Shown one piece after another: positions 1-64,000 of a stretch of DNA of 64,000 bases. Every line of letters begins with the position of its first letter. Position 1 is the first letter of the stretch. A program made the translations under genes and the position numbers. Origin of the DNA: Rudaea sp. 3F27F6. Lineage in GTDB: Bacteria; Pseudomonadota; Gammaproteobacteria; Xanthomonadales; Rhodanobacteraceae. Where the stretch lies: NCBI RefSeq assembly GCF_005503555.1, contig NZ_SCNG01000008.1:1-64000 (forward strand), read 5' to 3'. The notes under the pieces are model-generated. The model had not been told where the DNA came from and did not search any database. It saw nothing but the letters and a program-made list of their open reading frames with translations.

Positions 1-707
1 GCCCAACCGCTCGTCAACGTCGGCGTCGCGCTGCTGTCGGTCACCGTGGTCGTGGTCGGCGCATTGCAGGTCGCGCCGGTGACGAGGCCGTTGCCGCAGG
101 TGCCGGCCACCACCGTGCCCGCGCCGTTCGTCCCGGTCGAGCCCTGCATGATCTGGTTCGCCGACGAGTCGACATTGAACGACATCACGTCGGTGCCGTT
201 GCGCCCGCGGTGACTGAGCTGCCAGCCGACCTGCTCGCCTTGAACGACACAGACGTTCTGGTAGAGCCGTCCGGCGAATACCGCATTGAGTTCGGCAAAC
301 TGCCTGCCTTCGCGGGCGACCACATTCAAAAACCGCGTCGTCCACATTTCTACCAGGTTGCCGGTCGTGCCCAACGGCGGCGGTGGAGTGCAACTACCGC
401 CGGCGAGCCCCGTGCTTGATGGCGTGGTCGCCGCTGACGACCAACCCGGAAGCAGGGAGTCATCCACTTGCATATAGCAACCACTCGCAGGCGCCGGCGC
501 AGTCAGCACCGGCTGCTCGAAACCCAAGTCGAGGAAGCTACGCTGCACTTGAGCAAACGTCGCGGGCGTTGCCAACAGCAACGCGACGCCAAAGACTGCG
601 GTGACATGCGACTTTAATGCCTTTGCAATCGATGGACGCTGTGTCGGCCGAGACGAATAGCCCGACGCCGCGTCGCAGCACTTTCTCACCATGGCGATCT
701 GGGCCAT
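1..707 (-). CDS. Secreted cell-surface-type protein, 5' part only (runs off the left edge)
   Basis: An uninterrupted minus-strand frame runs from ATG at 707 off the window edge, giving about 235 residues. The start is preceded by AAAGG 8 nt upstream (716-721). The protein opens with a basic stretch, then a hydrophobic signal peptide ending in ATPATFAQ (cleavage around residue 51). The mature part begins LDLGFEQP and contains SGCYMQVDD, LPGWSS, EMWTTRF and GRQFAELNA. These resemble the N-terminal domain of large Xanthomonadales surface proteins that often carry DUF11 or adhesin repeats further on. The visible end is Thr/Ser-rich. An in-frame ATG at 692 is an alternative start. That it is secreted is well supported by the signal peptide; the adhesin-like role is an inference because the C-terminus is missing. 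Confidence 0.75.
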   Translation of the reverse strand, partial: MAQIAMVRKCCDAASGYSSRPTQRPSIAKALKSHVTAVFGVALLLATPATFAQVQRSFLDLGFEQPVLTAPAPASGCYMQVDDSLLPGWSSAATTPSSTGLAGGSCTPPPPLGTTGNLVEMWTTRFLNVVAREGRQFAELNAVFAGRLYQNVCVVQGEQVGWQLSHRGRNGTDVMSFNVDSSANQIMQGSTGTNGAGTVVAGTCGNGLVTGATCNAPTTTTVTDSSATPTLTSGW

Positions 708-1330
708 TTACCGTGCCTTTCTTCGTGCATGTAAGCCAAATACGAAAAAGAGCCGGTCAAACCTTCTTTCTCCCGCACCTTAGGGGCTTAACTTGCCGGA
801 AAACTCGCTATCAATTGGGTCCGGTTTGGGCGATTCAGCTCATGGGCTTATTTCCCCCAAAACAATTGCATGTCTCAATGAAGGTTTGAGCAACGAATTG
901 TCGTACTTGAACAAAAGAGTGCGTACCACCGTCATGAAGGCTCGATTTCATGTATGGCAAAGGAGTGATGGCTATAGTTCCACACACGGACCGCTTCCGC
1001 GTATGGCAGGGGCGAATGGAGCCAAACCAGAGAACTGAGCGCCCGGCGATTACAGAAAACCGAAGTGATGTAACCCAATTCGCCCTGATCATTCTCGCTC
1101 CGCTGCATCAAATATCACAGCACGAATCTCCGCCTGGCCGCGGCCTTCCCGATTTTTGCTGAATTTGCCTTCGACATCTCAGCGACACCGTTCCGTTGTC
1201 GTAGGCCACGAGCGATCCACCGCACCGGCCGCTGGCTCCGACTGCAAATTTTTGCGTGGCTATGCCGTCGATGTGAAGCAGATAAAAAAATCTCGAAGAG
1301 ATTCGCGTACATGACTTTTTGAGGCGGATG
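708..1330. other. Intergenic region between divergent genes
   Basis: About 620 bases separate the minus-strand secreted protein from the plus-strand GGDEF/EAL gene. Only short overlapping frames without ribosome sites occur here. It must hold promoters for both genes, but I see no convincing operator or terminator. Confidence 0.5.
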
Positions 1331-3127
1331 ATGAAAGTCAGCTCGCAAACATTCTCCGATTGGTTGGACAGCAAAGGATTTACCGGCGAAAAACGAATTC
1401 GCGAAATAGCCGCGTCGGCATTGCTATTCATCGGCGGTGGCGGTGGATTGGCGTCGACCTACATGCCGGGGCTGCCAGCAAGCTACGACGTCTCAATGGT
1501 TCGAGCCCTGGCAGTGATCACGCTTTTTCTGTCAGCCGTTCAATTCTGGATAGGTCGTCGATGGCCGAGCTGGCGACACCACATCTTCGAAGGTTTCGCG
1601 ATTCTTCTTATCGGTGCGGCGATCTATGCCACCGGTGGCGGTGACGTGTCTGTTGCAACCGCGATGGCGTCCTTTCTCGTCATTCTCGACGCGACAATGT
1701 TTCTGTCTACGAGAGCCATGTTAGTACACGTTGCTGCGCTTATCTGCGTGAACGTATTAGCGCTGAACCTTGTATCGAATGTGACGCCGGCTTCCATATT
1801 CTTCGTCGGCACGGTTTTGGCTGGCTCCGCACTGATTTCCTTTCGGCTGATCAGAACACGTGAATCTGTCGAGGTGGATTTTCTCACTGGTCTCGTCAAC
1901 CAGCGTGGTTTCGAGCGCATGCTGGGCGAATTGCTCGAGAAGAAGCTAAACAGCCGTGCCACCTCGCTGGTGGTCTTGCTGCGGCTTAATGTGATCAATA
2001 GCGGCAGCTATGGCGCTCATGTGCTTTCCGATCATGCCTTGCAGATGGCCGCTCAGCACTACCAGGCGCGGCTTCCCCCTCGTTCAGTATTCGCGCATTT
2101 CGGCGCAGGCCGTTTCGCGATCTACTGGATGAGCGAGTCGTTCAGCGAATGTGAACGCATTGCTGCTCGGTTTGTTCAGAACAATGATACCGAGCCGAAC
2201 GCGTTTGCAGGGCTTGCCCTTGCCGAGTCGGGTGATGATGTGTCGATACTTTCAAGCCGTGCCGTTACTGCTTTAACGCTTGCCAAACGACGGGGTCTAG
2301 GGTATCTCGCACGCCATCCTGGCAGCTACAAGGGTCAAGTACAGATTCGCGAGGCCATAGCAGCGAATCAGTTCTTTCTCCAATTTCAACCGATCGTCAG
2401 TCTCAAAGACGATCACCTTCCTCTTGGCGCAGAGGCGCTTGTGCGCTGGAGACATCCGAACCAGGGTGTGATCGGCCCCGATCGTTTTATCTCGGACACC
2501 GAGCTAACTGGGGCGATAGTCGAGCTGGGCCAGTGGGTGTTGGCAGAAGCATGCTGCGAGGCGGCGAAATGGCCCCGCACCGGGGAGCAGCTTCCTTATG
2601 TGAGCGTCAATGCATCAGGTAGAGAATTGCGCGAAACCGCCTATGTGGATGGAGTGGTACGTGCGCTGGCTTCTTCTGGTTTGGAGGGGCACCGGCTTAT
2701 CCTCGAATTCATCGAGACCGACTACGACGACAACGCGCCTGTCGTCGCCAGGAATCTTATGCAATTGCGTCGGCTCGGCGTCCGAGTGGCAATCGACGAT
2801 TTCGGCAGCGGCTACTCAAATTTCTCTCGCCTAGGCCACCTGGACGCGGAGATCCTCAAAATTGACAAATCTTTCGTTGCACAAGTCGCAGACGATGGCA
2901 CCGCCACGCCTATAGCGACCGCTGTCGTCACGATGTCGCGCATACTAGGCTTGATGACAATCGCGGAGGGGGTGGAAACAGTCGAACAGGCAACTTGGTT
3001 GCGCACGCATGGGTGTGAAGCCGCACAAGGTTATTTCTTCAGCCCTCCCGTCGGCGCCGCACAAATAGCAAGCGTCCTCGCCCGGTCCCGTATCACGCTC
3101 AGCGACACCTCGACAGTTTCTTTTTGA
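1331..3127 (+). CDS. Membrane GGDEF/EAL protein, probable c-di-GMP phosphodiesterase
   Basis: The 598-residue protein starts with about five membrane segments (residues 27-175). A GGDEF-like domain follows (begins EVDFLTGLVNQRGF near 181), and then an EAL domain from about 340. The GGDEF signature is replaced by FGAGR (257-261), so diguanylate cyclase activity is unlikely. The EAL domain keeps its hallmarks: EALVRWRHP (Glu368), the Asn of SVNASG, LEFIETD, AIDDFGSGYSNF, KIDKSFV, AEGVET and QGYFFSPP. It therefore probably hydrolyses c-di-GMP at the inner membrane. GAGG at 1321-1324 fits ATG at 1331; ATG 1328 and TTG 1319 are alternatives. It appears to be transcribed alone. Confidence 0.85.
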   Translation: MKVSSQTFSDWLDSKGFTGEKRIREIAASALLFIGGGGGLASTYMPGLPASYDVSMVRALAVITLFLSAVQFWIGRRWPSWRHHIFEGFAILLIGAAIYATGGGDVSVATAMASFLVILDATMFLSTRAMLVHVAALICVNVLALNLVSNVTPASIFFVGTVLAGSALISFRLIRTRESVEVDFLTGLVNQRGFERMLGELLEKKLNSRATSLVVLLRLNVINSGSYGAHVLSDHALQMAAQHYQARLPPRSVFAHFGAGRFAIYWMSESFSECERIAARFVQNNDTEPNAFAGLALAESGDDVSILSSRAVTALTLAKRRGLGYLARHPGSYKGQVQIREAIAANQFFLQFQPIVSLKDDHLPLGAEALVRWRHPNQGVIGPDRFISDTELTGAIVELGQWVLAEACCEAAKWPRTGEQLPYVSVNASGRELRETAYVDGVVRALASSGLEGHRLILEFIETDYDDNAPVVARNLMQLRRLGVRVAIDDFGSGYSNFSRLGHLDAEILKIDKSFVAQVADDGTATPIATAVVTMSRILGLMTIAEGVETVEQATWLRTHGCEAAQGYFFSPPVGAAQIASVLARSRITLSDTSTVSF

Positions 3128-3386
3128 CATCGGCTGCGGGGACGTGCGAGGCGAAAGATTATGCTGAGTAGCAAACCCATGTGGCGATAAGGGGCTACTT
3201 TGGACATAAGCTGCTTGCCGGAGCCTTGAACTACTAATCGGCAGCTTACTTAGCAATCAACACCAATATTTTCAACAGATATCTCTCATCAGTGCACTGC
3301 ATAATGGAATTCCAGCTCAGACGGTTTGGGGATACCCCGAATCGGATCCCACCAGAAAGCGTAATCGCAACATGGCGGAATAGGCA

Positions 3387-6300
3387 TTGAACCAACGCAT
3401 TACCATGCTGCTGCGCGAGGCGCTCGAGCAGCCCGAAACAACGCGCGAGGACTGGATCGACGCTGCCTGCGCCGATGCCCCGCAGACTGCGGCAGAACTT
3501 CGCGAACTCCTGCGCCGCGATGCGCAACTCGGCGGCATTCTCGACCGTCCGCTCGGAACACTTGCCAGAAATCTGCAGCTTGAGGTCGATGATCCGATCC
3601 AGGAACTGGTTGGCCGGCGCATCGGCCCCTACCGCCTCACTGCCCTGCTCGGCTCGGGCGGCATGGGCGTGGTCTACCTCGCCCAGCGTGCCGACGCACC
3701 GTTCGAGCAGACCGTCGCCCTCAAGCTCGTGCGCAGCGAGAAACTCCACGGCGAAGCGCAGGCGCGTTTCGCGCGCGAACGCCGCATCCTCGCGCGTCTT
3801 TCCCATCCGCACATCGCCCGCCTGATCGACGGTGGCTTCGACGACCAAGGCCATCCCTGGCTCGCCATGGAGTATGTCGACGGCGAGCCGCTCATCCAAT
3901 GGTGCAATGCGCGCAAACTCGGCATCGAAGAGCGCCTGCGCCTGCTGCTCGATCTCTGCGCAGCAGTCGAATACGCGCACAGTCATTCCGTCGTCCACCG
4001 CGACATCAAACCGAGCAACGTCCTCGTCGACCGCAGCGGCACCGTCAAGCTGTTCGACTTCGGCATCGCCAAGCAGCTCGACGAGGAACACTCGGAGACC
4101 TTCGCCACCGAAACGCGCGCGCGCCTGCTCACACCCGCCTATGCTGCCCCCGAGCAGATCCGTAGCGACAAGGCGACCACGGCGACCGACGTGCATGCAC
4201 TCGGCCTGCTGCTCTACGAACTGCTCTGCGGACGCCGCGCCTACGGCAGTCATGGTGGCGCTCAATTCGACCTGTTAAGCGAGATTCTCGAACGTGACGC
4301 GCCGGCAATGGGCGCTCGGCTGCATTCCGCCGAGCCTCCTGCCGCGGCCGACATCGCCGCCGAGCGCGGCCTCAACGAGCGCGCCTTGCAGCGCCTGCTG
4401 CGCGGCGATCTGCAGGCCATCGTCGCCAAGGCGCTGCGCAAGGAGCCGCAGTCACGCTACCGCACCGTCGCCGAGTTCGGCGACGATTTGCGCCGCTACC
4501 TCGACGGTGAACCGGTGCTCGCAGTGGAAGGCGCGCGCACTTACCGCCTGCGCAAATTCGTCGCCCAGCACCGCCTCCCCGTCGGCCTCGCCGCGGTCGC
4601 GTTCCTGTGTCTGCTCACGGCGCTGATCGGGATGACCTGGCTTGGCTACAAGCTGCGCCTGCAGGCCGAGCGTGCGGACCAGCAGTCACGCACCGCCGTC
4701 GCAACGCGCGATTTCCTTCTCGACCTGTTCAAGGCTGCGTCTCCCGAACGCACGCTCGGTAAGGTTCCCGATGCGGTCGAACTCGTCGACATCGGTACGC
4801 GACGCGCGGAAAGTCAGCTCGATACGCAGCCCGAACTGCAAGCACAACTGCTCAGCACGCTCGGCAACGTCTACATCAATCTCGGCAAATACGATACGGC
4901 CCTGGCGACGTTGCAGAAAGCCCGCGGCATCTCGGCAATCGCATCGGGAGATACCTCCGAGGCAACGATGCAGTTGGATGTCGATATCGCAAGAGCGAGC
5001 AATTTCAAAGGAGACAATTTCGACCAGGCCCTGGCTTTGCTCGATCGCGTCATTACCTTGCAGCGCCAGCTACCGCCGGAACAACGTTCTCTACTCGTAC
5101 TCGCCTTGACCAATCGTGGCGGAATCGAAGGGCAGATGAATCATTACGACCAAGCGGAGGTCTCCCTTCGCGAAGCGGTCGATCTCGCGCGCAAGGAGGC
5201 CGACCAACCTCAACTCGTCGACACCTTGCAAGCCTTGGCGCTGACGTTGGCGTTTCACGGGCAAATCAATAAAGCAATACCGTTACTGCGCGAGGCTCTG
5301 TCGATCGTCGCAAAAACTTTGCCAGCGGAAAGTCCTGAAAAAGCCAACCTACAGGGACAACTCGCGGAATATCTGGCCGCCAATGGCGAGCTTGCCGAGG
5401 CCGAAACGCAACTACGCCAAATCGTTGAGTCCCACAAACGCACCTTGGGCGAAAATCATCCGGACTACATCAACATTCTCAACGTATTGGTCAGCGTGCT
5501 GATGGACGAGCAAAAATACGACGAAGCGGAATCGCTGTCTCAAAAAGTTCTCGTGCTCGGCGAGCGCTTCGACAAAAACGGCGATTTCGTCGCCGGAAGC
5601 CTGCAATCCCTCGGAATCATCAAGAATCGGCAAGGCGATCCAGCCGCTGCGCTCCCCTATGCCGAACGCGCGCGCAAAATTTATGCTGCGAAGTACGGTG
5701 AGGACAATACATTTACGCTGTCTGCAGCGACCACTCTTTCCGATATTCAATTGAAAATTGGCGAGTACGCGAAAGCGGAAGCCGCCGCACGTGATGTGCT
5801 TGCACGTGCCGAACGTCTGAATGTACCGCAAACGGCTTCATTCGCATCCCTCATGCTCGCGCAGAGTTTGCGTTTCCAAGGACGGCCCTTGGAAGCGATT
5901 CCTTATCTGGAGCATGCAATCGCCGGCGTGAAGGCCGCTGCCGGCGACAAGGCCCCGGCCTTGCTTCCCGTGCATATCGAACTAGCGAAGATTGAACGAG
6001 ACAGCGGCCAACTCGATCAGGCGCGCGAACAAGCTGCTGCTGCTTTGGCGTTCGCTCCCGCCTCCGTGCCGGCCAGCGACAGCCGCATTCTTCAGGCTCG
6101 TGCCGTAATCGCGCAGTTAGAGTATTTACAGGGGGGCTGCAACGACACTGCACTGGCCGATCTGGAAGCGCTGCGGAAACAACTCGAACAAGATACTCCG
6201 AAAGCTGGAGGCGCCATCGCCGGCGCCGCGCTGATGACGAACTTGTGCAAACGACAAGCGAAGGGTCCGTCGACGACTGATCCGCAAAATGACGCCGACA

Positions 6301-6389
6301 TTCATAGCCACGCCAAAGAAATTCTGCAGAATGCCACAGCCGACCCGTTCTATCGGAAATTGGCAACACAAGAACTCGGCGCGAAGTGA
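3387..6389 (+). CDS. Membrane Ser/Thr protein kinase with TPR-like C-terminus (orphan copy)
   Basis: This 1000-residue protein has an N-terminal helical stretch, then a Hanks-type kinase domain (about 82-375). Visible motifs are the glycine loop GSGGMGVVY (89-97), Lys113 in VALKLV, Glu131, HRDIKPSN (204-211), DFG (224-226) and APE near 254. A single membrane segment (about 397-420) links it to a large alpha-helical TPR-like periplasmic or sensory region. It is a close paralogue of the kinase at 22182; the two are nearly the same through the kinase and membrane parts and diverge in the TPR half. The TTG start is shared by both copies and preceded by GGCGGA. Unlike the other copy it has no ECF sigma factor gene in front. 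Its substrate is unknown. Confidence 0.9.
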   Translation: MNQRITMLLREALEQPETTREDWIDAACADAPQTAAELRELLRRDAQLGGILDRPLGTLARNLQLEVDDPIQELVGRRIGPYRLTALLGSGGMGVVYLAQRADAPFEQTVALKLVRSEKLHGEAQARFARERRILARLSHPHIARLIDGGFDDQGHPWLAMEYVDGEPLIQWCNARKLGIEERLRLLLDLCAAVEYAHSHSVVHRDIKPSNVLVDRSGTVKLFDFGIAKQLDEEHSETFATETRARLLTPAYAAPEQIRSDKATTATDVHALGLLLYELLCGRRAYGSHGGAQFDLLSEILERDAPAMGARLHSAEPPAAADIAAERGLNERALQRLLRGDLQAIVAKALRKEPQSRYRTVAEFGDDLRRYLDGEPVLAVEGARTYRLRKFVAQHRLPVGLAAVAFLCLLTALIGMTWLGYKLRLQAERADQQSRTAVATRDFLLDLFKAASPERTLGKVPDAVELVDIGTRRAESQLDTQPELQAQLLSTLGNVYINLGKYDTALATLQKARGISAIASGDTSEATMQLDVDIARASNFKGDNFDQALALLDRVITLQRQLPPEQRSLLVLALTNRGGIEGQMNHYDQAEVSLREAVDLARKEADQPQLVDTLQALALTLAFHGQINKAIPLLREALSIVAKTLPAESPEKANLQGQLAEYLAANGELAEAETQLRQIVESHKRTLGENHPDYINILNVLVSVLMDEQKYDEAESLSQKVLVLGERFDKNGDFVAGSLQSLGIIKNRQGDPAAALPYAERARKIYAAKYGEDNTFTLSAATTLSDIQLKIGEYAKAEAAARDVLARAERLNVPQTASFASLMLAQSLRFQGRPLEAIPYLEHAIAGVKAAAGDKAPALLPVHIELAKIERDSGQLDQAREQAAAALAFAPASVPASDSRILQARAVIAQLEYLQGGCNDTALADLEALRKQLEQDTPKAGGAIAGAALMTNLCKRQAKGPSTTDPQNDADIHSHAKEILQNATADPFYRKLATQELGAK

Positions 6390-7060
6390 GGCGAGACCGA
6401 TATGCATTTCGCTCGCAGGTCCCTACCCCGGTCACAGCGCACAAAGCGACATCCATCAGCCGGTTAGCGTCGAGGACGACAAGGCGCCGATACTTGTGAA
6501 GAAATCGCCGTCCAGTTGGCGACCGCCCCGACGTTCTCGACGTTATGAAGGTTTTTGGCGCCGTCCTTCGTACTCTCTCCTATGCGGCAACGGGAAGGAA
6601 GCCCGGCTCGACCCGCAGACTCCCCTGAGCTGCGGGTCGATTTTTTTAAGCTACGTTGGAGGGTAGCAATCTGCACGGTTGTGCGCCGAATCAGATGGAG
6701 AAGGTTTGAGATGCTTGCTTACAAGCACATTCGGCGCGCTGTTCCCCAACCAAAAGTAAGCAACTGCAATGTATGCGAATGCCGCACTTGCTTCCGCGTG
6801 TTTCGTCGCCCAATCGAAATGCCTAACCTAGCGCCAGCGGCCTGGCGCTATTTACCGTCTGCTGCGTACGCAAATGCGTTAACTATTTCACGGCCCTATA
6901 GTCGCGCATCGATGTAGGCCCGTCGCCGACGAGTACGAGTCGAGTTCACGCACGAGATTTGAACAAATCAACTGAGATGCACAAGCGATTTCCTTGCATG
7001 GACTGCGCTCCTGGTGCGCCCACAGGTAGCGCAGTTGGGGAGTGGGCGCTCTTACCAATC
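6390..7060. other. Intergenic region with a palindrome
   Basis: Besides the terminator at 6608-6647, this gap holds a perfect 9-bp inverted repeat at 6829-6850 (loop CGGC, then TTTA). It could be a weak terminator or an operator for the lipase gene. No coding frame here looks real. Confidence 0.5.
6608..6647 (+). terminator. Rho-independent terminator
   Basis: A perfect 11-bp stem (6608-6618 with 6630-6640) with an 11-nt loop is followed by seven T residues (6641-6647). It lies 220 bases after the orphan kinase gene on the same strand and probably ends that transcript. Confidence 0.85.
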
Positions 7061-8368
7061 ATGAAGGCAGTTCAAGTGAACTCGAAGATAAGAGTATCCG
7101 CGGCCGTCCTAGCCGTTGCAGTAGCAAGCGCTTTTGCCGGTTCTCCCACAACCGCCGTCGCGGGACCCGTAAGCGATCCGTTCTATACCTACACCGGAAC
7201 AGCGCCGCTAGAATCCATTCCATTGGGCACCGTACTGAACAGCCGCACCGTGCTTTACCACGCGGAGGGTATTGCCACTCCGGTTACCGCTCAGCAGTAT
7301 TTGTATCGAACGAACAATGCCCGTATGGATGCCGTTGCCAATGCGACTACGGTCATTCAAAGCCCAGCCGGCAACGGCAACGCGATCTCCTATCAGTCCG
7401 CATACGACTCGTTGAACCCGCTCGACGCGCCGTCGCATGTCATCGCCGGAAATGTGTCGTTGGGCGGCATCATCTATTCTGGCGAGACTCTTTTGCTCGC
7501 ACCGATATTGCTGGCCGGTTACGACATCATCGTGCCGGATACCGAGGGGCCAACGGCCGACCTGGCTGCCGGTCCCGAGTACGGGATGACGACGCTCGAT
7601 TCCCTGCGTGCCGTGCTCAACTCACCGTCGAGTGGGTTGAACTCGGCCACCAAGGTCGCACTGATGGGGTGTTCGGGCGGCGCCTTCGGTACGGACTGGG
7701 CCGCACAGTTGGCACCAACTTATGCGCCGGATGTAAACGCGCATCTCGTCGGCGCGGCGATGTGCGATGTCTTCGCCAATCCTGCACATAGCCTGGAGTA
7801 TGCGAACGGTAGCCTCTTCTGGAGTGGTGCCACCTTTTCGGCGTTGATCGGAGCCTCGCGCGCGTATGGCTACGACATCACGCCTTATCTCAATGTCGTG
7901 GGATTGGCCGCCTATGCAGCGGTCAAGGATCAATCCATTGCCGTCAGCATCCCTCTTCTTGCCGGGACGCGGCATCAAACCTTGTTCAAGTGGCAGTACG
8001 CCGACCTCAAGAACGTTCCTTTTTATGCGGACTTGGCCAACAAGATCAATGCGGGGCTCGCCGGGGCACCGACGATTCCAGTGTTTATCTCGCAAGGCAC
8101 GATAGGAGCCACCATGGGCACCTTCAGCAGCGAACCCGGCGACGGTGTAACGATCGCCGGTGACACGCGCACGCTTGCACGGCAGTTCTGTGCAAGCGGA
8201 ACAGCAGTCCAATATTCCGAATTCCCCCTCGACCACGTAGGAACTGCCGCGCCATGGTTGCTCGGAGGACTCCCGTGGATTTACGACCGTTTCGCAGAGA
8301 ACCCGGCTCCGAACAATTGTGCGCAGATCGCACCGGGCGATCCTCTCGTGCCGGTGACGGCGAACTGA
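7061..8368 (+). CDS. Secreted lipase-like alpha/beta hydrolase (secretory lipase family)
   Basis: The 435-residue product has a signal peptide ending near TTAVAG (residues 30-35). The body matches the LIP/secretory lipase family (PF03583 type). The nucleophile elbow is GCSGG with Ser205. Likely partners are Asp361 (EPGDGV) and His392 (PLDHVG), in the order and spacing expected for a lipase triad. Hydrolysis of acylglycerols or other esters outside the cell is inferred from the family. The start at 7061 was chosen because it directly precedes the signal peptide; the frame is open from 6959, and the ribosome site is weak. The gene stands alone between intergenic regions. Confidence 0.85.
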   Translation: MKAVQVNSKIRVSAAVLAVAVASAFAGSPTTAVAGPVSDPFYTYTGTAPLESIPLGTVLNSRTVLYHAEGIATPVTAQQYLYRTNNARMDAVANATTVIQSPAGNGNAISYQSAYDSLNPLDAPSHVIAGNVSLGGIIYSGETLLLAPILLAGYDIIVPDTEGPTADLAAGPEYGMTTLDSLRAVLNSPSSGLNSATKVALMGCSGGAFGTDWAAQLAPTYAPDVNAHLVGAAMCDVFANPAHSLEYANGSLFWSGATFSALIGASRAYGYDITPYLNVVGLAAYAAVKDQSIAVSIPLLAGTRHQTLFKWQYADLKNVPFYADLANKINAGLAGAPTIPVFISQGTIGATMGTFSSEPGDGVTIAGDTRTLARQFCASGTAVQYSEFPLDHVGTAAPWLLGGLPWIYDRFAENPAPNNCAQIAPGDPLVPVTAN

Positions 8369-8891
8369 TACCGATGAGGACGAAGACGTGCCCCGAAGTT
8401 TCTTCGAGGCGCGTTCTCGACTCCCCGCCCGTTCACAACCTGATTTGATCGAACAGGTTTCTTGAGAAAGAGCAGTTCCATGTGTGGTCGACGCACAACC
8501 CCATCAATTCCTCCCCAAAAAAACGAGTCAAGTCCGAGCGGAACGACCGCGTGATCGTGCAAGTGGCGTCATCGAGCCACCTTGCTCAGATCAAGTTTGG
8601 CGCTCCCGGCATCGAATCCGTCACAGACGCGTGACAAGTGAGTGATCTGCAGCGGCTTGCCCTGCTTCTTCATCGTAGCGGGCATAGTTTTGATCCCTTT
8701 GAACACCTTGCACAGCCTATCCCAAGGCAGCAGAACAGACGAAATCCATCCAGAGCTCGCCATCTTGCGCACGGAAGCGGTGAAACTGATCAGACTGCAC
8801 ATTGCTCGAGTGGATTCAAAAGCCACTTTTTAAGAGTGATCGGACCATCGGCTCCGGTGTGCGCTGGGGCGGATGGTCACGATCGCGTCGC
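8369..8891. other. Intergenic region, no recognised gene
   Basis: This gap lies between convergent genes. A minus-strand frame of 85 codons (8569-8826) and a short plus-strand frame beginning MCGRRTT (8480) are present. Neither has recognisable homology or a good ribosome site, so neither is called as a gene. Confidence 0.4.
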
Positions 8892-10961
8892 TCAGGGCGC
8901 TGTCACCGCAACCTGGATTTGGCACGTCGCGCCAGCAGCCAGACTGCCGCCGCTCAATGACACCGAACCTGGATTCCCATTCGTTGCGGCCACCGAACCA
9001 CTACATTGGGCGCTGGCTGGCGTGGAAGCAACCGTCATCCCGGTAGGAAAAGTATCAGTAAAGGCGATTCCGGTGAGTGCAATCGCACCTGCCTGCGTGT
9101 TTGCGATCGTGATCGTCAGCGTCGAGGTTCCGCCACTCGCGATCGGGTTCGGATTGAATGCCTTGCTCATGGTGACATTGGGCGGAGTGCTCACCGCTGT
9201 GGTCGTTGTGCTTGCATCACATGCCTCGCCAGTGGCGCTTGTACAGCTCGTATCGCCACCACCCGACAGATTCACCGTGTTGGTGCCACCCGACGCGCCC
9301 ACCGCGTTCAATGCAACGTTGATCGGTACCGTGATCGTGTAAGTCCCGTTCCCCAGATTCGTCGACAGAGTACACCCCGTCAGGTTCCCGCCCGAGCTCG
9401 GGCAATTGCTCAGTGTTGCTCCGGCACCCGTGACCGTCGGCGTACCAGAGAGTGTGATGCCCGTCGGTAGCACATCGCTGATCGTGATCGGCGCCGTCGT
9501 CGGGCCCTGTGCGATCGTCACCACAATCGAGTATGTCTGGCCTGTCGCACCAACCACCAACGGATTCGCGGATGCGTTCTTCGTTGTCGTCACGATCGGC
9601 TTATTGGCATTGGTCAGCACGCAATCGATCGCGTCACCTGCGTTGGGCGTTACTGTCCAGGCGTTTGGGGAGCCGCCGGGTGTGAAGGCAATCCCGTTGC
9701 GCGTGCATGAAATGGATTGCACGTAATTGCCAAGAGTCGTTGTGCCGGAAGCAGTTTCCGTGATGGTATAAAGTGTTCCGGCTGCAGTCGATATAAAACC
9801 CGTGGTTCCCGTATTGGCCGTAACCGTGCTTCCGGTTCCACTGGTCGTTGTCACACTGCCAGTTGCCGGAGCGAGCACGGTGGCGCCGTTTTTTATTTGT
9901 ACCGTGAATTGATCTGAGTTAGCCACGCGATTAACAATGGCTTTCGTCAGCCGCATGACCGGCGGAGCGACCCACAGGCCACCGCCTGATACAACATCAA
10001 GCCCTCCGTTAGCGCCTCCATCGGTGGTACGGGGAAACGTCGTAGGGTCGGTCAATACTTGCGTGCCTGAGCCGGTCACGTCATTGGCGAATAACGAGAA
10101 GCCGCACACAGTTTGACCTGCCGCAATACCAAGGTTGGCGAACGTGAACAAAGTGCCAGCGATGCCTTGGGATTGCGGGGTGACGGGGCGCAAATTAGCA
10201 TCGGTTGTATCCATCTGGAACAAGTAGTACGCGCCGGGGATCGTGGCCGAAAGAGTGCCCCAGTTCGACAAAGACTGTAGCGGCCCATAGGTGGTTACGC
10301 TACACGATCCGCCAGAGCCCAGCAGTGCGGCGATTTTCGATGAGTCCCCTGTACCACGGTCTATGACTGGGAAACCATCGATGGTCAATCGAGCGGATTG
10401 CGCTGTATACGGCGCAATAAAGAAGTCAATACGTTCGATGTTGTTGTTGTTCGGCGTAGTACTGTTGTTGAACGTGTTATCCGAGCCGACATTGATCAAA
10501 CCCGCCAACAATACGGCCTCAAATGATGTGTACTGCGATGGACCGACATTGATAGTATTGGAAGTAACGCTCGTTGTTTGCTCCCATAGTTCCAATCGCG
10601 TCGAAAACGTTTGATTAGTGGGAGGGTTGGTGGGATCGGCGCGACTAATGACGACGTTGCTGTATGGGGCGGAGAGTGTCCAGGCCGAACCCGCTGCTGT
10701 GAATCCAGTCAGCTTGATGTCATTTCCCTGGCCAAAGTTGACCGTGTAAGGGATTCCTGCGGGAGTTACGTTACCCTGGGCGCTGGTCGTCGTTATGCTC
10801 GTTTGCACACCTGGCGTTGAGCTGGTGATAGCTCCAGTCATCGCATTTTGCGCATACGCTTGAGACACACAGCCCAACAGAGTCGCTGCAGCAAAGCTCC
10901 ACTTCGTGAAGGGCTTTCCTGCTTTATGAGCGGGATGCCAGGTTGGCGTTTTCATGTTCAT
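8892..10961 (-). CDS. Secreted DUF11-repeat surface protein
   Basis: The 689-residue protein has a signal peptide ending AYAQ near residue 38. A non-repetitive N-terminal half (about 40-330) is followed by a CnaB/SpaA-like domain (about 340-455, ending in SISCTRNG and CVLTNANKP). Then come two DUF11-type repeats, starting near KNASANPLVVG and SKAFNPNPIASG. Composition is rich in Thr, Ser, Gly and Asn. The second repeat stops at AVTAP, where relatives usually continue into more repeats, so the C-terminus may be truncated. It is probably an extracellular or surface structural protein. No clear ribosome site precedes either ATG (10961 or 10955). Confidence 0.8.
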   Translation of the reverse strand: MNMKTPTWHPAHKAGKPFTKWSFAAATLLGCVSQAYAQNAMTGAITSSTPGVQTSITTTSAQGNVTPAGIPYTVNFGQGNDIKLTGFTAAGSAWTLSAPYSNVVISRADPTNPPTNQTFSTRLELWEQTTSVTSNTINVGPSQYTSFEAVLLAGLINVGSDNTFNNSTTPNNNNIERIDFFIAPYTAQSARLTIDGFPVIDRGTGDSSKIAALLGSGGSCSVTTYGPLQSLSNWGTLSATIPGAYYLFQMDTTDANLRPVTPQSQGIAGTLFTFANLGIAAGQTVCGFSLFANDVTGSGTQVLTDPTTFPRTTDGGANGGLDVVSGGGLWVAPPVMRLTKAIVNRVANSDQFTVQIKNGATVLAPATGSVTTTSGTGSTVTANTGTTGFISTAAGTLYTITETASGTTTLGNYVQSISCTRNGIAFTPGGSPNAWTVTPNAGDAIDCVLTNANKPIVTTTKNASANPLVVGATGQTYSIVVTIAQGPTTAPITISDVLPTGITLSGTPTVTGAGATLSNCPSSGGNLTGCTLSTNLGNGTYTITVPINVALNAVGASGGTNTVNLSGGGDTSCTSATGEACDASTTTTAVSTPPNVTMSKAFNPNPIASGGTSTLTITIANTQAGAIALTGIAFTDTFPTGMTVASTPASAQCSGSVAATNGNPGSVSLSGGSLAAGATCQIQVAVTAP

Positions 10962-11831
10962 TGTCGTCTAGAGAAAGTCTGTCTGATTGCGGAGCAGTGA
11001 ACCCACAAACCTTCTGGAGATTGAGCGCATCGCGCTCGGGCCGGTTCGACCATCACTAGAAAGTCCCCTTGTTACGGAGACCTATTACGAAAAATAGGCT
11101 TAAGAACCTTCTCTGCCGTTCGTTCCTTGACGGTGCTTTCCGGCGGGAATGACGGCAGCGGCGACGCCGTTAGCAAGCACGACATGCGTCCATGGAAGGG
11201 TGACGGCCAAGGCACGCGGCGGGAGCGTATCGTCGGGCAACGGCAGCGGGGTGCGAATAGCACCCATGATGGTGACCATACAGTGATCGTGCTGTCCTGA
11301 AGTGGAGGTATGCAACTGATCTACAGGAGGAGAATCTCCTCATACCGAGCGTTGCTTTCATCATCAAGGGCCCCCGCTTCGCACGGAATTAGTGTATTCG
11401 CGTATTGCTCGTCGTCGGTTTCCAGAACTCGAATTTGCGCTAGCGACTGTAAGTAATCTGTCACTCTTCAAGGGCAGCAAAGTCACTGCTGAGTCTCCGC
11501 TATTTGCCGCGCAGCCAAGCCGGCAAGGATCGGGATCGACAAAGCAGAGATGAAGGGTTTGGGTACGTCTCTACGTACTTCCGGGGGAACTGCAAGCCCC
11601 GCGAGCAAAGTGTGACGCCGGTCTCACGAGATCTGCGCTCCCACAAGTGAGGCATCGCTGTGAAGCGCGGCCAGTTCACGTGCAGGAGGTATACGAAACA
11701 GAATTCGGATGAGCGGGATCTTCCGTGGATCCCGCTCTACTTTGGCGAGTCCGATTAGCGGAACGAAATTTCTTCCGACTGCACTCCGTCTCTGCAACAC
11801 CCCCGCACAAAACCATTGTGTTTTCTGATGA
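10962..11831. other. Intergenic region before the integrase remnant
   Basis: About 870 bases without a credible gene. It holds copy A of a duplicated noncoding element (about 11565-11750, described separately) and presumably the promoter of the DUF11 protein gene. Confidence 0.5.
11565..11750 (+). repeat. Noncoding repeat, copy A, with covarying hairpin
   Basis: This stretch resembles 49387-49575 in the same orientation. Shared blocks include ATCTGCG, ATCGCTGTGAAGCG and TACGAAAC followed by TTCGGATG. It ends in a 10-bp stem (11711-11720 with 11728-11737, loop TTCCGTG). Two base pairs of this stem differ between the copies, and both changes preserve pairing. It could be a small RNA with its terminator, or a dispersed element. 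Confidence 0.6.
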
Positions 11832-12626
11832 GCAAAAACGTGGTCGTACTGGGCCGGCTGGCATCGAGCGCGCTTTGGGATTGAATTGACGTTGCCGACC
11901 AGCGAAGCGGTCGTCATGCAGTTCGTCGTCGACCATGTCGCCCGTCGCGGCAAGGTGGGTTTGAAATGGGAGTTGCCACCGGCGGTCGACCAAGCGCTCG
12001 TGGCCGCCAAGCTAAAATCCAAGCTCGGTCCGTGGAAGCTGGCTAGCGTCGTGCATCGGGTCGCCGTGCTGTCGACCGCACATCGGTTAAAACGGCTGAC
12101 GAATCCGTGCGAAGAACCGGCCGTGCGGACCGTGCTCGGGCGTGCGCGTCGGGCCTCCGTCAAACGGGGTGAGCGACCGGCGAAGACAACGGCGATCACG
12201 AAAGCCGAACTCGAGGCGATGCTCGCGACGTGTGATAGTTCGTTAAAGGGGATCCGGGATCGTGCCCTGCTCTGCTTTGGCTTCGCCAGCGGCGGCCGCC
12301 GGCGCAGCGAGATTGCGGCTGCCGATATGCGCGATCTGCGGCGGACGGGGCCTCAGGCCTTCATTTATCGGCTTGAGCACAGCAAGACGCAGCAGGCTGG
12401 CCCCACGGCGAACTCCACACCAGACAAGCCGGTTTTGGACCGAGCAGCCGATGCGCTTGTGGAGTGGCTGGAGGCTTCAGGTATCAATGACGGGGCGATT
12501 TTTCGGCGGCTGTGGAAACAACGTGTTGGCCCTGCCCTGTCCCCCGCCGCCGTGGGTGCGATCGTGCAGCGGCGCGCGAAGCTCGCGGGGTTGGAGGGGG
12601 AGTTTGGGGGGCATACCCTAGGCTGA
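11832..12626 (+). pseudogene. Tyrosine recombinase/integrase remnant, both ends missing
   Basis: The frame reads as the middle of a phage-integrase family protein. It has the core-binding part (WSYWAGWHRARFG, then LPTSEAVVMQFVVDH) and the catalytic domain start LEAMLATCDSSLKGIRDRALL. The Arg I region is SGGRRRSEIA and the Lys region is YRLEHSKTQQ. In-frame TGA codons at 11826 and 11829 cut off the N-terminal end. The frame stops at 12626 directly after GGHTLG, where relatives have the HxLR box and about 60 more residues carrying the catalytic Tyr. It therefore cannot be an active recombinase. It marks a former mobile-element insertion. Confidence 0.8.
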
Positions 12627-12991
12627 AGTGACTGTCGATCGACGCAAGCGAATGACGCATCTCAACAAGACGCGATCAAATTCAATGAAGGTTTGATTGG
12701 CGGTTTTTCGTACTGTCTATTCCGACGTACAAAGTAATTTCTTTGTCTGTCGCGCACTCCCTCTGAACAGATAAATTTTGTTGCGGGGAATGCGGACGAA
12801 GCAGGCAGTTGGGTACTGCGGTCTGGTGCGCTTCGTCGGGGAAATTGCATGGGCATTCTGGATCGAACGCGCCGGATGCGGCGGCGGTGTGGATGGCCGG
12901 GGTAATGCGAATCTGTAAAGCCAGATGGCAGATCGCAAGGTCTGCCGGATGGTCGATCGTTCATTCCCGTTCCACACTCAAGGAGATTTCG
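12627..12991. other. Leader/promoter region of the HExxH protein gene
   Basis: This 365-base gap presumably carries the promoter of the next gene. Positions 12890-12955 contain AAAGCC followed by GCCGGATGGTCGAT, loosely like the 3' half of a GEMM-I (c-di-GMP) riboswitch. The expected 5' half was not found. Confidence 0.3.
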
Positions 12992-14590
12992 ATGAAGCGT
13001 TCGGAACTTACCCATGGCATTTGGGGGCGTTTGAAGCAGAGCCTTAGTTTGACCGCAATGATTGCAGCCACCTTCGCTGTCGGCAGCCTCGGCGCCGGCA
13101 ATGCCAGTGCGCAAACCGAAGCCGGCGGCACGCAAAGTACGGCAAGCCCGAACCTGGGAGCCGTCGGCAGCGGCAATGCATACGGAAACTGGACCGACAA
13201 TCCCTATCATCCTGCCTACAATCACCCTTGGCGCCATGGTGCGACACCGACCATCGACACGCTGCAAAAAATGAAGGATTGGCGCGCGAATCAGCACACG
13301 ATGTCCGCCGACAGCGACGACGATGGCGGCGGCAATGAACTGAATCCCGGTAAAGCCGGCAATACCCAACCTTCCGCTTCGGTCGGACGGCTTTCGTTCG
13401 GTGGCGGCGTTAACGGGGTCGGCGTACTTAGCGGCCAGTCCAAGGTCTATCTCGTTTTCTTTGGCAGCCAGTGGGGCACGCAGACCACGGATGCAAACGG
13501 TAATCTGAACTTCTCCGGCGACTCGGCTGGCGCTGCGGTGGCGGTGCAGAAGATGTTCAAGGGCATCGGCACCAACAACGAATTATGGTCCGCGGATTTG
13601 ACTCAATGGTGCGATGGCCCGAACGTCGCGAGCGGTGCGACGAGCTGCCCGTCGAACGCGAATTTCATTCCGTACCAGCAGAACGTGTTTGCCGGTGTGT
13701 GGTACGACAACGCGAGCGCCTCGCCGTCGAGTGCAACCGCCGCCCAGCTCGGCAACGAGGCGGTCGCAGCGGCGGCGCATTTCGGCAACACGACCGCGGC
13801 ATCGAATCGCTACACGTACTACATTATCCTCTCGCCGCACGGCACCAATCCGGATAACTATCAAAGTCCGACGAACGGCTATTGCGCCTGGCACGATTAC
13901 ACCGCCGATGCAGGTGTGTCATCGCCTTACGGGGAACTTGCCTTCAGCAACCAGCCCTACAATGTAGATCTAGGTGCCAATTGCGGCACTAACTTCATCA
14001 ACACCGGTTCTGCGGGCACCCTGGACGGCTATACGATGACCTTGGGCCATGAGTGGCACGAGATGATGTCCGACCAGTACCCCGCGGGCGGTTGGACGAA
14101 TCACTCCACGAATAGAACATACCAAGGGCAGGAAAATTCGGACGAGTGCGCATGGATCGCGCCGGGTAGCGCAGGTGGCGCGGCCAACATCACGTTCGCC
14201 ACCGGCACGTTCGCCGAACAGGCAAGCTGGTCGAACGATACGGGCAATTGCGCGATCTCCCACGTGGTCGTCAATCACAGTGGCGGCGGCACGGGCGGCA
14301 GCACGACGATTGCGAGCAACTTGTCGGCCTCCAAAGGCAACTGGACCTCGACCTACACCTATGTGATCCCCTCGGGCCAAACCGGCACGATCAGCATTGC
14401 CGGCGGAACAGGCGACGCGGATCTCTACGTGAAGCTGGGCTCCGCGCCGACGACGACGAGTTATACCTGCCGTCCCTACCTGTCCGGCAACAACGAGAGC
14501 TGTGCAAACCTCGCGGCTGGCACCTACTACATCAAGGTGAACGCGTACGCGACGTTCTCGGGTGTCACTCTGACCGGATCGACTCCATAA
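12992..14590 (+). CDS. Secreted HExxH metalloprotease-like protein with C-terminal PPC domain
   Basis: The 532-residue protein has a signal peptide (cleavage after ASA, residue 40). The central domain begins near VYLVFFGSQWG and carries HEWHE (353-357) in TLGHEWHEMMSD, a HExxH zinc-site motif. A conserved-looking ENSDECAW stretch follows about 30 residues later and could supply a third ligand. After a Gly/Ser linker comes a bacterial pre-peptidase C-terminal (PPC) domain with GDADLYVKLG, CRPYLSGNNESC and AGTYYIKVNAY. Such domains are usual in exported proteases of this group. Proteolysis is inferred, not shown. AGGAG at 12981-12985 supports the start, and a terminator follows. The open frame extends upstream to 12809 but without a plausible start. 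Confidence 0.8.
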   Translation: MKRSELTHGIWGRLKQSLSLTAMIAATFAVGSLGAGNASAQTEAGGTQSTASPNLGAVGSGNAYGNWTDNPYHPAYNHPWRHGATPTIDTLQKMKDWRANQHTMSADSDDDGGGNELNPGKAGNTQPSASVGRLSFGGGVNGVGVLSGQSKVYLVFFGSQWGTQTTDANGNLNFSGDSAGAAVAVQKMFKGIGTNNELWSADLTQWCDGPNVASGATSCPSNANFIPYQQNVFAGVWYDNASASPSSATAAQLGNEAVAAAAHFGNTTAASNRYTYYIILSPHGTNPDNYQSPTNGYCAWHDYTADAGVSSPYGELAFSNQPYNVDLGANCGTNFINTGSAGTLDGYTMTLGHEWHEMMSDQYPAGGWTNHSTNRTYQGQENSDECAWIAPGSAGGAANITFATGTFAEQASWSNDTGNCAISHVVVNHSGGGTGGSTTIASNLSASKGNWTSTYTYVIPSGQTGTISIAGGTGDADLYVKLGSAPTTTSYTCRPYLSGNNESCANLAAGTYYIKVNAYATFSGVTLTGSTP

Positions 14591-14606
14591 GTGGTACCTT
14601 CTATGG

Positions 14607-14636
14607 CAAGGGCCGCGCAATGCGGCCCTTGTCTCT
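14607..14636 (+). terminator. Rho-independent terminator
   Basis: A perfect 10-bp GC-rich stem (14607-14616 with 14622-14631), loop GCAAT, then TCTCTT, 16 bases after the HExxH protein stop codon. Confidence 0.75.
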
Positions 14637-15915
14637 TATCCCACCCTGCCCGCCTCCTCCCAAAGCCAGACCTGCAGCAAATCGTTGTATGAGTGCAGAG
14701 CTGATAGCTCAGTAGCGCTCTGTGACCTATACAAGGGTCTGCTTGATAGTCCTGCTTGCCCTGGATGGTGCACCGGGTGTTCTCCAGTGGCGTCTCCGCC
14801 CCGCAGATGTAAATCTTTCGACCATAAAGCTTGAGCCCCTGGTGGCGGAACGTCGATCCCACCTGACAGATGAGATAACACTCTCAATGCGGCGCTCGTA
14901 TCGCTAACGCCTTCATCTGGATTAGGGGTTGTCAAACCCCACGAGTCGCATATTGCGCTCCACGCAAGAGCGGCTCAACAAGCAGCTGCGAGCCGGCGCC
15001 TCTCCGCTTCGAGGCCAGAGCGCTAACCAGCCCAAAAACTACTCAAGTACGGCCCAAAGTAGACCTATCCCGTAGGGCGCTGAAGCAGATCGCGAACATG
15101 CACTGGCGCTTTCCACCGACGAGCTGAACTCAGAAGTCGCTCCGGCCCATCTGACAAAGATTGGGTTGTCGGTGATGGCGCCGAACAAGCTACGGCGAAG
15201 CTGCGAATTTCCCCATCGAATCAATGCGGAGCGCACAAGGCAGTTAGCTTGCCAAGCGGCCCACAACGCTAGGTACGAATTGAGCGCCAAAGCAATTTGC
15301 CAACTCAACCACGTAATTGGAAAATTTTAACGAAAACAAAATTTGATAATCGAATATGTGATTAACTTGTTACGCACAAATTTCTTATTTCGTTTTTCAA
15401 AAAATCGTCATTGCCAGAAGTTATTCTTCTGCCCCACCGAACCACAAATATTTTGCGAACGATAAATTGATATATTTTTCATTGCAATTTACCTATGTCC
15501 AATCCGAATAAAGTTAACGTGATTAGCTTGACGTTTACAGAATTAATATCTTTACATTCTGATTAGTCACTCACGGTAGCGCGGAAAAAATTTAAGTAGG
15601 TTCCGCTTCTGTCCGGAATGTATCCCCAATCGCACCAGACCAAAGCGCCCCGTGCGCAGCGCATGGGGCCTCGAAGAGGAATGCTTCGTGGAGCCTTCAA
15701 CTTATCCCGTCCTTGATCACTTTCATGGCCGAGCCGATCAACACCCACGCCCCTGCCATCATCGCTCGACATGCCGATCGATGAGCTTCGAAGGTTAGCG
15801 ACAAATCGGCGACGTCCTCCCTATCCGGATTTCCCAATGCATCGCCCCCGGTCGGCGCGTCATTTGCACGGCGACCGGAGTCGAATCCCCATCAACGCGA
15901 TTTGAGACCTGCGCC
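14637..15915. other. Long noncoding region with an AT-rich core
   Basis: Nearly 1.3 kb without a credible gene. The stretch 15310-15570 is strikingly AT-rich against its GC-rich surroundings, with runs such as AATTTGATAATCG and GATATATTTTTC. A GC-rich imperfect hairpin lies near 15645-15670. The 3' end must include the promoter of the operon starting at 15916. Confidence 0.5.
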
Positions 15916-16671
15916 ATGACAAATGAATCCGCCGCCCAGTTCGAGGAACTAGCGGACTTGTACGAAGACATGTCCATCTGGCCATTCCGTCGTTGCATCG
16001 AGACGCCAAGTGTTCTCGAAACGATCGGCGATGTAGCCGGGCTCGACGTAGTGGATTTCGGCTGCGGCGCGGGAACGTATGCGCGCCTGTTGAAGCGTGC
16101 CGGCGCGCGTCGCGTGGTCGGCTTCGATCTGGCCGAGGGAATGCTGCACAGCGCGCGCCGCCGCGCAGCCGAGGAAGGGCTGGATGTCGAATTCGTTTCA
16201 AACTTGGACGCGCAGCTGAAGGGTAGCTTCGATCTGACCCTCGGTGTGTACGTATTGCCCTATGCGCAATCGCAAGCGGATTTGGACAGCATGTGCTCGC
16301 AGATGCTCGCTCCATTGCGGCCAGGCGGGCGCCTGGTCACTCTGCCCATTCACCCCGCCTACGAACCGGAACCTACGTACTATGAGCCGTACGGGTTCCG
16401 CATGACTGCCGATCGGTTCGAGGGTGCACACGAAGACGGCGCCCGCATCAAACTCGATCTTTTCTTTCAGCAACGCTACGACGCCAGTGTCTATGCGCAG
16501 TACTGGGGCCGTGATGCCATCGAATCAGCGCTGCGTGCGGGCGGCGCCGATTCGATTGAATGGCGCCAACCTCGTGCTCATCGGGTCAATGGCGATCCGC
16601 CGCCGTTGGCTGAACTCGACGCCTATGTTCGCAAGCCCCATGCCGCCATCGTGGTGTGCCGGCGTGCATAA
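15916..16671 (+). CDS. SAM-dependent class I methyltransferase
   Basis: This 251-residue protein has a Rossmann methyltransferase fold. Motif I is VVDFGCGAGTYARLL (45-59) and the acidic end of strand 2 is VVGFDLAEGML. Motif IV is near SFDLTLGVYVLPYA, followed by LRPGGRLVT. Length and layout fit small-molecule methyltransferases of the ToxA-like or generic type. It is the first gene of an apparent three-gene operon with a FemAB-like acyltransferase and a FAD oxidase, so it probably modifies a small metabolite. The substrate cannot be told from sequence. The ribosome site is weak. Confidence 0.8.
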   Translation: MTNESAAQFEELADLYEDMSIWPFRRCIETPSVLETIGDVAGLDVVDFGCGAGTYARLLKRAGARRVVGFDLAEGMLHSARRRAAEEGLDVEFVSNLDAQLKGSFDLTLGVYVLPYAQSQADLDSMCSQMLAPLRPGGRLVTLPIHPAYEPEPTYYEPYGFRMTADRFEGAHEDGARIKLDLFFQQRYDASVYAQYWGRDAIESALRAGGADSIEWRQPRAHRVNGDPPPLAELDAYVRKPHAAIVVCRRA

Positions 16672-16769
16672 CGTCACATCCGATTCGAGCCGCTTCAACC
16701 ACCATTGCCGAATGCGCCGATGATCCGGCGGCACCTGCAATTGGGCAACCGGGACCTGTGGAGAACGAC

Positions 16770-17876
16770 ATGGCCCTCACTATCGAGACGGTCGACACAC
16801 TAGATCGCATAGACCGGCGTACCTATGAAGCATTCCACGCCGTAAACGGCGCGCCGGTGTTTTACGATTGGCGAATGTTGCTCGCTGCCGAGCGCTCTCC
16901 GCTGTTGCCCGCCGAAAGAACCTTCTATTTGTGCGCACGAGATGGCGGCAATCTCGTCGGATTCCTGCCCGCCTACCTCCAACGTCTCTCTGTAGTGGAC
17001 CCGCTCGGACTGTTGGCGAGGACGGCCGGCGTACACGATACGGGTGGCGAGTTCGGATTGTTCAGCCACATGATGCATTGCTGGGAAACCACAATTCCCT
17101 GTCTCGGTCGGAGCGATGTACGCGAACAGTTGATCGCTCAATTGCGAAATCTGGGCAATCGCGTAGGGGCATCGTATGCCGGCCTGCTGAATGTCGGCGA
17201 CGTCGCGCTGTTGTCAGGATTGACCGAGTCAGGTCTCACCGTTCGGCCGATGGTGGACCGCTATGTGCTCGACCTGAGCCGGTTCGACGATTTCGATCAT
17301 CTCGTGCGCGAACTTCCCAGCGACGGCCGACACGAGATGAACCGGCAACTGCGCAAGTTTGCGGCCAGCGGCGCAACCGGCCGGGTGCTTGCGCCGCCTT
17401 ACGGAGATGTATTGGAGCGTCAATGCCAGCTGTGTTTCGAAACTACCGCACGCAAGGGCACGCCGCATTACTTTCCCGCCGAGCCGCTGGTGAGGTTCGT
17501 TCGCCACTGCGGCGACGTAGTGCGCCTGGTCGTCATCGAATTGGAAGGTCACCTGGTCGGTGGAGGTATCTGTTATGAGCAAGGCGACACCTTCCATGTG
17601 TGGTCAGCCGGAGTGACCTATGACCAATCCGAATTCAGTCCCTACACGATCTTCTTCGCAACGGCCTATCGCTATGCCTTCGAGCGAGGTCTGCGCCATG
17701 TCGAGGGCGGACGCCTGAACGAGCGGATCAAGCTGCGCCTGGGACTCGCGCCCGTGACGCTGTATTCCGCGCTCGTGCGAATCCCGTCATCTCGTCGCGG
17801 TGAGGTCAATTCAAGAACGGAAAGGCGCAGCGATGAATGCGCCGAGATGGGGTGGGACAAAGCACTCGTCGACTGA
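16770..17876 (+). CDS. FemAB/GNAT-type acyltransferase (DUF482-like)
   Basis: The 368-residue product matches the peptidogalycan-biosynthesis/DUF482 group of the GNAT superfamily. Shared features are APVFYDWRMLLAAE near the N-terminus, a central FemAB-like region (GRHEMNRQLRKF), and a C-terminal GNAT-like core with GGGICYEQGDTFHVW, SEFSPYTIFFATAYRYAFERG and GGRLNERIKLRLG. Members are thought to transfer an acyl or aminoacyl group to an amine. The start at 16770 is preceded by GGAGA. It lies 98 bases after the methyltransferase and 13 before the FAD oxidase, suggesting co-transcription and a shared pathway. Confidence 0.75.
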   Translation: MALTIETVDTLDRIDRRTYEAFHAVNGAPVFYDWRMLLAAERSPLLPAERTFYLCARDGGNLVGFLPAYLQRLSVVDPLGLLARTAGVHDTGGEFGLFSHMMHCWETTIPCLGRSDVREQLIAQLRNLGNRVGASYAGLLNVGDVALLSGLTESGLTVRPMVDRYVLDLSRFDDFDHLVRELPSDGRHEMNRQLRKFAASGATGRVLAPPYGDVLERQCQLCFETTARKGTPHYFPAEPLVRFVRHCGDVVRLVVIELEGHLVGGGICYEQGDTFHVWSAGVTYDQSEFSPYTIFFATAYRYAFERGLRHVEGGRLNERIKLRLGLAPVTLYSALVRIPSSRRGEVNSRTERRSDECAEMGWDKALVD

Positions 17877-17889
17877 CAGGAGCCGCTTC

Positions 17890-19257
17890 ATGTCTTCTCA
17901 GACAGCAACCATCAATGCGGATGATTTTCGTACCTTCCCGCGGCGTTTAGAGGGCAAGGCGCGCTCGCGCCACCACGCCGAATATGCCGGCTGGCACGCC
18001 AGCGCCTGTTGGAACGGACGCCACTTCGATCGATTTCCCGAGTACATCGTACGCGCTCAGTCTTTGACCGATGTTGCCAGCACGATTGACTTTGCGCGAA
18101 GCCACCGCCTTTCCATCAGCGTGCGCGGCAACGGCCACAGCTATGCGGGCTGTTTCATGCGCGACTCGGGCATCTTGCTCGATCTGTCGGCGTTGAAGCA
18201 GATCGAGATCGATGTGGCCGGACGTAGCGCCAGCGTGCAACCGGGGGTGACCAGCCGGCTACTCAGTGCCGCGCTTGCGCCCCACGGACTCGCGTTTCCG
18301 ACCGGGCACGGCGGCGACGTCGGGATCAGCGGATTTCTGCTCGGCGGCGGACTTGGAATCAATTTCCACGCCTGGGGCAACATGAGCACGTTCAGCGTGT
18401 ACGCGGTCGATGTGATGCTGGCCGACGGTCGGCTGGTGCATGCCGACGCAGAAGAAAATCCGGATCTGTTCTGGGCCGCGCGAGGTGCCGGCCCGCTTTC
18501 CTTCTTCGTGGTGGTCAAGTTCCATCTCCGCTGCTATTCGCTGCCGGTCTTCATCACCTCAAATACGTACAGCACGTCGCTCGACCGGCTGCCGGAATTG
18601 CTTTCCGAAACAGAAAGGATTGGCCCCGAGGCGTCATTGCAGGTCATGGTAGCCGTGGTCTCGGGAAGCAATGGGCACGGAGTGGTGCTCAATACCCTCG
18701 CCTTCGCCGAGGACTCGGGGAAGGCGGAGCAGTTGCACGCATCCCTGATTTATCGTCTGCCGCAAGGCCTGGTTGACGTTGTCTCCGAGAACGCAGCGGC
18801 GAGCTTCGAATCCCTCTACAACAGCACTGAGGCGATGCTGGTATCGCGGCGCTATCGTACCGACAATGTGTTGACTGACCGCGGCGCAGATTCAGCCAAG
18901 ATACTTGCTTCTCATCTTCCGCGGCAGCCGTCGGCTGCTACGGTCTCGCTTTTTATCTGGCGCGGTGATCCCGTGCTGCCTGAGGCGGCATTCTCAGCGC
19001 ATGGCCGATTTTTCCTGTCCACCTATGCGCAGTGGAACGAGGAGCAGGACGACGAACTCAATCGTCGATGGCTTAACGCCCTGTATGACGATCTGGCCGG
19101 CGTATCAACGGCAAGCTACATTAACGAGTTCGATCTGGAAAAACGCTCGGAGTCTGTCAGCCGTTGTTTCGCGCCAAGCAACTGGTCGAAGCTCATGGAG
19201 CTTCGACACCGCTTCGATCCCGATGGAGTGTTCCACGATACGCGCATGCATCGCTGA
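17890..19257 (+). CDS. FAD-linked oxidoreductase, berberine-bridge-enzyme type
   Basis: The 455-residue protein has a PCMH-type FAD-binding domain. RGNGHSYAG contains His83, the usual covalent flavin attachment residue. The second FAD motif is GDVGISGFLLGGGLG, where relatives with bicovalent flavin carry a Cys; here it appears to be Gly, so single covalent attachment is likely. The C-terminal BBE segment (YINEFDLEKR, FAPSNWSKLMELRHRFDPDGVF) is intact. Such enzymes oxidise alcohols, sugars or specialised metabolites using oxygen. ACAGGAG at 17876-17882 fixes the start. It closes the three-gene operon that begins with the methyltransferase. Confidence 0.85.
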   Translation: MSSQTATINADDFRTFPRRLEGKARSRHHAEYAGWHASACWNGRHFDRFPEYIVRAQSLTDVASTIDFARSHRLSISVRGNGHSYAGCFMRDSGILLDLSALKQIEIDVAGRSASVQPGVTSRLLSAALAPHGLAFPTGHGGDVGISGFLLGGGLGINFHAWGNMSTFSVYAVDVMLADGRLVHADAEENPDLFWAARGAGPLSFFVVVKFHLRCYSLPVFITSNTYSTSLDRLPELLSETERIGPEASLQVMVAVVSGSNGHGVVLNTLAFAEDSGKAEQLHASLIYRLPQGLVDVVSENAAASFESLYNSTEAMLVSRRYRTDNVLTDRGADSAKILASHLPRQPSAATVSLFIWRGDPVLPEAAFSAHGRFFLSTYAQWNEEQDDELNRRWLNALYDDLAGVSTASYINEFDLEKRSESVSRCFAPSNWSKLMELRHRFDPDGVFHDTRMHR

Positions 19258-19297
19258 TTCGGCTATGACGAATTGAGCTTGTGAGGATCGCAACGAC

Positions 19298-19340
19298 GAA
19301 AGAAAATACGGCCCGAAGCTCCAGAGGAGACTACGGGCCG
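19298..19340 (-). terminator. Terminator, minus strand
   Basis: A 7-bp stem (19309-19315 with 19334-19340) enclosing an inner 4-bp stem is followed on the minus strand by TATTTTCTTT. It sits downstream of the minus-strand gene at 19444-20646. It may also block read-through from the convergent operon. Confidence 0.6.
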
Positions 19341-19443
19341 CAAACAATAACCCAACCAGCTACTTCATTCTGCGAAAGTCAGACCGGATGACGGCCCGAA
19401 CCTTCAGAAAGATGGATCAGCCACTGAAAGCTCCTGCGCTTCG

Positions 19444-20646
19444 TCAGTTCGATTCAGTGAATTGGATGTATCCCGCCGTCGTCGCAGTGGGCGCAGCCGC
19501 AGTACAAGGGCCCAGGGTCAGGTTGTTGTATTCCCCGGTCTCGCCCTTGCTCAAACATGTCGGCGTGTTGAGGGTCCCGTCGCTGACCTTGACCTGCACG
19601 GTGAGAGACGATCCCGAATTGAACGTTGCTTGAGGAGAACCGGCGTCCAATCCGAATATATTGAACTCCGTCTGGTTCCACGTCGCGCCAATGTCGGCAG
19701 TGTTGCCATTCTGAGTTACCGCCTTTGCGGTTGTACCATAGGTAAAGGTCACTGCGTCATTGCCGCTGATCGAGGCGGAGCCTGACAACACCACCTTGCC
19801 GAGATCGGCATATGCAACATTGCTGGCGGCTACACCAGCACTGTTCTTGGCGCATCCGATGTACTGGTTGCCGCCGAAGGTGTAGGCGCCGACGCTTGCT
19901 GCATTGGCCCATCCATTTGGGCAATTGTATACATAGGTTTGAGTACCGAAACAGAAACCAAAGAAGTTGAAGCCACTACACTGCGTTGTGGCAGGAATAT
20001 AAATCCAGTTTTGAATATACGCCTGAGCTCCCACAACACCTGTATCGAGGCCGGAAACTCCAGACGCATCGTAGTTGGAGCCATAAATAAACTGTTCCCA
20101 GGTATAGCAGCTGGGATAACCCAAGCTTGAACAAAAAGTCGATGTGCCAGGACTCAGATTCGTATTGATCTGCAGGGAATAGTCGCCGGTACTCGCCGAA
20201 GTCACGCCCGTAACTGTCGGAAAACTGCCGGTCGCAGATTGGGTCAGGCCCGACGTCTGCGCCATATAGTCAGTTCCGTTACCTGTCGTTCCCGCAACGC
20301 TGCCCACCCCTGTCGATGTTCCTGCAGTGCTTTCGTCGGATTGCACAGCGCTACCAGCCGCCCCTTGCCTAGGCAATTGTGAAGGCCTAATCGCCGGCAC
20401 GGGTACGCAGGGCTCCGCTTCCCAAGTCATCTCTGGATAAGTCGCATGAAAGCAGCCCTCCTCCAGCGGCGGGAATGCTTTGAGGTTTTCATGCCATGCG
20501 TGCAGCGCTTCGGACGTTGGACTCACGGCGACACCATGATAAGCCTCCGTCGCACCAGCCGGCGTCAGTGCAAACAGACTCATTGAACTGATGGCACATG
20601 CAACGGTGAGCACGCAGCGTTTCCTGGACTTCGCATTCGACTTCAT
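19444..20646 (-). CDS. Conserved secreted protein of unknown function, copy 1
   Basis: The 400-residue protein has a signal peptide ending LTPAGA (residues 23-28). It belongs to a group of bacterial secreted proteins typified by EGCFHATYP near the mature N-terminus, TGSFPTVTGVTS, a YTWEQFIYG block and a Cys-containing QNWIYIPAT region. It ends GEYNNLTLGPC and IQFTESN. The fold is probably beta-rich. It is a paralogue of the product of 47944-49044; the signal peptide and first 60 residues are nearly the same and the middle differs. ATG 20646 follows AGGAGAGAG. The frame is open to 20784, but that extension lacks a ribosome site. Function is unknown. Confidence 0.85.
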   Translation of the reverse strand: MKSNAKSRKRCVLTVACAISSMSLFALTPAGATEAYHGVAVSPTSEALHAWHENLKAFPPLEEGCFHATYPEMTWEAEPCVPVPAIRPSQLPRQGAAGSAVQSDESTAGTSTGVGSVAGTTGNGTDYMAQTSGLTQSATGSFPTVTGVTSASTGDYSLQINTNLSPGTSTFCSSLGYPSCYTWEQFIYGSNYDASGVSGLDTGVVGAQAYIQNWIYIPATTQCSGFNFFGFCFGTQTYVYNCPNGWANAASVGAYTFGGNQYIGCAKNSAGVAASNVAYADLGKVVLSGSASISGNDAVTFTYGTTAKAVTQNGNTADIGATWNQTEFNIFGLDAGSPQATFNSGSSLTVQVKVSDGTLNTPTCLSKGETGEYNNLTLGPCTAAAPTATTAGYIQFTESN

Positions 20647-20848
20647 GCATCTCTCTCCTAGAGTAAGTGTGATAAGACACGCCACTTCCTCGCGCGGCGC
20701 GCAGCAACCACGACATCGGCAGACCCCGAACACGCACGATCCCGCGTCGAAAAAATTCGACGCGCGACCGATAACCCGAAACACGAGGGTTATGTACGCT
20801 AAACGGCTGACGAAACCTTCAGGGAAATCGGACGACTCGATTTCTTAT
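20644..20848 (-). repeat. Conserved 5' leader, copy 1
   Basis: These roughly 200 bases upstream of the secreted-protein start match 49042-49247 almost base for base. They include the ribosome site and a 7-bp inverted repeat ATAACCC/GGGTTAT (20771-20793). Its 9-base loop is largely different in the other copy, while both stem arms are unchanged. This suggests a regulatory hairpin or protein-binding site, or a recent duplication. Confidence 0.8.
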
Positions 20849-20883
20849 CATTTCACCTCGGCAAGTGCATGCACGGCGCCTCG

Positions 20884-21080
20884 GCTCAGATCGAAAGTGC
20901 TTAGACTGAGAATGAGGAGATTTGGATCATGCCCAAGGAACGCTTTAGCCAGATTTTGCTCAAGGTAAGCAGGGGGGAACTTCTGAACTCGGTCTGTCGA
21001 CGGCAGGCTGTGGCTCATATTCGTGACCACATGCGGCACTTCGAGTGACGTATTTGCCGGGCGCTACATTAGAACCGTTC
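20884..21080 (+). mobile_element. IS3-family insertion sequence remnant
   Basis: Positions 20886-20948 match the left end of the IS3-type element at 51545-51610 (minus strand) with few changes. The match includes the ribosome site GAGGAG and the orfA start MPKxRF. After that the sequence jumps to a stretch reading CRRQAVAHIRDHMRHFE, loosely like the beginning of an IS3 orfB. This is consistent with an internal deletion. The 39-codon frame starting at 20930 is a relic, not a gene. The match over the first 60 bases is direct; the orfB part is an inference. Confidence 0.65.
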
Positions 21081-21641
21081 TTCGGTCCACTACACCCCGC
21101 AACCGCGGAGCGCTGAGTTGCCACTGACCGTAGCGGTCATTGAACTGGCGGGGCAGTACAGCAGGTAGGCAAATGGAAAAACGGCGTCGGACGCCACGCG
21201 TCCGCTTGGTTCAAGCCAGGCGAAATCCCGCCTGCCATCTCAAGCGATTGAAATCAAAAACAAATTTCTCACAACTCGCGAAATTCGTCGCAAAACCGCT
21301 TGTGCCCTGTCTTCAGGGATGTATATCGCGATATGCGGGGAGGTGTGGACGCAGAGAGCTTTCGCCCCTGCGGCTACAGTCGAACGGCTGCAGACCTGGG
21401 TTTCCAGGCAGCCACAACAGCTCTGTGGAAGTACAGACGCGCCTCTGCGGCAACATTTTTCAAGTTGCACAAGCAAAATTGCGTTGCGCCTGCATTGCCA
21501 ATTTCATCACAATTGCATACAGTCAATTCGGCCGGTCAAACGGCCGTTACAGATGAAATCCGCGCGAATCGCGACGAAGCAGGCGGACATCGTCCGGTAC
21601 GCCAAGGCAGTGGGGATCTCGCAGAACTTCCATCTGGGCTT
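21081..21641. other. Intergenic region before the ECF sigma factor
   Basis: About 560 bases with only overlapping short frames. The sigma factor frame is open back to 21300, but that extension is Cys-rich and low in family similarity, so it is treated as noncoding. Confidence 0.4.
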
Positions 21642-22175
21642 ATGACTCAACTCCAAACCGATGCTGCACTACCCGGCCCGGCCGCGCAGATGCTGTTCAA
21701 CCAGGTCTACGCGGACCTGCGCAAACGCGCGCGCACGCTGCTCGCGAGTCATCAGACCAGCTCGCTCAATACCACCGCACTCGTTCACGAGGCCTATCTG
21801 AAGTTCGGCCGCTCGCCGCAGTCTCCGAGCAGCGCCCTGCACTTCTTCAACGCCGCATCGGTCGCAATGCGCCAGGTCATCATCGATCATGCACGCTATC
21901 TGAGCGCTCACAAGCGCAGCGCAGATGCAGTCGTCACCTTGGACGGCCATTTGAACGAAGAAGGCGCGATGAACGTCTCCGAGACGATGCGCCTGAGCGA
22001 CGCGCTCGAAGCGCTGCGCGCCGGCGATGCGCGCCTCGCGCAAATCGTCGATCTGCATTTCTTTGCCGGCTTAGGCTTTGCCGAAATCGCCAAACTCCTC
22101 GACGTATCGCTGAGCACGGTCGAACGCGACTGGCGCACCGCGCGCGCGCTGCTCTATCGCGACATGGCGGAGTAG
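21642..22175 (+). CDS. ECF RNA polymerase sigma factor (TIGR02999/Sig-70_X6 type)
   Basis: The 177-residue protein has region 2 (FNQVYADLRKRARTLLAS, LNTTALVHEAYLKF) and region 4 (ALRAGDARLAQIVDLHFFAGLGFAEIAKLLDVSLSTVERDWRTARALLYRDM). The layout with a long linker rich in HFFNAASVAMRQVIIDHAR is typical of the kinase-associated ECF group. It ends 6 bases before the TTG start of the Ser/Thr kinase, so the two are almost certainly co-transcribed and translationally coupled. The kinase is likely to control this sigma factor, as known for such pairs. The ribosome site is poor. Confidence 0.9.
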   Translation: MTQLQTDAALPGPAAQMLFNQVYADLRKRARTLLASHQTSSLNTTALVHEAYLKFGRSPQSPSSALHFFNAASVAMRQVIIDHARYLSAHKRSADAVVTLDGHLNEEGAMNVSETMRLSDALEALRAGDARLAQIVDLHFFAGLGFAEIAKLLDVSLSTVERDWRTARALLYRDMAE

Positions 22176-22181
22176 CTTTTC

Positions 22182-25100
22182 TTGAACCGCGAGATCGCAG
22201 CCCTGCTGCACGAGGTGCTCAGCCAGCCTGAGACCTCGCGGGAGGACTGGATCGCCGCGGCCTGTGCCGACACGCCGCAAACCGCCGCCGAACTGCGCGA
22301 ACTTCTGCGCCGCGACGCGCAGGGCGGAGGCATCCTCGATCGGCCTCTGGGCGTGCTCGCCAAAGGCCTGCAACTCAATGTCGACGATCCCGCGCAGGAA
22401 CTGATCGGGCGGCGTATCGGCCCGTATCGGCTTACCGCCCTGCTCGGCTCGGGCGGCATGGGCGTGGTCTATCTCGCCGAGCGAGCCGACGCGCCGTTCG
22501 AACAGACCGTCGCCCTCAAGCTCGTGCGCAGCGAGAAGCTGCATGGCGAAGCACAGGCGCGTTTCGCACGCGAACGCCGCATCCTCGCGTGCCTTTCTCA
22601 TCCGCATATCGCCCGCCTGATCGACGGCGGATTCGACGAGCAAGGCCATCCCTGGCTGGCGATGGAATACGTTGACGGCGAACCGCTCATCAACTGGTGC
22701 AACGCGCGCAAGCTCGGCATCGAGGAGCGCCTGCATCTTCTGCTCGATCTCTGCGATGCAGTCGAGTACGCGCATCAGCACGCCGTAGTCCATCGCGACA
22801 TCAAGCCGAGCAACGTCCTCATCGACCGCAGCGGCACGGCCAAATTGTTCGACTTCGGTATCGCCAAACAACTCGACGAAGAACATTCCGATACCTTCGC
22901 CACCGAGACGCGCGCACGCCTGCTCACGCCCGCTTATGCCGCGCCCGAGCAGATCCATGGCGACAAGGTTACGACCGCGACCGACGTACATGCGCTCGGC
23001 CTGTTCCTATATGAACTGCTCTGTGGACGACGCGCCTACGGCAGCCAGAGCAGTGCGCAGTTCGACCTGCTGCGCGAAATTCTCGAACGCGACGCCCCGG
23101 CGATGAGCATGCGGCTGCTTGCCGCCGAACCCCCCGTGGCCGCCGATATCGCCGCCGAGCGCGGCCTCAACGAACGCATGCTGCAGCGCGTGCTGCGCGG
23201 CGATCTGCAGGCCATCGTCGCCAAAGCACTGCGCAAGGAGCCGCGCGCACGCTACCGCACCGTCGCCGAGTTCGGCGACGACCTACGCCGCTATCTCGAT
23301 GGCGAACCGGTGCTCGCCGTTGAAGGTGCACGCACCTATCGTCTGCACAAATTCGTTGCCCAGCACCGCGTTGCCGTGAGCCTCGCCGCGATCGCTTTTT
23401 TGTGCCTACTGACGGCGCTCATCGGCATGACCTGGCTCGGCCACGAGCTTCGCCTGAAGGCGGAGCGCGCAGACCAGCAGTCGCGCACGGCCGTCGCCAC
23501 GCGCGACTTCCTACTCGACCTGTTCAAGGCTGCGTCTCCCGAACGCACACTCGGCAAGATTCCCGATGCGGTCGAACTCGTCGATATCGGCGCGCGGCGC
23601 GCGGCAAGCCAGCTCGACGCGCAGCCGGAACTGCAGGCGCAATTGCTCGGCACGCTCGGCAACGTCTACGTCAACCTCGGCAAATACGACACGGCGCTGG
23701 CTACGCTCGAGAAAGCGCGCGGCATATCCGCGATCGCATCCGGCGATGATTCCGCGGCGACGATGCAACTGGACATCGACATCGCCTATGCGACCTACAT
23801 GGCGCACAAGAACTCCGATCAGATACGCCCGCTGCTCGATCACGTTATCGCCGTGCAGCGGCAATTGCCCGTCGGGCAACGCACCCTGCTCGTGCCGGCA
23901 TTGACGAAACTCGGCCTAGTTGAACTCGACCGCGCCCAATATGCGTCGGCCGAGAAAGCGCTGCGCGAAGCGATCGATCTCGCACGCTCGCAAGGCAACG
24001 CCGGGGAACGTCGGCTCATGGATGCGCTACTGGCCCTGTCCAATGCTTTCGGCCTGACTCAGCAGTCGTCAAAGACCGTGCCGCTGCTGCGTGAAGCGAC
24101 AGCGATCGCCGACAGAACGCTGCCTGCGGGCGACCCCGATAGGAACAATTTGCAGGTCAATCTTGCCGCCATGCTTGCGCTCAACGGTCAGCCCGCCGAA
24201 GCTGAGAAGTTGCTGCGCGACGCCGTCGAGACACAGAAGCGCATCCTCGGCGAACAGCATCCGCAATATCTCGTCAGTCTGGTCACGCTCGCAGACATAC
24301 TGATGCGTGAGCGTAAACTCGACGAGTCGGAAACCTTGTTCAAAAAAACGCTTGCACTCGCAGAGAACCTCGACAAAACCGGTGACGTCACCATCCTGAG
24401 TCTGCGCCGGTTGGCGCTCGTAAAACAGCAACTAGGCGATCCGGCCGCCGCTTTGCCGTATGCCGAACGCGCGCTCGAAGCGGCGAAAGGAAAATACGGC
24501 GAGGACAATGCGAACACGCTTGATGCCGGCTCGACGCTCGTCGATATTCGCTTCCGCCTTGGTGAGTACGCGCAAGCGGAAGCCATGGCGCACGGCATTC
24601 TCGCTCGTACCGAGCGTTTGAATATGGCGATCATGACGTCGACCACGTCGATTCGGCTCGGGCAGACGCTGCGCATGGATGGACGGCCCGCGGAGGGGAT
24701 GCCTTATTTGCGCCGTGCCCTCGACACACTCAACGCGAGCCGCGGCGAACGCAATCTCGACTCGCTCACCGCCCTTCTCGAACTGGCGAAGGCGCAACGC
24801 GATGCGAGCAATTTCGATGCGGCGCGCGAGCAGGCGCAAAAAGCGCTGAGATTCGCGCCTGATCCTCTGCCGGCCGACGACAGCCGCATTCTCCAGGCAC
24901 GCGCCGTGATTGCACAGTTGGACTATCTGCAGGGACGCTGCAGCGAGACTTCGTTGTCCGACCTGGAAACCTTGCGCAAACGCATTGAACGCGACACGCC
25001 GAAAGCGACGGCAGCGATCGCCGGCGTGGCGTTGACGGCGAGCTTGTGCAAGCGGCAAATGCAGGGGCATGCGGCGGCCGATGCAGAGAACGAGGCAGCG

Positions 25101-25190
25101 ATCCGCGCCTACGCCAAAGACATTCTGCAAACCGCCATTGTCGATCCGTTCTCGCGCAAATTGGCGAAGCAGGAACTTGGCACGAAATAA
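22182..25190 (+). CDS. Membrane Ser/Thr protein kinase with TPR-like C-terminus (sigma-linked copy)
   Basis: The 1002-residue protein has the same architecture and residue numbering as the orphan kinase at 3387. The glycine loop GSGGMGVVY is at 89-97, with Lys113, HRDIKPSN at 204-211 and DFG at 224-226. The membrane segment is around 397-420 and helical TPR-like repeats extend to the end. The catalytic residues all appear intact, so an active kinase is expected. TTG is the start, with GGCGGAG overlapping the end of the sigma factor gene as ribosome site. Neighbourhood points to a role in controlling the ECF sigma factor. The TPR half differs most from the paralogue, suggesting a different signal or partner. 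Confidence 0.9.
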   Translation: MNREIAALLHEVLSQPETSREDWIAAACADTPQTAAELRELLRRDAQGGGILDRPLGVLAKGLQLNVDDPAQELIGRRIGPYRLTALLGSGGMGVVYLAERADAPFEQTVALKLVRSEKLHGEAQARFARERRILACLSHPHIARLIDGGFDEQGHPWLAMEYVDGEPLINWCNARKLGIEERLHLLLDLCDAVEYAHQHAVVHRDIKPSNVLIDRSGTAKLFDFGIAKQLDEEHSDTFATETRARLLTPAYAAPEQIHGDKVTTATDVHALGLFLYELLCGRRAYGSQSSAQFDLLREILERDAPAMSMRLLAAEPPVAADIAAERGLNERMLQRVLRGDLQAIVAKALRKEPRARYRTVAEFGDDLRRYLDGEPVLAVEGARTYRLHKFVAQHRVAVSLAAIAFLCLLTALIGMTWLGHELRLKAERADQQSRTAVATRDFLLDLFKAASPERTLGKIPDAVELVDIGARRAASQLDAQPELQAQLLGTLGNVYVNLGKYDTALATLEKARGISAIASGDDSAATMQLDIDIAYATYMAHKNSDQIRPLLDHVIAVQRQLPVGQRTLLVPALTKLGLVELDRAQYASAEKALREAIDLARSQGNAGERRLMDALLALSNAFGLTQQSSKTVPLLREATAIADRTLPAGDPDRNNLQVNLAAMLALNGQPAEAEKLLRDAVETQKRILGEQHPQYLVSLVTLADILMRERKLDESETLFKKTLALAENLDKTGDVTILSLRRLALVKQQLGDPAAALPYAERALEAAKGKYGEDNANTLDAGSTLVDIRFRLGEYAQAEAMAHGILARTERLNMAIMTSTTSIRLGQTLRMDGRPAEGMPYLRRALDTLNASRGERNLDSLTALLELAKAQRDASNFDAAREQAQKALRFAPDPLPADDSRILQARAVIAQLDYLQGRCSETSLSDLETLRKRIERDTPKATAAIAGVALTASLCKRQMQGHAAADAENEAAIRAYAKDILQTAIVDPFSRKLAKQELGTK

Positions 25191-25477
25191 AGCGCAGTGG
25201 CGCGGATCGCGTGACGGCGAGTGCTCCGTGTACAGCGCTGCCATTCGATTTGCCGGCTCACCCCGGGTCGGATAAATGAAGGGATTGCCGGCCCTTTTAC
25301 GTACTCACTACTTGATCCGGTTTTCCGAACAGCGAACTCGGATCAGCAAATTGCAGGCGCGGCGGCAATCCACATCTTTTCGGAGGAAAGAAATCGACCG
25401 ATCGATCCGATACCGGCGCGACTCGAAGGCAGTACGAGAACGCCACCTTCTGGCAATGGACGCGTCGAAGCGAAGAC

Positions 25478-25840
25478 ATGCAACCCGAGGGACTCGTCGA
25501 CGTAAGTAAGCGCGCTTGGGCAATCGGATTTCTCGTCCACGTCGCCATGACTCGCAAAGCGTGGGAAGAACTCGTTGAGATACGGTACGACCTACCCCTC
25601 ATGGAAAGGAATCCACGCATGCGCGAGCGTCGTCTCATCGACATTCTTCTGCAGGCTTACCGGCTCGCGCGCACGCAAGGCAAAAAAAAGACGGCCCAAT
25701 TCAATACATACCGACTCACCAGCCCCGAAGAACGCAGAGCGACCGGAAAAGTCGCGATCAAGAATGAAGTTCTCGTGAGTTGCGGCCCGAACCATTTCGG
25801 CAATCCGATGATCACGATCTCGTTGACGGATGAGCATTAA
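25478..25840 (+). CDS. Small DUF6573-like protein
   Basis: The 120-residue product reads GLVDVSKRAWAIGFLVHVAMTRKAWEEL, then RRLIDILLQAYRLAR and FNTYRL, ending GPNHFGNPMITISLTDEH. This order matches DUF6573 proteins (often near plasmid or phage genes), whose function is unknown. The homology seems to extend upstream of ATG 25478 (QWTRRSED), but no ATG, GTG or TTG exists in that frame back to the stop at 25313. The N-terminus may therefore be degenerate. GGAGGAAAG at 25382-25390 could be a leftover ribosome site. The upstream gap (25191-25477) holds at most a weak hairpin followed by TTTT (25279-25298). Confidence 0.55.
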   Translation: MQPEGLVDVSKRAWAIGFLVHVAMTRKAWEELVEIRYDLPLMERNPRMRERRLIDILLQAYRLARTQGKKKTAQFNTYRLTSPEERRATGKVAIKNEVLVSCGPNHFGNPMITISLTDEH

Positions 25841-25911
25841 CGGTCCATCGAAGTTCGCGCAGTACCCGCAAGACACCGGCAATAGCCGTACTCACTATGG
25901 AGAGGAATCCG

Positions 25912-28314
25912 ATGACATCCGTCGCAAGAATCAAATTGCCGCCTTGGAGCAGGCTCATCGCGCTCCTGATTGCCGCTTCGGGTCTCGTCCTGTTTCTCGG
26001 CGGCGGCTATCTCATTGCACTCGGCGGCAGTTGGGCGCCGGCCGTCATCGCTGCGCTCATGCTCGCCAGCGGTGTGCTGCTTTTGCGCGGCAAACGCAGC
26101 GGCGTGCTGGTTTATCTCGCCGTCTTCATCGTTTCCCTGATCGTCACCCTGATCGAATCGGGCGACCGCTTCTGGGGCTGGGTGCCGCGCATGGGCTACG
26201 TCACCGGCCTCGGCTTTTTCGTCGCGCTGATGCTGCCCTTCCTCTACGGCGAAGGCAAACGCAATCTCGGCCGCGGGCTCGCATTCGCCTGCATCGCCTT
26301 CGCGGGCGCCGCTTTCGTCGGCGCCTTCTTTCCGCACTATAGTGAAATCTTGGCCGACGCACCCTCGTCCCCACTCGTCGCCGGCGGTTCCGCGGTCGAG
26401 CGCGCGGCGCAAAAGGACAGCGAGTGGAAGGCCTACGGCCGCGACGACGACGCCACGCGCTACTCGCCACTCAAACAGATCACCACGCAGAACGTCGGCC
26501 AGCTCAAAGTCGCCTGGACCTATCGGACCGGCGATACGCCTGCCGGCAAATTCGCCGCGGAAACCACGCCGATCATGGTCGGCGACGGGCTCTATCTGTG
26601 CACGGCGATGAACAACATGGTCAAGCTCGATCCGAAAACCGGCAAGGAGCTGTGGCGGTTCAATGTGGGCCTCAAGCACGAGAGCCTTCCCTACACCGCG
26701 GCGTGCCGCGGCGTCACCCACTACGTCTCCAAGATATCCAATGAAACCGATGCCTGCCACGAGCGCATCGTCGAAGCCACGCTCGATATGCGCCTCATCG
26801 CCGTGGACGCGAAGAGCGGTCAGCCGTGCCAGGGCTTCGGCACGAACGGCCAGGTCGATCTCGGCCTCGGTATGGGTAAATGGGTGCCAGGCCAGCTCGC
26901 GGTGACCTCGGCGCCGCCGATCGTCAACGGCACCATCGTCGTCAATCATCAGGTGCTCGACAATCAGCGCCGCTGGGCTCCATCGGGCGTGATCCGCGGT
27001 TATGACGCGGAGACCGGCGCGTTCAAATGGGCCTGGGACGTCAATCATCCCGGCAACCTCTGGCACGAAATCCCCGGCCCCGGGCAGGAATACAGCCGCG
27101 GCACGCCGAACTCGTGGGCGACGATGACCGGCGACGACTCGCTCAACATGGTCTACGTGCCCACCGGCAATTCCGCCGCAGACTACTATTCGAAGACACG
27201 CACCGACTCGGAGAACCGCGTCGCGTCCGCCATCGTCGCGCTCGACGCAGGCACCGGTGAAGAGAAGTGGGTGTTCCAGAACGCGCACATCGACGCATGG
27301 GACTACGACATGGGTTCGCAGCCGACCCTGTTCGAGTATCCCGGTGCGGGCGGCGAAAAAATTCCTGCGATGATCATCTCGACCAAGCGCGGCCAGAATT
27401 TCATCGTCGACCGCCGCGACGGCAAGCCGCTGTTGCCGGTCGAAGAGCGCCCGGCCCCGGCCGGCAATGTGCCGGAAAATCCGCGTGCGCCGACGCAACC
27501 GTGGTCGCCCGGCATGCCGCGCTTCGGCTTTCCCGATCTCAAAGAATCGACGATGTGGGGCATGACGCCGTTTGACCAGTTGTATTGCCGAATCAAATTC
27601 CGCCAGGCGCACTACGTCGGCGAATTCACCCCGCCAATGGCACCGCCGCAACCGTGGATCGTCTTCCCCGGCTACAACGGCGGCACCGATTGGGGCAGCG
27701 TCGCTTACGACCCGGCGCGCGGCATTCTTGTCGGCAACTGGAACGCAACGCCGATGTACGAGCGCCTACTCACGCGCGCCGAAGCTGAGGCGATTCCGCT
27801 GTACTCGATCGACAATCCCAAATACAAACCCGGCGCCGGCGGCGCCGAAGGTCCCGGCGCGATGGAAGACACGCCCTATGCCGTCGATGTCGCGCCGTTC
27901 ATGGTTCCCGGATTGAACACACTATGCACCGAACCGCCGTACGGCATGATCACCGCGGTCGACATGCACACGAAAAAGGTGATTTGGCAGCACCCGCTCG
28001 GCACTGCGCGCGCGAACGGCCCGTTCGGCATTCCGACCTATATGCCGATAAACGTCGGCACGCCGAACAACGGCGGCCCTGCCCTCACCGCCGGCAACCT
28101 CGTCTTCGTCGCCGCAGCGACCGACAACCTGATCCGCGCACTCGACATCGCCACGGGCAAAGAACTCTGGAGCGACGTGCTTCCGGCCGGCGGCCAGGCC
28201 TCGCCGATGACCTATTCGGTCGACGGCAAGCAGTTCGTCGTGCAGATGGCCGGCGGCCATCACTTCATGATGACGCCCGCGGGCGACTACGTCGTCGCCT
28301 ACAGCCTGCCGTAG
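25912..28314 (+). CDS. gcd: Membrane-bound PQQ-dependent glucose dehydrogenase
   Basis: The 800-residue protein has about five N-terminal membrane helices (residues 8-145) and a periplasmic eight-bladed PQQ propeller. This is the layout and length of E. coli Gcd. Propeller motifs include WKAYGRDDDATRYSPLKQI and WTYRTGD. The catalytic Asp is Asp464 in HIDAWDYD, and Lys492 in STKRGQNF corresponds to the PQQ-contacting lysine. It oxidises glucose to gluconolactone in the periplasm and passes electrons to ubiquinone, which the cyo oxidase at 42-46 kb could re-oxidise. GGAGAGGA at 25899-25906 supports ATG 25912 over ATG 25897. No PQQ biosynthesis genes are in the window. Confidence 0.95.
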   Translation: MTSVARIKLPPWSRLIALLIAASGLVLFLGGGYLIALGGSWAPAVIAALMLASGVLLLRGKRSGVLVYLAVFIVSLIVTLIESGDRFWGWVPRMGYVTGLGFFVALMLPFLYGEGKRNLGRGLAFACIAFAGAAFVGAFFPHYSEILADAPSSPLVAGGSAVERAAQKDSEWKAYGRDDDATRYSPLKQITTQNVGQLKVAWTYRTGDTPAGKFAAETTPIMVGDGLYLCTAMNNMVKLDPKTGKELWRFNVGLKHESLPYTAACRGVTHYVSKISNETDACHERIVEATLDMRLIAVDAKSGQPCQGFGTNGQVDLGLGMGKWVPGQLAVTSAPPIVNGTIVVNHQVLDNQRRWAPSGVIRGYDAETGAFKWAWDVNHPGNLWHEIPGPGQEYSRGTPNSWATMTGDDSLNMVYVPTGNSAADYYSKTRTDSENRVASAIVALDAGTGEEKWVFQNAHIDAWDYDMGSQPTLFEYPGAGGEKIPAMIISTKRGQNFIVDRRDGKPLLPVEERPAPAGNVPENPRAPTQPWSPGMPRFGFPDLKESTMWGMTPFDQLYCRIKFRQAHYVGEFTPPMAPPQPWIVFPGYNGGTDWGSVAYDPARGILVGNWNATPMYERLLTRAEAEAIPLYSIDNPKYKPGAGGAEGPGAMEDTPYAVDVAPFMVPGLNTLCTEPPYGMITAVDMHTKKVIWQHPLGTARANGPFGIPTYMPINVGTPNNGGPALTAGNLVFVAAATDNLIRALDIATGKELWSDVLPAGGQASPMTYSVDGKQFVVQMAGGHHFMMTPAGDYVVAYSLP

Positions 28315-28358
28315 CCGAAGTCGATGACAACCACCCGAACGACGACCGAGAATCGAGC

Positions 28359-29570
28359 ATGAACCGCGTCTGCGCCACGTCTCTGCTTCTGGCCCTGCTT
28401 CTGTGCGACCGCGCCTTTGCCGGCGTGGCGGCGGACGCGCCCGACTATGCGCTGCAGAACCACTGGCTATGCAAGCCCGGGCGAATCGACGCCTGCGCGA
28501 TCGACGTCAACGCAACGACGATCTCGCCGCGCGGCGCGAGTACGGTGGACGCCTTCGTGCGTCCGTCCGCGGAGAAACCGATCGACTGCTTCTACGTCTA
28601 CCCGACTGTATCGATGCAGGACGCCGATCTGAGCGATCTCGTCCAGGAAAGCGCGCAGTTCAGCCGCGTGCGCACGCAGTTCGCGCGCTACGCCAATGTC
28701 TGCCGCTTGTTCGCGCCGATGTATCGGCAAGTCACGCTGAAAACGATGGCGCAGCATGCCGTCGATCTGAAGACATTCGACCCGAATGCCGAACTCGCCG
28801 CGGCGCCGCAATACAAGACTGCCTACGCCGATATCCTCGCGGCGTGGAAGTACTACCTCGCCCACGACAACCACGGGCGCGGCGTCATCCTCATCGGCCA
28901 CAGCCAGGGCGCGTTCCTTCTGCGCGATCTCATCAAGGCGGAAATCGAAGGGCGCGACGCACAGAAGAACCTGGTGTCGGCGCATCTCGCCGGTGTCGTC
29001 ATCGCCGTGTCCAAGACCGATGCGGCGAGGAACGAATTCAAGACGCTCAAGTCCTGCACGGACGGCGCGCAGACCAACTGCTTCATCTCGTTCTCCACGT
29101 TCGCCGAGAGCGATCCACCGCCGACATGGAGCAAAGCATTCGGTGTCAGCAAGGTGAGCGGTGCGGTCAACAATTGCAGCAATCCCGCCGCGTTGTCGGG
29201 CGATAGCGGCCGGCTGCTGCCGTACGTCGACGCAAGTCGGAACATCGAAGCCAGCGAGGCCGCGATCAAATGGACGAAAACCGGTGCCACCGTAGCCACG
29301 CCGCTCGTCGCACTGCCCGACTTTCTCAAAGCCGAGTGCGTCAGCCGCGACGACGGCGCCGGCTATCTCGCGATCCGCTTCGCCAATGCAAGCGCGCAGG
29401 CCGATGTGCGCGAACGCTACCTGCCCGGCCACGTCTACGTCGGCCCGGTCCTGCTTTCCAACTGGGGACTGCACGATGCGGACATGGAGCTGACCATGGG
29501 CAATCTCGTCAAGCTCGCCGCGCTGCAGGCGGTGAGCTGGCAGAAGTCGCACACAACGTCGGCGCAGTAG
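28359..29570 (+). CDS. Secreted DUF3089 alpha/beta hydrolase
   Basis: The 403-residue protein has a signal peptide ending DRAFAG (about residue 21). DUF3089 features (PF11288) include DCFYVYPTVS, RLFAPMYRQVTL, and GHSQG with nucleophile Ser182. The later LPGHVYVGPVLLSNWGLHDADMELTMGNL stretch contains a candidate Asp/His pair. The family is related to lipases and esterases; the substrate is unknown. It starts 44 bases after gcd on the same strand and may be co-transcribed with it. Confidence 0.85.
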   Translation: MNRVCATSLLLALLLCDRAFAGVAADAPDYALQNHWLCKPGRIDACAIDVNATTISPRGASTVDAFVRPSAEKPIDCFYVYPTVSMQDADLSDLVQESAQFSRVRTQFARYANVCRLFAPMYRQVTLKTMAQHAVDLKTFDPNAELAAAPQYKTAYADILAAWKYYLAHDNHGRGVILIGHSQGAFLLRDLIKAEIEGRDAQKNLVSAHLAGVVIAVSKTDAARNEFKTLKSCTDGAQTNCFISFSTFAESDPPPTWSKAFGVSKVSGAVNNCSNPAALSGDSGRLLPYVDASRNIEASEAAIKWTKTGATVATPLVALPDFLKAECVSRDDGAGYLAIRFANASAQADVRERYLPGHVYVGPVLLSNWGLHDADMELTMGNLVKLAALQAVSWQKSHTTSAQ

Positions 29571-29695
29571 CGGCCACGAAGCACGACGGGCGTATCCCGC
29601 GCAGTGCGCAACGCCGATGAAGGGATGTGCGACGATTTTGCGTATTCGAATACACCGAGACAAAAACCGGACCATCTTTCACCACGTGCCGATGC

Positions 29696-30319
29696 ATGAC
29701 CCACCCAGCAGCCTTCGTCTTCTGCGAACACTGCGATTCGATCTACCGGCGGCACGAACTGCAGCGTGACGAAGTCGCGCGCTGCGGACGCTGCTGCGCC
29801 GTGCTCTATCGCGGCAGTCGGGTCGACATCGACTACCTGCTCGCGCTGACTCTGACCGCGGCGATCGTCTTCGTCATCGCCAACGCCTCGCCGGTCATCC
29901 GCATCGCGGTCAGCGGCTTGCACAATCAAGCGAATCTGCTGCAGTCGATCGTCGCGCTGTCGCATGGGTCGGCATTGGCCGTCGGCGTGGTCGCTGCAGT
30001 GACCTTGTTCGTCGTGCCGCTGCTGCAAATCATCCTGCTCGGCTGGGTGCTGCTGTTCGCACGCGCGCACCGGCGTGCGCCGGGCTTCGTCTTTGCGATG
30101 CGCGTGCTGCACCGAATCCGACCGTGGAGCATGACCGAGGTCTTCCTGCTCGGCGTCCTCGTCGCGATCGTCAAACTCTCGGGCTTGCTCCACGTCATCG
30201 CCGGGCCTGGCGCCTGGGCGACCGTCGTGCTGACCGTGCTGATCGCGGTGATCGCCCGGCACGATATCCGCAGTCTCTGGGACCGGCTGCCCGGCGATCC
30301 GACGGGTCTGCACTCATGA
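29696..30319 (+). CDS. pqiA: PqiA-type membrane protein, first half
   Basis: The 207-residue protein starts with a zinc-ribbon-like CEHCDSIYRRHEL and CGRCCAVLYRG pair of CxxC motifs. About four membrane helices follow (AALTLTAAIVFVIANASPV onward), as in each half of E. coli PqiA. PqiA works with PqiB and PqiC in a lipid-transport bridge across the envelope. Here PqiA is split into two genes, and the second begins within the stop codon of the first. ATG 29696 is preferred; a GTG at 29627 would add 23 residues. Confidence 0.85.
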   Translation: MTHPAAFVFCEHCDSIYRRHELQRDEVARCGRCCAVLYRGSRVDIDYLLALTLTAAIVFVIANASPVIRIAVSGLHNQANLLQSIVALSHGSALAVGVVAAVTLFVVPLLQIILLGWVLLFARAHRRAPGFVFAMRVLHRIRPWSMTEVFLLGVLVAIVKLSGLLHVIAGPGAWATVVLTVLIAVIARHDIRSLWDRLPGDPTGLHS

Positions 30320-30942
30320 ACCTCGCGCCGCGCGCACGCGATCTCGGCCTAACCTGCTGCCATACCTGCGGACAGGCGAGTTCCTCGACCACGGCACACT
30401 GCCCGCGCTGCCGTTCGCGCCTGCATGCGCGCAAGCCCGATTCACTCGCCCGCACCTGGGCGTTTCTGCTCGCCGCGCTGATTCTCTATATCCCTGCGAA
30501 CACTCTGCCGGTGATGTACACGAGCATGCTCGGCCGCGGTGAATCGAGCACGATCCTGCACGGCGTGGTCGAGTTCTGGAAAGCCGGCTCGTGGGATATC
30601 GCCTTGCTGATTTTTATCGCGAGCGTCGCGGTGCCGTCGACCAAGTTTCTCGCGCTCGGCACGCTGCTCGTGACCGCCCAGCGGCGCAGCACCTGGGCGC
30701 AGCCGCAGCGCGCGCGCCTATACCGTTTCGTCGAGTTGATCGGCTACTGGTCGATGCTCGACGTGGTCGTCGTCGCTCTGGTCTCGGCACTCGTGCAGTT
30801 CCAACTGCTCGGCACCGCGGAGCCGCGGCTCGGCATTGTCTTTTTCGGCCTCGTCGTCGTGCTGACCATGTTCGCCGCGATGAGCTTCGATCCACGCCTG
30901 ATCTGGGACAGTGATGACGACAAGAACCTACCTCGAAATTGA
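30316..30942 (+). CDS. pqiA: PqiA-type membrane protein, second half
   Basis: The 208-residue product has a second zinc-ribbon (CCHTCGQ and CPRCRSRL) and four membrane helices. It includes YIPANTLPVMYTSMLG, FWKAGSWDIALLIFIASVAVPSTKF and a ELIGYWSMLDVVVVALV segment typical of PqiA. It overlaps the preceding gene by ATGA, so translation is coupled. Together the two genes equal one full-length PqiA. pqiB follows after a 152-base gap holding a repeat element. Confidence 0.88.
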   Translation: MNLAPRARDLGLTCCHTCGQASSSTTAHCPRCRSRLHARKPDSLARTWAFLLAALILYIPANTLPVMYTSMLGRGESSTILHGVVEFWKAGSWDIALLIFIASVAVPSTKFLALGTLLVTAQRRSTWAQPQRARLYRFVELIGYWSMLDVVVVALVSALVQFQLLGTAEPRLGIVFFGLVVVLTMFAAMSFDPRLIWDSDDDKNLPRN

Positions 30943-30944
30943 TG

Positions 30945-31065
30945 CCGTTCGTGTTGAGCGTAGCGGAGCGCAGCTCCGCGAAGTCGAAACACCAAGATCG
31001 ATGTGTCCTCCAAGCTCTTCGACTTCGGCGCTTCGCGCCTTCGCTTGCCTCGAACGAAGCCGAGG
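30945..31065. repeat. REP-like extragenic palindromic element
   Basis: The sequence begins CCGTTCGTGTTGAGCGTAGC and contains a perfect 7-bp hairpin GCGGAGC/GCTCCGC (30963-30979). GAAGTCGAAACA follows, then an inverted TTCGACTTCGG. This resembles widespread extragenic palindromes of GC-rich proteobacteria. It sits inside the pqi operon and could modulate pqiB expression. Confidence 0.6.
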
Positions 31066-31094
31066 AGTTTTGCCATAAGTTTAAGTAGACCCTC

Positions 31095-32756
31095 ATGAGC
31101 GAACCCAAGCATCTGGAAAACACCGAGACCATGCCGCCCGTAATCGGGCGCCGACGCTGGAGCGCTGGCCTGATCTGGCTCGTGCCGATCGTCGCCGCGC
31201 TGATCGGCATCGGTATGGTGATTCACAACCGCCAATCCGAAGGGCCGGCGATCGAAATCTCGTTCCTCACCGCGGAGGGCCTCGAAGCGGGCAAGACCCA
31301 GGTCAAGTACAAGGACGTCGTCATCGGCCTGGTCGATTCGATCCGCCTCGCCGACGACCGCAGCCAGATCGTCGCGCGCGTGCAGCTCGACAAGACCGCG
31401 GCCACGTTCGCCACGGCCGATTCGCGCTACTGGGTGGTGCGCCCACGCTTCGGCACGAGCGGCGTGTCGGGCATCGGCACCCTGCTTTCGGGCGCCTATA
31501 TCGGCGCCGACACCGGCGTGTCGAAAGACGCGCAGAAACGCTTCGTCGGGCTCGAACGGCCGCCTGCGGTCATTCACGGTTCGCCGGGCAAGCGCTTCAC
31601 CCTGCACGCCGCCGACATGGGCTCGCTCGACGTCGGCTCGCCCGTGTATTACCGGCGCATCCAGGTCGGGCGCGTGATTTCTTACGATCTCGACAAAGAC
31701 GGCAAACAAATGCGCATCGAGCTGTTCGTCGATGCACCGTACGACCAATACGTCAGCGTGTCCGCGCGCTTCTGGAATGCGAGCGGCGTCGATCTGAATC
31801 TCGACGCTAACGGACTCAAGCTGAGTACGCAGTCGCTCGCCACCGTGGTCGCCGGCGGCATTGCGTTCCAGACTCCGCCGGGCCCGCGCGACGCGACGCC
31901 GGCCGCCGAGGGCGCGGAGTTCAGCCTGTTTGACGATCTGCAGGCGGCGATGGCGCCGCCCGACGGCGAACCGGACTATCTGCAGATGCGCTTCGAGCAG
32001 TCGCTGCGCGGGCTCAGCGTCGGGGCGCAGGTCGATTTCCGCGGCATCGTCGTCGGCCGCGTCGTCTCGATCGATCTCGACTATGAAGCGGACAAACAAC
32101 GCTTCCCGATGATGGTCGGCGCGGTGATCTATCCACAGCGCTTCGGCCGCGCCGGCGAAAAGATTGCGCAGATCGGACATGCGCAGAGCGACAAGAACCT
32201 GCGCCTCGCGACGTTCGTCAAACCGCTCGTCGCGCGCGGCCTGCGCGCGCAAGCGCGCGTCGGCAATCTGCTGACCGGACAGCTCTATGTCGCGCTCGAC
32301 TTCGTCGCCAATGCGCCCGAAGTCGCGTTCGATGCCGCCGCACGCCCGGTCGAGCTGCCGACCGCGCCGGGCAGCATCGACCAGTTGCAAGAACAACTGA
32401 CCGGACTCGTCGCAAAGATCGACAAGATTCCATTCGAGTCGATCGGCAAGCATCTCGACAGCACAGTCGCCCAGCTCGATCAGACTCTGCGCCAGGTCAA
32501 CGAAACCACCCTGCCGCAGTTCAGCGCGACACTGGCCGGCGCGCAGGGCACCCTCGGCAGCGCAAAGCAGGCGATCGCTGCCGACGCGCCGTTGCAGCAG
32601 AACCTTGCGCAGACGCTCGCCGAGATCCAGCGCGCGGCACGTTCGCTGCGCGTGCTCGGCGACTATCTCGGCGTGCATCCGGAAACCCTGTTGCGCGGCA
32701 AGCCCACCGATCCGCCACCGTCGGCGACGAAGCCACCGAGCGAGGACAAGCCATGA
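31095..32756 (+). CDS. pqiB: PqiB, MCE-domain intermembrane transport protein
   Basis: The 553-residue protein has one N-terminal membrane helix (about 22-42) and three MCE domains. They begin near AIEISFLTAEGLEAGKTQVKYKDV, KRFTLHAADMGSLDVGSPVYYR and YLQMRFEQSLRGLSVGAQVDFRG. A helical C-terminal region (about 440-530) follows, with a Pro-rich tail. This is the domain order and length of E. coli PqiB, which forms a periplasm-spanning tube for lipids. It lies downstream of the split pqiA, and its stop overlaps an ATG of the pqiC frame. Confidence 0.92.
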   Translation: MSEPKHLENTETMPPVIGRRRWSAGLIWLVPIVAALIGIGMVIHNRQSEGPAIEISFLTAEGLEAGKTQVKYKDVVIGLVDSIRLADDRSQIVARVQLDKTAATFATADSRYWVVRPRFGTSGVSGIGTLLSGAYIGADTGVSKDAQKRFVGLERPPAVIHGSPGKRFTLHAADMGSLDVGSPVYYRRIQVGRVISYDLDKDGKQMRIELFVDAPYDQYVSVSARFWNASGVDLNLDANGLKLSTQSLATVVAGGIAFQTPPGPRDATPAAEGAEFSLFDDLQAAMAPPDGEPDYLQMRFEQSLRGLSVGAQVDFRGIVVGRVVSIDLDYEADKQRFPMMVGAVIYPQRFGRAGEKIAQIGHAQSDKNLRLATFVKPLVARGLRAQARVGNLLTGQLYVALDFVANAPEVAFDAAARPVELPTAPGSIDQLQEQLTGLVAKIDKIPFESIGKHLDSTVAQLDQTLRQVNETTLPQFSATLAGAQGTLGSAKQAIAADAPLQQNLAQTLAEIQRAARSLRVLGDYLGVHPETLLRGKPTDPPPSATKPPSEDKP

Positions 32757-32794
32757 TCGGCCTTATGCAATCTCGCAAAGTCGGAATGTTGAAT

Positions 32795-32865
32795 CACGAA
32801 GAACACGGAGGGGAAGTAATGAAGCCGTTGCGCCCTGCTTTTTCGTTTTCGCCGTGTTCTCCACG
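32795..32865. repeat. Dispersed inverted-repeat element in pqiC 5' end
   Basis: AGAACACGG (32800-32808) pairs with CCGTGTTCT (32852-32860). The flanks CACGAAGAACACGGAGG and TTTCGTTTTCGCCGTGTTC resemble a common repeat that reads as NHEEHGG when translated. It supplies the ribosome site and part of the signal peptide of pqiC. Confidence 0.45.
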
Positions 32866-33454
32866 CCTCGCGCTGTGCGCTTTGATCTTGCTGCTCAGCG
32901 CATGCGGCGCTTCGGCACCGACGCGCTATCACACCCTGCTCGATACTCCGTCCGGTGCACAGGCATCGATCTCGGCGAAATTCTTTATCGACGTGCTGCC
33001 GGTCAGTATTCCCGCGCAAGTGGACCGGCCGCAGCTCGTCGTGCGTGACGGCGGCGGCGTGCTGCCGCTCGAACAGGAGCGCTGGATCGCGCCGCTTGCC
33101 GACGAGGCGCGTGCGGCCTTGTCCGCCGACCTGTCACGAGAACTCGGTGCGACTGATATCGCCGGCCAGCCGCGTCCGGTCGGTGCGCGTGTATTGACGA
33201 TTCGCGTCGACCTGCGCCGTTTCGAATCGGTGCCCGGTGCCTATGCCGCGGTCGACGCCGTGTGGAGCCTCAATACCGACGGCGCCACCTCTTCGCCGCT
33301 GGTCTGCACCGCGAGTGCGCACGAAAGCACCGGACAGGGCTACGACGAACTCGTGCGCGCGCACCGGCGCGCACTCGCGAACCTCGCGGGCCGCACTGCG
33401 TCTGCTGCACAGGCATATATGTCGGGTCGGAAGGACGGCTGCACGTCCGGCTGA
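32819..33454 (+). CDS. pqiC: PqiC, outer-membrane auxiliary lipoprotein
   Basis: The 211-residue product has a lipoprotein signal with lipobox LLLSACG, followed by TRYHTLLDTPSG. The ABC_trans_aux (PF03886) fold is recognised from FFIDVLPVSIPAQVDRPQLVVR, ERWIAPLADEARAALSADLSREL and RVDLRRFESVPG. It would anchor the PqiB tube at the outer membrane. GGAGGGGAAGTA directly before ATG 32819 decides the start, although the frame is open from ATG 32753, which overlaps the pqiB stop. A dispersed repeat lies across the ribosome site and the signal peptide codons. Confidence 0.88.
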   Translation: MKPLRPAFSFSPCSPRLALCALILLLSACGASAPTRYHTLLDTPSGAQASISAKFFIDVLPVSIPAQVDRPQLVVRDGGGVLPLEQERWIAPLADEARAALSADLSRELGATDIAGQPRPVGARVLTIRVDLRRFESVPGAYAAVDAVWSLNTDGATSSPLVCTASAHESTGQGYDELVRAHRRALANLAGRTASAAQAYMSGRKDGCTSG

Positions 33455-33583
33455 TTTTCGCCAGTTCTGCGCCGTTCCCGAGTATGCCTCGCTACATGTC
33501 CGTGCGAGCCGGCGCAACGCGCAAGCGAGCTCACCGCCGACCGATATCGCCGCTAGGCTCCCTTCGCACCGAGCGCGGATTCC

Positions 33584-35104
33584 TTACGGCTTACCGCTTT
33601 CCGCAGTCTCTTTGCGCGGCACTTCGGGCAAGTCGTAGCCGCCGCCGAGCGCCTTGATCAGCGAGATCTCCGCGGCAAGGCGCTTGCCCTGCGTATCGGC
33701 AAGCTGGGCCTGTTCGCTCAACAGCGGCACTTGCGCTTCAAGCGCGGCGACGCGCGAGACCAGGCCACGCTCTCTGTGCGCGTCCGCATCGGCGGCACCG
33801 ATGCGCACTTGCTCGTACTTCGCCTGTTCGAGCCGCGCCTGCTCTTCCATGCCCTGCATATTCGTCGCGGCGACGGCGACATCGCGCACCGCATTGAGCA
33901 CGGCCTGGTTGTACTGCTCGATCAGGGTATTGCTCGTCGTGCGCGCCTTGCGCAGATTGGCGTTGAGCTGGCCGCCGTCGAACAGCGGCAGGGTCAGGCC
34001 GGGCACGAGGCGGAACTGGCGGCTGTCGATATGCAGCACGTCGTCGATGCGGATCGAGTTGAAGCCGAGCAGAGCCTTGATGTCGAAGCTCGGATAGAAC
34101 GCCGCGCGCGCGGCATCGATCTGATTGAACGACGACTCCACGTACCAGCGCAGCACGACAAGGTCGGGCCGGTGCGAGAGCAGCGCATACGACAGTGTCG
34201 CAGGCAATTGCGGCTGCGGTTGCGGCAATGGTTTCGCTTCGATCGTTGGCAGGTCATCGGCACCGGCGCCGACGAGCGCACGCAGCACTTCGCGGAAATT
34301 GGTCACCTGTGTTTGTGCGAGCGACAACAACTGTTCGATCTGCAGAAGCTGCTCGCTCGCCTTGGCGACCACGGTCTCGGTGATCAGTCCGCGCTGCTTT
34401 CTCGCCTTCATCGCGGCGACGGATTCCGTTGCGATATCGCGCGTGCGTTCGAGCAGGGCGATCTTGCGCAGCGTGGTCTGCATATTGAAATAGGTCTGCG
34501 CGATCGCGGTGGCGAGTTCGAGTTCCACCGCGGCCGCTTCGGCCAGCTGCGCGTTCTGTGCGCCGACGGTGGCGTCGACGGCTGAGCGCTGCAGACCCCA
34601 GAGATCGAATACGTAGCTGCCGGCGATGCCTGCCGAGGAAACCCTGCCGCTGCGAGCGCCCGAGTTGTAGCCACCGTCGTCGAGCCCCGGCACCGGATCG
34701 GTGATCGAGAACGGGCCGACGTTGCCGTCGGCCTTCGACCATTGCTGATACACGCGCCCGAATGCCGCGGCCTTGAACTGCGTCGCCGCGTGCGCGCGTT
34801 GCACATCAGCGCGCGCCTGCTCGACGCGATCGCGCGCGACGCGCACACTCGGCGAGTCGGCGAGGCCGCGTTCGATCAGCGCGTTCAACTGGGCGTCGCC
34901 GTAGCGTGTCCACCAGCGCGCCGCCGGCCAGCCGTCTCGGGCGAGGCGGATGTCCTTGGCGAGGTTGATGCGTTCCGGTGCGATCAGCGGTTTCGGCGCG
35001 CTGTCCTCGCGAATCCAGGCGCATGCGGTGAGACTCGCAAGCAGCGCGAGCAGCACACAGGAACGCAGGCGCAGCGGCATGGCCTTGAAGGAGAAGCCGT
35101 TCAT
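33584..35104 (-). CDS. Outer-membrane efflux lipoprotein, NodT/MdtP type
   Basis: The 506-residue protein has a lipobox (SLTACAW, Cys near residue 29) and two OEP repeats (PF02321). Recognisable parts are WWTRYGDAQLNALIERGLADSPSVRVAR and LRALVGAGADDLPTIEAKPLPQ. LPATLSYALLSHRPDLVVLRW, AFYPSFDIKALLGF and PGLTLPLFDGGQLNANL follow. It is a TolC-like outer-membrane channel. Its ATG overlaps the stop of the FUSC gene (ATGA), making it the last gene of the ytcA-mdtN-mdtO-mdtP-like operon. The frame is open upstream to 35248 inside the FUSC gene, but the signal peptide fixes the start at 35104. Confidence 0.92.
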   Translation of the reverse strand: MNGFSFKAMPLRLRSCVLLALLASLTACAWIREDSAPKPLIAPERINLAKDIRLARDGWPAARWWTRYGDAQLNALIERGLADSPSVRVARDRVEQARADVQRAHAATQFKAAAFGRVYQQWSKADGNVGPFSITDPVPGLDDGGYNSGARSGRVSSAGIAGSYVFDLWGLQRSAVDATVGAQNAQLAEAAAVELELATAIAQTYFNMQTTLRKIALLERTRDIATESVAAMKARKQRGLITETVVAKASEQLLQIEQLLSLAQTQVTNFREVLRALVGAGADDLPTIEAKPLPQPQPQLPATLSYALLSHRPDLVVLRWYVESSFNQIDAARAAFYPSFDIKALLGFNSIRIDDVLHIDSRQFRLVPGLTLPLFDGGQLNANLRKARTTSNTLIEQYNQAVLNAVRDVAVAATNMQGMEEQARLEQAKYEQVRIGAADADAHRERGLVSRVAALEAQVPLLSEQAQLADTQGKRLAAEISLIKALGGGYDLPEVPRKETAESGKP

Positions 35105-37191
35105 GTGAATGCGACATTCCTCTGAGTTTCGCCTGCTTCCGTTTGTGCTGACGTCAGCACATAGTCGACGCGCTCGACCAAGCGGCGCAGACTCCGGCGC
35201 GCCGCCGCGTACGCGTCGTCCGTCGTCGCGATCGGCAGCGTCCGCCAAGCGGTGTCGAGTTCATCGGGCGGCGGCGCATAGAACACGTCGCCCGACGCGG
35301 CCAGGCCGTCGGCGTAGCGCTGCAGACGGTCGGCGATCTGTATCTGCGCCGCGGCCACTGCGCCCTGCTGCGCCGGCTGCATGCGCCCGGCATGGGCATC
35401 GAGCGTGCCGCGCAGCGCGCCGGCTTCGATAAGGATTTCACGCGAGTCGGCGAGCAGATTCTGCAGACGCAGCGTCGCTCCCTCGTTCTCGCCGTCGTTC
35501 TGTTGCCAGTTCGGTTCGAGCGCGACGCGCGACAGCGTTTCCTCGCAGTTGCCGAGCGCAGCCCAGGCCTGCGATGACACGGCCGAGGCCGCCAGCGGCG
35601 CGGATTCGGACGACTCGCGGATCAGGCGCGCGATGCTCTTGAGTAGGCCCGCGATCTGCTGCGCAAGCGGCTTGCCCTCCGACTCGGGCCAGAGCACGGT
35701 GTGAATCGTGTAGGACACGGCGATGCCGATGCCGATACCGACCAGGCGGTCGCGGATGCCGGTAAGGTCGCTGCTCGCGGAGAAGTCACCAAGGATCGCG
35801 AGCGAAAACGTGAACATGATCTGCATGCCGGCATAGCTGATGCGTTCGGAACCGGCCGACAAATAAGCCGAGATCGCGAGCACCGGCAGCGAGATCAGCA
35901 ACAGGCCGACGATGCTGTCGAGCTCCGGGATCACGAACACGGTGAGGAACAAGGCCAGACCGCCGCCGATCAGCGCGCCGATCACGCGCAGTTGAATCTT
36001 GCGGCTCGACGCGCCGAGCGAAGGTTGCGCGACGATCAGACAGGTCATCATCACCGTGTGGATGCCGTTCCAGTCCACACCGACGTAGAAGAGATAGCAC
36101 AGCATCATCGCGAGCAGGGTTTTCAGCGCGAATTGTGTGTAGACCGGATTCGTGCCCGCGTCGGCCGCAAGCAGGCCGCCCTTCGCTTCGGCCGCGGCCG
36201 GCGCGGCTTCCGCGCTGCCGTCGGCAAGCGCGCGCAGTGTATGCCACGTCACCGCGATCGGAGAATGGATGGTGTCGGCGCCCTCTTCCGGCGCGGCCAG
36301 GCCGTCGAGGTCGAAGCGCGTTTCCGTGCGGATGCCCTCGTCGAGCCGACCGACGGCGGCGCGCAGCGCGTCGATCGAGGCGGCCGCGGGTTGCCTGTCA
36401 GCGGCTTGCAGATGCAGGGCCTGTTCGCGCAGCGAGGACAGCGCCGCGGCAAGCGCAAGATGCCGCCCACGGTCGCCTTGAAAGGCTTTGTCGCGCATCC
36501 AGGCAAAGCGCAGCAGCTTCTGCACTGCGAGCACGCCGCGCGGCAGGTCGTCGCGGTCGAGCGCGGGCGCGTCGCTGTGTTCGCCCGCCGCGCGCGCAAG
36601 TGCGCCGTCGACCTGCATCAATTGACGATGCGCTTCGGCCTTCAACTGCAATAGCGGTTCGGCCGGCAGAAACAGCGAATTGATCAGCAGGCAGACCATC
36701 AACGGATAGATCGCCGCGACCCACGCCCAAAGGATCGCGCGCACCACGAGTTCGGCGATCGGAATCAGATCGAAGTAGCCCTGCACCGCGGTGATGACGA
36801 GGGCGACGATGTAGAACATCGGCCCGAGCTTGGACGCTCGCATCAGGAACAGGCAGCCGAACAGCAGCATCGCCACGGTCACGATGCGCCAGGCCGGATA
36901 GCCGAAGGTGAATTTCGCCAGCAGCAGCGTGGCGCCGACCGCTAAGGTGATGCCGAGAAACATCAGCAGGCCGACCAGCCGGGTCATGACGATATTGGCC
37001 TGGGTGGCGAAGAACACGATGAACAGCGACACCGCGAGGAACGGCACCTGCAGCGCCTGCGACACCACAATCACGATCGCGCACGAGAGCAGGCAGCGCA
37101 GCGCGATGTTCCAGCGTCCCGGATAGGCGCGCAGCTCGGTCGCGAGAAATCGCGCCGGTGCCGCCGAGCCGCTCGCTGCTGCCGCGCTCAT
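35101..37191 (-). CDS. FUSC-family inner-membrane protein, MdtO-like
   Basis: The 696-residue protein has two blocks of about five to six membrane helices (roughly 30-200 and 355-510). A soluble helical region lies between them and another at the C-terminus. This is the FUSC/aromatic-acid exporter layout. Typical stretches are PLMVCLLINSLFLPAEP and WNGIHTVMMTCLIVAQPSLG. It starts one base after the stop of the HlyD-like gene and overlaps the outer-membrane channel gene, so the three form one tripartite system. E. coli MdtNOP has been linked to export of dyes and acriflavine; the substrate here is unknown. Confidence 0.9.
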   Translation of the reverse strand: MSAAAASGSAAPARFLATELRAYPGRWNIALRCLLSCAIVIVVSQALQVPFLAVSLFIVFFATQANIVMTRLVGLLMFLGITLAVGATLLLAKFTFGYPAWRIVTVAMLLFGCLFLMRASKLGPMFYIVALVITAVQGYFDLIPIAELVVRAILWAWVAAIYPLMVCLLINSLFLPAEPLLQLKAEAHRQLMQVDGALARAAGEHSDAPALDRDDLPRGVLAVQKLLRFAWMRDKAFQGDRGRHLALAAALSSLREQALHLQAADRQPAAASIDALRAAVGRLDEGIRTETRFDLDGLAAPEEGADTIHSPIAVTWHTLRALADGSAEAAPAAAEAKGGLLAADAGTNPVYTQFALKTLLAMMLCYLFYVGVDWNGIHTVMMTCLIVAQPSLGASSRKIQLRVIGALIGGGLALFLTVFVIPELDSIVGLLLISLPVLAISAYLSAGSERISYAGMQIMFTFSLAILGDFSASSDLTGIRDRLVGIGIGIAVSYTIHTVLWPESEGKPLAQQIAGLLKSIARLIRESSESAPLAASAVSSQAWAALGNCEETLSRVALEPNWQQNDGENEGATLRLQNLLADSREILIEAGALRGTLDAHAGRMQPAQQGAVAAAQIQIADRLQRYADGLAASGDVFYAPPPDELDTAWRTLPIATTDDAYAAARRSLRRLVERVDYVLTSAQTEAGETQRNVAFT

Positions 37192-37192
37192 G

Positions 37193-38260
37193 TCAGTGCT
37201 TGGCCTGCGCGGCCGAATCATTCGCCTGCGTCTCGCCGCGATGCAGGATCGCCACGGCCGAGGCGCCGAGGCGGAACAGCGACTCGTCGGGTTTCTCCAC
37301 GCGGATCTTCACCGGGAAGCGCTGTGAGACGTGCACCCAGTTGATCGACTTGGCCACGCGCGGCAGACCGTCGAGCCAGGTACCGCCGTCGCTCGGAGTG
37401 ACGCCGTAGCCGACCGAGTCGACCGTGCCTTCGAAGCGTTTGCTGCTGTCGCTCAGCAAGTACACGGTGCAGCGCGTGCCGGGCAGAATGTCCTTCAGAT
37501 CGGTCTCGCGGAAATTGGCGACGACGAACCATTCGTCGGTCGCGATCAAGGTGAACACCGCTTTCGCCGGCGATGCGTACTGTCCCACCTGGGTATCGAG
37601 CGAAACGATGCGTCCGTCGAACGGTGCGCGCACGGTCGCGTATTCGAGGCGCAGTTCGGCCTCGACCACCTGCGCTTCGGCCGCGGCCTTCTGCGCGACC
37701 AGGGCATCGACGCCGCTGACCGCGGCCGCGGCCTGCTGCGACTGCAACAGCAGCGCATCGAGCTGGGCCTGGGTGGCGCGCTGCGCCGTGCGTGCCTTGT
37801 CCACGTCCTCGGGCGAAGCGTAGCCCTGACCGAGCAGCGGCTCGACGCGACGCAGAGTGTCGGCGGCCTGCTTGGCATTGGCGCGCGCCGCCGCGACCGA
37901 GGCGGTCACCGACTGCGCGTTGAACTGCTGCGCGTTGACCGTGCGCTGAGTCAATTCAATCTGCTTTTCCAGCGCGTCGAGCTGCGCCTTGGCCTGCGCG
38001 AGCGTGGCCTGGAACGGACGCTGGTCGAGGCGGAACAGCAGATCGCCCTTCTTCACTTTCTGATTGTCGTGCACCGGCATCTCGACGATGCGCCCCGGCA
38101 CCTCGGGCACGACGTTGATCTTGTCGGCGAAGGCATAGGCGTCGTCGGTCTTCGGCGAACTGTCCATCATGCGCAAGGCGACGACGAGCAGGACGATCGC
38201 GATCAGCGCGATCGCCAGCGCGGGCAGCTTGCTTTTCTTGGGAGCGGCGGGCGTGGTCAT
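37193..38260 (-). CDS. HlyD-family membrane-fusion protein, MdtN/EmrA-like
   Basis: The 355-residue protein has one N-terminal membrane helix (about 13-31). A first biotinyl-lipoyl half (VVPEVPGRIVEMPVHDNQKVKKGDLLFRLD), a long coiled coil (about 85-200) and a second lipoyl half (YATVRAPFDGRIVSLDTQVGQYA) follow. It ends with a beta-barrel domain containing FRETDLKDILPGTRCTVYL. It links the FUSC inner-membrane protein to the NodT-type channel. It lies between the ytcA-like and FUSC genes with spacings of 15 and 1 bases, consistent with one transcript. Confidence 0.92.
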   Translation of the reverse strand: MTTPAAPKKSKLPALAIALIAIVLLVVALRMMDSSPKTDDAYAFADKINVVPEVPGRIVEMPVHDNQKVKKGDLLFRLDQRPFQATLAQAKAQLDALEKQIELTQRTVNAQQFNAQSVTASVAAARANAKQAADTLRRVEPLLGQGYASPEDVDKARTAQRATQAQLDALLLQSQQAAAAVSGVDALVAQKAAAEAQVVEAELRLEYATVRAPFDGRIVSLDTQVGQYASPAKAVFTLIATDEWFVVANFRETDLKDILPGTRCTVYLLSDSSKRFEGTVDSVGYGVTPSDGGTWLDGLPRVAKSINWVHVSQRFPVKIRVEKPDESLFRLGASAVAILHRGETQANDSAAQAKH

Positions 38261-38275
38261 GGGGTCCGTTCCGGG

Positions 38276-38578
38276 TCAATGATGGAAAACGAGCAGCCAG
38301 ATCAGCACGGCGAAGATCGCCGTCAGGCCCGGGTAGCTGAGCGGCAGCGGCTCGAGCAGAGCCACGCGTTTCTTCGCGCTGAGAACGAGATGCACGACGA
38401 CCGTGGCGATCACGCCGCCGGCCATGCAGAACAGCCAGTCGGGAAAGGCAGCGCCGAACAGCACAATCGATGGCGCCATGCGACAGCCGGACAGCGCCAG
38501 CGCAGCCAGCATGGCCAGAAGGCCGCGCCGCAGCGGCCGCGTGCCGCGCGCGCGCCGCGGCTGCTCAGAACGCATCAT
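38276..38578 (-). CDS. YtcA-like small membrane lipoprotein
   Basis: The 100-residue protein has a basic N-terminus and a lipobox-like ALALSGC (Cys near residue 32). Two hydrophobic segments follow (WLFCMAGGVIATVVVHLVL and YPGLTAIFAVLIWLLVF). Size, lipobox and position directly before an MdtN-like gene match YtcA, which precedes mdtNOP in E. coli. Its role in the pump is unknown. GGGGAACC precedes ATG 38578. Confidence 0.8.
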   Translation of the reverse strand: MMRSEQPRRARGTRPLRRGLLAMLAALALSGCRMAPSIVLFGAAFPDWLFCMAGGVIATVVVHLVLSAKKRVALLEPLPLSYPGLTAIFAVLIWLLVFHH

Positions 38579-38690
38579 GGTTCCCCGCCGACTTGCATCG
38601 TAGCGCTCCCTATGCCTGGCGGACCTGTGCAGCCCGCTGCGTGCCGCCTCAATGATCATCCTGTTTGACCGCCCTGCGCAATCCCGGCGG

Positions 38691-40217
38691 TCATCGCGGC
38701 AGCCATTCGGCCTTCGACGAACCTCGCGGCACCAGCACGGTCTTTCCGAAACCCCACGGCGTCTTCGACATCTGCACTTGGTCGGTGATGCCTTGATAAG
38801 TGCCGAGCGGCGTCTCCGCGACGAAGGTATCGGGTGCGACATAGGTGTGTTCTTCGCTCGAACCGGCGGTCTCGGCGGCGTACTGCTTGTCGAAGATGCC
38901 GAGGGCAAGCTGCCAGAGCACGGTGCGCGTCAGTGAGACGACGACGCGGTAGCTGCCGCCTTCGACCGCGCGGCGGCGCAGCGCCGCGAGCACGCCGAGC
39001 GTGCCGAGCCAGCCGACCACGTAGTCGCAGATCGGCACGATCGGCGGCTGCCTCGGCCGGCTCGGCGTGCCTTCGATCGCGAACAATCCGGCGACCGCGG
39101 CGCCGATCTCGTCGAAGCCCGGGCGGTTCGACCATGGCCCATGCTCGCCGTGCAGGACCACGCTGACGTGCACAAGACCGGGGTGCTTCGCCGCGAGCGT
39201 TTCCGCATCGAGACCGTGGTGGTTGAGAAAACCGGGTCGCTTGTTGGCGAAGAACACGTCGGCAGTCTTGAGCAGCGCGTCGAACTGCTTGCGGTCCTCG
39301 GCCGCATCCCCGAGCACGGTCGAGCGCATGCCGACCTGGGTGGTCCAGTAGAAGCCTTCGATCTCGGTGTCGTTCGGACGCCAGATGTTGAGCACGTCGG
39401 CGCCGTAGAGGGCGAGATCGCGGCCGATCGCCGCGCCGGCGATGACATGGCCGTGCCCCAGCGCGCGGATGCCGTCGAGCGGGGCTTTCGCGCCTTTGGC
39501 GAACGGCATCGGATCGGATTCGCCGATTTTCTCGAGGCGGATCAGCGGCAGCTTCGACAGCACTTCGCTGTACTGCGCTTCTTTGCGGAACTCCGCGTTC
39601 GTGCGCACCATGCCGAGCACGAGGCCCTGCTCGGCCGCGGCATTCTCCAGGTCGAGCGCGTTCCATTGCAGGATCGCGTTGCGCACCGATTCGGTGCTGT
39701 CGCTGCAACGCAGGAAATTGAGCGCACGATGGCGCAGCGCCGGATAGAAATTCAGCGGCAGCACATGGCGGCCGTCGCGCGTTTCGTGGAACAGCGGCAT
39801 TTTCATAAATGGGTTGTATTCGTCCGCGCCCATGGCGGGCGGACGGCCGTTGATCAGCTCCCACTTGCCCTCGAAGAAACAGCAGAAGCGGCGCAGCGCC
39901 TTGCGCACGTCGACGTGCACGTCTTGTGCGATGCCGGTGCGCTCCTTGAACAGTGCGGCCGCGGCGACGGTCTTGGCGGCGAGGCCGATCGCCGACATGG
40001 TGCCGAAGCGGATCGGGCTCGACAGGATCGGATCAGCGCCGAAGAAGCTCAGCTTGCCGCCGAGATCGGCGAGGCTCATGCCGACGTCGCCGAGCACGTC
40101 GTCGACGCCGCGATGCAGATCGAACTTCGCGCTCGTTTCCGGATTGGCGAGTTTCTTCTGCAGCGTTTCCGACAGCAGGTCCTTCGATACTTCTTTTTGC
40201 GCAGGGGTCTTGCTCAT
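38691..40217 (-). CDS. Class III CoA-transferase (CaiB/BaiF) with N-terminal extension
   Basis: The 508-residue protein contains a CaiB/BaiF domain starting near residue 245 (GIRALGHGHVIAGAAIGRDLALYGADVLNIWRP). The expected catalytic Asp sits in CDYVVGWLGTLGVLAAL (about residue 397). The first 240 residues form an extension that resembles the C-terminal half of such enzymes (SAIGLAAKTVAAAALFKERTG, VHVDVRKAL), as in two-halved family members. It moves CoA between carboxylic acids. AAGGAATTCGCA precedes the ATG. It is last in an operon with the dehydrogenase and propeller genes, so it may activate the substrate of that pathway. Confidence 0.85.
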   Translation of the reverse strand: MSKTPAQKEVSKDLLSETLQKKLANPETSAKFDLHRGVDDVLGDVGMSLADLGGKLSFFGADPILSSPIRFGTMSAIGLAAKTVAAAALFKERTGIAQDVHVDVRKALRRFCCFFEGKWELINGRPPAMGADEYNPFMKMPLFHETRDGRHVLPLNFYPALRHRALNFLRCSDSTESVRNAILQWNALDLENAAAEQGLVLGMVRTNAEFRKEAQYSEVLSKLPLIRLEKIGESDPMPFAKGAKAPLDGIRALGHGHVIAGAAIGRDLALYGADVLNIWRPNDTEIEGFYWTTQVGMRSTVLGDAAEDRKQFDALLKTADVFFANKRPGFLNHHGLDAETLAAKHPGLVHVSVVLHGEHGPWSNRPGFDEIGAAVAGLFAIEGTPSRPRQPPIVPICDYVVGWLGTLGVLAALRRRAVEGGSYRVVVSLTRTVLWQLALGIFDKQYAAETAGSSEEHTYVAPDTFVAETPLGTYQGITDQVQMSKTPWGFGKTVLVPRGSSKAEWLPR

Positions 40218-40293
40218 TGCGAATTCCTTGGTCGATCCGGCGGGCGGATGAAAACGGCCATGCCGCGTACGCGTCGCGCGCAGCGATGCGCGG

Positions 40294-41226
40294 CTACGCG
40301 CCCGACGGCATTTCCACGTAGACGATGCCGGTCAAATTTCCCTGCGCCGCGAGCAGGGTCTTGAACTCGGAGCCGTCGAGCTTCGCGCTGTAGAGCGAAC
40401 CGGCAAGATCGGTAATGAACATGCGCCTGTTGCGCAGATCGAGCGACAGCCCGATCGCTTCCATCAGATGAGTGACGAGAATCTCCGGCTGCGCCCTGCT
40501 CCCCGCGGCCGCATCCATCGGCGCACGGTTGACCGTATTGCCGCGCGGCGGGTCGCCGCGATCGGTCCAGTACAGCATGCGCTGGGTCAGATCGAGATCG
40601 AGGTCGATCGGTTCGGGCAACTGGTCGAACAGCAGTTCGATGTCGGTACGCGAGGACGGCGACTCGCCGTGCGGCATCGCGATGTTTGCGCGGAAGATTC
40701 GGCCCTGGCCGGCGTCGTCGTCGCCCTTCTGCGTCCAGTAGAACTGGCCGCGTTCCTGATCGACGGCGATGCCGACGCACCAGTTGCGCGCGTCGAGCCG
40801 ATCGCGGTCGCCGGAACCCGTCTGCACGAGCGTCTCGATCTCCGTTCCGTCGGGATTGCAACGCATCACGCGCATGCCTTCACGATCCGACCAATAAAGT
40901 TTCCGGCTCGCAGATTCGAAGATCAGCTGCTTCGGCGTAAAGGTGCCGCCTGGCGGTACGATGACGGTGATATCGCGGCCGTCGAAATCGGATCGATAGA
41001 TGGAGCCGTCGTTGGCCTTGGGATTCGCTCCCATGTTTGTCCAGTAGAGATGGCCGTGCAGCGGATCGACAGTCAGGCCGTCGGGCAGCTTGCGCCCTTC
41101 TTCGACAATCGTCTTCAGGTCAGAGCCGTCCGGATTCGCCGAAAGAATCCGCCCGCCGCCGAGATCGAGGAAGAACAGGCGCCCCGTCGTGTGCGCCGTT
41201 TGCTTGTCGACAAAGTCCCAGGTCAT
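40294..41226 (-). CDS. YWTD beta-propeller protein
   Basis: The 310-residue protein consists of LDL-receptor-class-B/YWTD-like blades: GRILSANPDGSDLKTIV, GHLYWTNMG, RKLYWSDREG, GQFYWTQKGDD, RMLYWTDRGD and GSLYSAKLDGSEFKTLL. These form a six-bladed propeller. There is no signal peptide from ATG 41226, which follows AAGGAGG, so it is probably cytoplasmic. Enzymatic propellers of this sort include lactonases, but no active site can be pointed out. It lies between the dehydrogenase (22 bases away) and the CoA-transferase (76 bases) on the same strand. Confidence 0.85.
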   Translation of the reverse strand: MTWDFVDKQTAHTTGRLFFLDLGGGRILSANPDGSDLKTIVEEGRKLPDGLTVDPLHGHLYWTNMGANPKANDGSIYRSDFDGRDITVIVPPGGTFTPKQLIFESASRKLYWSDREGMRVMRCNPDGTEIETLVQTGSGDRDRLDARNWCVGIAVDQERGQFYWTQKGDDDAGQGRIFRANIAMPHGESPSSRTDIELLFDQLPEPIDLDLDLTQRMLYWTDRGDPPRGNTVNRAPMDAAAGSRAQPEILVTHLMEAIGLSLDLRNRRMFITDLAGSLYSAKLDGSEFKTLLAAQGNLTGIVYVEMPSGA

Positions 41227-41248
41227 ATGCCAGCCTCCTTCGTCGCGA

Positions 41249-42193
41249 TCAGCACAGTCCGTTCTTTTCACGCAGAGCGAGCAGGCCAATCAGCACCTGA
41301 TTCTCATCGGCGGTCAGTTCGGCCACGGAGCGGCCCTTCGCTTGGGTCAACACTCCGTCGACGACGGTCTGTCTGAGCGTATCGTCGACCTGCGGATCGC
41401 CGAGCGCCTTCATGAGGCCGGCAAGCGGTCCCATCAGATGCTCCATGAAATGACGGATGCCACCGGGGCCGCCGCCGAGATGCCATTGCAGGCTCTGGCC
41501 CATGCAGCCCCAGCGCAGGCCGGGGCCGTAGCTGACCGCGGCATCGCAGTCTTCGACGCTGAGCACGCCCTGCTGCACGAGGTACAGCATCTCTTTGTAC
41601 AGCGCGGCCTGCAGACGATTGGCAACGTGACCCGCCAATGCCTTGTGCAGCCGGATCGCTTTCTTGCCGACGGCGTCGTAGAACTGCATCGCCTGTTCGA
41701 TCGTCTGCTCCGATGTCTTCGCGCCGCCGACGACTTCGACGAGTGGAATGATGTGCGGCGGATTGAATGGATGGCCGATCACGCAACGTTCCGGGTTGGC
41801 GCACTCGGCCTGGATCACGTCCATCGTCAAGCCCGACGAACTCGATGCGAGGATCGCCTTCTTCGGCGTGTACGCGTCGATCTGGGCGAAGAATTTGGCC
41901 TTGAAGTCGGGGCGCTCGGGGCCGTTCTCCTGCACGAAGTCGGCGTCTTTGAGCCCTGCCTGCAAGTCGGAGGAAAATTTCAGCCGGTCGCGGCTGGCAC
42001 CGGCCGACAGCCCGATCTGTTCGAGGATCGGCCACTCCTTTTCGACGTATTGGCGCAACGCGTTTTCCGCGTTCGGTGCGGGATCGATCGCAGTGACGTC
42101 GAAGCCACGGGCCAGATAGAAAGCCGCCCAGCTCGAACCGATCACTCCCGTACCGACGACGGCGATGCGCTGCACCGATTCAGAAAAAGACAT
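41249..42193 (-). CDS. 3-hydroxyacyl-CoA dehydrogenase-like, L-carnitine dehydrogenase type
   Basis: The 314-residue protein has an N-terminal NAD-binding Rossmann motif (IAVVGTGVIGSSWAAFYLARGFDVTAIDP). The family sequence IGHPFNPPHIIPLVEVVGG contains the catalytic His, and ASSSSGLTMD supplies the Ser. The C-terminal domain contains RLQAALYKEMLYLVQQGVLSVEDCDAAVSYGPGLRW. This length and pattern fit the carnitine-dehydrogenase/L-gulonate-dehydrogenase branch rather than fatty-acid beta-oxidation enzymes. GAGGAG precedes the ATG. As first gene of the operon it would oxidise a beta-hydroxy acid. Confidence 0.88.
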   Translation of the reverse strand: MSFSESVQRIAVVGTGVIGSSWAAFYLARGFDVTAIDPAPNAENALRQYVEKEWPILEQIGLSAGASRDRLKFSSDLQAGLKDADFVQENGPERPDFKAKFFAQIDAYTPKKAILASSSSGLTMDVIQAECANPERCVIGHPFNPPHIIPLVEVVGGAKTSEQTIEQAMQFYDAVGKKAIRLHKALAGHVANRLQAALYKEMLYLVQQGVLSVEDCDAAVSYGPGLRWGCMGQSLQWHLGGGPGGIRHFMEHLMGPLAGLMKALGDPQVDDTLRQTVVDGVLTQAKGRSVAELTADENQVLIGLLALREKNGLC

Positions 42194-42450
42194 GGTTATT
42201 CTCCTCGCTTACTTGTTGCTTGATATTCTTCGCGTGTACGCCATGCCGCGCGGGCATTCGCCCGAACAGGCCGGACACAGCACGACGCGGCTCGTGATGA
42301 GCCGCAAACGACCTTCCACATAGGTACGTAAAACGATCGCGCGAACCTTCGGCGTTTCCGCGCGGCGGGCATTCGCGCACAGATACCGTTCAGATGATCG
42401 CCCTCGCGCGGGGTCGACTCGCGCGCGGCATGCGTTCGCACGCCGCCAAA

Positions 42451-42852
42451 TCAGCGCTGCTGATGCAGATCCATCACGCGCTCTATTGGCATCATGTTGT
42501 TATTGAGATGCGACATGATCCAAAGCGAGCCGCTGACGACGATCGCGACGATAAGAACGCCGAACGCCAGCGCGAGGATATTGTTCGTGTTGTCCGGTCC
42601 GGTGTTGAGATGCAGGAAGAAAACCAGATGGATGCCCATCTGCGCGACCGCGAGCACGCCGAGCGCAACCGGAATGCCGGGCTTCCACAGAAACGTGTCG
42701 TGGATGATCAGGAACGATGCCGCGGTCAGCAGCAGGGAAACGACAAGGCCGATCAGATAGCCGCGCACGCCGGCGGAAACGCCGCTGTCCTCGGCCAGTT
42801 CGTCGCCCGGCGCAAGGTCGCCCTGCCATTCGGTGTTTTTATCCGCGCTCAT
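42451..42852 (-). CDS. cyoD: Cytochrome o ubiquinol oxidase subunit IV
   Basis: The 133-residue protein has three membrane helices (YLIGLVVSLLLTAASFLII, VALGVLAVAQMGIHLVFFLHL, NILALAFGVLIVAIVVSGSLWIM). The usual CyoD sequence HLNTGPDN and a short acidic N-terminus are present. Its ATG overlaps the cyoC stop by four bases. It is a non-catalytic assembly subunit of the bo3-type oxidase. No cyoE (heme O synthase) follows on this strand. Confidence 0.93.
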   Translation of the reverse strand: MSADKNTEWQGDLAPGDELAEDSGVSAGVRGYLIGLVVSLLLTAASFLIIHDTFLWKPGIPVALGVLAVAQMGIHLVFFLHLNTGPDNTNNILALAFGVLIVAIVVSGSLWIMSHLNNNMMPIERVMDLHQQR

Positions 42853-43478
42853 CCGGCGACTCCCATGAGATAGACGATGGTGAAAATGGCGACCCAGACG
42901 ATATCGAGCGCGTGCCAGAAAAGGCTGAAACACATGAAGCGCCGGATCAGCATTTCGTTGAAGCCTTTGAACCAGAACTGCGCCATCATCGTGCCGAGCC
43001 AGAGCCCGCCGGCGACGATGTGCGCGCCGTGACAGCCGACCAGAGTGAAGAACGCCGAGAGGAAAGCGCTGCGCTGCGGTCCGTTGCCGGCCTCGATCAG
43101 TTCGTGGAACTCGCGCACTTCGAGCGCGAAGAACGCAAGCCCGAGCAGGCCGGTGGCGAGCAACCAGAACTGCGTCCAGATGCGGTTGCGCACCGACACG
43201 GCGAGCGCGGCCATGCCGCAGGTGAAGCTCGACAGCAGCAGGCAGACCGTCTCCACGGCGACATTGCCGAGATCGAATAGCTCGCGCGCGCCTAGGCCGC
43301 CGGCCGTCGCGTTCTTGAGCGCGGCGTACGCGGCGAAGAAGCCCGAGAACATAATGAAGTCGGACAGCAGGAAAACCCAGAAGCCGTAGCCGACAACGAT
43401 GCGCTTGGGCGCCGGCCCATTGCCGCCGTGATGCGCGGCAAGACGCTGCGGATCGTCCGCGATGGCGACGGCGCTCAT
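42849..43478 (-). CDS. cyoC: Cytochrome o ubiquinol oxidase subunit III
   Basis: The 209-residue protein has five predicted membrane helices. Typical subunit III stretches are [32 protein letters not shown]-like [15 protein letters not shown] and [20 protein letters not shown]. Length equals E. coli CyoC. It overlaps cyoB and cyoD by ATGA at both ends, so translation is coupled through the operon. Confidence 0.94.
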
Positions 43479-45481
43479 GCGCGGGCCTCCGTATCGACGA
43501 GGCTCTGGCGTATCGCGCGGCGCTGTTCGTCATAGGCGGCGACTTCGGCCGCAGGCACTTCGTATTCGTCCTCGTCGCGCCAGGCGAACACGACGAAGCC
43601 GGCGAACGCACCGACCAGACCGAGAATCGCCAGCCACCAGATATGCCAGATCATGGCGAAGCCGAGCACGACGGCGAAGAACGCGGTGAAGAATCCGGTC
43701 GGGCTGTTGTGCGGCAGGTGAATCGGCTCATAGACCGGCTTGTCGGCAAGCCGCCGCGCACGCAGCGCCGCCTGCTTGATACCCCAATAGGCTTCTTCGC
43801 CGCGCACGTCGGGCAGCACGCTGAAGTTAAACGAGGGCGGCGGCGAGGTCGTGATCCATTCGAGCGAGCGGCCGTCCCAGGGATCGCCGGTGGTGTCGGC
43901 CAGCGCTTCGCGCCGGCGGATGCTGACGGCCAACTGGATGACGAGGCAGACGATGCCGAAGAAGATCAGCACCGTGCCGAACATCGCCACGACGAGCCAC
44001 GGCTGCCACGCGGGATTGTCGTAGTGCTGCATGCGCCGCGTCATGCCCATAAGCCCGAGGCCGTAGAGCGGCATGAAGGCGATGTAGAAACCAATACACC
44101 AGAACCAGAACGAGGCCTTGCCCCAACCTTCGTGCAGCCTGAAACCGAACGCTTTCGGAAACCAGTACATATAGCCCGCAAGCGCGCCGAAGACGACGCC
44201 GCCGATGACGACGTTATGGAAATGCGCGATCAGGAACAGGCTGTTGTGCAGAAGGAAATCGTTCGGCGGAATCGCCAGCATCACGCCGGTCATGCCGCCG
44301 ATCACAAAGGTGATCATAAAGCCGATCGTCCACAGCACCGGCGCGGTGAAGCGCACGCGCCCGCCGTACATGGTGAACATCCAGTTGAACACCTTCACTC
44401 CGGTCGGCACTGAGATGATCATGGTCATGATGCCGAAGAACGCATTGACGTCGGCGCCGCCGCCCATAGTGAAGAAGTGGTGCAACCAGACCATAAACGA
44501 CAGCACGCAGATCACCATGGTCGCCGCGATCATCGAGCGGTAGCCGAACAAGGGCTTGCCCGAGAACGTCGAGATCACCTCGGAGAACACACCGAACGCG
44601 GGCAGAATGAGGATATATACCTCGGGATGCCCCCATGCCCAGATCAAGTTGACGTACATCATCGCGTTGCCGCCGGCATCGTTGGTAAAAAAATGAAAGC
44701 CGAGGTAACGGTCGAGCAGGAGCATCGCGAACGTCGCGGTGAGAATCGGGAACGCGGCGACGATCAGCAGGTTCGACGCGAGTGCGGTCCAGCAGAAGAT
44801 CGGCATGCGCGTCAGGGTCATGCCCGGTGCGCGCATCTTGAAGATCGTCGCGACCAGGTTGATGCCGCTCATCAACGTGCCGACGCCCGAGATCTGCAAT
44901 GCCCACAGGTGGTAGTCGACGCCGACATCGGGCGAGAACTGCAGCTCCGACAGCGGCGGATAAGCCAGCCAGCCGGCGCGCGAATAGACGCCGACGCCGA
45001 GCGAAATATTGATCAGCGCCATACCGGCTGCGGTGATCCAGAAACTCACCGAGTTCAAAGTCGGATAGGCCACGTCGCGCGCGCCGATCTGCAGCGGCAC
45101 GACGTAGTTCATCAGCCCGACCATGAACGGCATGGCAGTGAAGAAGATCATGATCGTGCCGTGTGCCGAAAAGATCTGGTTGAAGTGATCCGGCGCGAGG
45201 TAGCCCGCATCGGCGCCACCGACCGCGAGCGCCTGATGAGTACGCATCATGATCGCGTCGGCGAAACCGCGCAGTAACATGACCAGGCCGAGCAGAAAAT
45301 ACATGACGCCCACGCGCTTGTGATCGACGCTGGTGATCCACTCTTTCCAAAGATAGGTCCAGTGGCCCTTCACGGTGATCCACGCGAGCACCGCGCCGAT
45401 CCCGAGCAAGACGACGAGCACTGTGATCAGCGCGATCGGTTCGTCGGTCGGAATCGCCGCCCAGGTCAGCTTGCCCAGCAT
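43475..45481 (-). CDS. cyoB: Cytochrome o ubiquinol oxidase subunit I
   Basis: The 668-residue heme-copper oxidase subunit carries [20 protein letters not shown] (His and Tyr near copper B), [36 protein letters not shown] (heme-ligand region) and [13 protein letters not shown]. It has about fifteen membrane helices. It reduces oxygen to water with electrons from ubiquinol and pumps protons. AAGGAGA precedes ATG 45481, 17 bases after cyoA; the frame is open further upstream inside cyoA but that is a shadow. Confidence 0.96.
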
Positions 45482-45498
45482 CTCGGTCTCCTTGTCTT

Positions 45499-46473
45499 TC
45501 AATGCATATGCGCGGACGCGGCGGTTTCGCCGTTGCCCGCTTGCGCCTTCATGGCCGGCAGCGTGTGCGACTGCATGAGGATGTGCTGGAACAGATTCGA
45601 CTCCACCGCACCGAAATATCGAGGCTGCTTTTCCACGCCCGGCTGCAACAGCGTCCGATAGGCGGCCGCATCGAGCCTGTCGCCTGCGCCGCGCCGGCCA
45701 TCGATCCAGGCGGCGTAGTCGGCGTCGGCGAGCGCGCGCAGTTTGAAGCGCATCTCCGGAAAGCCCTCGCCGCTGAACTGCGCGGAGAGACCGTCGAACA
45801 CGCCCGGCGCATGAGCGAGCAGATTCAATTGCGATTCCATGCCGGCCATCGTGTAGATCTGGCTGCCGAGCTGCGGCACGAAGAAGCTGTTCATCACCGT
45901 CGCCGAGGTCAGGTGGAAATGCAGCGGCGTCTGCGCCGGCACGACGAGTTCGTTGACCGTCGCGATGCCCTGGTCGGGATAGATGAACAACCACTTCCAG
46001 TCGAGCGACACGACCTGGATTTCGACCGGCGGCTTCTTCGATTCGATCCGCGCCCACGGATCGAGGTCGTGCGAGCCGACCCAGGCGATGCCGCCGAGAA
46101 ACATGACGACAAGCGCGGGAATCGACCAGACGATGAACTCAATGCGGCCCGAGTAGACCCAATCCGGCATGTACTTCGCGCGCGGATTCGAGGCGCGGAA
46201 CCACCAGGCGAATGCGAGCGTCAGCACGATCACCGGCACGACAACGAACAGCATGATGACGAACGAGTTGAGCAGGATACTGCGCTCGGCGTCGCCGATC
46301 GGACCTTTCGGATCGAGCACGCCGCCGCTGCACGCGGTGAGCAACAGCGGCGCAACGCCGAAAGCGCGGCTGCGCAGCAAAGGATGGCGCGGGCGCTGCG
46401 GTGAAGCGGTTGCGTTCGCCGCGGCGGCTGGGCTGCCCGCAGGAGCGACGGCCTGCAAAATGCTCTCAGACAC
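45499..46473 (-). CDS. cyoA: Cytochrome o ubiquinol oxidase subunit II
   Basis: The 324-residue protein is a lipoprotein-type subunit II with lipobox LLLTACSGG near residue 45. It has two membrane helices ([44 protein letters not shown]) and a periplasmic cupredoxin domain without the copper A cysteines, as expected for quinol oxidases. GTG 46473 is chosen because AAGGAGG lies 6 bases upstream. Frames beginning at 46494 or 46512 would lack this site. The N-terminus before the lipobox is unusually long and Ala/Pro-rich. Confidence 0.9.
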
Positions 46474-46518
46474 CGAAGACCTCCTTGTCCGCATTTCTGT
46501 CGTTGCCGCCAAGACGGT

Positions 46519-46746
46519 TCACGTTGGCTGGCCACCACTCTCGGAACGTGTGCGCTGCGCCGAATCTGCGCGTGCCGAATCGACCCAATTGAGCAGTACG
46601 GCCATGCGATCGGCATCGGTCTTGGTCATGCTCTCCAGCCAAAGGCCGTTGAGCCTCGCGATGAAATGGGATTCCGTGTCGAGGATCAGCCACGAGCGCT
46701 GCATATCCCGCACGGATTCGTACTGAAAGACCTGGTAGCGACTCAT
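46519..46746 (-). CDS. Small conserved-looking protein before cyoA
   Basis: A 75-residue frame begins MSRYQVFQYESVRDMQRSW and continues ESHFIARLNGLWLESMTKTDADRMAVLLNWVDSAR, followed by a polar tail. Codon choice is GC-rich at third positions like neighbouring genes. It ends 45 bases before cyoA on the same strand, so it may be the first gene of the cyo transcript. No signal peptide or membrane segment is seen. Not recognised as a family. The ribosome site is weak. Confidence 0.5.
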   Translation of the reverse strand: MSRYQVFQYESVRDMQRSWLILDTESHFIARLNGLWLESMTKTDADRMAVLLNWVDSARADSAQRTRSESGGQPT

Positions 46747-47062
46747 TCCGGCACCCCATCGCGAAGACGCGTTCCTTGTTCCTGGTCTCGGGAATTCGTG
46801 AGGACTCCCAATGCTTATCGCTTGCTACAAAACCGGCCCGGTTTTGACGGACCGCAAGCGAAGTCAATGCAAGACGGCACACCTCGGCAATTCCGGACAA
46901 ACTGCCCGTGACGTCGAACTCGTCCGACTTTTCTATACGTACGTAAAAATGCCGCCGAACCCTTCAAGCGCGATCCTCGCGACGGAATCGGCGTGTGTCG
47001 CCATGCTCGGGCAGGCTCGGCCGTGATCGCTCACGGCGGTCCGTATGCAGATGCCACGCGGC
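46747..47062. other. Intergenic region upstream of the cyo transcript
   Basis: These 316 bases lie between the small ORF before cyoA and the end of the MgtC-like gene, which is on the same strand. They probably hold the cyo promoter. CTATACGTACGTAAAAAT at 46934-46951 is a locally AT-rich palindrome-containing stretch. Confidence 0.4.
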
Positions 47063-47740
47063 TTATGCGCGGTGGGTCTGATTGATCGAGAAGCTCTCGA
47101 CGTGCGGTAGGTTCGGCAGTTCGCCGGTGGTGCGCGAAATGAGCTGCGCGCGCGTCATCGAATCGGCCATGACCAGAAAACGGAATTGGTATGCATCGTC
47201 CTGGTAGCTCACGGAGAGACTGTCACCGAGCATCGTCAGCCCGTGCTGCTGTAGGAAACTGCGCACGACCTCTTCGTTTGGCCGATGCCCCTGGCGGTAG
47301 TGCAGAGACACCTCCAGAGCAATCTGCACCGGAAACAGCCGCTCGATGCGCGGCACGTACACCATGCAGACGATGAAGATCGCCACCACACAGACAGCCG
47401 CGAGAAGGTGGCCGAGCCCGACGAGAATGCCAATCGCGGCCGAGGACCAGACCGAAGCGGCGGTCGTGAGCCCGCGGATATTCGTACCGCTCTTGACGAT
47501 GATGCCCGCGCCTAGAAAGCCGATGCCAGTGAGAATGCTGCCGGTGAAACTCGTCGGCGGCCCGGACACTGCAGTAAGTGCGCAGGAAGCCGTACAGACC
47601 AGGCAATAGACTTGCGTGCCCGCGGCGCGGCCGTGGGAATAACGTTCGTATCCGAGCAGCCAACCTAGGCCGAGCGCAACTAGCACGCGCAGCAGGACGT
47701 CTATATCCGGAAGAAAAGGAATCGTCATTTCTTCGGTCAT
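47063..47740 (-). CDS. MgtC/SapB-family membrane protein
   Basis: The 225-residue protein has the MgtC membrane part: LLRVLVALGLGWLLGYERYSHGRAAGTQVYCLVC, TGIGFLGAGIIVKSGTNIRGLTTAASVWSSAAIGILVGLG and two more helices. A C-terminal soluble domain of about 85 residues (LHYRQGHRPNEEVV to INQTHRA) follows, as in MgtC-like proteins with an ACT-like tail. MgtC proteins affect survival at low magnesium and in hosts; the role here is unproven. GAGGAA supports ATG 47740. The frame is open to 47848. Confidence 0.88.
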   Translation of the reverse strand: MTEEMTIPFLPDIDVLLRVLVALGLGWLLGYERYSHGRAAGTQVYCLVCTASCALTAVSGPPTSFTGSILTGIGFLGAGIIVKSGTNIRGLTTAASVWSSAAIGILVGLGHLLAAVCVVAIFIVCMVYVPRIERLFPVQIALEVSLHYRQGHRPNEEVVRSFLQQHGLTMLGDSLSVSYQDDAYQFRFLVMADSMTRAQLISRTTGELPNLPHVESFSINQTHRA

Positions 47741-47885
47741 TAAACCGTATTCCTCGGCGAAAACACGTGCATGCCGGCCGGAGCAGGACGCACTGCAAGC
47801 AGTAGGCACGGAACCGTTAGATAACGAAAACGGAACCGGCATTTGCATCTATGCCAAGGAGTTGCTGCAAATCGCCGCTTTCTGG

Positions 47886-47918
47886 ACCGGACCGAGAATC
47901 CGTCGATTCTCAGTCCGG
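47886..47918. other. Hairpin downstream of the second secreted-protein gene
   Basis: GGACCGAGAAT pairs with ATTCTCAGTCC with one mismatch, separated by CCGTCG. It lies about 25 bases beyond the stop of the minus-strand gene at 47944. There is no T-run on either strand, so it is at best a factor-dependent terminator or an RNA-end-stabilising hairpin. Confidence 0.35.
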
Positions 47919-47943
47919 CCCAAGATCTGAACTCACACTTTCA

Positions 47944-49044
47944 TCAGTTCGACTGAGTGAACTGAATGTAAGGCGACGAACCACCCGCAGCAGTGCAGGC
48001 GCCCAAGGTCAAGTTGTTTTGTTCGTAAGTTTCGCCAGCTCCGGTCGGACCCGTGCAGGTCGGAGCGCGGGTGGTGCCGTCATTGACCTCCACTTTCACC
48101 GTAAGCGACGAACCCTTGTTAAACGAGACCACGGGGGACGTGCTGCCGTTGCCGAACACGTTGAATTCGGATTTATTCCAGGTAGATCCTATATCGAGCG
48201 TACTACCTTTCTGGCTGACGGACTTTACGGTCGTGCCATAAGTGAACGTGACCACGTCGTTGCCGCTCGTCGATGCCGAACCCGACAGCTTCGCTTTTGC
48301 CAAATCAGATAAAGCGACGGTACTCACGGTTACCGCGGCACTGTTCTTGACGCAGCCGCCGCCGGCAACGGAACGCGTCCAACCGCTCGGGCATCTTTTC
48401 GGCAGTGGGAATATCCAATTCTGTATGAATATCGCAGCCGGGCCTGGTGTAACGTTGGGACCTGCCGAAGCGTAGATAAATTGCTGCCACGTCGTGCAAT
48501 TGGAGATGCTGTAGCCCTTGCACAAAGCCGCCGGGCCGGCGCTATTGTTGGTATTGATCTGCAGCGTATATGCGTCCGTGCTCGCAGATGTTACGCCCGT
48601 CACCGTGGGGAAGCTGCCGGTTGTCGACCCGAATGTACCGGAAGTCTTCGCAGCGTAGTCGTAACCGTTGCCGACGGTCTGGAACACTGCGCCGTCTGCG
48701 GCACTCACCACGTCGCTTGTCTCCGAGTTCGTACCGGCCGCTACCGTGGCGCTACCTTTTCCAATCTGTGCGGGCGGTATCGACTCATACGTTGGTGGGG
48801 GCAGACATTCTTCTTGTTCCCAGACTAGGCTCGGATAATTTGCGTGAAAGCAGCCTTCTTCCATCGGCGGGAATGCTTTGAGGTTTTCATGCCATGCGTG
48901 CAGTGCCTCAGACGTTGGACCCACGGCGACACCGTGATAGGCCTCCGCCGCGCCGGCCGGCGTCAGTGCAAACAGACTCATTGAACCGATGGCGCATGCA
49001 ACGGTGAGCACACAACGTTTCGCGAACTTCGCATTCGACTTCAT
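47944..49044 (-). CDS. Conserved secreted protein of unknown function, copy 2
   Basis: The 366-residue paralogue of the product of 19444-20646 shares the signal peptide (LTPAGAAEAYHG) and EALHAWHENLKAFPP. It also shares EGCFHANYP, TGSFPTVTGVTS, WQQFIYA, SGSASTSGNDVVTFTYGT and the end IQFTQSN. The part around residues 50-90 differs and is shorter. AGGAGAGAG precedes ATG 49044; the whole leader up to about 49247 is nearly identical to that of copy 1. Function unknown; probably exported and beta-rich. The two copies are some 28 kb apart in the same orientation. Confidence 0.85.
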   Translation of the reverse strand: MKSNAKFAKRCVLTVACAIGSMSLFALTPAGAAEAYHGVAVGPTSEALHAWHENLKAFPPMEEGCFHANYPSLVWEQEECLPPPTYESIPPAQIGKGSATVAAGTNSETSDVVSAADGAVFQTVGNGYDYAAKTSGTFGSTTGSFPTVTGVTSASTDAYTLQINTNNSAGPAALCKGYSISNCTTWQQFIYASAGPNVTPGPAAIFIQNWIFPLPKRCPSGWTRSVAGGGCVKNSAAVTVSTVALSDLAKAKLSGSASTSGNDVVTFTYGTTVKSVSQKGSTLDIGSTWNKSEFNVFGNGSTSPVVSFNKGSSLTVKVEVNDGTTRAPTCTGPTGAGETYEQNNLTLGACTAAGGSSPYIQFTQSN

Positions 49045-49247
49045 GCATCTCTCTCCTAGAGTAAGTGCGATAAGACACGCCACTTCCCCGCGCGGCGCGC
49101 AGCAACCACGACATCGACAGACCCCGAACACGCACGATCCCGCGTCGAAAAAAAATCGGCGCACGACCGATAACCCAAAATATGTGGGTTATGTACGCTA
49201 AACGGCCGACAAAGCCTTCACGGAAATCGGACGGCACGATTTCTTGT
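49042..49247 (-). repeat. Conserved 5' leader, copy 2
   Basis: This matches 20644-20848 closely. The 7-bp inverted repeat ATAACCC/GGGTTAT is at 49170-49192, about 126 bases upstream of the start codon as in copy 1, while its 9-base loop differs. Confidence 0.8.
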
Positions 49248-50140
49248 TACTTTCGCGAAATAAGCAGGCACCGCATACGGCTACGCGCTGCGCATAGCTT
49301 CTCGTCAGCCGGAGATCGAATCTCATGCGGCCGTCAGCTCGAAAACTCAGCCGTGGCGAAAAGCTCGTAAGACGTGACGGGTTCACGCACGTTTCTACGT
49401 AATTGATACTTGCTGCAGAGGATGCGGCGAATCGCAACGCGATGCCCTCCCGGATCTGCGTTACGAAAGTATCGCTGTGAAGCGACGCGATAAAGAGGTG
49501 CACGAAAGGGATATCGTACGAAACGGACTTCGGATGGGCGGGACCTTCCCCTAGGGTCCCGCCCGATTTCAATGCACGTGAGCGAAAGAGCCGGGCAGCC
49601 ACGATCAATTGTTACGACGCGCGCGAGGAAAAATCCGGATCGCGAACGCGATCCGGATTGGATTGCAGCAATCCGTTCGAGCGCGCTGCGCGCATCCCGG
49701 CTACGCTTAGGCCGGCGTGGCAATCAATGAGCCGCTCCCTCGGGCAGCGCAAACGCAGGATGTAATCACCGCGGTCGGGCGATTGACGTGCGCCGCCCGC
49801 GGCGATGAGCACGAAATGGCATCCCATTATTTCGTCGACCTTCAACTGATCAATGAGGTCACTGAACCGGCCTCAGATGATCGGTTCAACCGATTTTTTC
49901 AATGGAATCGGTCGATAACTGCCCCTCTCTATCCACGATAACGCACCCTAATCAGCGCTCTCACGACCGTTCGGACGGGCATCTGACAACGCCAGCCAGA
50001 TCCTGATCACACCAGGGAATTCTCAACCCTACAAACGATAAACAGCGCCCGTTATAGCTCTACGGCCAGTCATCAAGGTTTAGGTTTGTTCCCGCCAATC
50101 AGTCGCATCCCGTCGAAGCAATCGTTTGGGCCCAGATAGG
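49248..50140. other. Intergenic region with noncoding repeat
   Basis: About 890 bases without a credible gene. It contains copy B of the covarying noncoding repeat (49387-49575). The rest shows nothing recognisable. Confidence 0.45.
49387..49575 (+). repeat. Noncoding repeat, copy B, with covarying hairpin
   Basis: This is the counterpart of 11565-11750. The 10-bp stem is 49536-49545 with 49555-49564 (loop TTCCCCTAG), followed by GATTTC. Compared with copy A, one A-T pair is G-C and one T-A pair is C-G, so pairing is preserved by double changes. Confidence 0.6.
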
Positions 50141-50569
50141 CTAGAGCAATGGGAACAAACCGACACTATTGCGCTTTGGAAATGGCATGTTTCTCTTGTC
50201 TAGCCAAGTGAGGACAAAGTGCTCGCGAGTACGCGGCCAGCCGAGAGCATAGGCGTTTAAGTGAGTAAAGCAGATGGTCATGTCGTACAACGGCAGACAC
50301 TGCCCTGTCGGGTTGACCGGTCGAAGATGCACCGGGCGCCCGCAGTCCGGCAAATCACACTTATGAGGGGTCGGATCAATCGGCACCTGGGCCAAAAGTT
50401 GGCTGAGGCTGGTATCGAGATGCTCAGCACATACGCCAAATTCCTGCTCTAGCTTTCCCGATTTTTCAGAAGATTTTACAACAACTTCATACTTTGTAAA
50501 CGCGCCGCAGATTGTTCCATCGTTGCGTTTCGCGCAGCAGGTCGAAATGAAATTGGTTGTCGTCGTCAT
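50141..50569 (-). CDS. Hypothetical Cys/His-containing protein
   Basis: The 142-residue frame begins MTTTTNFISTCC. Possible metal-binding pairs are CCAKRNDGTIC and KCDLPDCGRPVHL, and CAEH and CFTHL also occur. This spacing suggests a small zinc-binding protein, but no family was recognised. ACAGG lies just before ATG 50569. It sits next to mobile-element debris and may have been carried by it. Confidence 0.5.
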   Translation of the reverse strand: MTTTTNFISTCCAKRNDGTICGAFTKYEVVVKSSEKSGKLEQEFGVCAEHLDTSLSQLLAQVPIDPTPHKCDLPDCGRPVHLRPVNPTGQCLPLYDMTICFTHLNAYALGWPRTREHFVLTWLDKRNMPFPKRNSVGLFPLL

Positions 50570-50685
50570 CCTGTCGTTCCTATTCTTCTTCAACTGGTGG
50601 ATGAAGATTGAGCGCTTCCGCATGAGTGTCAGCTTCGGTCGCCGTCCCTAGTTGCCTGGGCGAGCTCCGCCAGCACGAGAGCGAC

Positions 50686-51358
50686 TCAGCGCATGCAAAT
50701 CCCGTTTTTGCAACGCGTGTTAGGCGAGGCTTTGACGAATGCCGCCCACGCCATCTCGGCTTGCGGCGCAAGCCGAAAACCGTGCGCGAACGCCAGCGGC
50801 CAAAAGAAATGCGAGTAAGAGCAGCCGCTACCTACCGGAAATTCAGAGCTCTCATCACACGCCGCGAACGTCACGGATAGATCCTTCGCATCGCGGATAT
50901 TTTCGAATTCGTACAGCTCACTCGTGTAGCGCACATCCAGATCCGAACGCGCATTCGTAATTAGCGTATCGCGCAAAATGAGAAGCTCCTGCTGGCCGAA
51001 CATCACCACCGTGACACGGCAATCGCGGCGCACCAGCCAGTTAATAATCGCCTTGAGCCAACACAACTCCAGCTCGTTGATTTCCTGGGCCTCGTCAATG
51101 ATGAAGAACAAATGCCCGCGCGGGGCGGCGTACGCATAGAGCGCTCGTAAAGTCTGGTCACGCTTATGGCAATACGGCTCGAGCGCCCGCCACCCGAAAG
51201 GTTTGCCATCGCCCGCCAGTGCCACACATCGGTTTAGTGCCCGCAGAAGCTGCTCATAAGTGACCTTGTACCTCGCCAACGCCTCCTTCATTGGCTCCCA
51301 GCCCAGGTACTTCTGAATCAATTCCCTCAAGCGGGTGTAGAGGGCGAGATCGCGGCCA
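50686..51358 (-). pseudogene. Truncated TniB/ExeA-like AAA ATPase
   Basis: The frame retains Walker B (HLFFIIDEAQEI), a sensor-1-like VTVVMFGQQEL and the C-terminal GSGCSYSHFFWPLAFAHGFRLA segment seen in transposon-associated AAA ATPases of the TniB/AAA_22 sort. The N-terminal part with Walker A is absent. At about 51358 the sequence switches abruptly into an IS3-type orfA, so the ATPase frame is continuous only with out-of-frame transposase codons. It is therefore taken as a dead fragment of a larger transposon. Confidence 0.7.
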
Positions 51359-51640
51359 ATCGCAGCCGTGCGTTCTCCTGTTCCAGGTCCTTCAATCGCT
51401 TGGCTTGATCGACCTTCAAGCCGCCGTATTCCTTGCACCAACGAAAGTAGCTTTGCTCGGTCACGCCGAGCTGGCGAGCAATATCGGCAACGGTGCGTCC
51501 CTGCGCCGAGAGCACTTCGGCCTCGCGCAGCTTGTGGATGATCTCTTCGGCGTTAAAGCGTTTCTTGGGCATGGTCCAAATCTCCTCGTTCTCAGTTTAA
51601 GAACTTTCGATCTGGACTAGGTGTTCCAAGTCAGGTCAAG
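51359..51640 (-). mobile_element. IS3-family insertion sequence, left end with truncated orfA
   Basis: The minus-strand orfA starts at 51572 after GAGGAG and reads MPKKRFNAEEIIHKLREAEV, QGRTVADIARQLGVTEQSYFRWCKEYGGLKVDQAKRLKDLEQENARLR. This is the helix-turn-helix and leucine-zipper part of IS3 transposase subunit A. The homology ends at about 51359, and a short foreign tail closes the frame at 51327. orfB is missing. The probable terminal sequence TGACCTGACTTGGAACACC (minus strand) overlaps the last codons of the methyltransferase gene. Confidence 0.85.
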
Positions 51641-52659
51641 GCCGTCAACAAATACCCCACCTCCAGGCCTGTCGAGTCGACGTTCAGGCTCGTGGTGTCC
51701 TTTGCGGTGACCGCGTATCCCGCATCGTGAAAGATGCTTTCCCATTCACTCGGGGTCAGCAATTTCTGGTTCGTGAAGTAGTGCAGGAGGTAGTACGGGT
51801 TGTAGTAAGCCTTGGCGAGGCCGTGCTGCATGATCCCGGGTGTCGCGATCTGATCGTCGACCTCGATCACCGCGATGGCCGATTTCGGGCAGCTCTTGCG
51901 AATGGTCGAGAGAAAACGGACCACCTCTTCCCTGCCGCGCTGACCCATGATTTCGTGCAAGACGAAACCGAGGATGAACAGGTCGGGCTTGTTCTCAGAA
52001 GGCCTGGTGACCCACTCCGCCGCGTCCGCACAAATGATCTCCACTCGATCACTCATGTTGCGGGATGCAATGTATTCCCGAGCGACCAAGCAGCTGCTTT
52101 CATTGGGCTCGATGCCGATGGTCTTGATCCCGGCGAAGTATTCACAGAACTCGATGAGGTACATGCCGTTACCGCAGCCCATGTCGCAGATGGTCGCGGG
52201 GGGAGAACTCATTTTTTGAATCAACTTCTTGGTGAGTGGAAAAGCGTCGTAGTGGCTGATTCCACAACTTCCCACTCCAACACTGACGATCTCTCTTCGA
52301 GCCACTCCGGAGCCGGACTTCAATTTGTCTCCGATCTCGAGAAAGGTGCCACCGTAGCCGCCGACGAGCATCGTGTACCAGGCTCGAAACTGCTCCAGAT
52401 CCTTGCCCCTTTCGCTCAGCTCGAAAAGCTCATCTTCCTGAGCCAAGATGTTCTCGTTGACGAGATACATCAGGAATCCGTAGACCCGCGCCTTGTCGAG
52501 CCCGATCTCGTCAGAAATTCCATTAACGCAGGATTTCCTGGAGCGCAATACATCGTAGATTCCACTCGAGAAGAGATGGTGGATGCTGCTTGCCAGGACG
52601 AACTGTCGGATGGGCTGGATTCCCTCGACCAGCTTCGATTCGAAATCGCTCGTGATCAT
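51631..52659 (-). CDS. SAM-dependent methyltransferase, probable alpha-keto-acid C-methyltransferase
   Basis: The 342-residue protein has an N-terminal helical dimerisation domain (residues 1-125) and a Rossmann domain with CDMGCGNGMYLIEF (158-171) and IGIEPNESS. His235 (LHEIMGQRG), His279 (MQHGLAKAYY) and His293 (LLHYFTNQK) lie where MppJ-type enzymes place metal-binding histidines. Size and pattern recall the group that beta-methylates phenylpyruvate, 2-ketoarginine, 2-ketoleucine or 2-oxoglutarate (MppJ, MrsA, SgvM, GlmT). The neighbouring aminotransferase fits such a pathway. The substrate is not fixed. The stop codon lies in the presumed IS3 end, so the last residues may have changed. 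GAGG precedes the ATG. Confidence 0.75.
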   Translation of the reverse strand: MITSDFESKLVEGIQPIRQFVLASSIHHLFSSGIYDVLRSRKSCVNGISDEIGLDKARVYGFLMYLVNENILAQEDELFELSERGKDLEQFRAWYTMLVGGYGGTFLEIGDKLKSGSGVARREIVSVGVGSCGISHYDAFPLTKKLIQKMSSPPATICDMGCGNGMYLIEFCEYFAGIKTIGIEPNESSCLVAREYIASRNMSDRVEIICADAAEWVTRPSENKPDLFILGFVLHEIMGQRGREEVVRFLSTIRKSCPKSAIAVIEVDDQIATPGIMQHGLAKAYYNPYYLLHYFTNQKLLTPSEWESIFHDAGYAVTAKDTTSLNVDSTGLEVGYLLTALT

Positions 52660-52758
52660 ATTTTGTGTACCTCAGAATTGTTGCGGCATTGATTGGTAGG
52701 CCGACTCCACTCGGGGTCTGTCGAATGAACTGTGTAACTGCATTTCATTAGAGCGCAC

Positions 52759-52960
52759 CTAACGGGACAGGCGAACCTGGCGCTTGGGCACCAACTGCGG
52801 TTTGAACGTGCCGTCGCGATCGCGTGGCGTATCAGTCTGCAGATCGCCAATCGAACTCTGCACGATCTTTCGGCTCTTGCCGTTGCGCGGATTGACACCA
52901 GACTTCTGATGGCGCTCATGGCCGAATCGCCTTCGATAAAGCCATCTGTGTGCTCCTCGC
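52759..52960 (-). mobile_element. IS256-family transposase remnant
   Basis: The minus strand reads RRRFGHERHQKSGVNPRNGKSRK, IGDLQTDTPRDRDGTFKPQLVPKRQVRLSR, a highly typical block near the N-terminus of mutator/IS256 transposases. It ends at a stop at 52759, and neither the catalytic part nor full ends remain. It lies between the methyltransferase and aminotransferase genes. Apart from this the 343-base gap shows only the promoter-proximal region of the methyltransferase gene. Confidence 0.85.
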
Positions 52961-53002
52961 GGCTTCGCCGTAGTTTCTCGGGGAGCAAATACGCAGTTCA
53001 AA

Positions 53003-54025
53003 TTACAGACTCTCCACTCGGGGCCCACGCAAGTGGTTCCCGGCTTCAAACGCGTTGTGAATCTTTGCGATCGCGGAGATCAGCCGATCGTTCTGGCTCT
53101 CGAGGCCGATGGAAACTCGTAGATAGTCCGGCAACCCGAGCGGCCCGGCATCCTTGACCAGGATGTTTTCCTCCTGAAGTCGTTCTTGATAGGAACGACC
53201 ATTTGTCTTGATCAGGAGGAAATTCGTTTCGGTGTTTCTGATACCGATGCCGATGGCTTCGAGCTCTCGAAACACCCGGTTCCTTTCCTTCACGTCGGCA
53301 CAGGCGCGTTCCATGAAGAAAGCCTCGTTCTTGAGGGCGCTTTCGATGAGCGCCAACGATACGGTGCCCAATGCACAGTAGCCTCCCAACTTTCGCAGCC
53401 CGCCGATCTCGTGCTTGGGCCCCACCACGACTCCCAGCCTGAATCCGGCCAGTCCATAAGCCTTCGACAGGGAATGATAGGTGAGCTGATTCTTCTCCAA
53501 CGGCGACAGGTTCTTCCGTTGTGAGTAGTGCCGGTAAGTGCGGTCAAGAAACAGGATTCCACATGCGTTGCGAATTTCTTCGAGATCGCGCTGAGACGCC
53601 GAAATGCCCGTCGGGTTGGATGGATTGGCGATCAGCACCACATCCGACTTGCAGAACTTCTTGATGTCGTTCCGATCGATGGTGAAATCGTCGGGACGCA
53701 ATGTAATGGCCAAAGTGTTGTCCGCGAACAGCTTGAGCCGCTGCCAATACCCATCGAAGCCGGGCTTCATGTAAATGAAGCGCATGTGCCTGAAATGGCG
53801 CGCCATCCGATCGACGCAATCATCGACTCCGTTCGTGAAGAGAACGCACTCGGGTTCTACGCCGTAGAAGTTCGCCGCGAACGCCGTGACTTGTTGCTCG
53901 TACCCGATCGGATATCGGGAACTCGCGGCCAACGCGTCTTGAATGTCGTCGAGCAGAAATCGCGGCATCTCGTGCGGAGATTCATTCAGGTGATGCCGGG
54001 AAGCTGAATTCATGAACGTCATCAT
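53003..54025 (-). CDS. PLP-dependent class I/II aminotransferase, HisC-like
   Basis: The 340-residue protein has the type I fold. Visible elements are TNGVDD, the NPSNPTG motif (134-140), an Asp161/Tyr164 pair (FLDRTY), the PLP lysine Lys188 in YHSLSKAYGLAGFRLG, and the substrate-carboxylate arginine in LRVSIG. It is most like histidinol-phosphate aminotransferase. In this NRPS cluster, next to a probable keto-acid C-methyltransferase, it would interconvert an amino acid and its keto acid. GGAGAAG precedes the double ATG (54025 or 54022). It begins 31 bases after the second permease gene. Confidence 0.85.
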   Translation of the reverse strand: MMTFMNSASRHHLNESPHEMPRFLLDDIQDALAASSRYPIGYEQQVTAFAANFYGVEPECVLFTNGVDDCVDRMARHFRHMRFIYMKPGFDGYWQRLKLFADNTLAITLRPDDFTIDRNDIKKFCKSDVVLIANPSNPTGISASQRDLEEIRNACGILFLDRTYRHYSQRKNLSPLEKNQLTYHSLSKAYGLAGFRLGVVVGPKHEIGGLRKLGGYCALGTVSLALIESALKNEAFFMERACADVKERNRVFRELEAIGIGIRNTETNFLLIKTNGRSYQERLQEENILVKDAGPLGLPDYLRVSIGLESQNDRLISAIAKIHNAFEAGNHLRGPRVESL

Positions 54026-54056
54026 TTTTCTTCTCCAACACTTTGATCTTCGCGAG

Positions 54057-55301
54057 TCATTCGTAGCGCAACGATTCGATCGGATTCAGGCGCGCTGCTT
54101 TTCGCGCCGGTATCACGCCGAACGTCAGGCCGACGAGACTGCAGAAAATCATTCCGTAAAAAGCCCAGGCCAACGGTACGGTGGCCTTGAGCGAGGTGAT
54201 CAACGCCAAAACATTTCCGAGACCGAAGCCGATCGCGATGCCAATCACGCCACCGATATTGCAGAGCACCGCCGCTTCGAGCAGAAACTGTCGCAGCACG
54301 TCTTTGCGCTTGGCGCCGAGCGCCATGCGGATGCCGATTTCCCGGGTCCGCTCGGTCACGGACACCAACATGATGTTCATGATCCCGACACCGGCGACCA
54401 GCAACGAGACGGTGCCGATGACGAACGCGCCGAGCTTGAGCCCGACGGTGATCTTCTTGAAATTCTCGATGGCGCTCTGATTGGTGAAGTAATAGAAATT
54501 GTCGTCGTCGTGCGGCTTCAAATGACGCAGGCGTCGCAGGGTCATTCGCGCTTCTTCGATTGCATCCAGCAGCACTTCCGGACTCCTGGCGTGCAACGTG
54601 ACATTGACCGAGCGCGGCACACCTTGGGAGTCGTCGTTGCCGTAGACGCTGGTGAACGCCGATATCGGAATTAGCGCCATGGCCTCGAAGCGGCTGCTGA
54701 ACGCCGACACCTTTTTCGTGAAGACGCCGATGACTTCGTACTTCTGCCCATCCAACAGAATTTTCTTTCCGATCGGATCGAGGTACGGGAAGAGTTCATT
54801 CGCGAGCGCGTGGCCCAGCACCACGACTTTTCGTCCCGCCATCAGGTCGACGCGGGAAAGATTGCGACCCGACTCGATCGCATGCGCGTTGACTTCGGGA
54901 TATTCCGGCGTCCCGCCGCAGATGAACACGCTGGCCTCCGCGGAGCTTCCATTGTAGGAAGCGCTCCTGCCGTCCTCCCAGAGTTCGATGCCGACGGCGT
55001 CGATCAGCTTGGCGTTCTCACGAATGGCGCGGGCTTCGGATTGCGTGACGGCGGGCCAGTATTTGGAGGCAGCCAACTGCTCTTCGCTCGCGAAACCCTT
55101 TGGCAATCTTTGCAGCCGGAACGTTTGCGCTCCGAAAACCGTTATCTCCGACTCGATGGATCTCTGAATCGCGGCAACGGCAGTCATTACCGCGATAATC
55201 GAGGCAACGCCCAGGATGACGCCAACCAACGTCAGCGATGAGCGCAGCTTGTTGTCACGGATCGCATTCAGCGCCATGAACAAGGTCTCACTAATTTGCA
55301 T
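54057..55301 (-). CDS. MacB-type ABC transporter permease (second)
   Basis: The 414-residue protein has one N-terminal membrane helix (RSSLTLVGVILGVASIIAVMT) and a large periplasmic MacB-PCD-like domain. Three C-terminal helices form an FtsX-type domain ([31 protein letters not shown]). It ends with the usual ARKAARLNPIESLRYE. This is a MacB permease without its own ATPase domain. It pairs with the preceding permease, which differs in sequence, to form a likely heterodimer driven by the ATPase at 56555. Confidence 0.9.
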   Translation of the reverse strand: MQISETLFMALNAIRDNKLRSSLTLVGVILGVASIIAVMTAVAAIQRSIESEITVFGAQTFRLQRLPKGFASEEQLAASKYWPAVTQSEARAIRENAKLIDAVGIELWEDGRSASYNGSSAEASVFICGGTPEYPEVNAHAIESGRNLSRVDLMAGRKVVVLGHALANELFPYLDPIGKKILLDGQKYEVIGVFTKKVSAFSSRFEAMALIPISAFTSVYGNDDSQGVPRSVNVTLHARSPEVLLDAIEEARMTLRRLRHLKPHDDDNFYYFTNQSAIENFKKITVGLKLGAFVIGTVSLLVAGVGIMNIMLVSVTERTREIGIRMALGAKRKDVLRQFLLEAAVLCNIGGVIGIAIGFGLGNVLALITSLKATVPLAWAFYGMIFCSLVGLTFGVIPARKAARLNPIESLRYE

Positions 55302-55319
55302 TAGTCAGCTCCGCGAAGT

Positions 55320-56558
55320 TCATTCGTAACGCAACGCCTCGATTGGATTCAAATATGCGCCCTGTATAGCAGGCAGCAACCCAGAGCAGACGCCGACCAG
55401 AGTGGCGATGAACAAGGAACTGAGAAAAATTCCCGGCGACAAACTGACGGGCATGGTGGGTTCGTCGGCCAGTTGGGCAATTCCCCAGGAAAACCCTACG
55501 CCGATCAATCCACCGAACAAACAGATCAATGCCGACTCGAACAGGAACTGCAGCAATATGCTGCGCCGCTTCGCGCCGATGGATTTGCGGATGCCGATTT
55601 CCCTGGTGCGTTCCTTCACCGAGACGAACATGATGTTCATCACGCCGACTCCGCCAACGAACAGCGCGATGCCCGTGATGAGCGATCCCACCAGTACGAC
55701 GACGCCGATCGTGTTGTTGTACGACGTGAGGAGCGAGTCCAACGTGCTGATGGAAAAGTCATCCGGCTGACCGGGACGCAGGCCTCGAATCCTGCGCATC
55801 GCATCGGTCACTTCGTACTGAAAATCGTCAATCGATTCGAGTGAGGGCGCCTTGACGGCGATGTCGACGTTCGCGCGACCGGACGGATTGCCGAACACTT
55901 TCTCGAACGTGGTGATCGGGATGTATATCTGACGGTCGAAGTCCGGACCGTCGAAGAAGCCGTTGGTCCGCTTGCCCATGACGCCGATGACACGGAAATT
56001 CCTTTCGCCAATCTGAAAGGTTTTGCCGAGGGGCTCGAGGTTTCCGAACAACCCTTCAGCCACGGTGGCGCCCAGCACCGTGACGTCGAACTTGTTCTGC
56101 TCGTCGAACGGCAGGAGAAAACGTCCGCGCTCCGGTATCAGATCGGAGAGCTGGCTCTCTTTGTCCGTCGTGCCGATGACCGTGATTCCGGTCATCTTGC
56201 TGGCGAAAAAACGGGCGGATTGATCGATGCTGATACTCGGCACCACGATGGCCCTGCCCTCGAGACGAGTCGCCAGAGCGCGGCTCTGATGCAGGTCAAG
56301 ATTTCGCCGGGTCCGATATTGCGCGCCGGAACTCAGATCGACCCAGGGAGTTCTGGACACGTAAAGAACATCGGCGCCGCCAGAAGCGAACGACTGCCGG
56401 AATACGTTCTGCATGGTGTTGGCCGCGATCATCGTCGTGGTGACGGCCACGATGCCGATGATGACGCCCAACGCGGTCAACGCACCGCGCGACTTGTTGG
56501 CGATGACCGCGCTCCATGCAATCCTGGCGGCCTCGGCGATGTCGATTTGTACCTTCAC
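55320..56558 (-). CDS. MacB-type ABC transporter permease (first)
   Basis: The 412-residue protein has the same layout as the next gene. There is an N-terminal helix ([21 protein letters not shown]), a periplasmic domain (about 50-280), then three helices with [32 protein letters not shown] and the ending [12 protein letters not shown]. Its ATG overlaps the ATPase stop by four bases, and 18 bases separate it from the second permease. Export of the cluster product is the likely role. Confidence 0.9.
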
Positions 56559-57277
56559 GATAGTGTTCGCCTGCGGTCGCTTTCGATCAATCCGTCCTTC
56601 AGGCGCACCACGCGCTGAGCGTGCGCTGCGATGTCCTCTTCGTGGGTAACGACGACGATGGTGTTTCCCTGGCGGTGCAGGGTATCGAACAGCGCCATGA
56701 TTTCTTCGCTGGTCGTGCTGTCCAGATTTCCGGTCGGCTCATCCGCCAAAATCAGTGACGGCTTGCACACGAGAGCGCGTGCAATCGCCACGCGTTGCCG
56801 CTGACCGCCGGATAGTTCGTTCGGCTTGTGCTTCATCCGGTCGCGAAGACCGACTGACTCGATCGCGCCTTCCGCGAGAACCCGTCGCTCCGCTTTGGAC
56901 ACTCCCTTGTAGATCAGCGGCAGTTCGACATTCTTGAAGACGGAAATTCGCGGCACGAGATTGAAGGTCTGGAATACGAAGCCGATCTTCCTGTTGCGGA
57001 TTTCAGCCAGCGCATCGTCGTTCAACTTGCCCACCATCTGCCCGTCTAGCTGGTAGGTACCCGACGTCGGCACATCCAGGCAGCCGATCATGTTCATGAG
57101 CGTGGATTTTCCCGAGCCCGACGAACCCATGATGGCGACGTACTCGTTGTTGCTGACGCGCAGCGAAACACCGCGCAGCGCCTGAACGGTCTCATCGCCC
57201 AGTTGATATGACTTGGTCACGTTGTCGATCTGCAGCAGCGCCTGCTGCGCATCTACCATGTTGGCGTCCGTAGTCAT
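56555..57277 (-). CDS. MacB/LolD-type ABC transporter ATPase
   Basis: The 240-residue ATPase has Walker A GSSGSGKS (51-58), the Q-loop FVFQTFNL, signature LSGGQ (155-159), Walker B LILADEP (175-181) and the H-loop VVVTHEED. Stretches such as [16 protein letters not shown] are typical of the MacB/LolD branch. ATG 57277 lies 10 bases after the adaptor stop; ATG 57259 is possible. It overlaps the first permease gene by ATGA. It would power the two permeases. Confidence 0.92.
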
Positions 57278-57287
57278 CTGCGTGGTT

Positions 57288-58532
57288 TCAGGAGCCGGCC
57301 ACTGGGCCTTTCTTGGCGACCTCGACGGTATCGCCGTCATTCAAGTCACGAGTGATCGCGCGGTAACTTCCCGAAACCACGTTCTCACCTTCTTTCAACC
57401 CGTCGAGAATCTCGATTCGATCCTCGTTCTGGATGCCGACCTTCACCTGACGAGCGACGGCCTTGCCGTTTTCCACGACATACACGAGCTGCACATAGCC
57501 ATCCGTATCGACGATGGGCTTGCTACTCGAGGATTCGCTGTCGATCCGCCGCCATTTCGCCACCGGCCGCAAGGTCACCGATTGAATCGGCACGCTCAAC
57601 GCGGACTGCCGCGTATCCGTCAGAATGTTGGCGTTGACCGTCATTCCCGGTCGCACCTGACCACCGCCCTCGGTAATCGCCACCTTCACGCGGAATTCCG
57701 TCTTCTGCAGTACTTCGCCTGGATCCGCCGTGCGCGCGCTGGACGCGACTTCCGCCACGCGACCCACGATCGCGGCTCCTGGAAGCGCGTCGACCGAGAG
57801 CGTGGCGGGCTGGCCAATCTTCACCTTCATGATGCTGTTCTCGTCGACGTTCACCGTGGCTTCCATCTGGCCCAGGTCGGCGACGATCATGATGACGTCT
57901 TCCTGGAACTGGGAACCGATCACGATCTCCCCCGCCTCTCGCTTCAACACACTGACGGTGCCGGACATAGGCGAAAAGATGCGCGTCAGGGCCTGGTCGT
58001 ACCTGGCTTGCTCGAGCTCACCCTCCGCCTTTTTGATTTGCTCCACGGCAGACGAATAGCGGGCCGCTGCCACTTCGTAAGCGCTCGTAGCGGTATCCAC
58101 TCTATCGCGGGATTCCAACTGCCGCGCGAACACAAGCTTGACGCGTTCGAGTTGACTCTCGGCGAGCTTCTTGTTAGCCAGAGCGAGCCTGGCTTCATCC
58201 TGGGCGGATTTCACTAACGCTTCCTGGCTCGCCAGACTGGCCGCTTGTCGCGTGCCGTCCAGTTCGACCAGCAGTTGCCCCTTCTTCACCTGATCGCCTT
58301 CCTTGACGTGCAAACGCGTGATCTTCGCGCTGATGTCGGCGCTGATCTTCACTTGAATGGATGACTGGATCTTTCCCGTCGCACGAACCCTCTGCTCGAT
58401 GGTTGCCCGTTGAGCCAGCTCCACCTGAACCGGAAGTGCATCCTCTTTGTTGATGCTTTTCCTCAACACAAGCAGGCTCAGGCCGACGATCAGGACAACC
58501 GCAGCGATGACTAGCTTCTTCACGGTGAGCAC
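57288..58532 (-). CDS. MacA-like periplasmic adaptor protein
   Basis: The 414-residue protein has an N-terminal membrane anchor ([17 protein letters not shown]) and two lipoyl halves ([26 protein letters not shown] and [19 protein letters not shown]). These flank a helical hairpin (about 100-190), followed by beta-barrel and membrane-proximal domains. It links the MacB-type transporter to an outer-membrane channel; no channel gene is in this part of the window. The start is GTG (58532, or 58523) without a clear ribosome site, so the exact N-terminus is uncertain. Confidence 0.88.
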
Positions 58533-58650
58533 ATCGGTAATTGGGAGAAATTGTTCATGGCGAAGACTCTGATTTCGGTTGACATGGGATCAGTCGAGGA
58601 TGTTGAGAGCGGGCGAGAGCCCAAGGGGTTGCGCGGCGCGTCCTATGAGT
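58533..58650. other. Short gap inside the NRPS cluster
   Basis: The 118 bases between the dioxygenase stop and the adaptor start contain no ORF. They might carry an internal promoter, since the adaptor lacks a good ribosome site, but no clear motif was seen. Confidence 0.3.
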
Positions 58651-59655
58651 TCATGGCCGGGTCTCCACGCTATCGGCATCGATGGAACGCGCCATGCCCA
58701 CCAGCACTTGCCGATCGCCGACGAACGAATCGCGGCCATGCGAATAGAGCATGTTGTCCAGCAGCAATAGATCGTTTCGCTGCCAGTCGAAGCGTATGGC
58801 GTGACGCTGGTAGATGTTCCGGATGAGCACCAGGTCCGAAGTCGCGATGGGCGCGCCGTCTCCGTAGTAGGTGTTGCGCGGCAAATCCGCTTCGTCCACC
58901 GTGGCGAGCAGATTCCTCTGCAGTTCTTCATCCAGGTTGGACACGTGGAACAAATCCGCCTGGTTGAACCAGACCTGCGCGCCGGTGACCGGATGGCGGA
59001 TGCTGGCCTGATTGATTTGCCGGGTACGCAGCCGATTGCCGTCCAGCCACTCATGGCTGATCTGGTTGGCCTGACAGAACCGCTCGACCTCATGGCGCTC
59101 CTCGGTCTGAAAGACGTCGTTCCAGTGAACGTCGATATCGGAATAGTTGCGGACGTACATCACGCCATCCCGTTCGAAGCGATCGCGAATCGCATCCGGA
59201 ATCTGCTGGTACACGAGTTCACTGTTGCAGATCGGCGTTGCGCCACCCTGCTCCGACGGTACGGTGCACAGGAAACCGAGGCGCATCGCCCAACGATTGC
59301 CGTAGGCATTTTCGTTGTGCTGGGGAATCTGCAGCGAAGGATGGTATTCCGTGGCCGTGTAGACGTTTCCTCGCAATTGCGTTCTGGGCGTCGACCGGTA
59401 CACGTATTCCAGGAGCTCCGCGCCGAACAACGTTGCGAGCGCGACTCCGAATTGCTGGCTGCCGGCGAATTTCAGTCCGCGGATCAAGAGCGCGCCGTTG
59501 GCTTGCAGCAATCGCTCCACATGCTCGTGGTTTTCCGTCGCCCACTCGGCCACCCGGGCGGAACCCTGATCGACGTGGAGCAGCAAGCGTGTGCCCTGAA
59601 TCGAATCCAGATCGTCAACGGACACGTCGGATAAGTCGGTGATCGTTTTAGTCAT
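58651..59655 (-). CDS. SyrP/TauD-type Fe(II)/2-oxoglutarate dioxygenase
   Basis: The 334-residue protein has the jelly-roll oxygenase motif HxE at His113/Glu115 (PQHNENAYGNRW). The distal His is near 306 (LDNMLYSHGRDSF), and an Arg a few residues on (GDRQVLVGMAR) would bind 2-oxoglutarate. The LLLLDNMLYSHGR and GDRQVLVGMAR wording is shared with SyrP-type enzymes that beta-hydroxylate amino acids in NRPS pathways. ATG 59655 overlaps the NRPS stop (ATGACTAA) and follows GGAAGAAG, so translation is coupled. It may hydroxylate a carrier-bound residue or the free building block. Confidence 0.88.
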   Translation of the reverse strand: MTKTITDLSDVSVDDLDSIQGTRLLLHVDQGSARVAEWATENHEHVERLLQANGALLIRGLKFAGSQQFGVALATLFGAELLEYVYRSTPRTQLRGNVYTATEYHPSLQIPQHNENAYGNRWAMRLGFLCTVPSEQGGATPICNSELVYQQIPDAIRDRFERDGVMYVRNYSDIDVHWNDVFQTEERHEVERFCQANQISHEWLDGNRLRTRQINQASIRHPVTGAQVWFNQADLFHVSNLDEELQRNLLATVDEADLPRNTYYGDGAPIATSDLVLIRNIYQRHAIRFDWQRNDLLLLDNMLYSHGRDSFVGDRQVLVGMARSIDADSVETRP

Positions 59656-62600
59656 GGACTTCTTCCGCATGAACTTTTTCGGCAAATACCTTTATATGTG
59701 TCTTCTCAACCGGGTTGCCGAGCTGTCGCAATCGAGCCAGGAAGTCGGTGCGGAGCTCGCTCATCCGCTCCGCGCTGAAATGTCGGCGATCGAATTCGAT
59801 GCTGCCGTCGATGCCGTCGCCATCGTCGCCGGAAATCGCCAATTTGACGGCGTAGGCGAATCGATCGGATGCGTAACGAACCTTGAGCTCGCCTATCTCG
59901 TGCTCGCCCGACTTGCCGGATCCGGTCTTCGCGTTGTGGAAATTCACGTAGTTGAATGCCGCGTAGGTCATCGACTCGACATCGATGAGCTTGCGCACGC
60001 GGTCGGCGGGAAACAGGGAATGCGCGTCCATGGTTAGCAGTTTTCGCGCGGTCGCGGCGATTGCTTCGGCGTCGCTCTGATGCGCCGACAACCGAGTGCA
60101 GATGGGCAGCAGACTCCAGAACAAGCCGATCGCTCCCAGCGGATCGCTGAGGCGTGGAGAACGACCGCTGCACACGACGTCCACGGTAACCGTGTCGACC
60201 GTCAACAGATTCCCGAGCGCCCGTTGGTAGGCCAGCAGCAACAGAGTTTTCAACGTCACGCCCTGCTGTTCTGCGTGGTGCTTGAGCCCGCTGACCAGTG
60301 CGGCGTCGACGTGCAGACCCAGCGTGTTGCTCGCGCTCGCATCCGTCGCGATCGAATCCAGCGCGGGCATTGGCTGGTAGTCCGTTATGAGTTCACGCCA
60401 GGCCTGTTGGTGATCCGCGAAGGTTTGCGCTTCCCGTTCCAACGCGACGTGTTCCTTGAACACGTTCCCAGACGCGGGTGTGCGCAGCGTCGCTCGTTCC
60501 TGATCCGACTCCTGGTACAGCGCCATCAGCTCGTTGCGCAGTTCCACCAGCGCCCAACCGTCGATGATCGCGTGGTGCGTGGAGATGAACAGGCCATGGT
60601 TCCGCTTGCCATAGACGAGCAACGTGAACCGGATGCCCGTCTCGCCCAGCACGAACGGCCGGTCCTGCGCGATCAGGTTCGCGACCGCCTTCTCTTGCGC
60701 CGCGGAGTTCAGCTCCGACAGATCGACCACCGCAAGGTGGAAGTCGACGCCCTTCAGCACCACCTGAATATGCTCGCCGCTTTCCATGCGATGGAATCGG
60801 GTGCGCAGTACGGGATGCTTGTAGAGCAGATGGCGCAATGCGGCTTCCAGGTGCGCTGGTTCCAGCACGATGCCGTCGATGTCGTAGATGACACGCGGCT
60901 GATAGACCGCCTGTTCCAGACCGTGCGTACCGTGTTGTTCCAACATGCGCTGCTGCATGGCCGTAACGGGGTAGCAATCTTCCACGGTCTCATCCATGAA
61001 AGGCGATGCATCGAATGCACCCGTCAACAAGTGCAGAGGCACCGGCTCGACGAGCACACGCGATCCGCGTTGAATTGCGGCCAGCTCGGCAATGGTCTGA
61101 TGGAAAAAGATATCTTTCACATCGAGCACGATACCCACGGCTTGCGCCCGCTTCACGATCTGCACGACCCGGATCGAATCACCACCCACGGCGAAGAAGT
61201 TGTCTCGAATGCCAATTTTTTCGACCCCCAGCACGTCTTGCCAGACTGCGCAGAGCTGCGTCTCCATCGGCGTCATCGGCGCGACGTACTCCGCGCGTGC
61301 CACACGCGTTTCCGCCATCGAAAGCAACGCGCGCCGATCGATCTTGCCGTTCTCGGTCAGCGGAATACGCTCGAGCACGACGAAGATCGAAGGCACCATG
61401 TACGGCGGCAAGACCGAGAGCAGATGTTTGCGCAATGAGTTGGGCAAATGCTCGTCGTCCCGATTCGGCAAGACGTAGGCGACCAATCGCTGTTCGCCAC
61501 CGCGATCACCAACAAGCAGCACCACGCACTCCTTCACGTGACTGCTGTTGAGCAGCTCATGCTCGATTTCGCCCAGCTCGATGCGGAAACCCCGCAACTT
61601 GGCCTGATGATCGATGCGGCCGAGGTATTCCAGTTCACCGGCGGTGGTCCAGCGCACCAGGTCGCCGGTGCGATAGAGGCGCTGCCCCGCTCCGCCGAAG
61701 GGGCTGTCGATGAAGCGCTCGCGGTTGAGTTCCGGACGATTCAAGTAGCCTCGCGACACTCCGCCACCGCCCACGAACAGTTCGCCGGGCACGCCGATGG
61801 GTTGCAACGACATCGCCTCGTTGCACACATGGCAGAGCAGGTCGCGCAACGGCACACCGATGACGCTCGAAGGTTTGCCCACGTCAGTAGTCCGAATCCG
61901 TCGATAGGTGACGTGCACTGTCGTTTCGGTGATGCCGTACATGTTGATGAGCTGTGGCTGCTCATCTCCGTAACGCGTGAGCCACGGCCGCAGTCGCGGC
62001 GGATCCAGCGCTTCCCCGCCGAAGACGACATAGCGCAGGTGATCCAGTTCGCCCGCCTGCTGAGCCTCCTTGATGAGCAGATAGAAAGCCGAAGGCGTCT
62101 GATTTAGCACCGTCACCCGTTGTTCTTTCAGCAGCCGATGGAAATCGGGCGCGGAACGGGAGATTGCATAGGGCACGACGACGAGACGCCCGCCGTACAA
62201 CAGCGCGCCCCAGATTTCCCAGACGGAGAAATCGAATGCATAGGAATGGAACAGGGTCCAGCAATCGTTGTGATCGAAGCTGAAATGCTCGGCACTGCTG
62301 TCGAACAGGCGTACGACGTGGCCGTGCTCGACCACGACGCCCTTGGGCTTGCCGGTGGAACCGGAGGTGTAGATCACGTACGCCGCATGCGCGCTCGTGA
62401 CCGCGGTATCCTGGAGGTCCATCGCCGAACACCGGGCAATGCCTTCTGCGTGCCCGGACGCGTCCAAGTGCAGTACTTGCGCAGTGGTGGACGGCAACCG
62501 GGACTGGAGATCCTGGTGCGTGATGATCCAGGTGACGCCGGAGTCATCGAGCATGTGCCGTGTGCGGGCAGCAGGATTGTACGTATCCATCGGCACATAC

Positions 62601-64000
62601 GCGGCGCCGGCCTTGAGGACCGCGAGGATGCTGACGACCATGTCCACCGAGCGCTCGACGAAGAGACCGACGAAGTCGCCCGTCCGCACACCGGACGTCC
62701 GCAAGTAGTTTGCCAGCCGGTTTGCGCGTTCGTTCAGTTCGCGATAACTCAGCCGAATGCCTTCGTGAATCAGCGCGACGTTGTCTGGCCAGCGCGCCAC
62801 TTGCTGCTGGAAGAGCCGATGCAGGCAAACTACCGGCGCCGCCCCGGTCACCGCCCGCGCCGCTTGCGCGGCGAAGAAACGCTGGTCGCTTTCCGTCACC
62901 ACGGACAGCTGGCCAAGCGGTTTTTCCGGGGCCGCGACCACCGCCTCGAGCAGGAGCACATAGTGCTGCGCCAGGCTGGCAACCGTTTCGGCGTCGAAGA
63001 TATCGGTGCTGTAACTCCACTCGACTTCATGGCCGTCGACGCCCGGCCCAACCTGCACCGACAACTCGAACTTCGCCAGCGATTGCTCGCGCGCGACTCC
63101 CGAGACCTGAACTCCAGGCAAGGACAGATCGGTCTGCATCTGGTTTTGCAGCGAGAACAGGATCTGGAACAGCGGCGAGTGATTGAAGTTGCGCTCCGGA
63201 CAGAAACGATCGACCAGCATCTCGAACGGCACATCCTGGTGTTCGAAAGCCTCCAGCACCGTGACCCGGGACGCCTCCAGGAATTCGGCGAACGACTGTT
63301 CCGTGTTTAACCGGCTGCGCAACACCAGGTTGTTGACGAAGAAACCGATCAGCGGAGCCAGCTCCTTGCGAGTGCGACCCGCGATGGGCGTGCCGACCAC
63401 GATGTCGTTCTCGCGACTCCAGCGTCCCAGCAGCACGGCGAACGCGGCGTGCAGCACCATGAAGAGAGTGGCGGCCTGTGTCTGGCCCAATTCATTCAGT
63501 TGTTGCACCAGCGCCGAATCGAGCGGCACCGTGAGCGCCTTGCCGACGAAGCTCGGCTGCAGCGCACGCGGCCGATCCAGGATCAGGCCATGCACGGGCG
63601 GAATGCCGGCGAGCTGCTTTTGCCAGTAGTTCAACTGTTCTTCGAGGTAGTCGCCTCGAATGTGCGAACGCTGCCAAGCGGCGAAGTCGGCGTACTGGAT
63701 TGCGAGTGGCGGAAGCGGACTCGATTGACCCTGGACGAACGCCGCGTACAACTGGACGAGCTCTTCCATGAGCACGCTCATGGACCAGCCGTCGGAAGCG
63801 ATGTGATGCATGTTGAACAGCAGCACATGAGTCTTGGCGTTCAGGGCGATGAGGCTGACGCGCACCATCAGGTCCTGGTCGAGGCGGAAAGGCGTGAGGG
63901 CATCCATCTCGGCAAGACGCAGAACTTCCGCCTCTCGTTCTTCTTCCGGCAGTCCAGACAGATCGAAGCGCGCCAGCGGCAGCATGTCGACCGGCAAGAT
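59648..64000 (-). CDS. Nonribosomal peptide synthetase, C-terminal part (C-A-T-C), Thr-predicted
   Basis: The frame is open at the right edge, giving about 1450 visible residues. The order is a condensation domain with HHIASDGWS (near residue 64), then an adenylation domain with YTSGSTGKPKGVV, FDFSVWEIWG and NGKIDR. A carrier domain with GGDSIRVV (near 937) and a last condensation-type domain with HHAIIDGW (near 1138) follow. The protein ends without a thioesterase or reductase. Specificity-pocket residues read D, F, W, N, V, G, M, V, H, K, the known threonine code. The terminal C domain keeps its HHxxxDG motif, so it may join the chain to a further amine or carrier. Other modules lie off the window. 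It leads the minus-strand cluster down to 51631. Confidence 0.95.
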   Translation of the reverse strand: MLPVDMLPLARFDLSGLPEEEREAEVLRLAEMDALTPFRLDQDLMVRVSLIALNAKTHVLLFNMHHIASDGWSMSVLMEELVQLYAAFVQGQSSPLPPLAIQYADFAAWQRSHIRGDYLEEQLNYWQKQLAGIPPVHGLILDRPRALQPSFVGKALTVPLDSALVQQLNELGQTQAATLFMVLHAAFAVLLGRWSRENDIVVGTPIAGRTRKELAPLIGFFVNNLVLRSRLNTEQSFAEFLEASRVTVLEAFEHQDVPFEMLVDRFCPERNFNHSPLFQILFSLQNQMQTDLSLPGVQVSGVAREQSLAKFELSVQVGPGVDGHEVEWSYSTDIFDAETVASLAQHYVLLLEAVVAAPEKPLGQLSVVTESDQRFFAAQAARAVTGAAPVVCLHRLFQQQVARWPDNVALIHEGIRLSYRELNERANRLANYLRTSGVRTGDFVGLFVERSVDMVVSILAVLKAGAAYVPMDTYNPAARTRHMLDDSGVTWIITHQDLQSRLPSTTAQVLHLDASGHAEGIARCSAMDLQDTAVTSAHAAYVIYTSGSTGKPKGVVVEHGHVVRLFDSSAEHFSFDHNDCWTLFHSYAFDFSVWEIWGALLYGGRLVVVPYAISRSAPDFHRLLKEQRVTVLNQTPSAFYLLIKEAQQAGELDHLRYVVFGGEALDPPRLRPWLTRYGDEQPQLINMYGITETTVHVTYRRIRTTDVGKPSSVIGVPLRDLLCHVCNEAMSLQPIGVPGELFVGGGGVSRGYLNRPELNRERFIDSPFGGAGQRLYRTGDLVRWTTAGELEYLGRIDHQAKLRGFRIELGEIEHELLNSSHVKECVVLLVGDRGGEQRLVAYVLPNRDDEHLPNSLRKHLLSVLPPYMVPSIFVVLERIPLTENGKIDRRALLSMAETRVARAEYVAPMTPMETQLCAVWQDVLGVEKIGIRDNFFAVGGDSIRVVQIVKRAQAVGIVLDVKDIFFHQTIAELAAIQRGSRVLVEPVPLHLLTGAFDASPFMDETVEDCYPVTAMQQRMLEQHGTHGLEQAVYQPRVIYDIDGIVLEPAHLEAALRHLLYKHPVLRTRFHRMESGEHIQVVLKGVDFHLAVVDLSELNSAAQEKAVANLIAQDRPFVLGETGIRFTLLVYGKRNHGLFISTHHAIIDGWALVELRNELMALYQESDQERATLRTPASGNVFKEHVALEREAQTFADHQQAWRELITDYQPMPALDSIATDASASNTLGLHVDAALVSGLKHHAEQQGVTLKTLLLLAYQRALGNLLTVDTVTVDVVCSGRSPRLSDPLGAIGLFWSLLPICTRLSAHQSDAEAIAATARKLLTMDAHSLFPADRVRKLIDVESMTYAAFNYVNFHNAKTGSGKSGEHEIGELKVRYASDRFAYAVKLAISGDDGDGIDGSIEFDRRHFSAERMSELRTDFLARLRQLGNPVEKTHIKVFAEKVHAEEVHD

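What the first reader, a model, noticed from the sequence alone, without database searches (positions are those of the whole stretch)
51631..64000. NRPS cluster combining Thr module, SyrP-like hydroxylase, beta-methyl amino acid pair and split MacB exporter
Seen: eight genes on one strand, most spaced by a few bases or overlapping. They are NRPS, dioxygenase, adaptor, ATPase, two permeases, aminotransferase and methyltransferase. Known: each family occurs in peptide natural-product pathways. Inference: the product is a peptide with threonine (perhaps hydroxylated) and a beta-methylated residue, exported by a MacAB-like pump. I do not recognise this combination as a described pathway.
Basis: partly seen in the sequence, partly recalled or inferred. 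Interest (0 to 1): 0.85.

Follow-up and report, generated by a model that had tools for sequence, protein, structure and literature searches.

The report
Chlorinated-peptide gene cluster with missing loaders
A bacterium carries a large, apparently transferable gene cluster that should build a chlorine-bearing peptide, in which three stations of the assembly line have lost their own amino-acid loader and are probably fed by one separate shuttle system.

Summary
The observed genes are real, but the window cuts the cluster. It continues to about 107-108 kb of the same contig: three NRPSs, 11 modules. Upstream lies a four-gene cassette: Cys-nucleophile acyltransferase (SyrC type), stand-alone Val-coded A domain, stand-alone T, SyrB2-type HxA halogenase. 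Three modules have no usable A domain (two keep C-terminal remnants, one none); their T domains resemble each other and those of a related cluster's A-less modules. Best reading: (chloro)valine made on the stand-alone T is delivered in trans to these modules, as SyrC does once, at the last module, in syringomycin. The 'beta-methyl pair' is sharpened to a 2-ketoarginine methyltransferase (MrsA family), so 3-methylarginine. Cyclic-peptide-class exporter, acylase and split MacB suggest export and maturation of an acylated precursor. The same cluster (85-97% DNA identity in 17 genes compared) sits in Xanthomonas sp. Leaf131, of another family, with unrelated flanks: recent transfer. One A-domain core differs between the copies by a swap. 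A new variant, not a new kind. Product, chlorination and trans-loading are inferred, not shown.

The parts
51631..52659 (-). 2-ketoarginine (3-methylarginine) methyltransferase, MrsA family
   Evidence: TIGR04543 436 bits vs cut-off 425; PDB 2-ketoarginine methyltransferase 329.7 bits vs MppJ 43
53003..54025 (-). class I/II PLP aminotransferase (hisC-like, below hisC cut-off), presumed partner of the methyltransferase
   Evidence: PF00155; TIGR01141 173.6 bits vs cut-off 276.55
54057..55301 (-). MacB-type permease 2
   Evidence: MacB_PCD + FtsX
55320..56558 (-). MacB-type permease 1
   Evidence: MacB_PCD + FtsX
56555..57340 (-). MacB-type ATPase, separate chain
   Evidence: ABC_tran; best NCBIfam is the ATPase part of MacB, 268.6 bits, below its cut-off 966
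57288..58532 (-). MacA-like periplasmic adaptor
   Evidence: HlyD_D23; RND_mfp 146 bits over cut-off 94.9
58651..59685 (-). TauD/SyrP-type 2OG dioxygenase, HxE at residues 123-125
   Evidence: PF02668; HNE
59648..64000 (-). 3' part of NRPS3 (whole gene C15 59648-71323): rest of last C domain, A(Thr), T, terminal C-like domain; no TE. The parts right of 64000 are listed with contig coordinates in the Full report section
61325..62812 (-). A domain of last module, Thr code DFWNVGMVH
61076..61255 (-). T domain of last module
59651..61051 (-). terminal condensation-like domain, nearest solved relatives McyA and AmbE
   Evidence: motif comparison
51327..51572 (-). IS3-type transposase OrfA-like ORF abutting the cluster's left edge
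   Evidence: PF01527

Best explanation
A mobile NRPS pathway for a chlorinated peptide. The stand-alone A domain activates valine and loads it on the stand-alone T. The SyrB2-type halogenase chlorinates it there. The Cys-type acyltransferase carries the (chloro)valyl group to the T domains of the three modules that have lost their A domain (N2m4, N3m2, N3m3). The other eight modules load their own residues in cis, among them Gly (with a built-in monooxygenase), an Asp-like residue (probable target of the TauD/SyrP-type enzyme), probably 3-methylarginine, and a final Thr, which the terminal CmodAA-like domain may dehydrate. The first C domain has no upstream T, so the chain is probably N-acylated; the exporter, acylase and split MacB would export, deacylate and expel it. 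Shown: architecture, families, active-site motifs, pocket codes, missing A domains, near-identity of the cluster across two families. Inferred: substrates, chlorination, trans-delivery, order of steps, product.
For: Halogenase: TIGR01762 466 bits, aligned over residues 1-303 of 305 with SyrB2, HxA included. Shuttle: GxCSG in all 16 hydrolase homologues found in the 19 nearest loci (3 loci gave none) and GxCGG in 51 of 52 in the remaining loci. A code Val/aliphatic-type in 19 of 19 nearest loci, Thr-type in 53 of 57 readable remaining ones; DAFWLGGTFK = Val and DFWNVGMVHK = Thr in a table of PMC9113097 (passage). Three A-less modules of 11 here and three of 8 in G003, whose NRPSs also follow hydrolase-A-T-halogenase-acylase-ABC. 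T motif [AVT]VRL[EA]F in these 6 A-less modules and in 0 of 166 modules not called A-less (1 of 166 with the looser VRL[EA]F). On the tree of 177 T domains the six need 2 changes against all others, 0 of 500 shuffles as low; on a careful tree of 31 T domains of four clusters, nine A-less or dead-A rows plus one A-bearing row (G002) form one group, support 89/91. Their C domains need 4 changes. A T domain not used in the profile, behind a degenerate A in G002, scores 99 bits; apart from the A-less rows and their Leaf131 counterparts the next is 84. Precedent for SyrC feeding one A-less module: PMC8949500 (passages).
Against: The T motif was chosen after seeing the sequences; T trees are short (63-64 columns) and no support for the A-less group reaches the starred level. 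G002 has a T of this type behind an A domain with all four core motifs, so the type does not strictly mean A-less. In the 11 other cassette-bearing module sets only 3 of 95 modules were A-less by the same rule and none of those had the motif, so the cassette alone does not predict A-less modules (these are fixed stretches and some are cut). Nothing shows that one shuttle serves all three sites. No product is known.
Confidence: 0.66

Rival explanations
1. The A-less T domains are loaded by ordinary A domains of the same synthetase, one A serving several T domains (recalled from yersiniabactin-type synthetases); the chlorovaline cassette feeds only one site or makes a separate residue.
For: A-bearing modules lie next to or near each A-less module; the cassette occurs without A-less modules in most other clusters examined (3 of 95 modules).
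Against: The A-less T domains are of a type nearly absent from the 166 other modules, and a dedicated shuttle, T and A are in the same gene string.
Confidence: 0.17
2. The A-less modules are dead or skipped relics: the product is shorter (eight residues).
For: Remnants shrink from 154 to 86 to 0 model positions, as in decay; G002 carries a full-length A-like stretch scored only 176 bits, with core motifs I judged lost by eye.
Against: The C and T domains around the remnants keep HHxxxD and GGxS, and NRPS2 and NRPS3 are about 89-93% identical in amino acids to Leaf131 in another family; free decay would not spare them.
Confidence: 0.12
3. The halogenase is only a step towards another group (for example a ring closure or unsaturation), so the final peptide has no chlorine.
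For: Halogenation followed by ring closure is known for CmaB/KtzD-type pathways (recalled).
Against: No gene of the string has a family that I recognise as a ring-closing partner.
Confidence: 0.15

Closest known systems
Syringomycin synthetase (SyrB1/SyrB2/SyrC/SyrE/SyrP/SyrD)
   Same: Separate A and T, HxA halogenase, Cys-type shuttle, an A-less C-T module, TauD-type hydroxylase, SyrD-class exporter.
   Different: Val instead of Thr code; A and T on separate chains; three A-less modules, two of them adjacent and none at the last position, instead of one final one; no TE; adds acylase, MacB, 2-ketoarginine methyltransferase, luciferase-like insert in a Gly-like A.
Bactobolin halogenated-valine genes of Burkholderia (recalled; no held paper has bactobolin, halogenase and valine together)
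   Same: Discrete Val activation and SyrB2-type chlorination, from memory.
   Different: Small polyketide-peptide hybrid rather than an 11-module NRPS; not compared by sequence here.
MrsA/3-methylarginine pathway of Pseudomonas syringae
   Same: 2-ketoarginine methyltransferase beside an aminotransferase (the latter recalled).
   Different: There a free amino acid (mentioned in passages of PMC3656897; the original paper is not held); here inside an NRPS gene string.
Pyoverdine maturation and export (PvdE, PvdQ, PvdRT; recalled)
   Same: Cyclic-peptide-class ABC, acylase of the same superfamily, MacAB-type pump.
   Different: Acylase far below the PvdQ cut-off; MacB split into three chains; siderophore genes were not looked for.
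CmodAA (dehydrating) condensation domains (AmbE, McyA, Crz1-C2)
   Same: AmbE and McyA are the nearest solved relatives of the terminal domain; DG and the Lys of [K/R]SVLLAAH kept.
   Different: Motif His is Tyr; sits at the very end of the synthetase with no downstream T.

Membership tests
SyrB2-type non-haem Fe/2OG halogenase | HxA in place of HxD/E, overall SyrB2 homology, over curated cut-off | tested here: met
SyrB2-type non-haem Fe/2OG halogenase | chlorination of a carrier-bound amino acid | not testable with these tools
   needs enzyme assay
SyrC/CmaE-type aminoacyltransferase | alpha/beta hydrolase with Cys nucleophile beside SyrB1/SyrB2-like genes | tested here: met
   GYCSG at 99-103; GxCSG in 16 of 16 homologues found in 19 loci; TEII control is GHSFG; that SyrC/CmaE use Cys is recalled
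SyrC/CmaE-type aminoacyltransferase | T-to-T shuttle activity | not testable with these tools
   needs assay
Syringomycin family | Thr-specific stand-alone A | tested here: not met
   Val code DAFWLGGTF
Syringomycin family | C-T module without A | tested here: met
   three modules
Syringomycin family | C-terminal TE | tested here: not met
   terminal C-like domain, separate TEII only
2-ketoarginine methyltransferase (MrsA) | over TIGR04543 cut-off; nearest solved structure the 2-ketoarginine enzyme, not MppJ | tested here: met
   436 vs 425 bits
CmodAA dehydrating C domain | [K/R]SVLLAAH Lys/Arg | tested here: met
   KTLLLLAY; consensus from PMC11342130 passages
CmodAA dehydrating C domain | His of [K/R]SVLLAAH (48 of 50 in the paper) | tested here: not met
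   Tyr in G000, Leaf131 and G003
CmodAA dehydrating C domain | nearest to AmbE/McyA rather than ordinary C | tested here: inconclusive
   McyA 107, AmbE 100, next 68 bits, unlike two other C domains of the cluster; G003 terminal: McyA 106, BacC 88, AmbE 76
MacAB exporter | adaptor + ATPase + MacB_PCD/FtsX permease | tested here: met
   ATPase and two permeases on separate chains, so below the fused-MacB cut-off
PvdQ acylase | PvdQ equivalog cut-off | tested here: not met
   56 of 950 bits; superfamily PF01804 met
TIGR01194 cyclic peptide exporter | curated cut-off | tested here: met
   350 vs 286 bits

The most novel reading that the evidence does not exclude
One halogenation shuttle feeds several internal, even adjacent, A-less modules of a single assembly line, recognised through a dedicated T-domain type; cis A domains then became dispensable and eroded stepwise (degenerate, then C-terminal remnant, then absent), giving a peptide with up to three chlorinated valines.
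Probability: 0.45. Interest if true: 0.72.

Novelty: new variant of a known kind. Interest (0 to 1): 0.62.

Why it matters
If right, it generalises the single syringomycin exception into a programmable principle: one modified monomer routed to chosen internal positions by T-domain identity. The decay series of A domains and the natural A-core swap between two near-identical clusters are direct guides to NRPS engineering. The product would be a chlorinated, probably methylarginine-containing peptide for which the text searches found no description.

Tried and rejected
Rejected: MppJ-type beta-methylaromatic methyltransferase (43 bits against 330 for the 2-ketoarginine enzyme). Rejected: chloro-threonine by simple analogy with SyrB1 (code is Val). 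Rejected: 'the cassette predicts A-less modules in general' (3 of 95 in the other sets); some modules that look A-poor have an inserted domain instead (PLP-decarboxylase-like insert in G006 and G013). Corrected: the support of 92 printed sets the six A-less T domains only against five other A-less ones; against all 171 others they need 2 changes, because a G002 module with an intact A falls among them. Rejected as probable assembly fault: an extra A-domain stretch inside module N3m3 of Leaf131; the only three N's of the fetched stretch lie in it and it interrupts the T domain. Pocket codes searched in papers: of six only DAFWLGGTF was found. Not resolved: which A domain takes methylarginine. 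DVQDVAAVY looks like the Pro codes DVQYVAHVV of PMC9113097 but with Asp at 278; DMDSIGTVT resembles basic-residue codes from memory; a module next to another 2-ketoarginine methyltransferase in G697 reads DLKDIGMAE. In one search the A domain taken was the best same-strand hit within 4.5 kb of the halogenase, which need not be its partner (the two Ser-type reads of L034 and L078 probably are not). The rpoB protein identity printed (61%) came from the longest ORF of any frame and is not used.
Full report
What is there. The window is C15:1-64000 of a 5.7-Mb genome. The cluster runs on, on the same strand, to 107.2 kb, or 108.1 kb if the phosphopantetheinyl transferase belongs. Of the 20 junctions between the 21 genes listed, 14 are overlaps or gaps of 55 bp or less; the largest are 343 and 197 bp (starts are the first possible ones).

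Parts right of the window, all on the minus strand, in contig C15 coordinates, which continue the window numbering: NRPS3 59648-71323; A-less T domains N3m3 64271-64459, N3m2 65972-66160 and N2m4 77384-77572; DUF6817 protein 71408-72028 and CPA2-like transporter 72084-73259; type II thioesterase 73329-74114, GHSFG; NRPS2 74111-91690 and NRPS1 91695-98180; PF10014 2OG-Fe dioxygenase 98191-99063; cyclic-peptide-class ABC exporter 99066-100838 (TIGR01194 350 vs 286 bits); penicillin-acylase superfamily hydrolase 100846-103362; halogenase 103560-104477 (TIGR01762 466 vs 226 bits); stand-alone T 104532-104789; stand-alone A 104822-106351; SyrC-type acyltransferase 106341-107180; phosphopantetheinyl transferase 107322-108131 (no tblastn hit beside the Leaf131 copy).

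Assembly line. My A/C/T profiles and Pfam give NRPS1 C-A-T-C-A-T; NRPS2 C-A-T-C-A-T-C-A(luciferase-like insert)-T-E-C-a-T-C-A-T; NRPS3 C-A-T-C-a-T-C-T-C-A-T-C (the E domain read by eye from HHLIIDGISWR). Eleven modules; three have no usable A domain: N2m4 keeps 154 of 497 model positions (two pieces, 314-346 and 377-497), N3m2 keeps 86 (320-405), N3m3 none, with 39 residues between C and T. Pocket codes in order: DVQDVAAVY, DAFFLGGTF, DSTSAGEVA, DVQDVAAVY, DILQLGMIW, A-less, DMDSIGTVT, DIPRVGHVG, A-less, A-less, DFWNVGMVH. The Val meaning of DAFWLGGTF and the Thr meaning of DFWNVGMVH are from PMC9113097 (passage); Gly for DILQLG and Asp-like for DIPRVGHVG are recalled.

Halogenation cassette. 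Hydrolase, A, T and halogenase lie in that order. The halogenase aligns with SyrB2 over residues 1-303 of 305, including WHQAD. The hydrolase has GYCSG; the 16 homologues found in the 19 nearest loci all have GxCSG. Among the 80 best loci of 225 that the scan confirmed, the 19 nearest have a Val/aliphatic-type code (15 exactly DAFWLGGTF); of the other 61, 57 gave a readable code: 53 Thr-type, 2 Ser-type, 2 DAFFLGVTF. So this is a sister branch of the syringomycin cassette with a different amino acid.

A-less modules. In 13 cassette-bearing module sets (four more had no C-x-T module), 9 of 114 modules are A-less; in ten NRPS regions of the same genomes chosen as background, 2 of 63, both in G010, whose background stretch adjoins its cassette cluster. 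The nine are three here, three in G003, two in G013 and one in G010. The six of G000 and G003 carry a T motif [AVT]VRL[EA]F that none of 166 other modules has; with VRL[EA]F one of 166 has it, a G002 module with an intact A. On the tree of 177 T domains the six need 2 changes against all others (0 of 500 shuffles as low). On a careful tree of 31 T domains from G000, Leaf131, G003 and G002, nine A-less or dead-A rows and that one G002 row form a group, support 89/91, not starred. Their C domains need 4 changes, starred branches forcing 3. In G002, which has the same cassette and acylase, a T scoring 99 bits with the A-less profile, not used to build it, follows an A domain whose core motifs I judge lost. 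I read this as loss of cis A domains after trans supply arose; the intact G002 case shows that the T type is older than the loss or has another role.

Tailoring and export. The methyltransferase passes the 2-ketoarginine cut-off narrowly (436 vs 425) but is far closer to the solved 2-ketoarginine enzyme than to MppJ. Over cut-off it was found in 1 of 233 genomes of the family (this one), 1 of 17 cassette genomes (Leaf131) and 2 of 369 of the class (this one and G697). The ABC exporter passes TIGR01194. The acylase is a penicillin-acylase superfamily member, not PvdQ (56 of 950 bits). The terminal domain resembles McyA and AmbE C domains most, unlike two other C domains of the cluster; the G003 counterpart is less clear. 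It keeps the Lys and lacks the His of the CmodAA motif (motif from PMC11342130 passages). Dehydration of the final Thr is therefore only a suggestion.

Transfer and swap. Xanthomonas sp. Leaf131 holds the same cluster: 17 genes compared at 85-97% DNA identity (NRPS1, NRPS3 and the stand-alone T were not in that comparison), the rpoB locus 82%. Leaf131 is G454, labelled as another family of the same order (same rpoB place as G001). The 6.6 kb left of the cluster have no match in the Leaf131 stretch, the 4.8 kb right of it only 67 bp. An IS3 OrfA-like ORF abuts the left edge. Within NRPS2 module 2, about 0.87 kb of the A core is 90-100% identical to NRPS1 module 1 and 29-83% to Leaf131 (windows of 30 bp), while the sides match Leaf131 at 83-100% in all but one window; the code differs, DATKVGEVG in Leaf131 and DVQDVAAVY here. 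This looks like a natural A-core swap.

Prior art. Review PMC8949500 (passages) describes SyrE's ninth module as A-less and fed by SyrB1/SyrC, and albicidin-type trans-complementation. I found no paper joining these features in Xanthomonas or with chlorovaline (listings); subscription papers and MIBiG were not searched.

Verdict. A real, well-preserved, laterally moved NRPS pathway; a new variant of the syringomycin trans-loading principle.

Noticed in passing
C15 74111-91690 (NRPS2 module 2), outside window: About 0.87-kb A-core swap from NRPS1 module 1 relative to Leaf131, changing the pocket code.
   Followed up: yes
C15, NRPS2 module 3, outside window: Luciferase-like monooxygenase inserted in an A domain with a Gly-like code, followed by an E domain; could give an oxidised glycine.
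   Followed up: partly
L113 877-5550 (+), L131 13436-18172 (-): PLP-decarboxylase-like domain inserted in an A domain right beside the halogenase in G006 and G013 (Massilia).
   Followed up: no
   Followed up: partly
window 19444-20784 and 47944-49164: Two ORFs that share a similar N-terminal stretch (seen); the second has no Pfam hit, the first was not scanned.
   Followed up: no
L015 about 5919-6962: IS3-type transposase-like ORF upstream of the cluster in Leaf131 (family recognised by eye).
   Followed up: no
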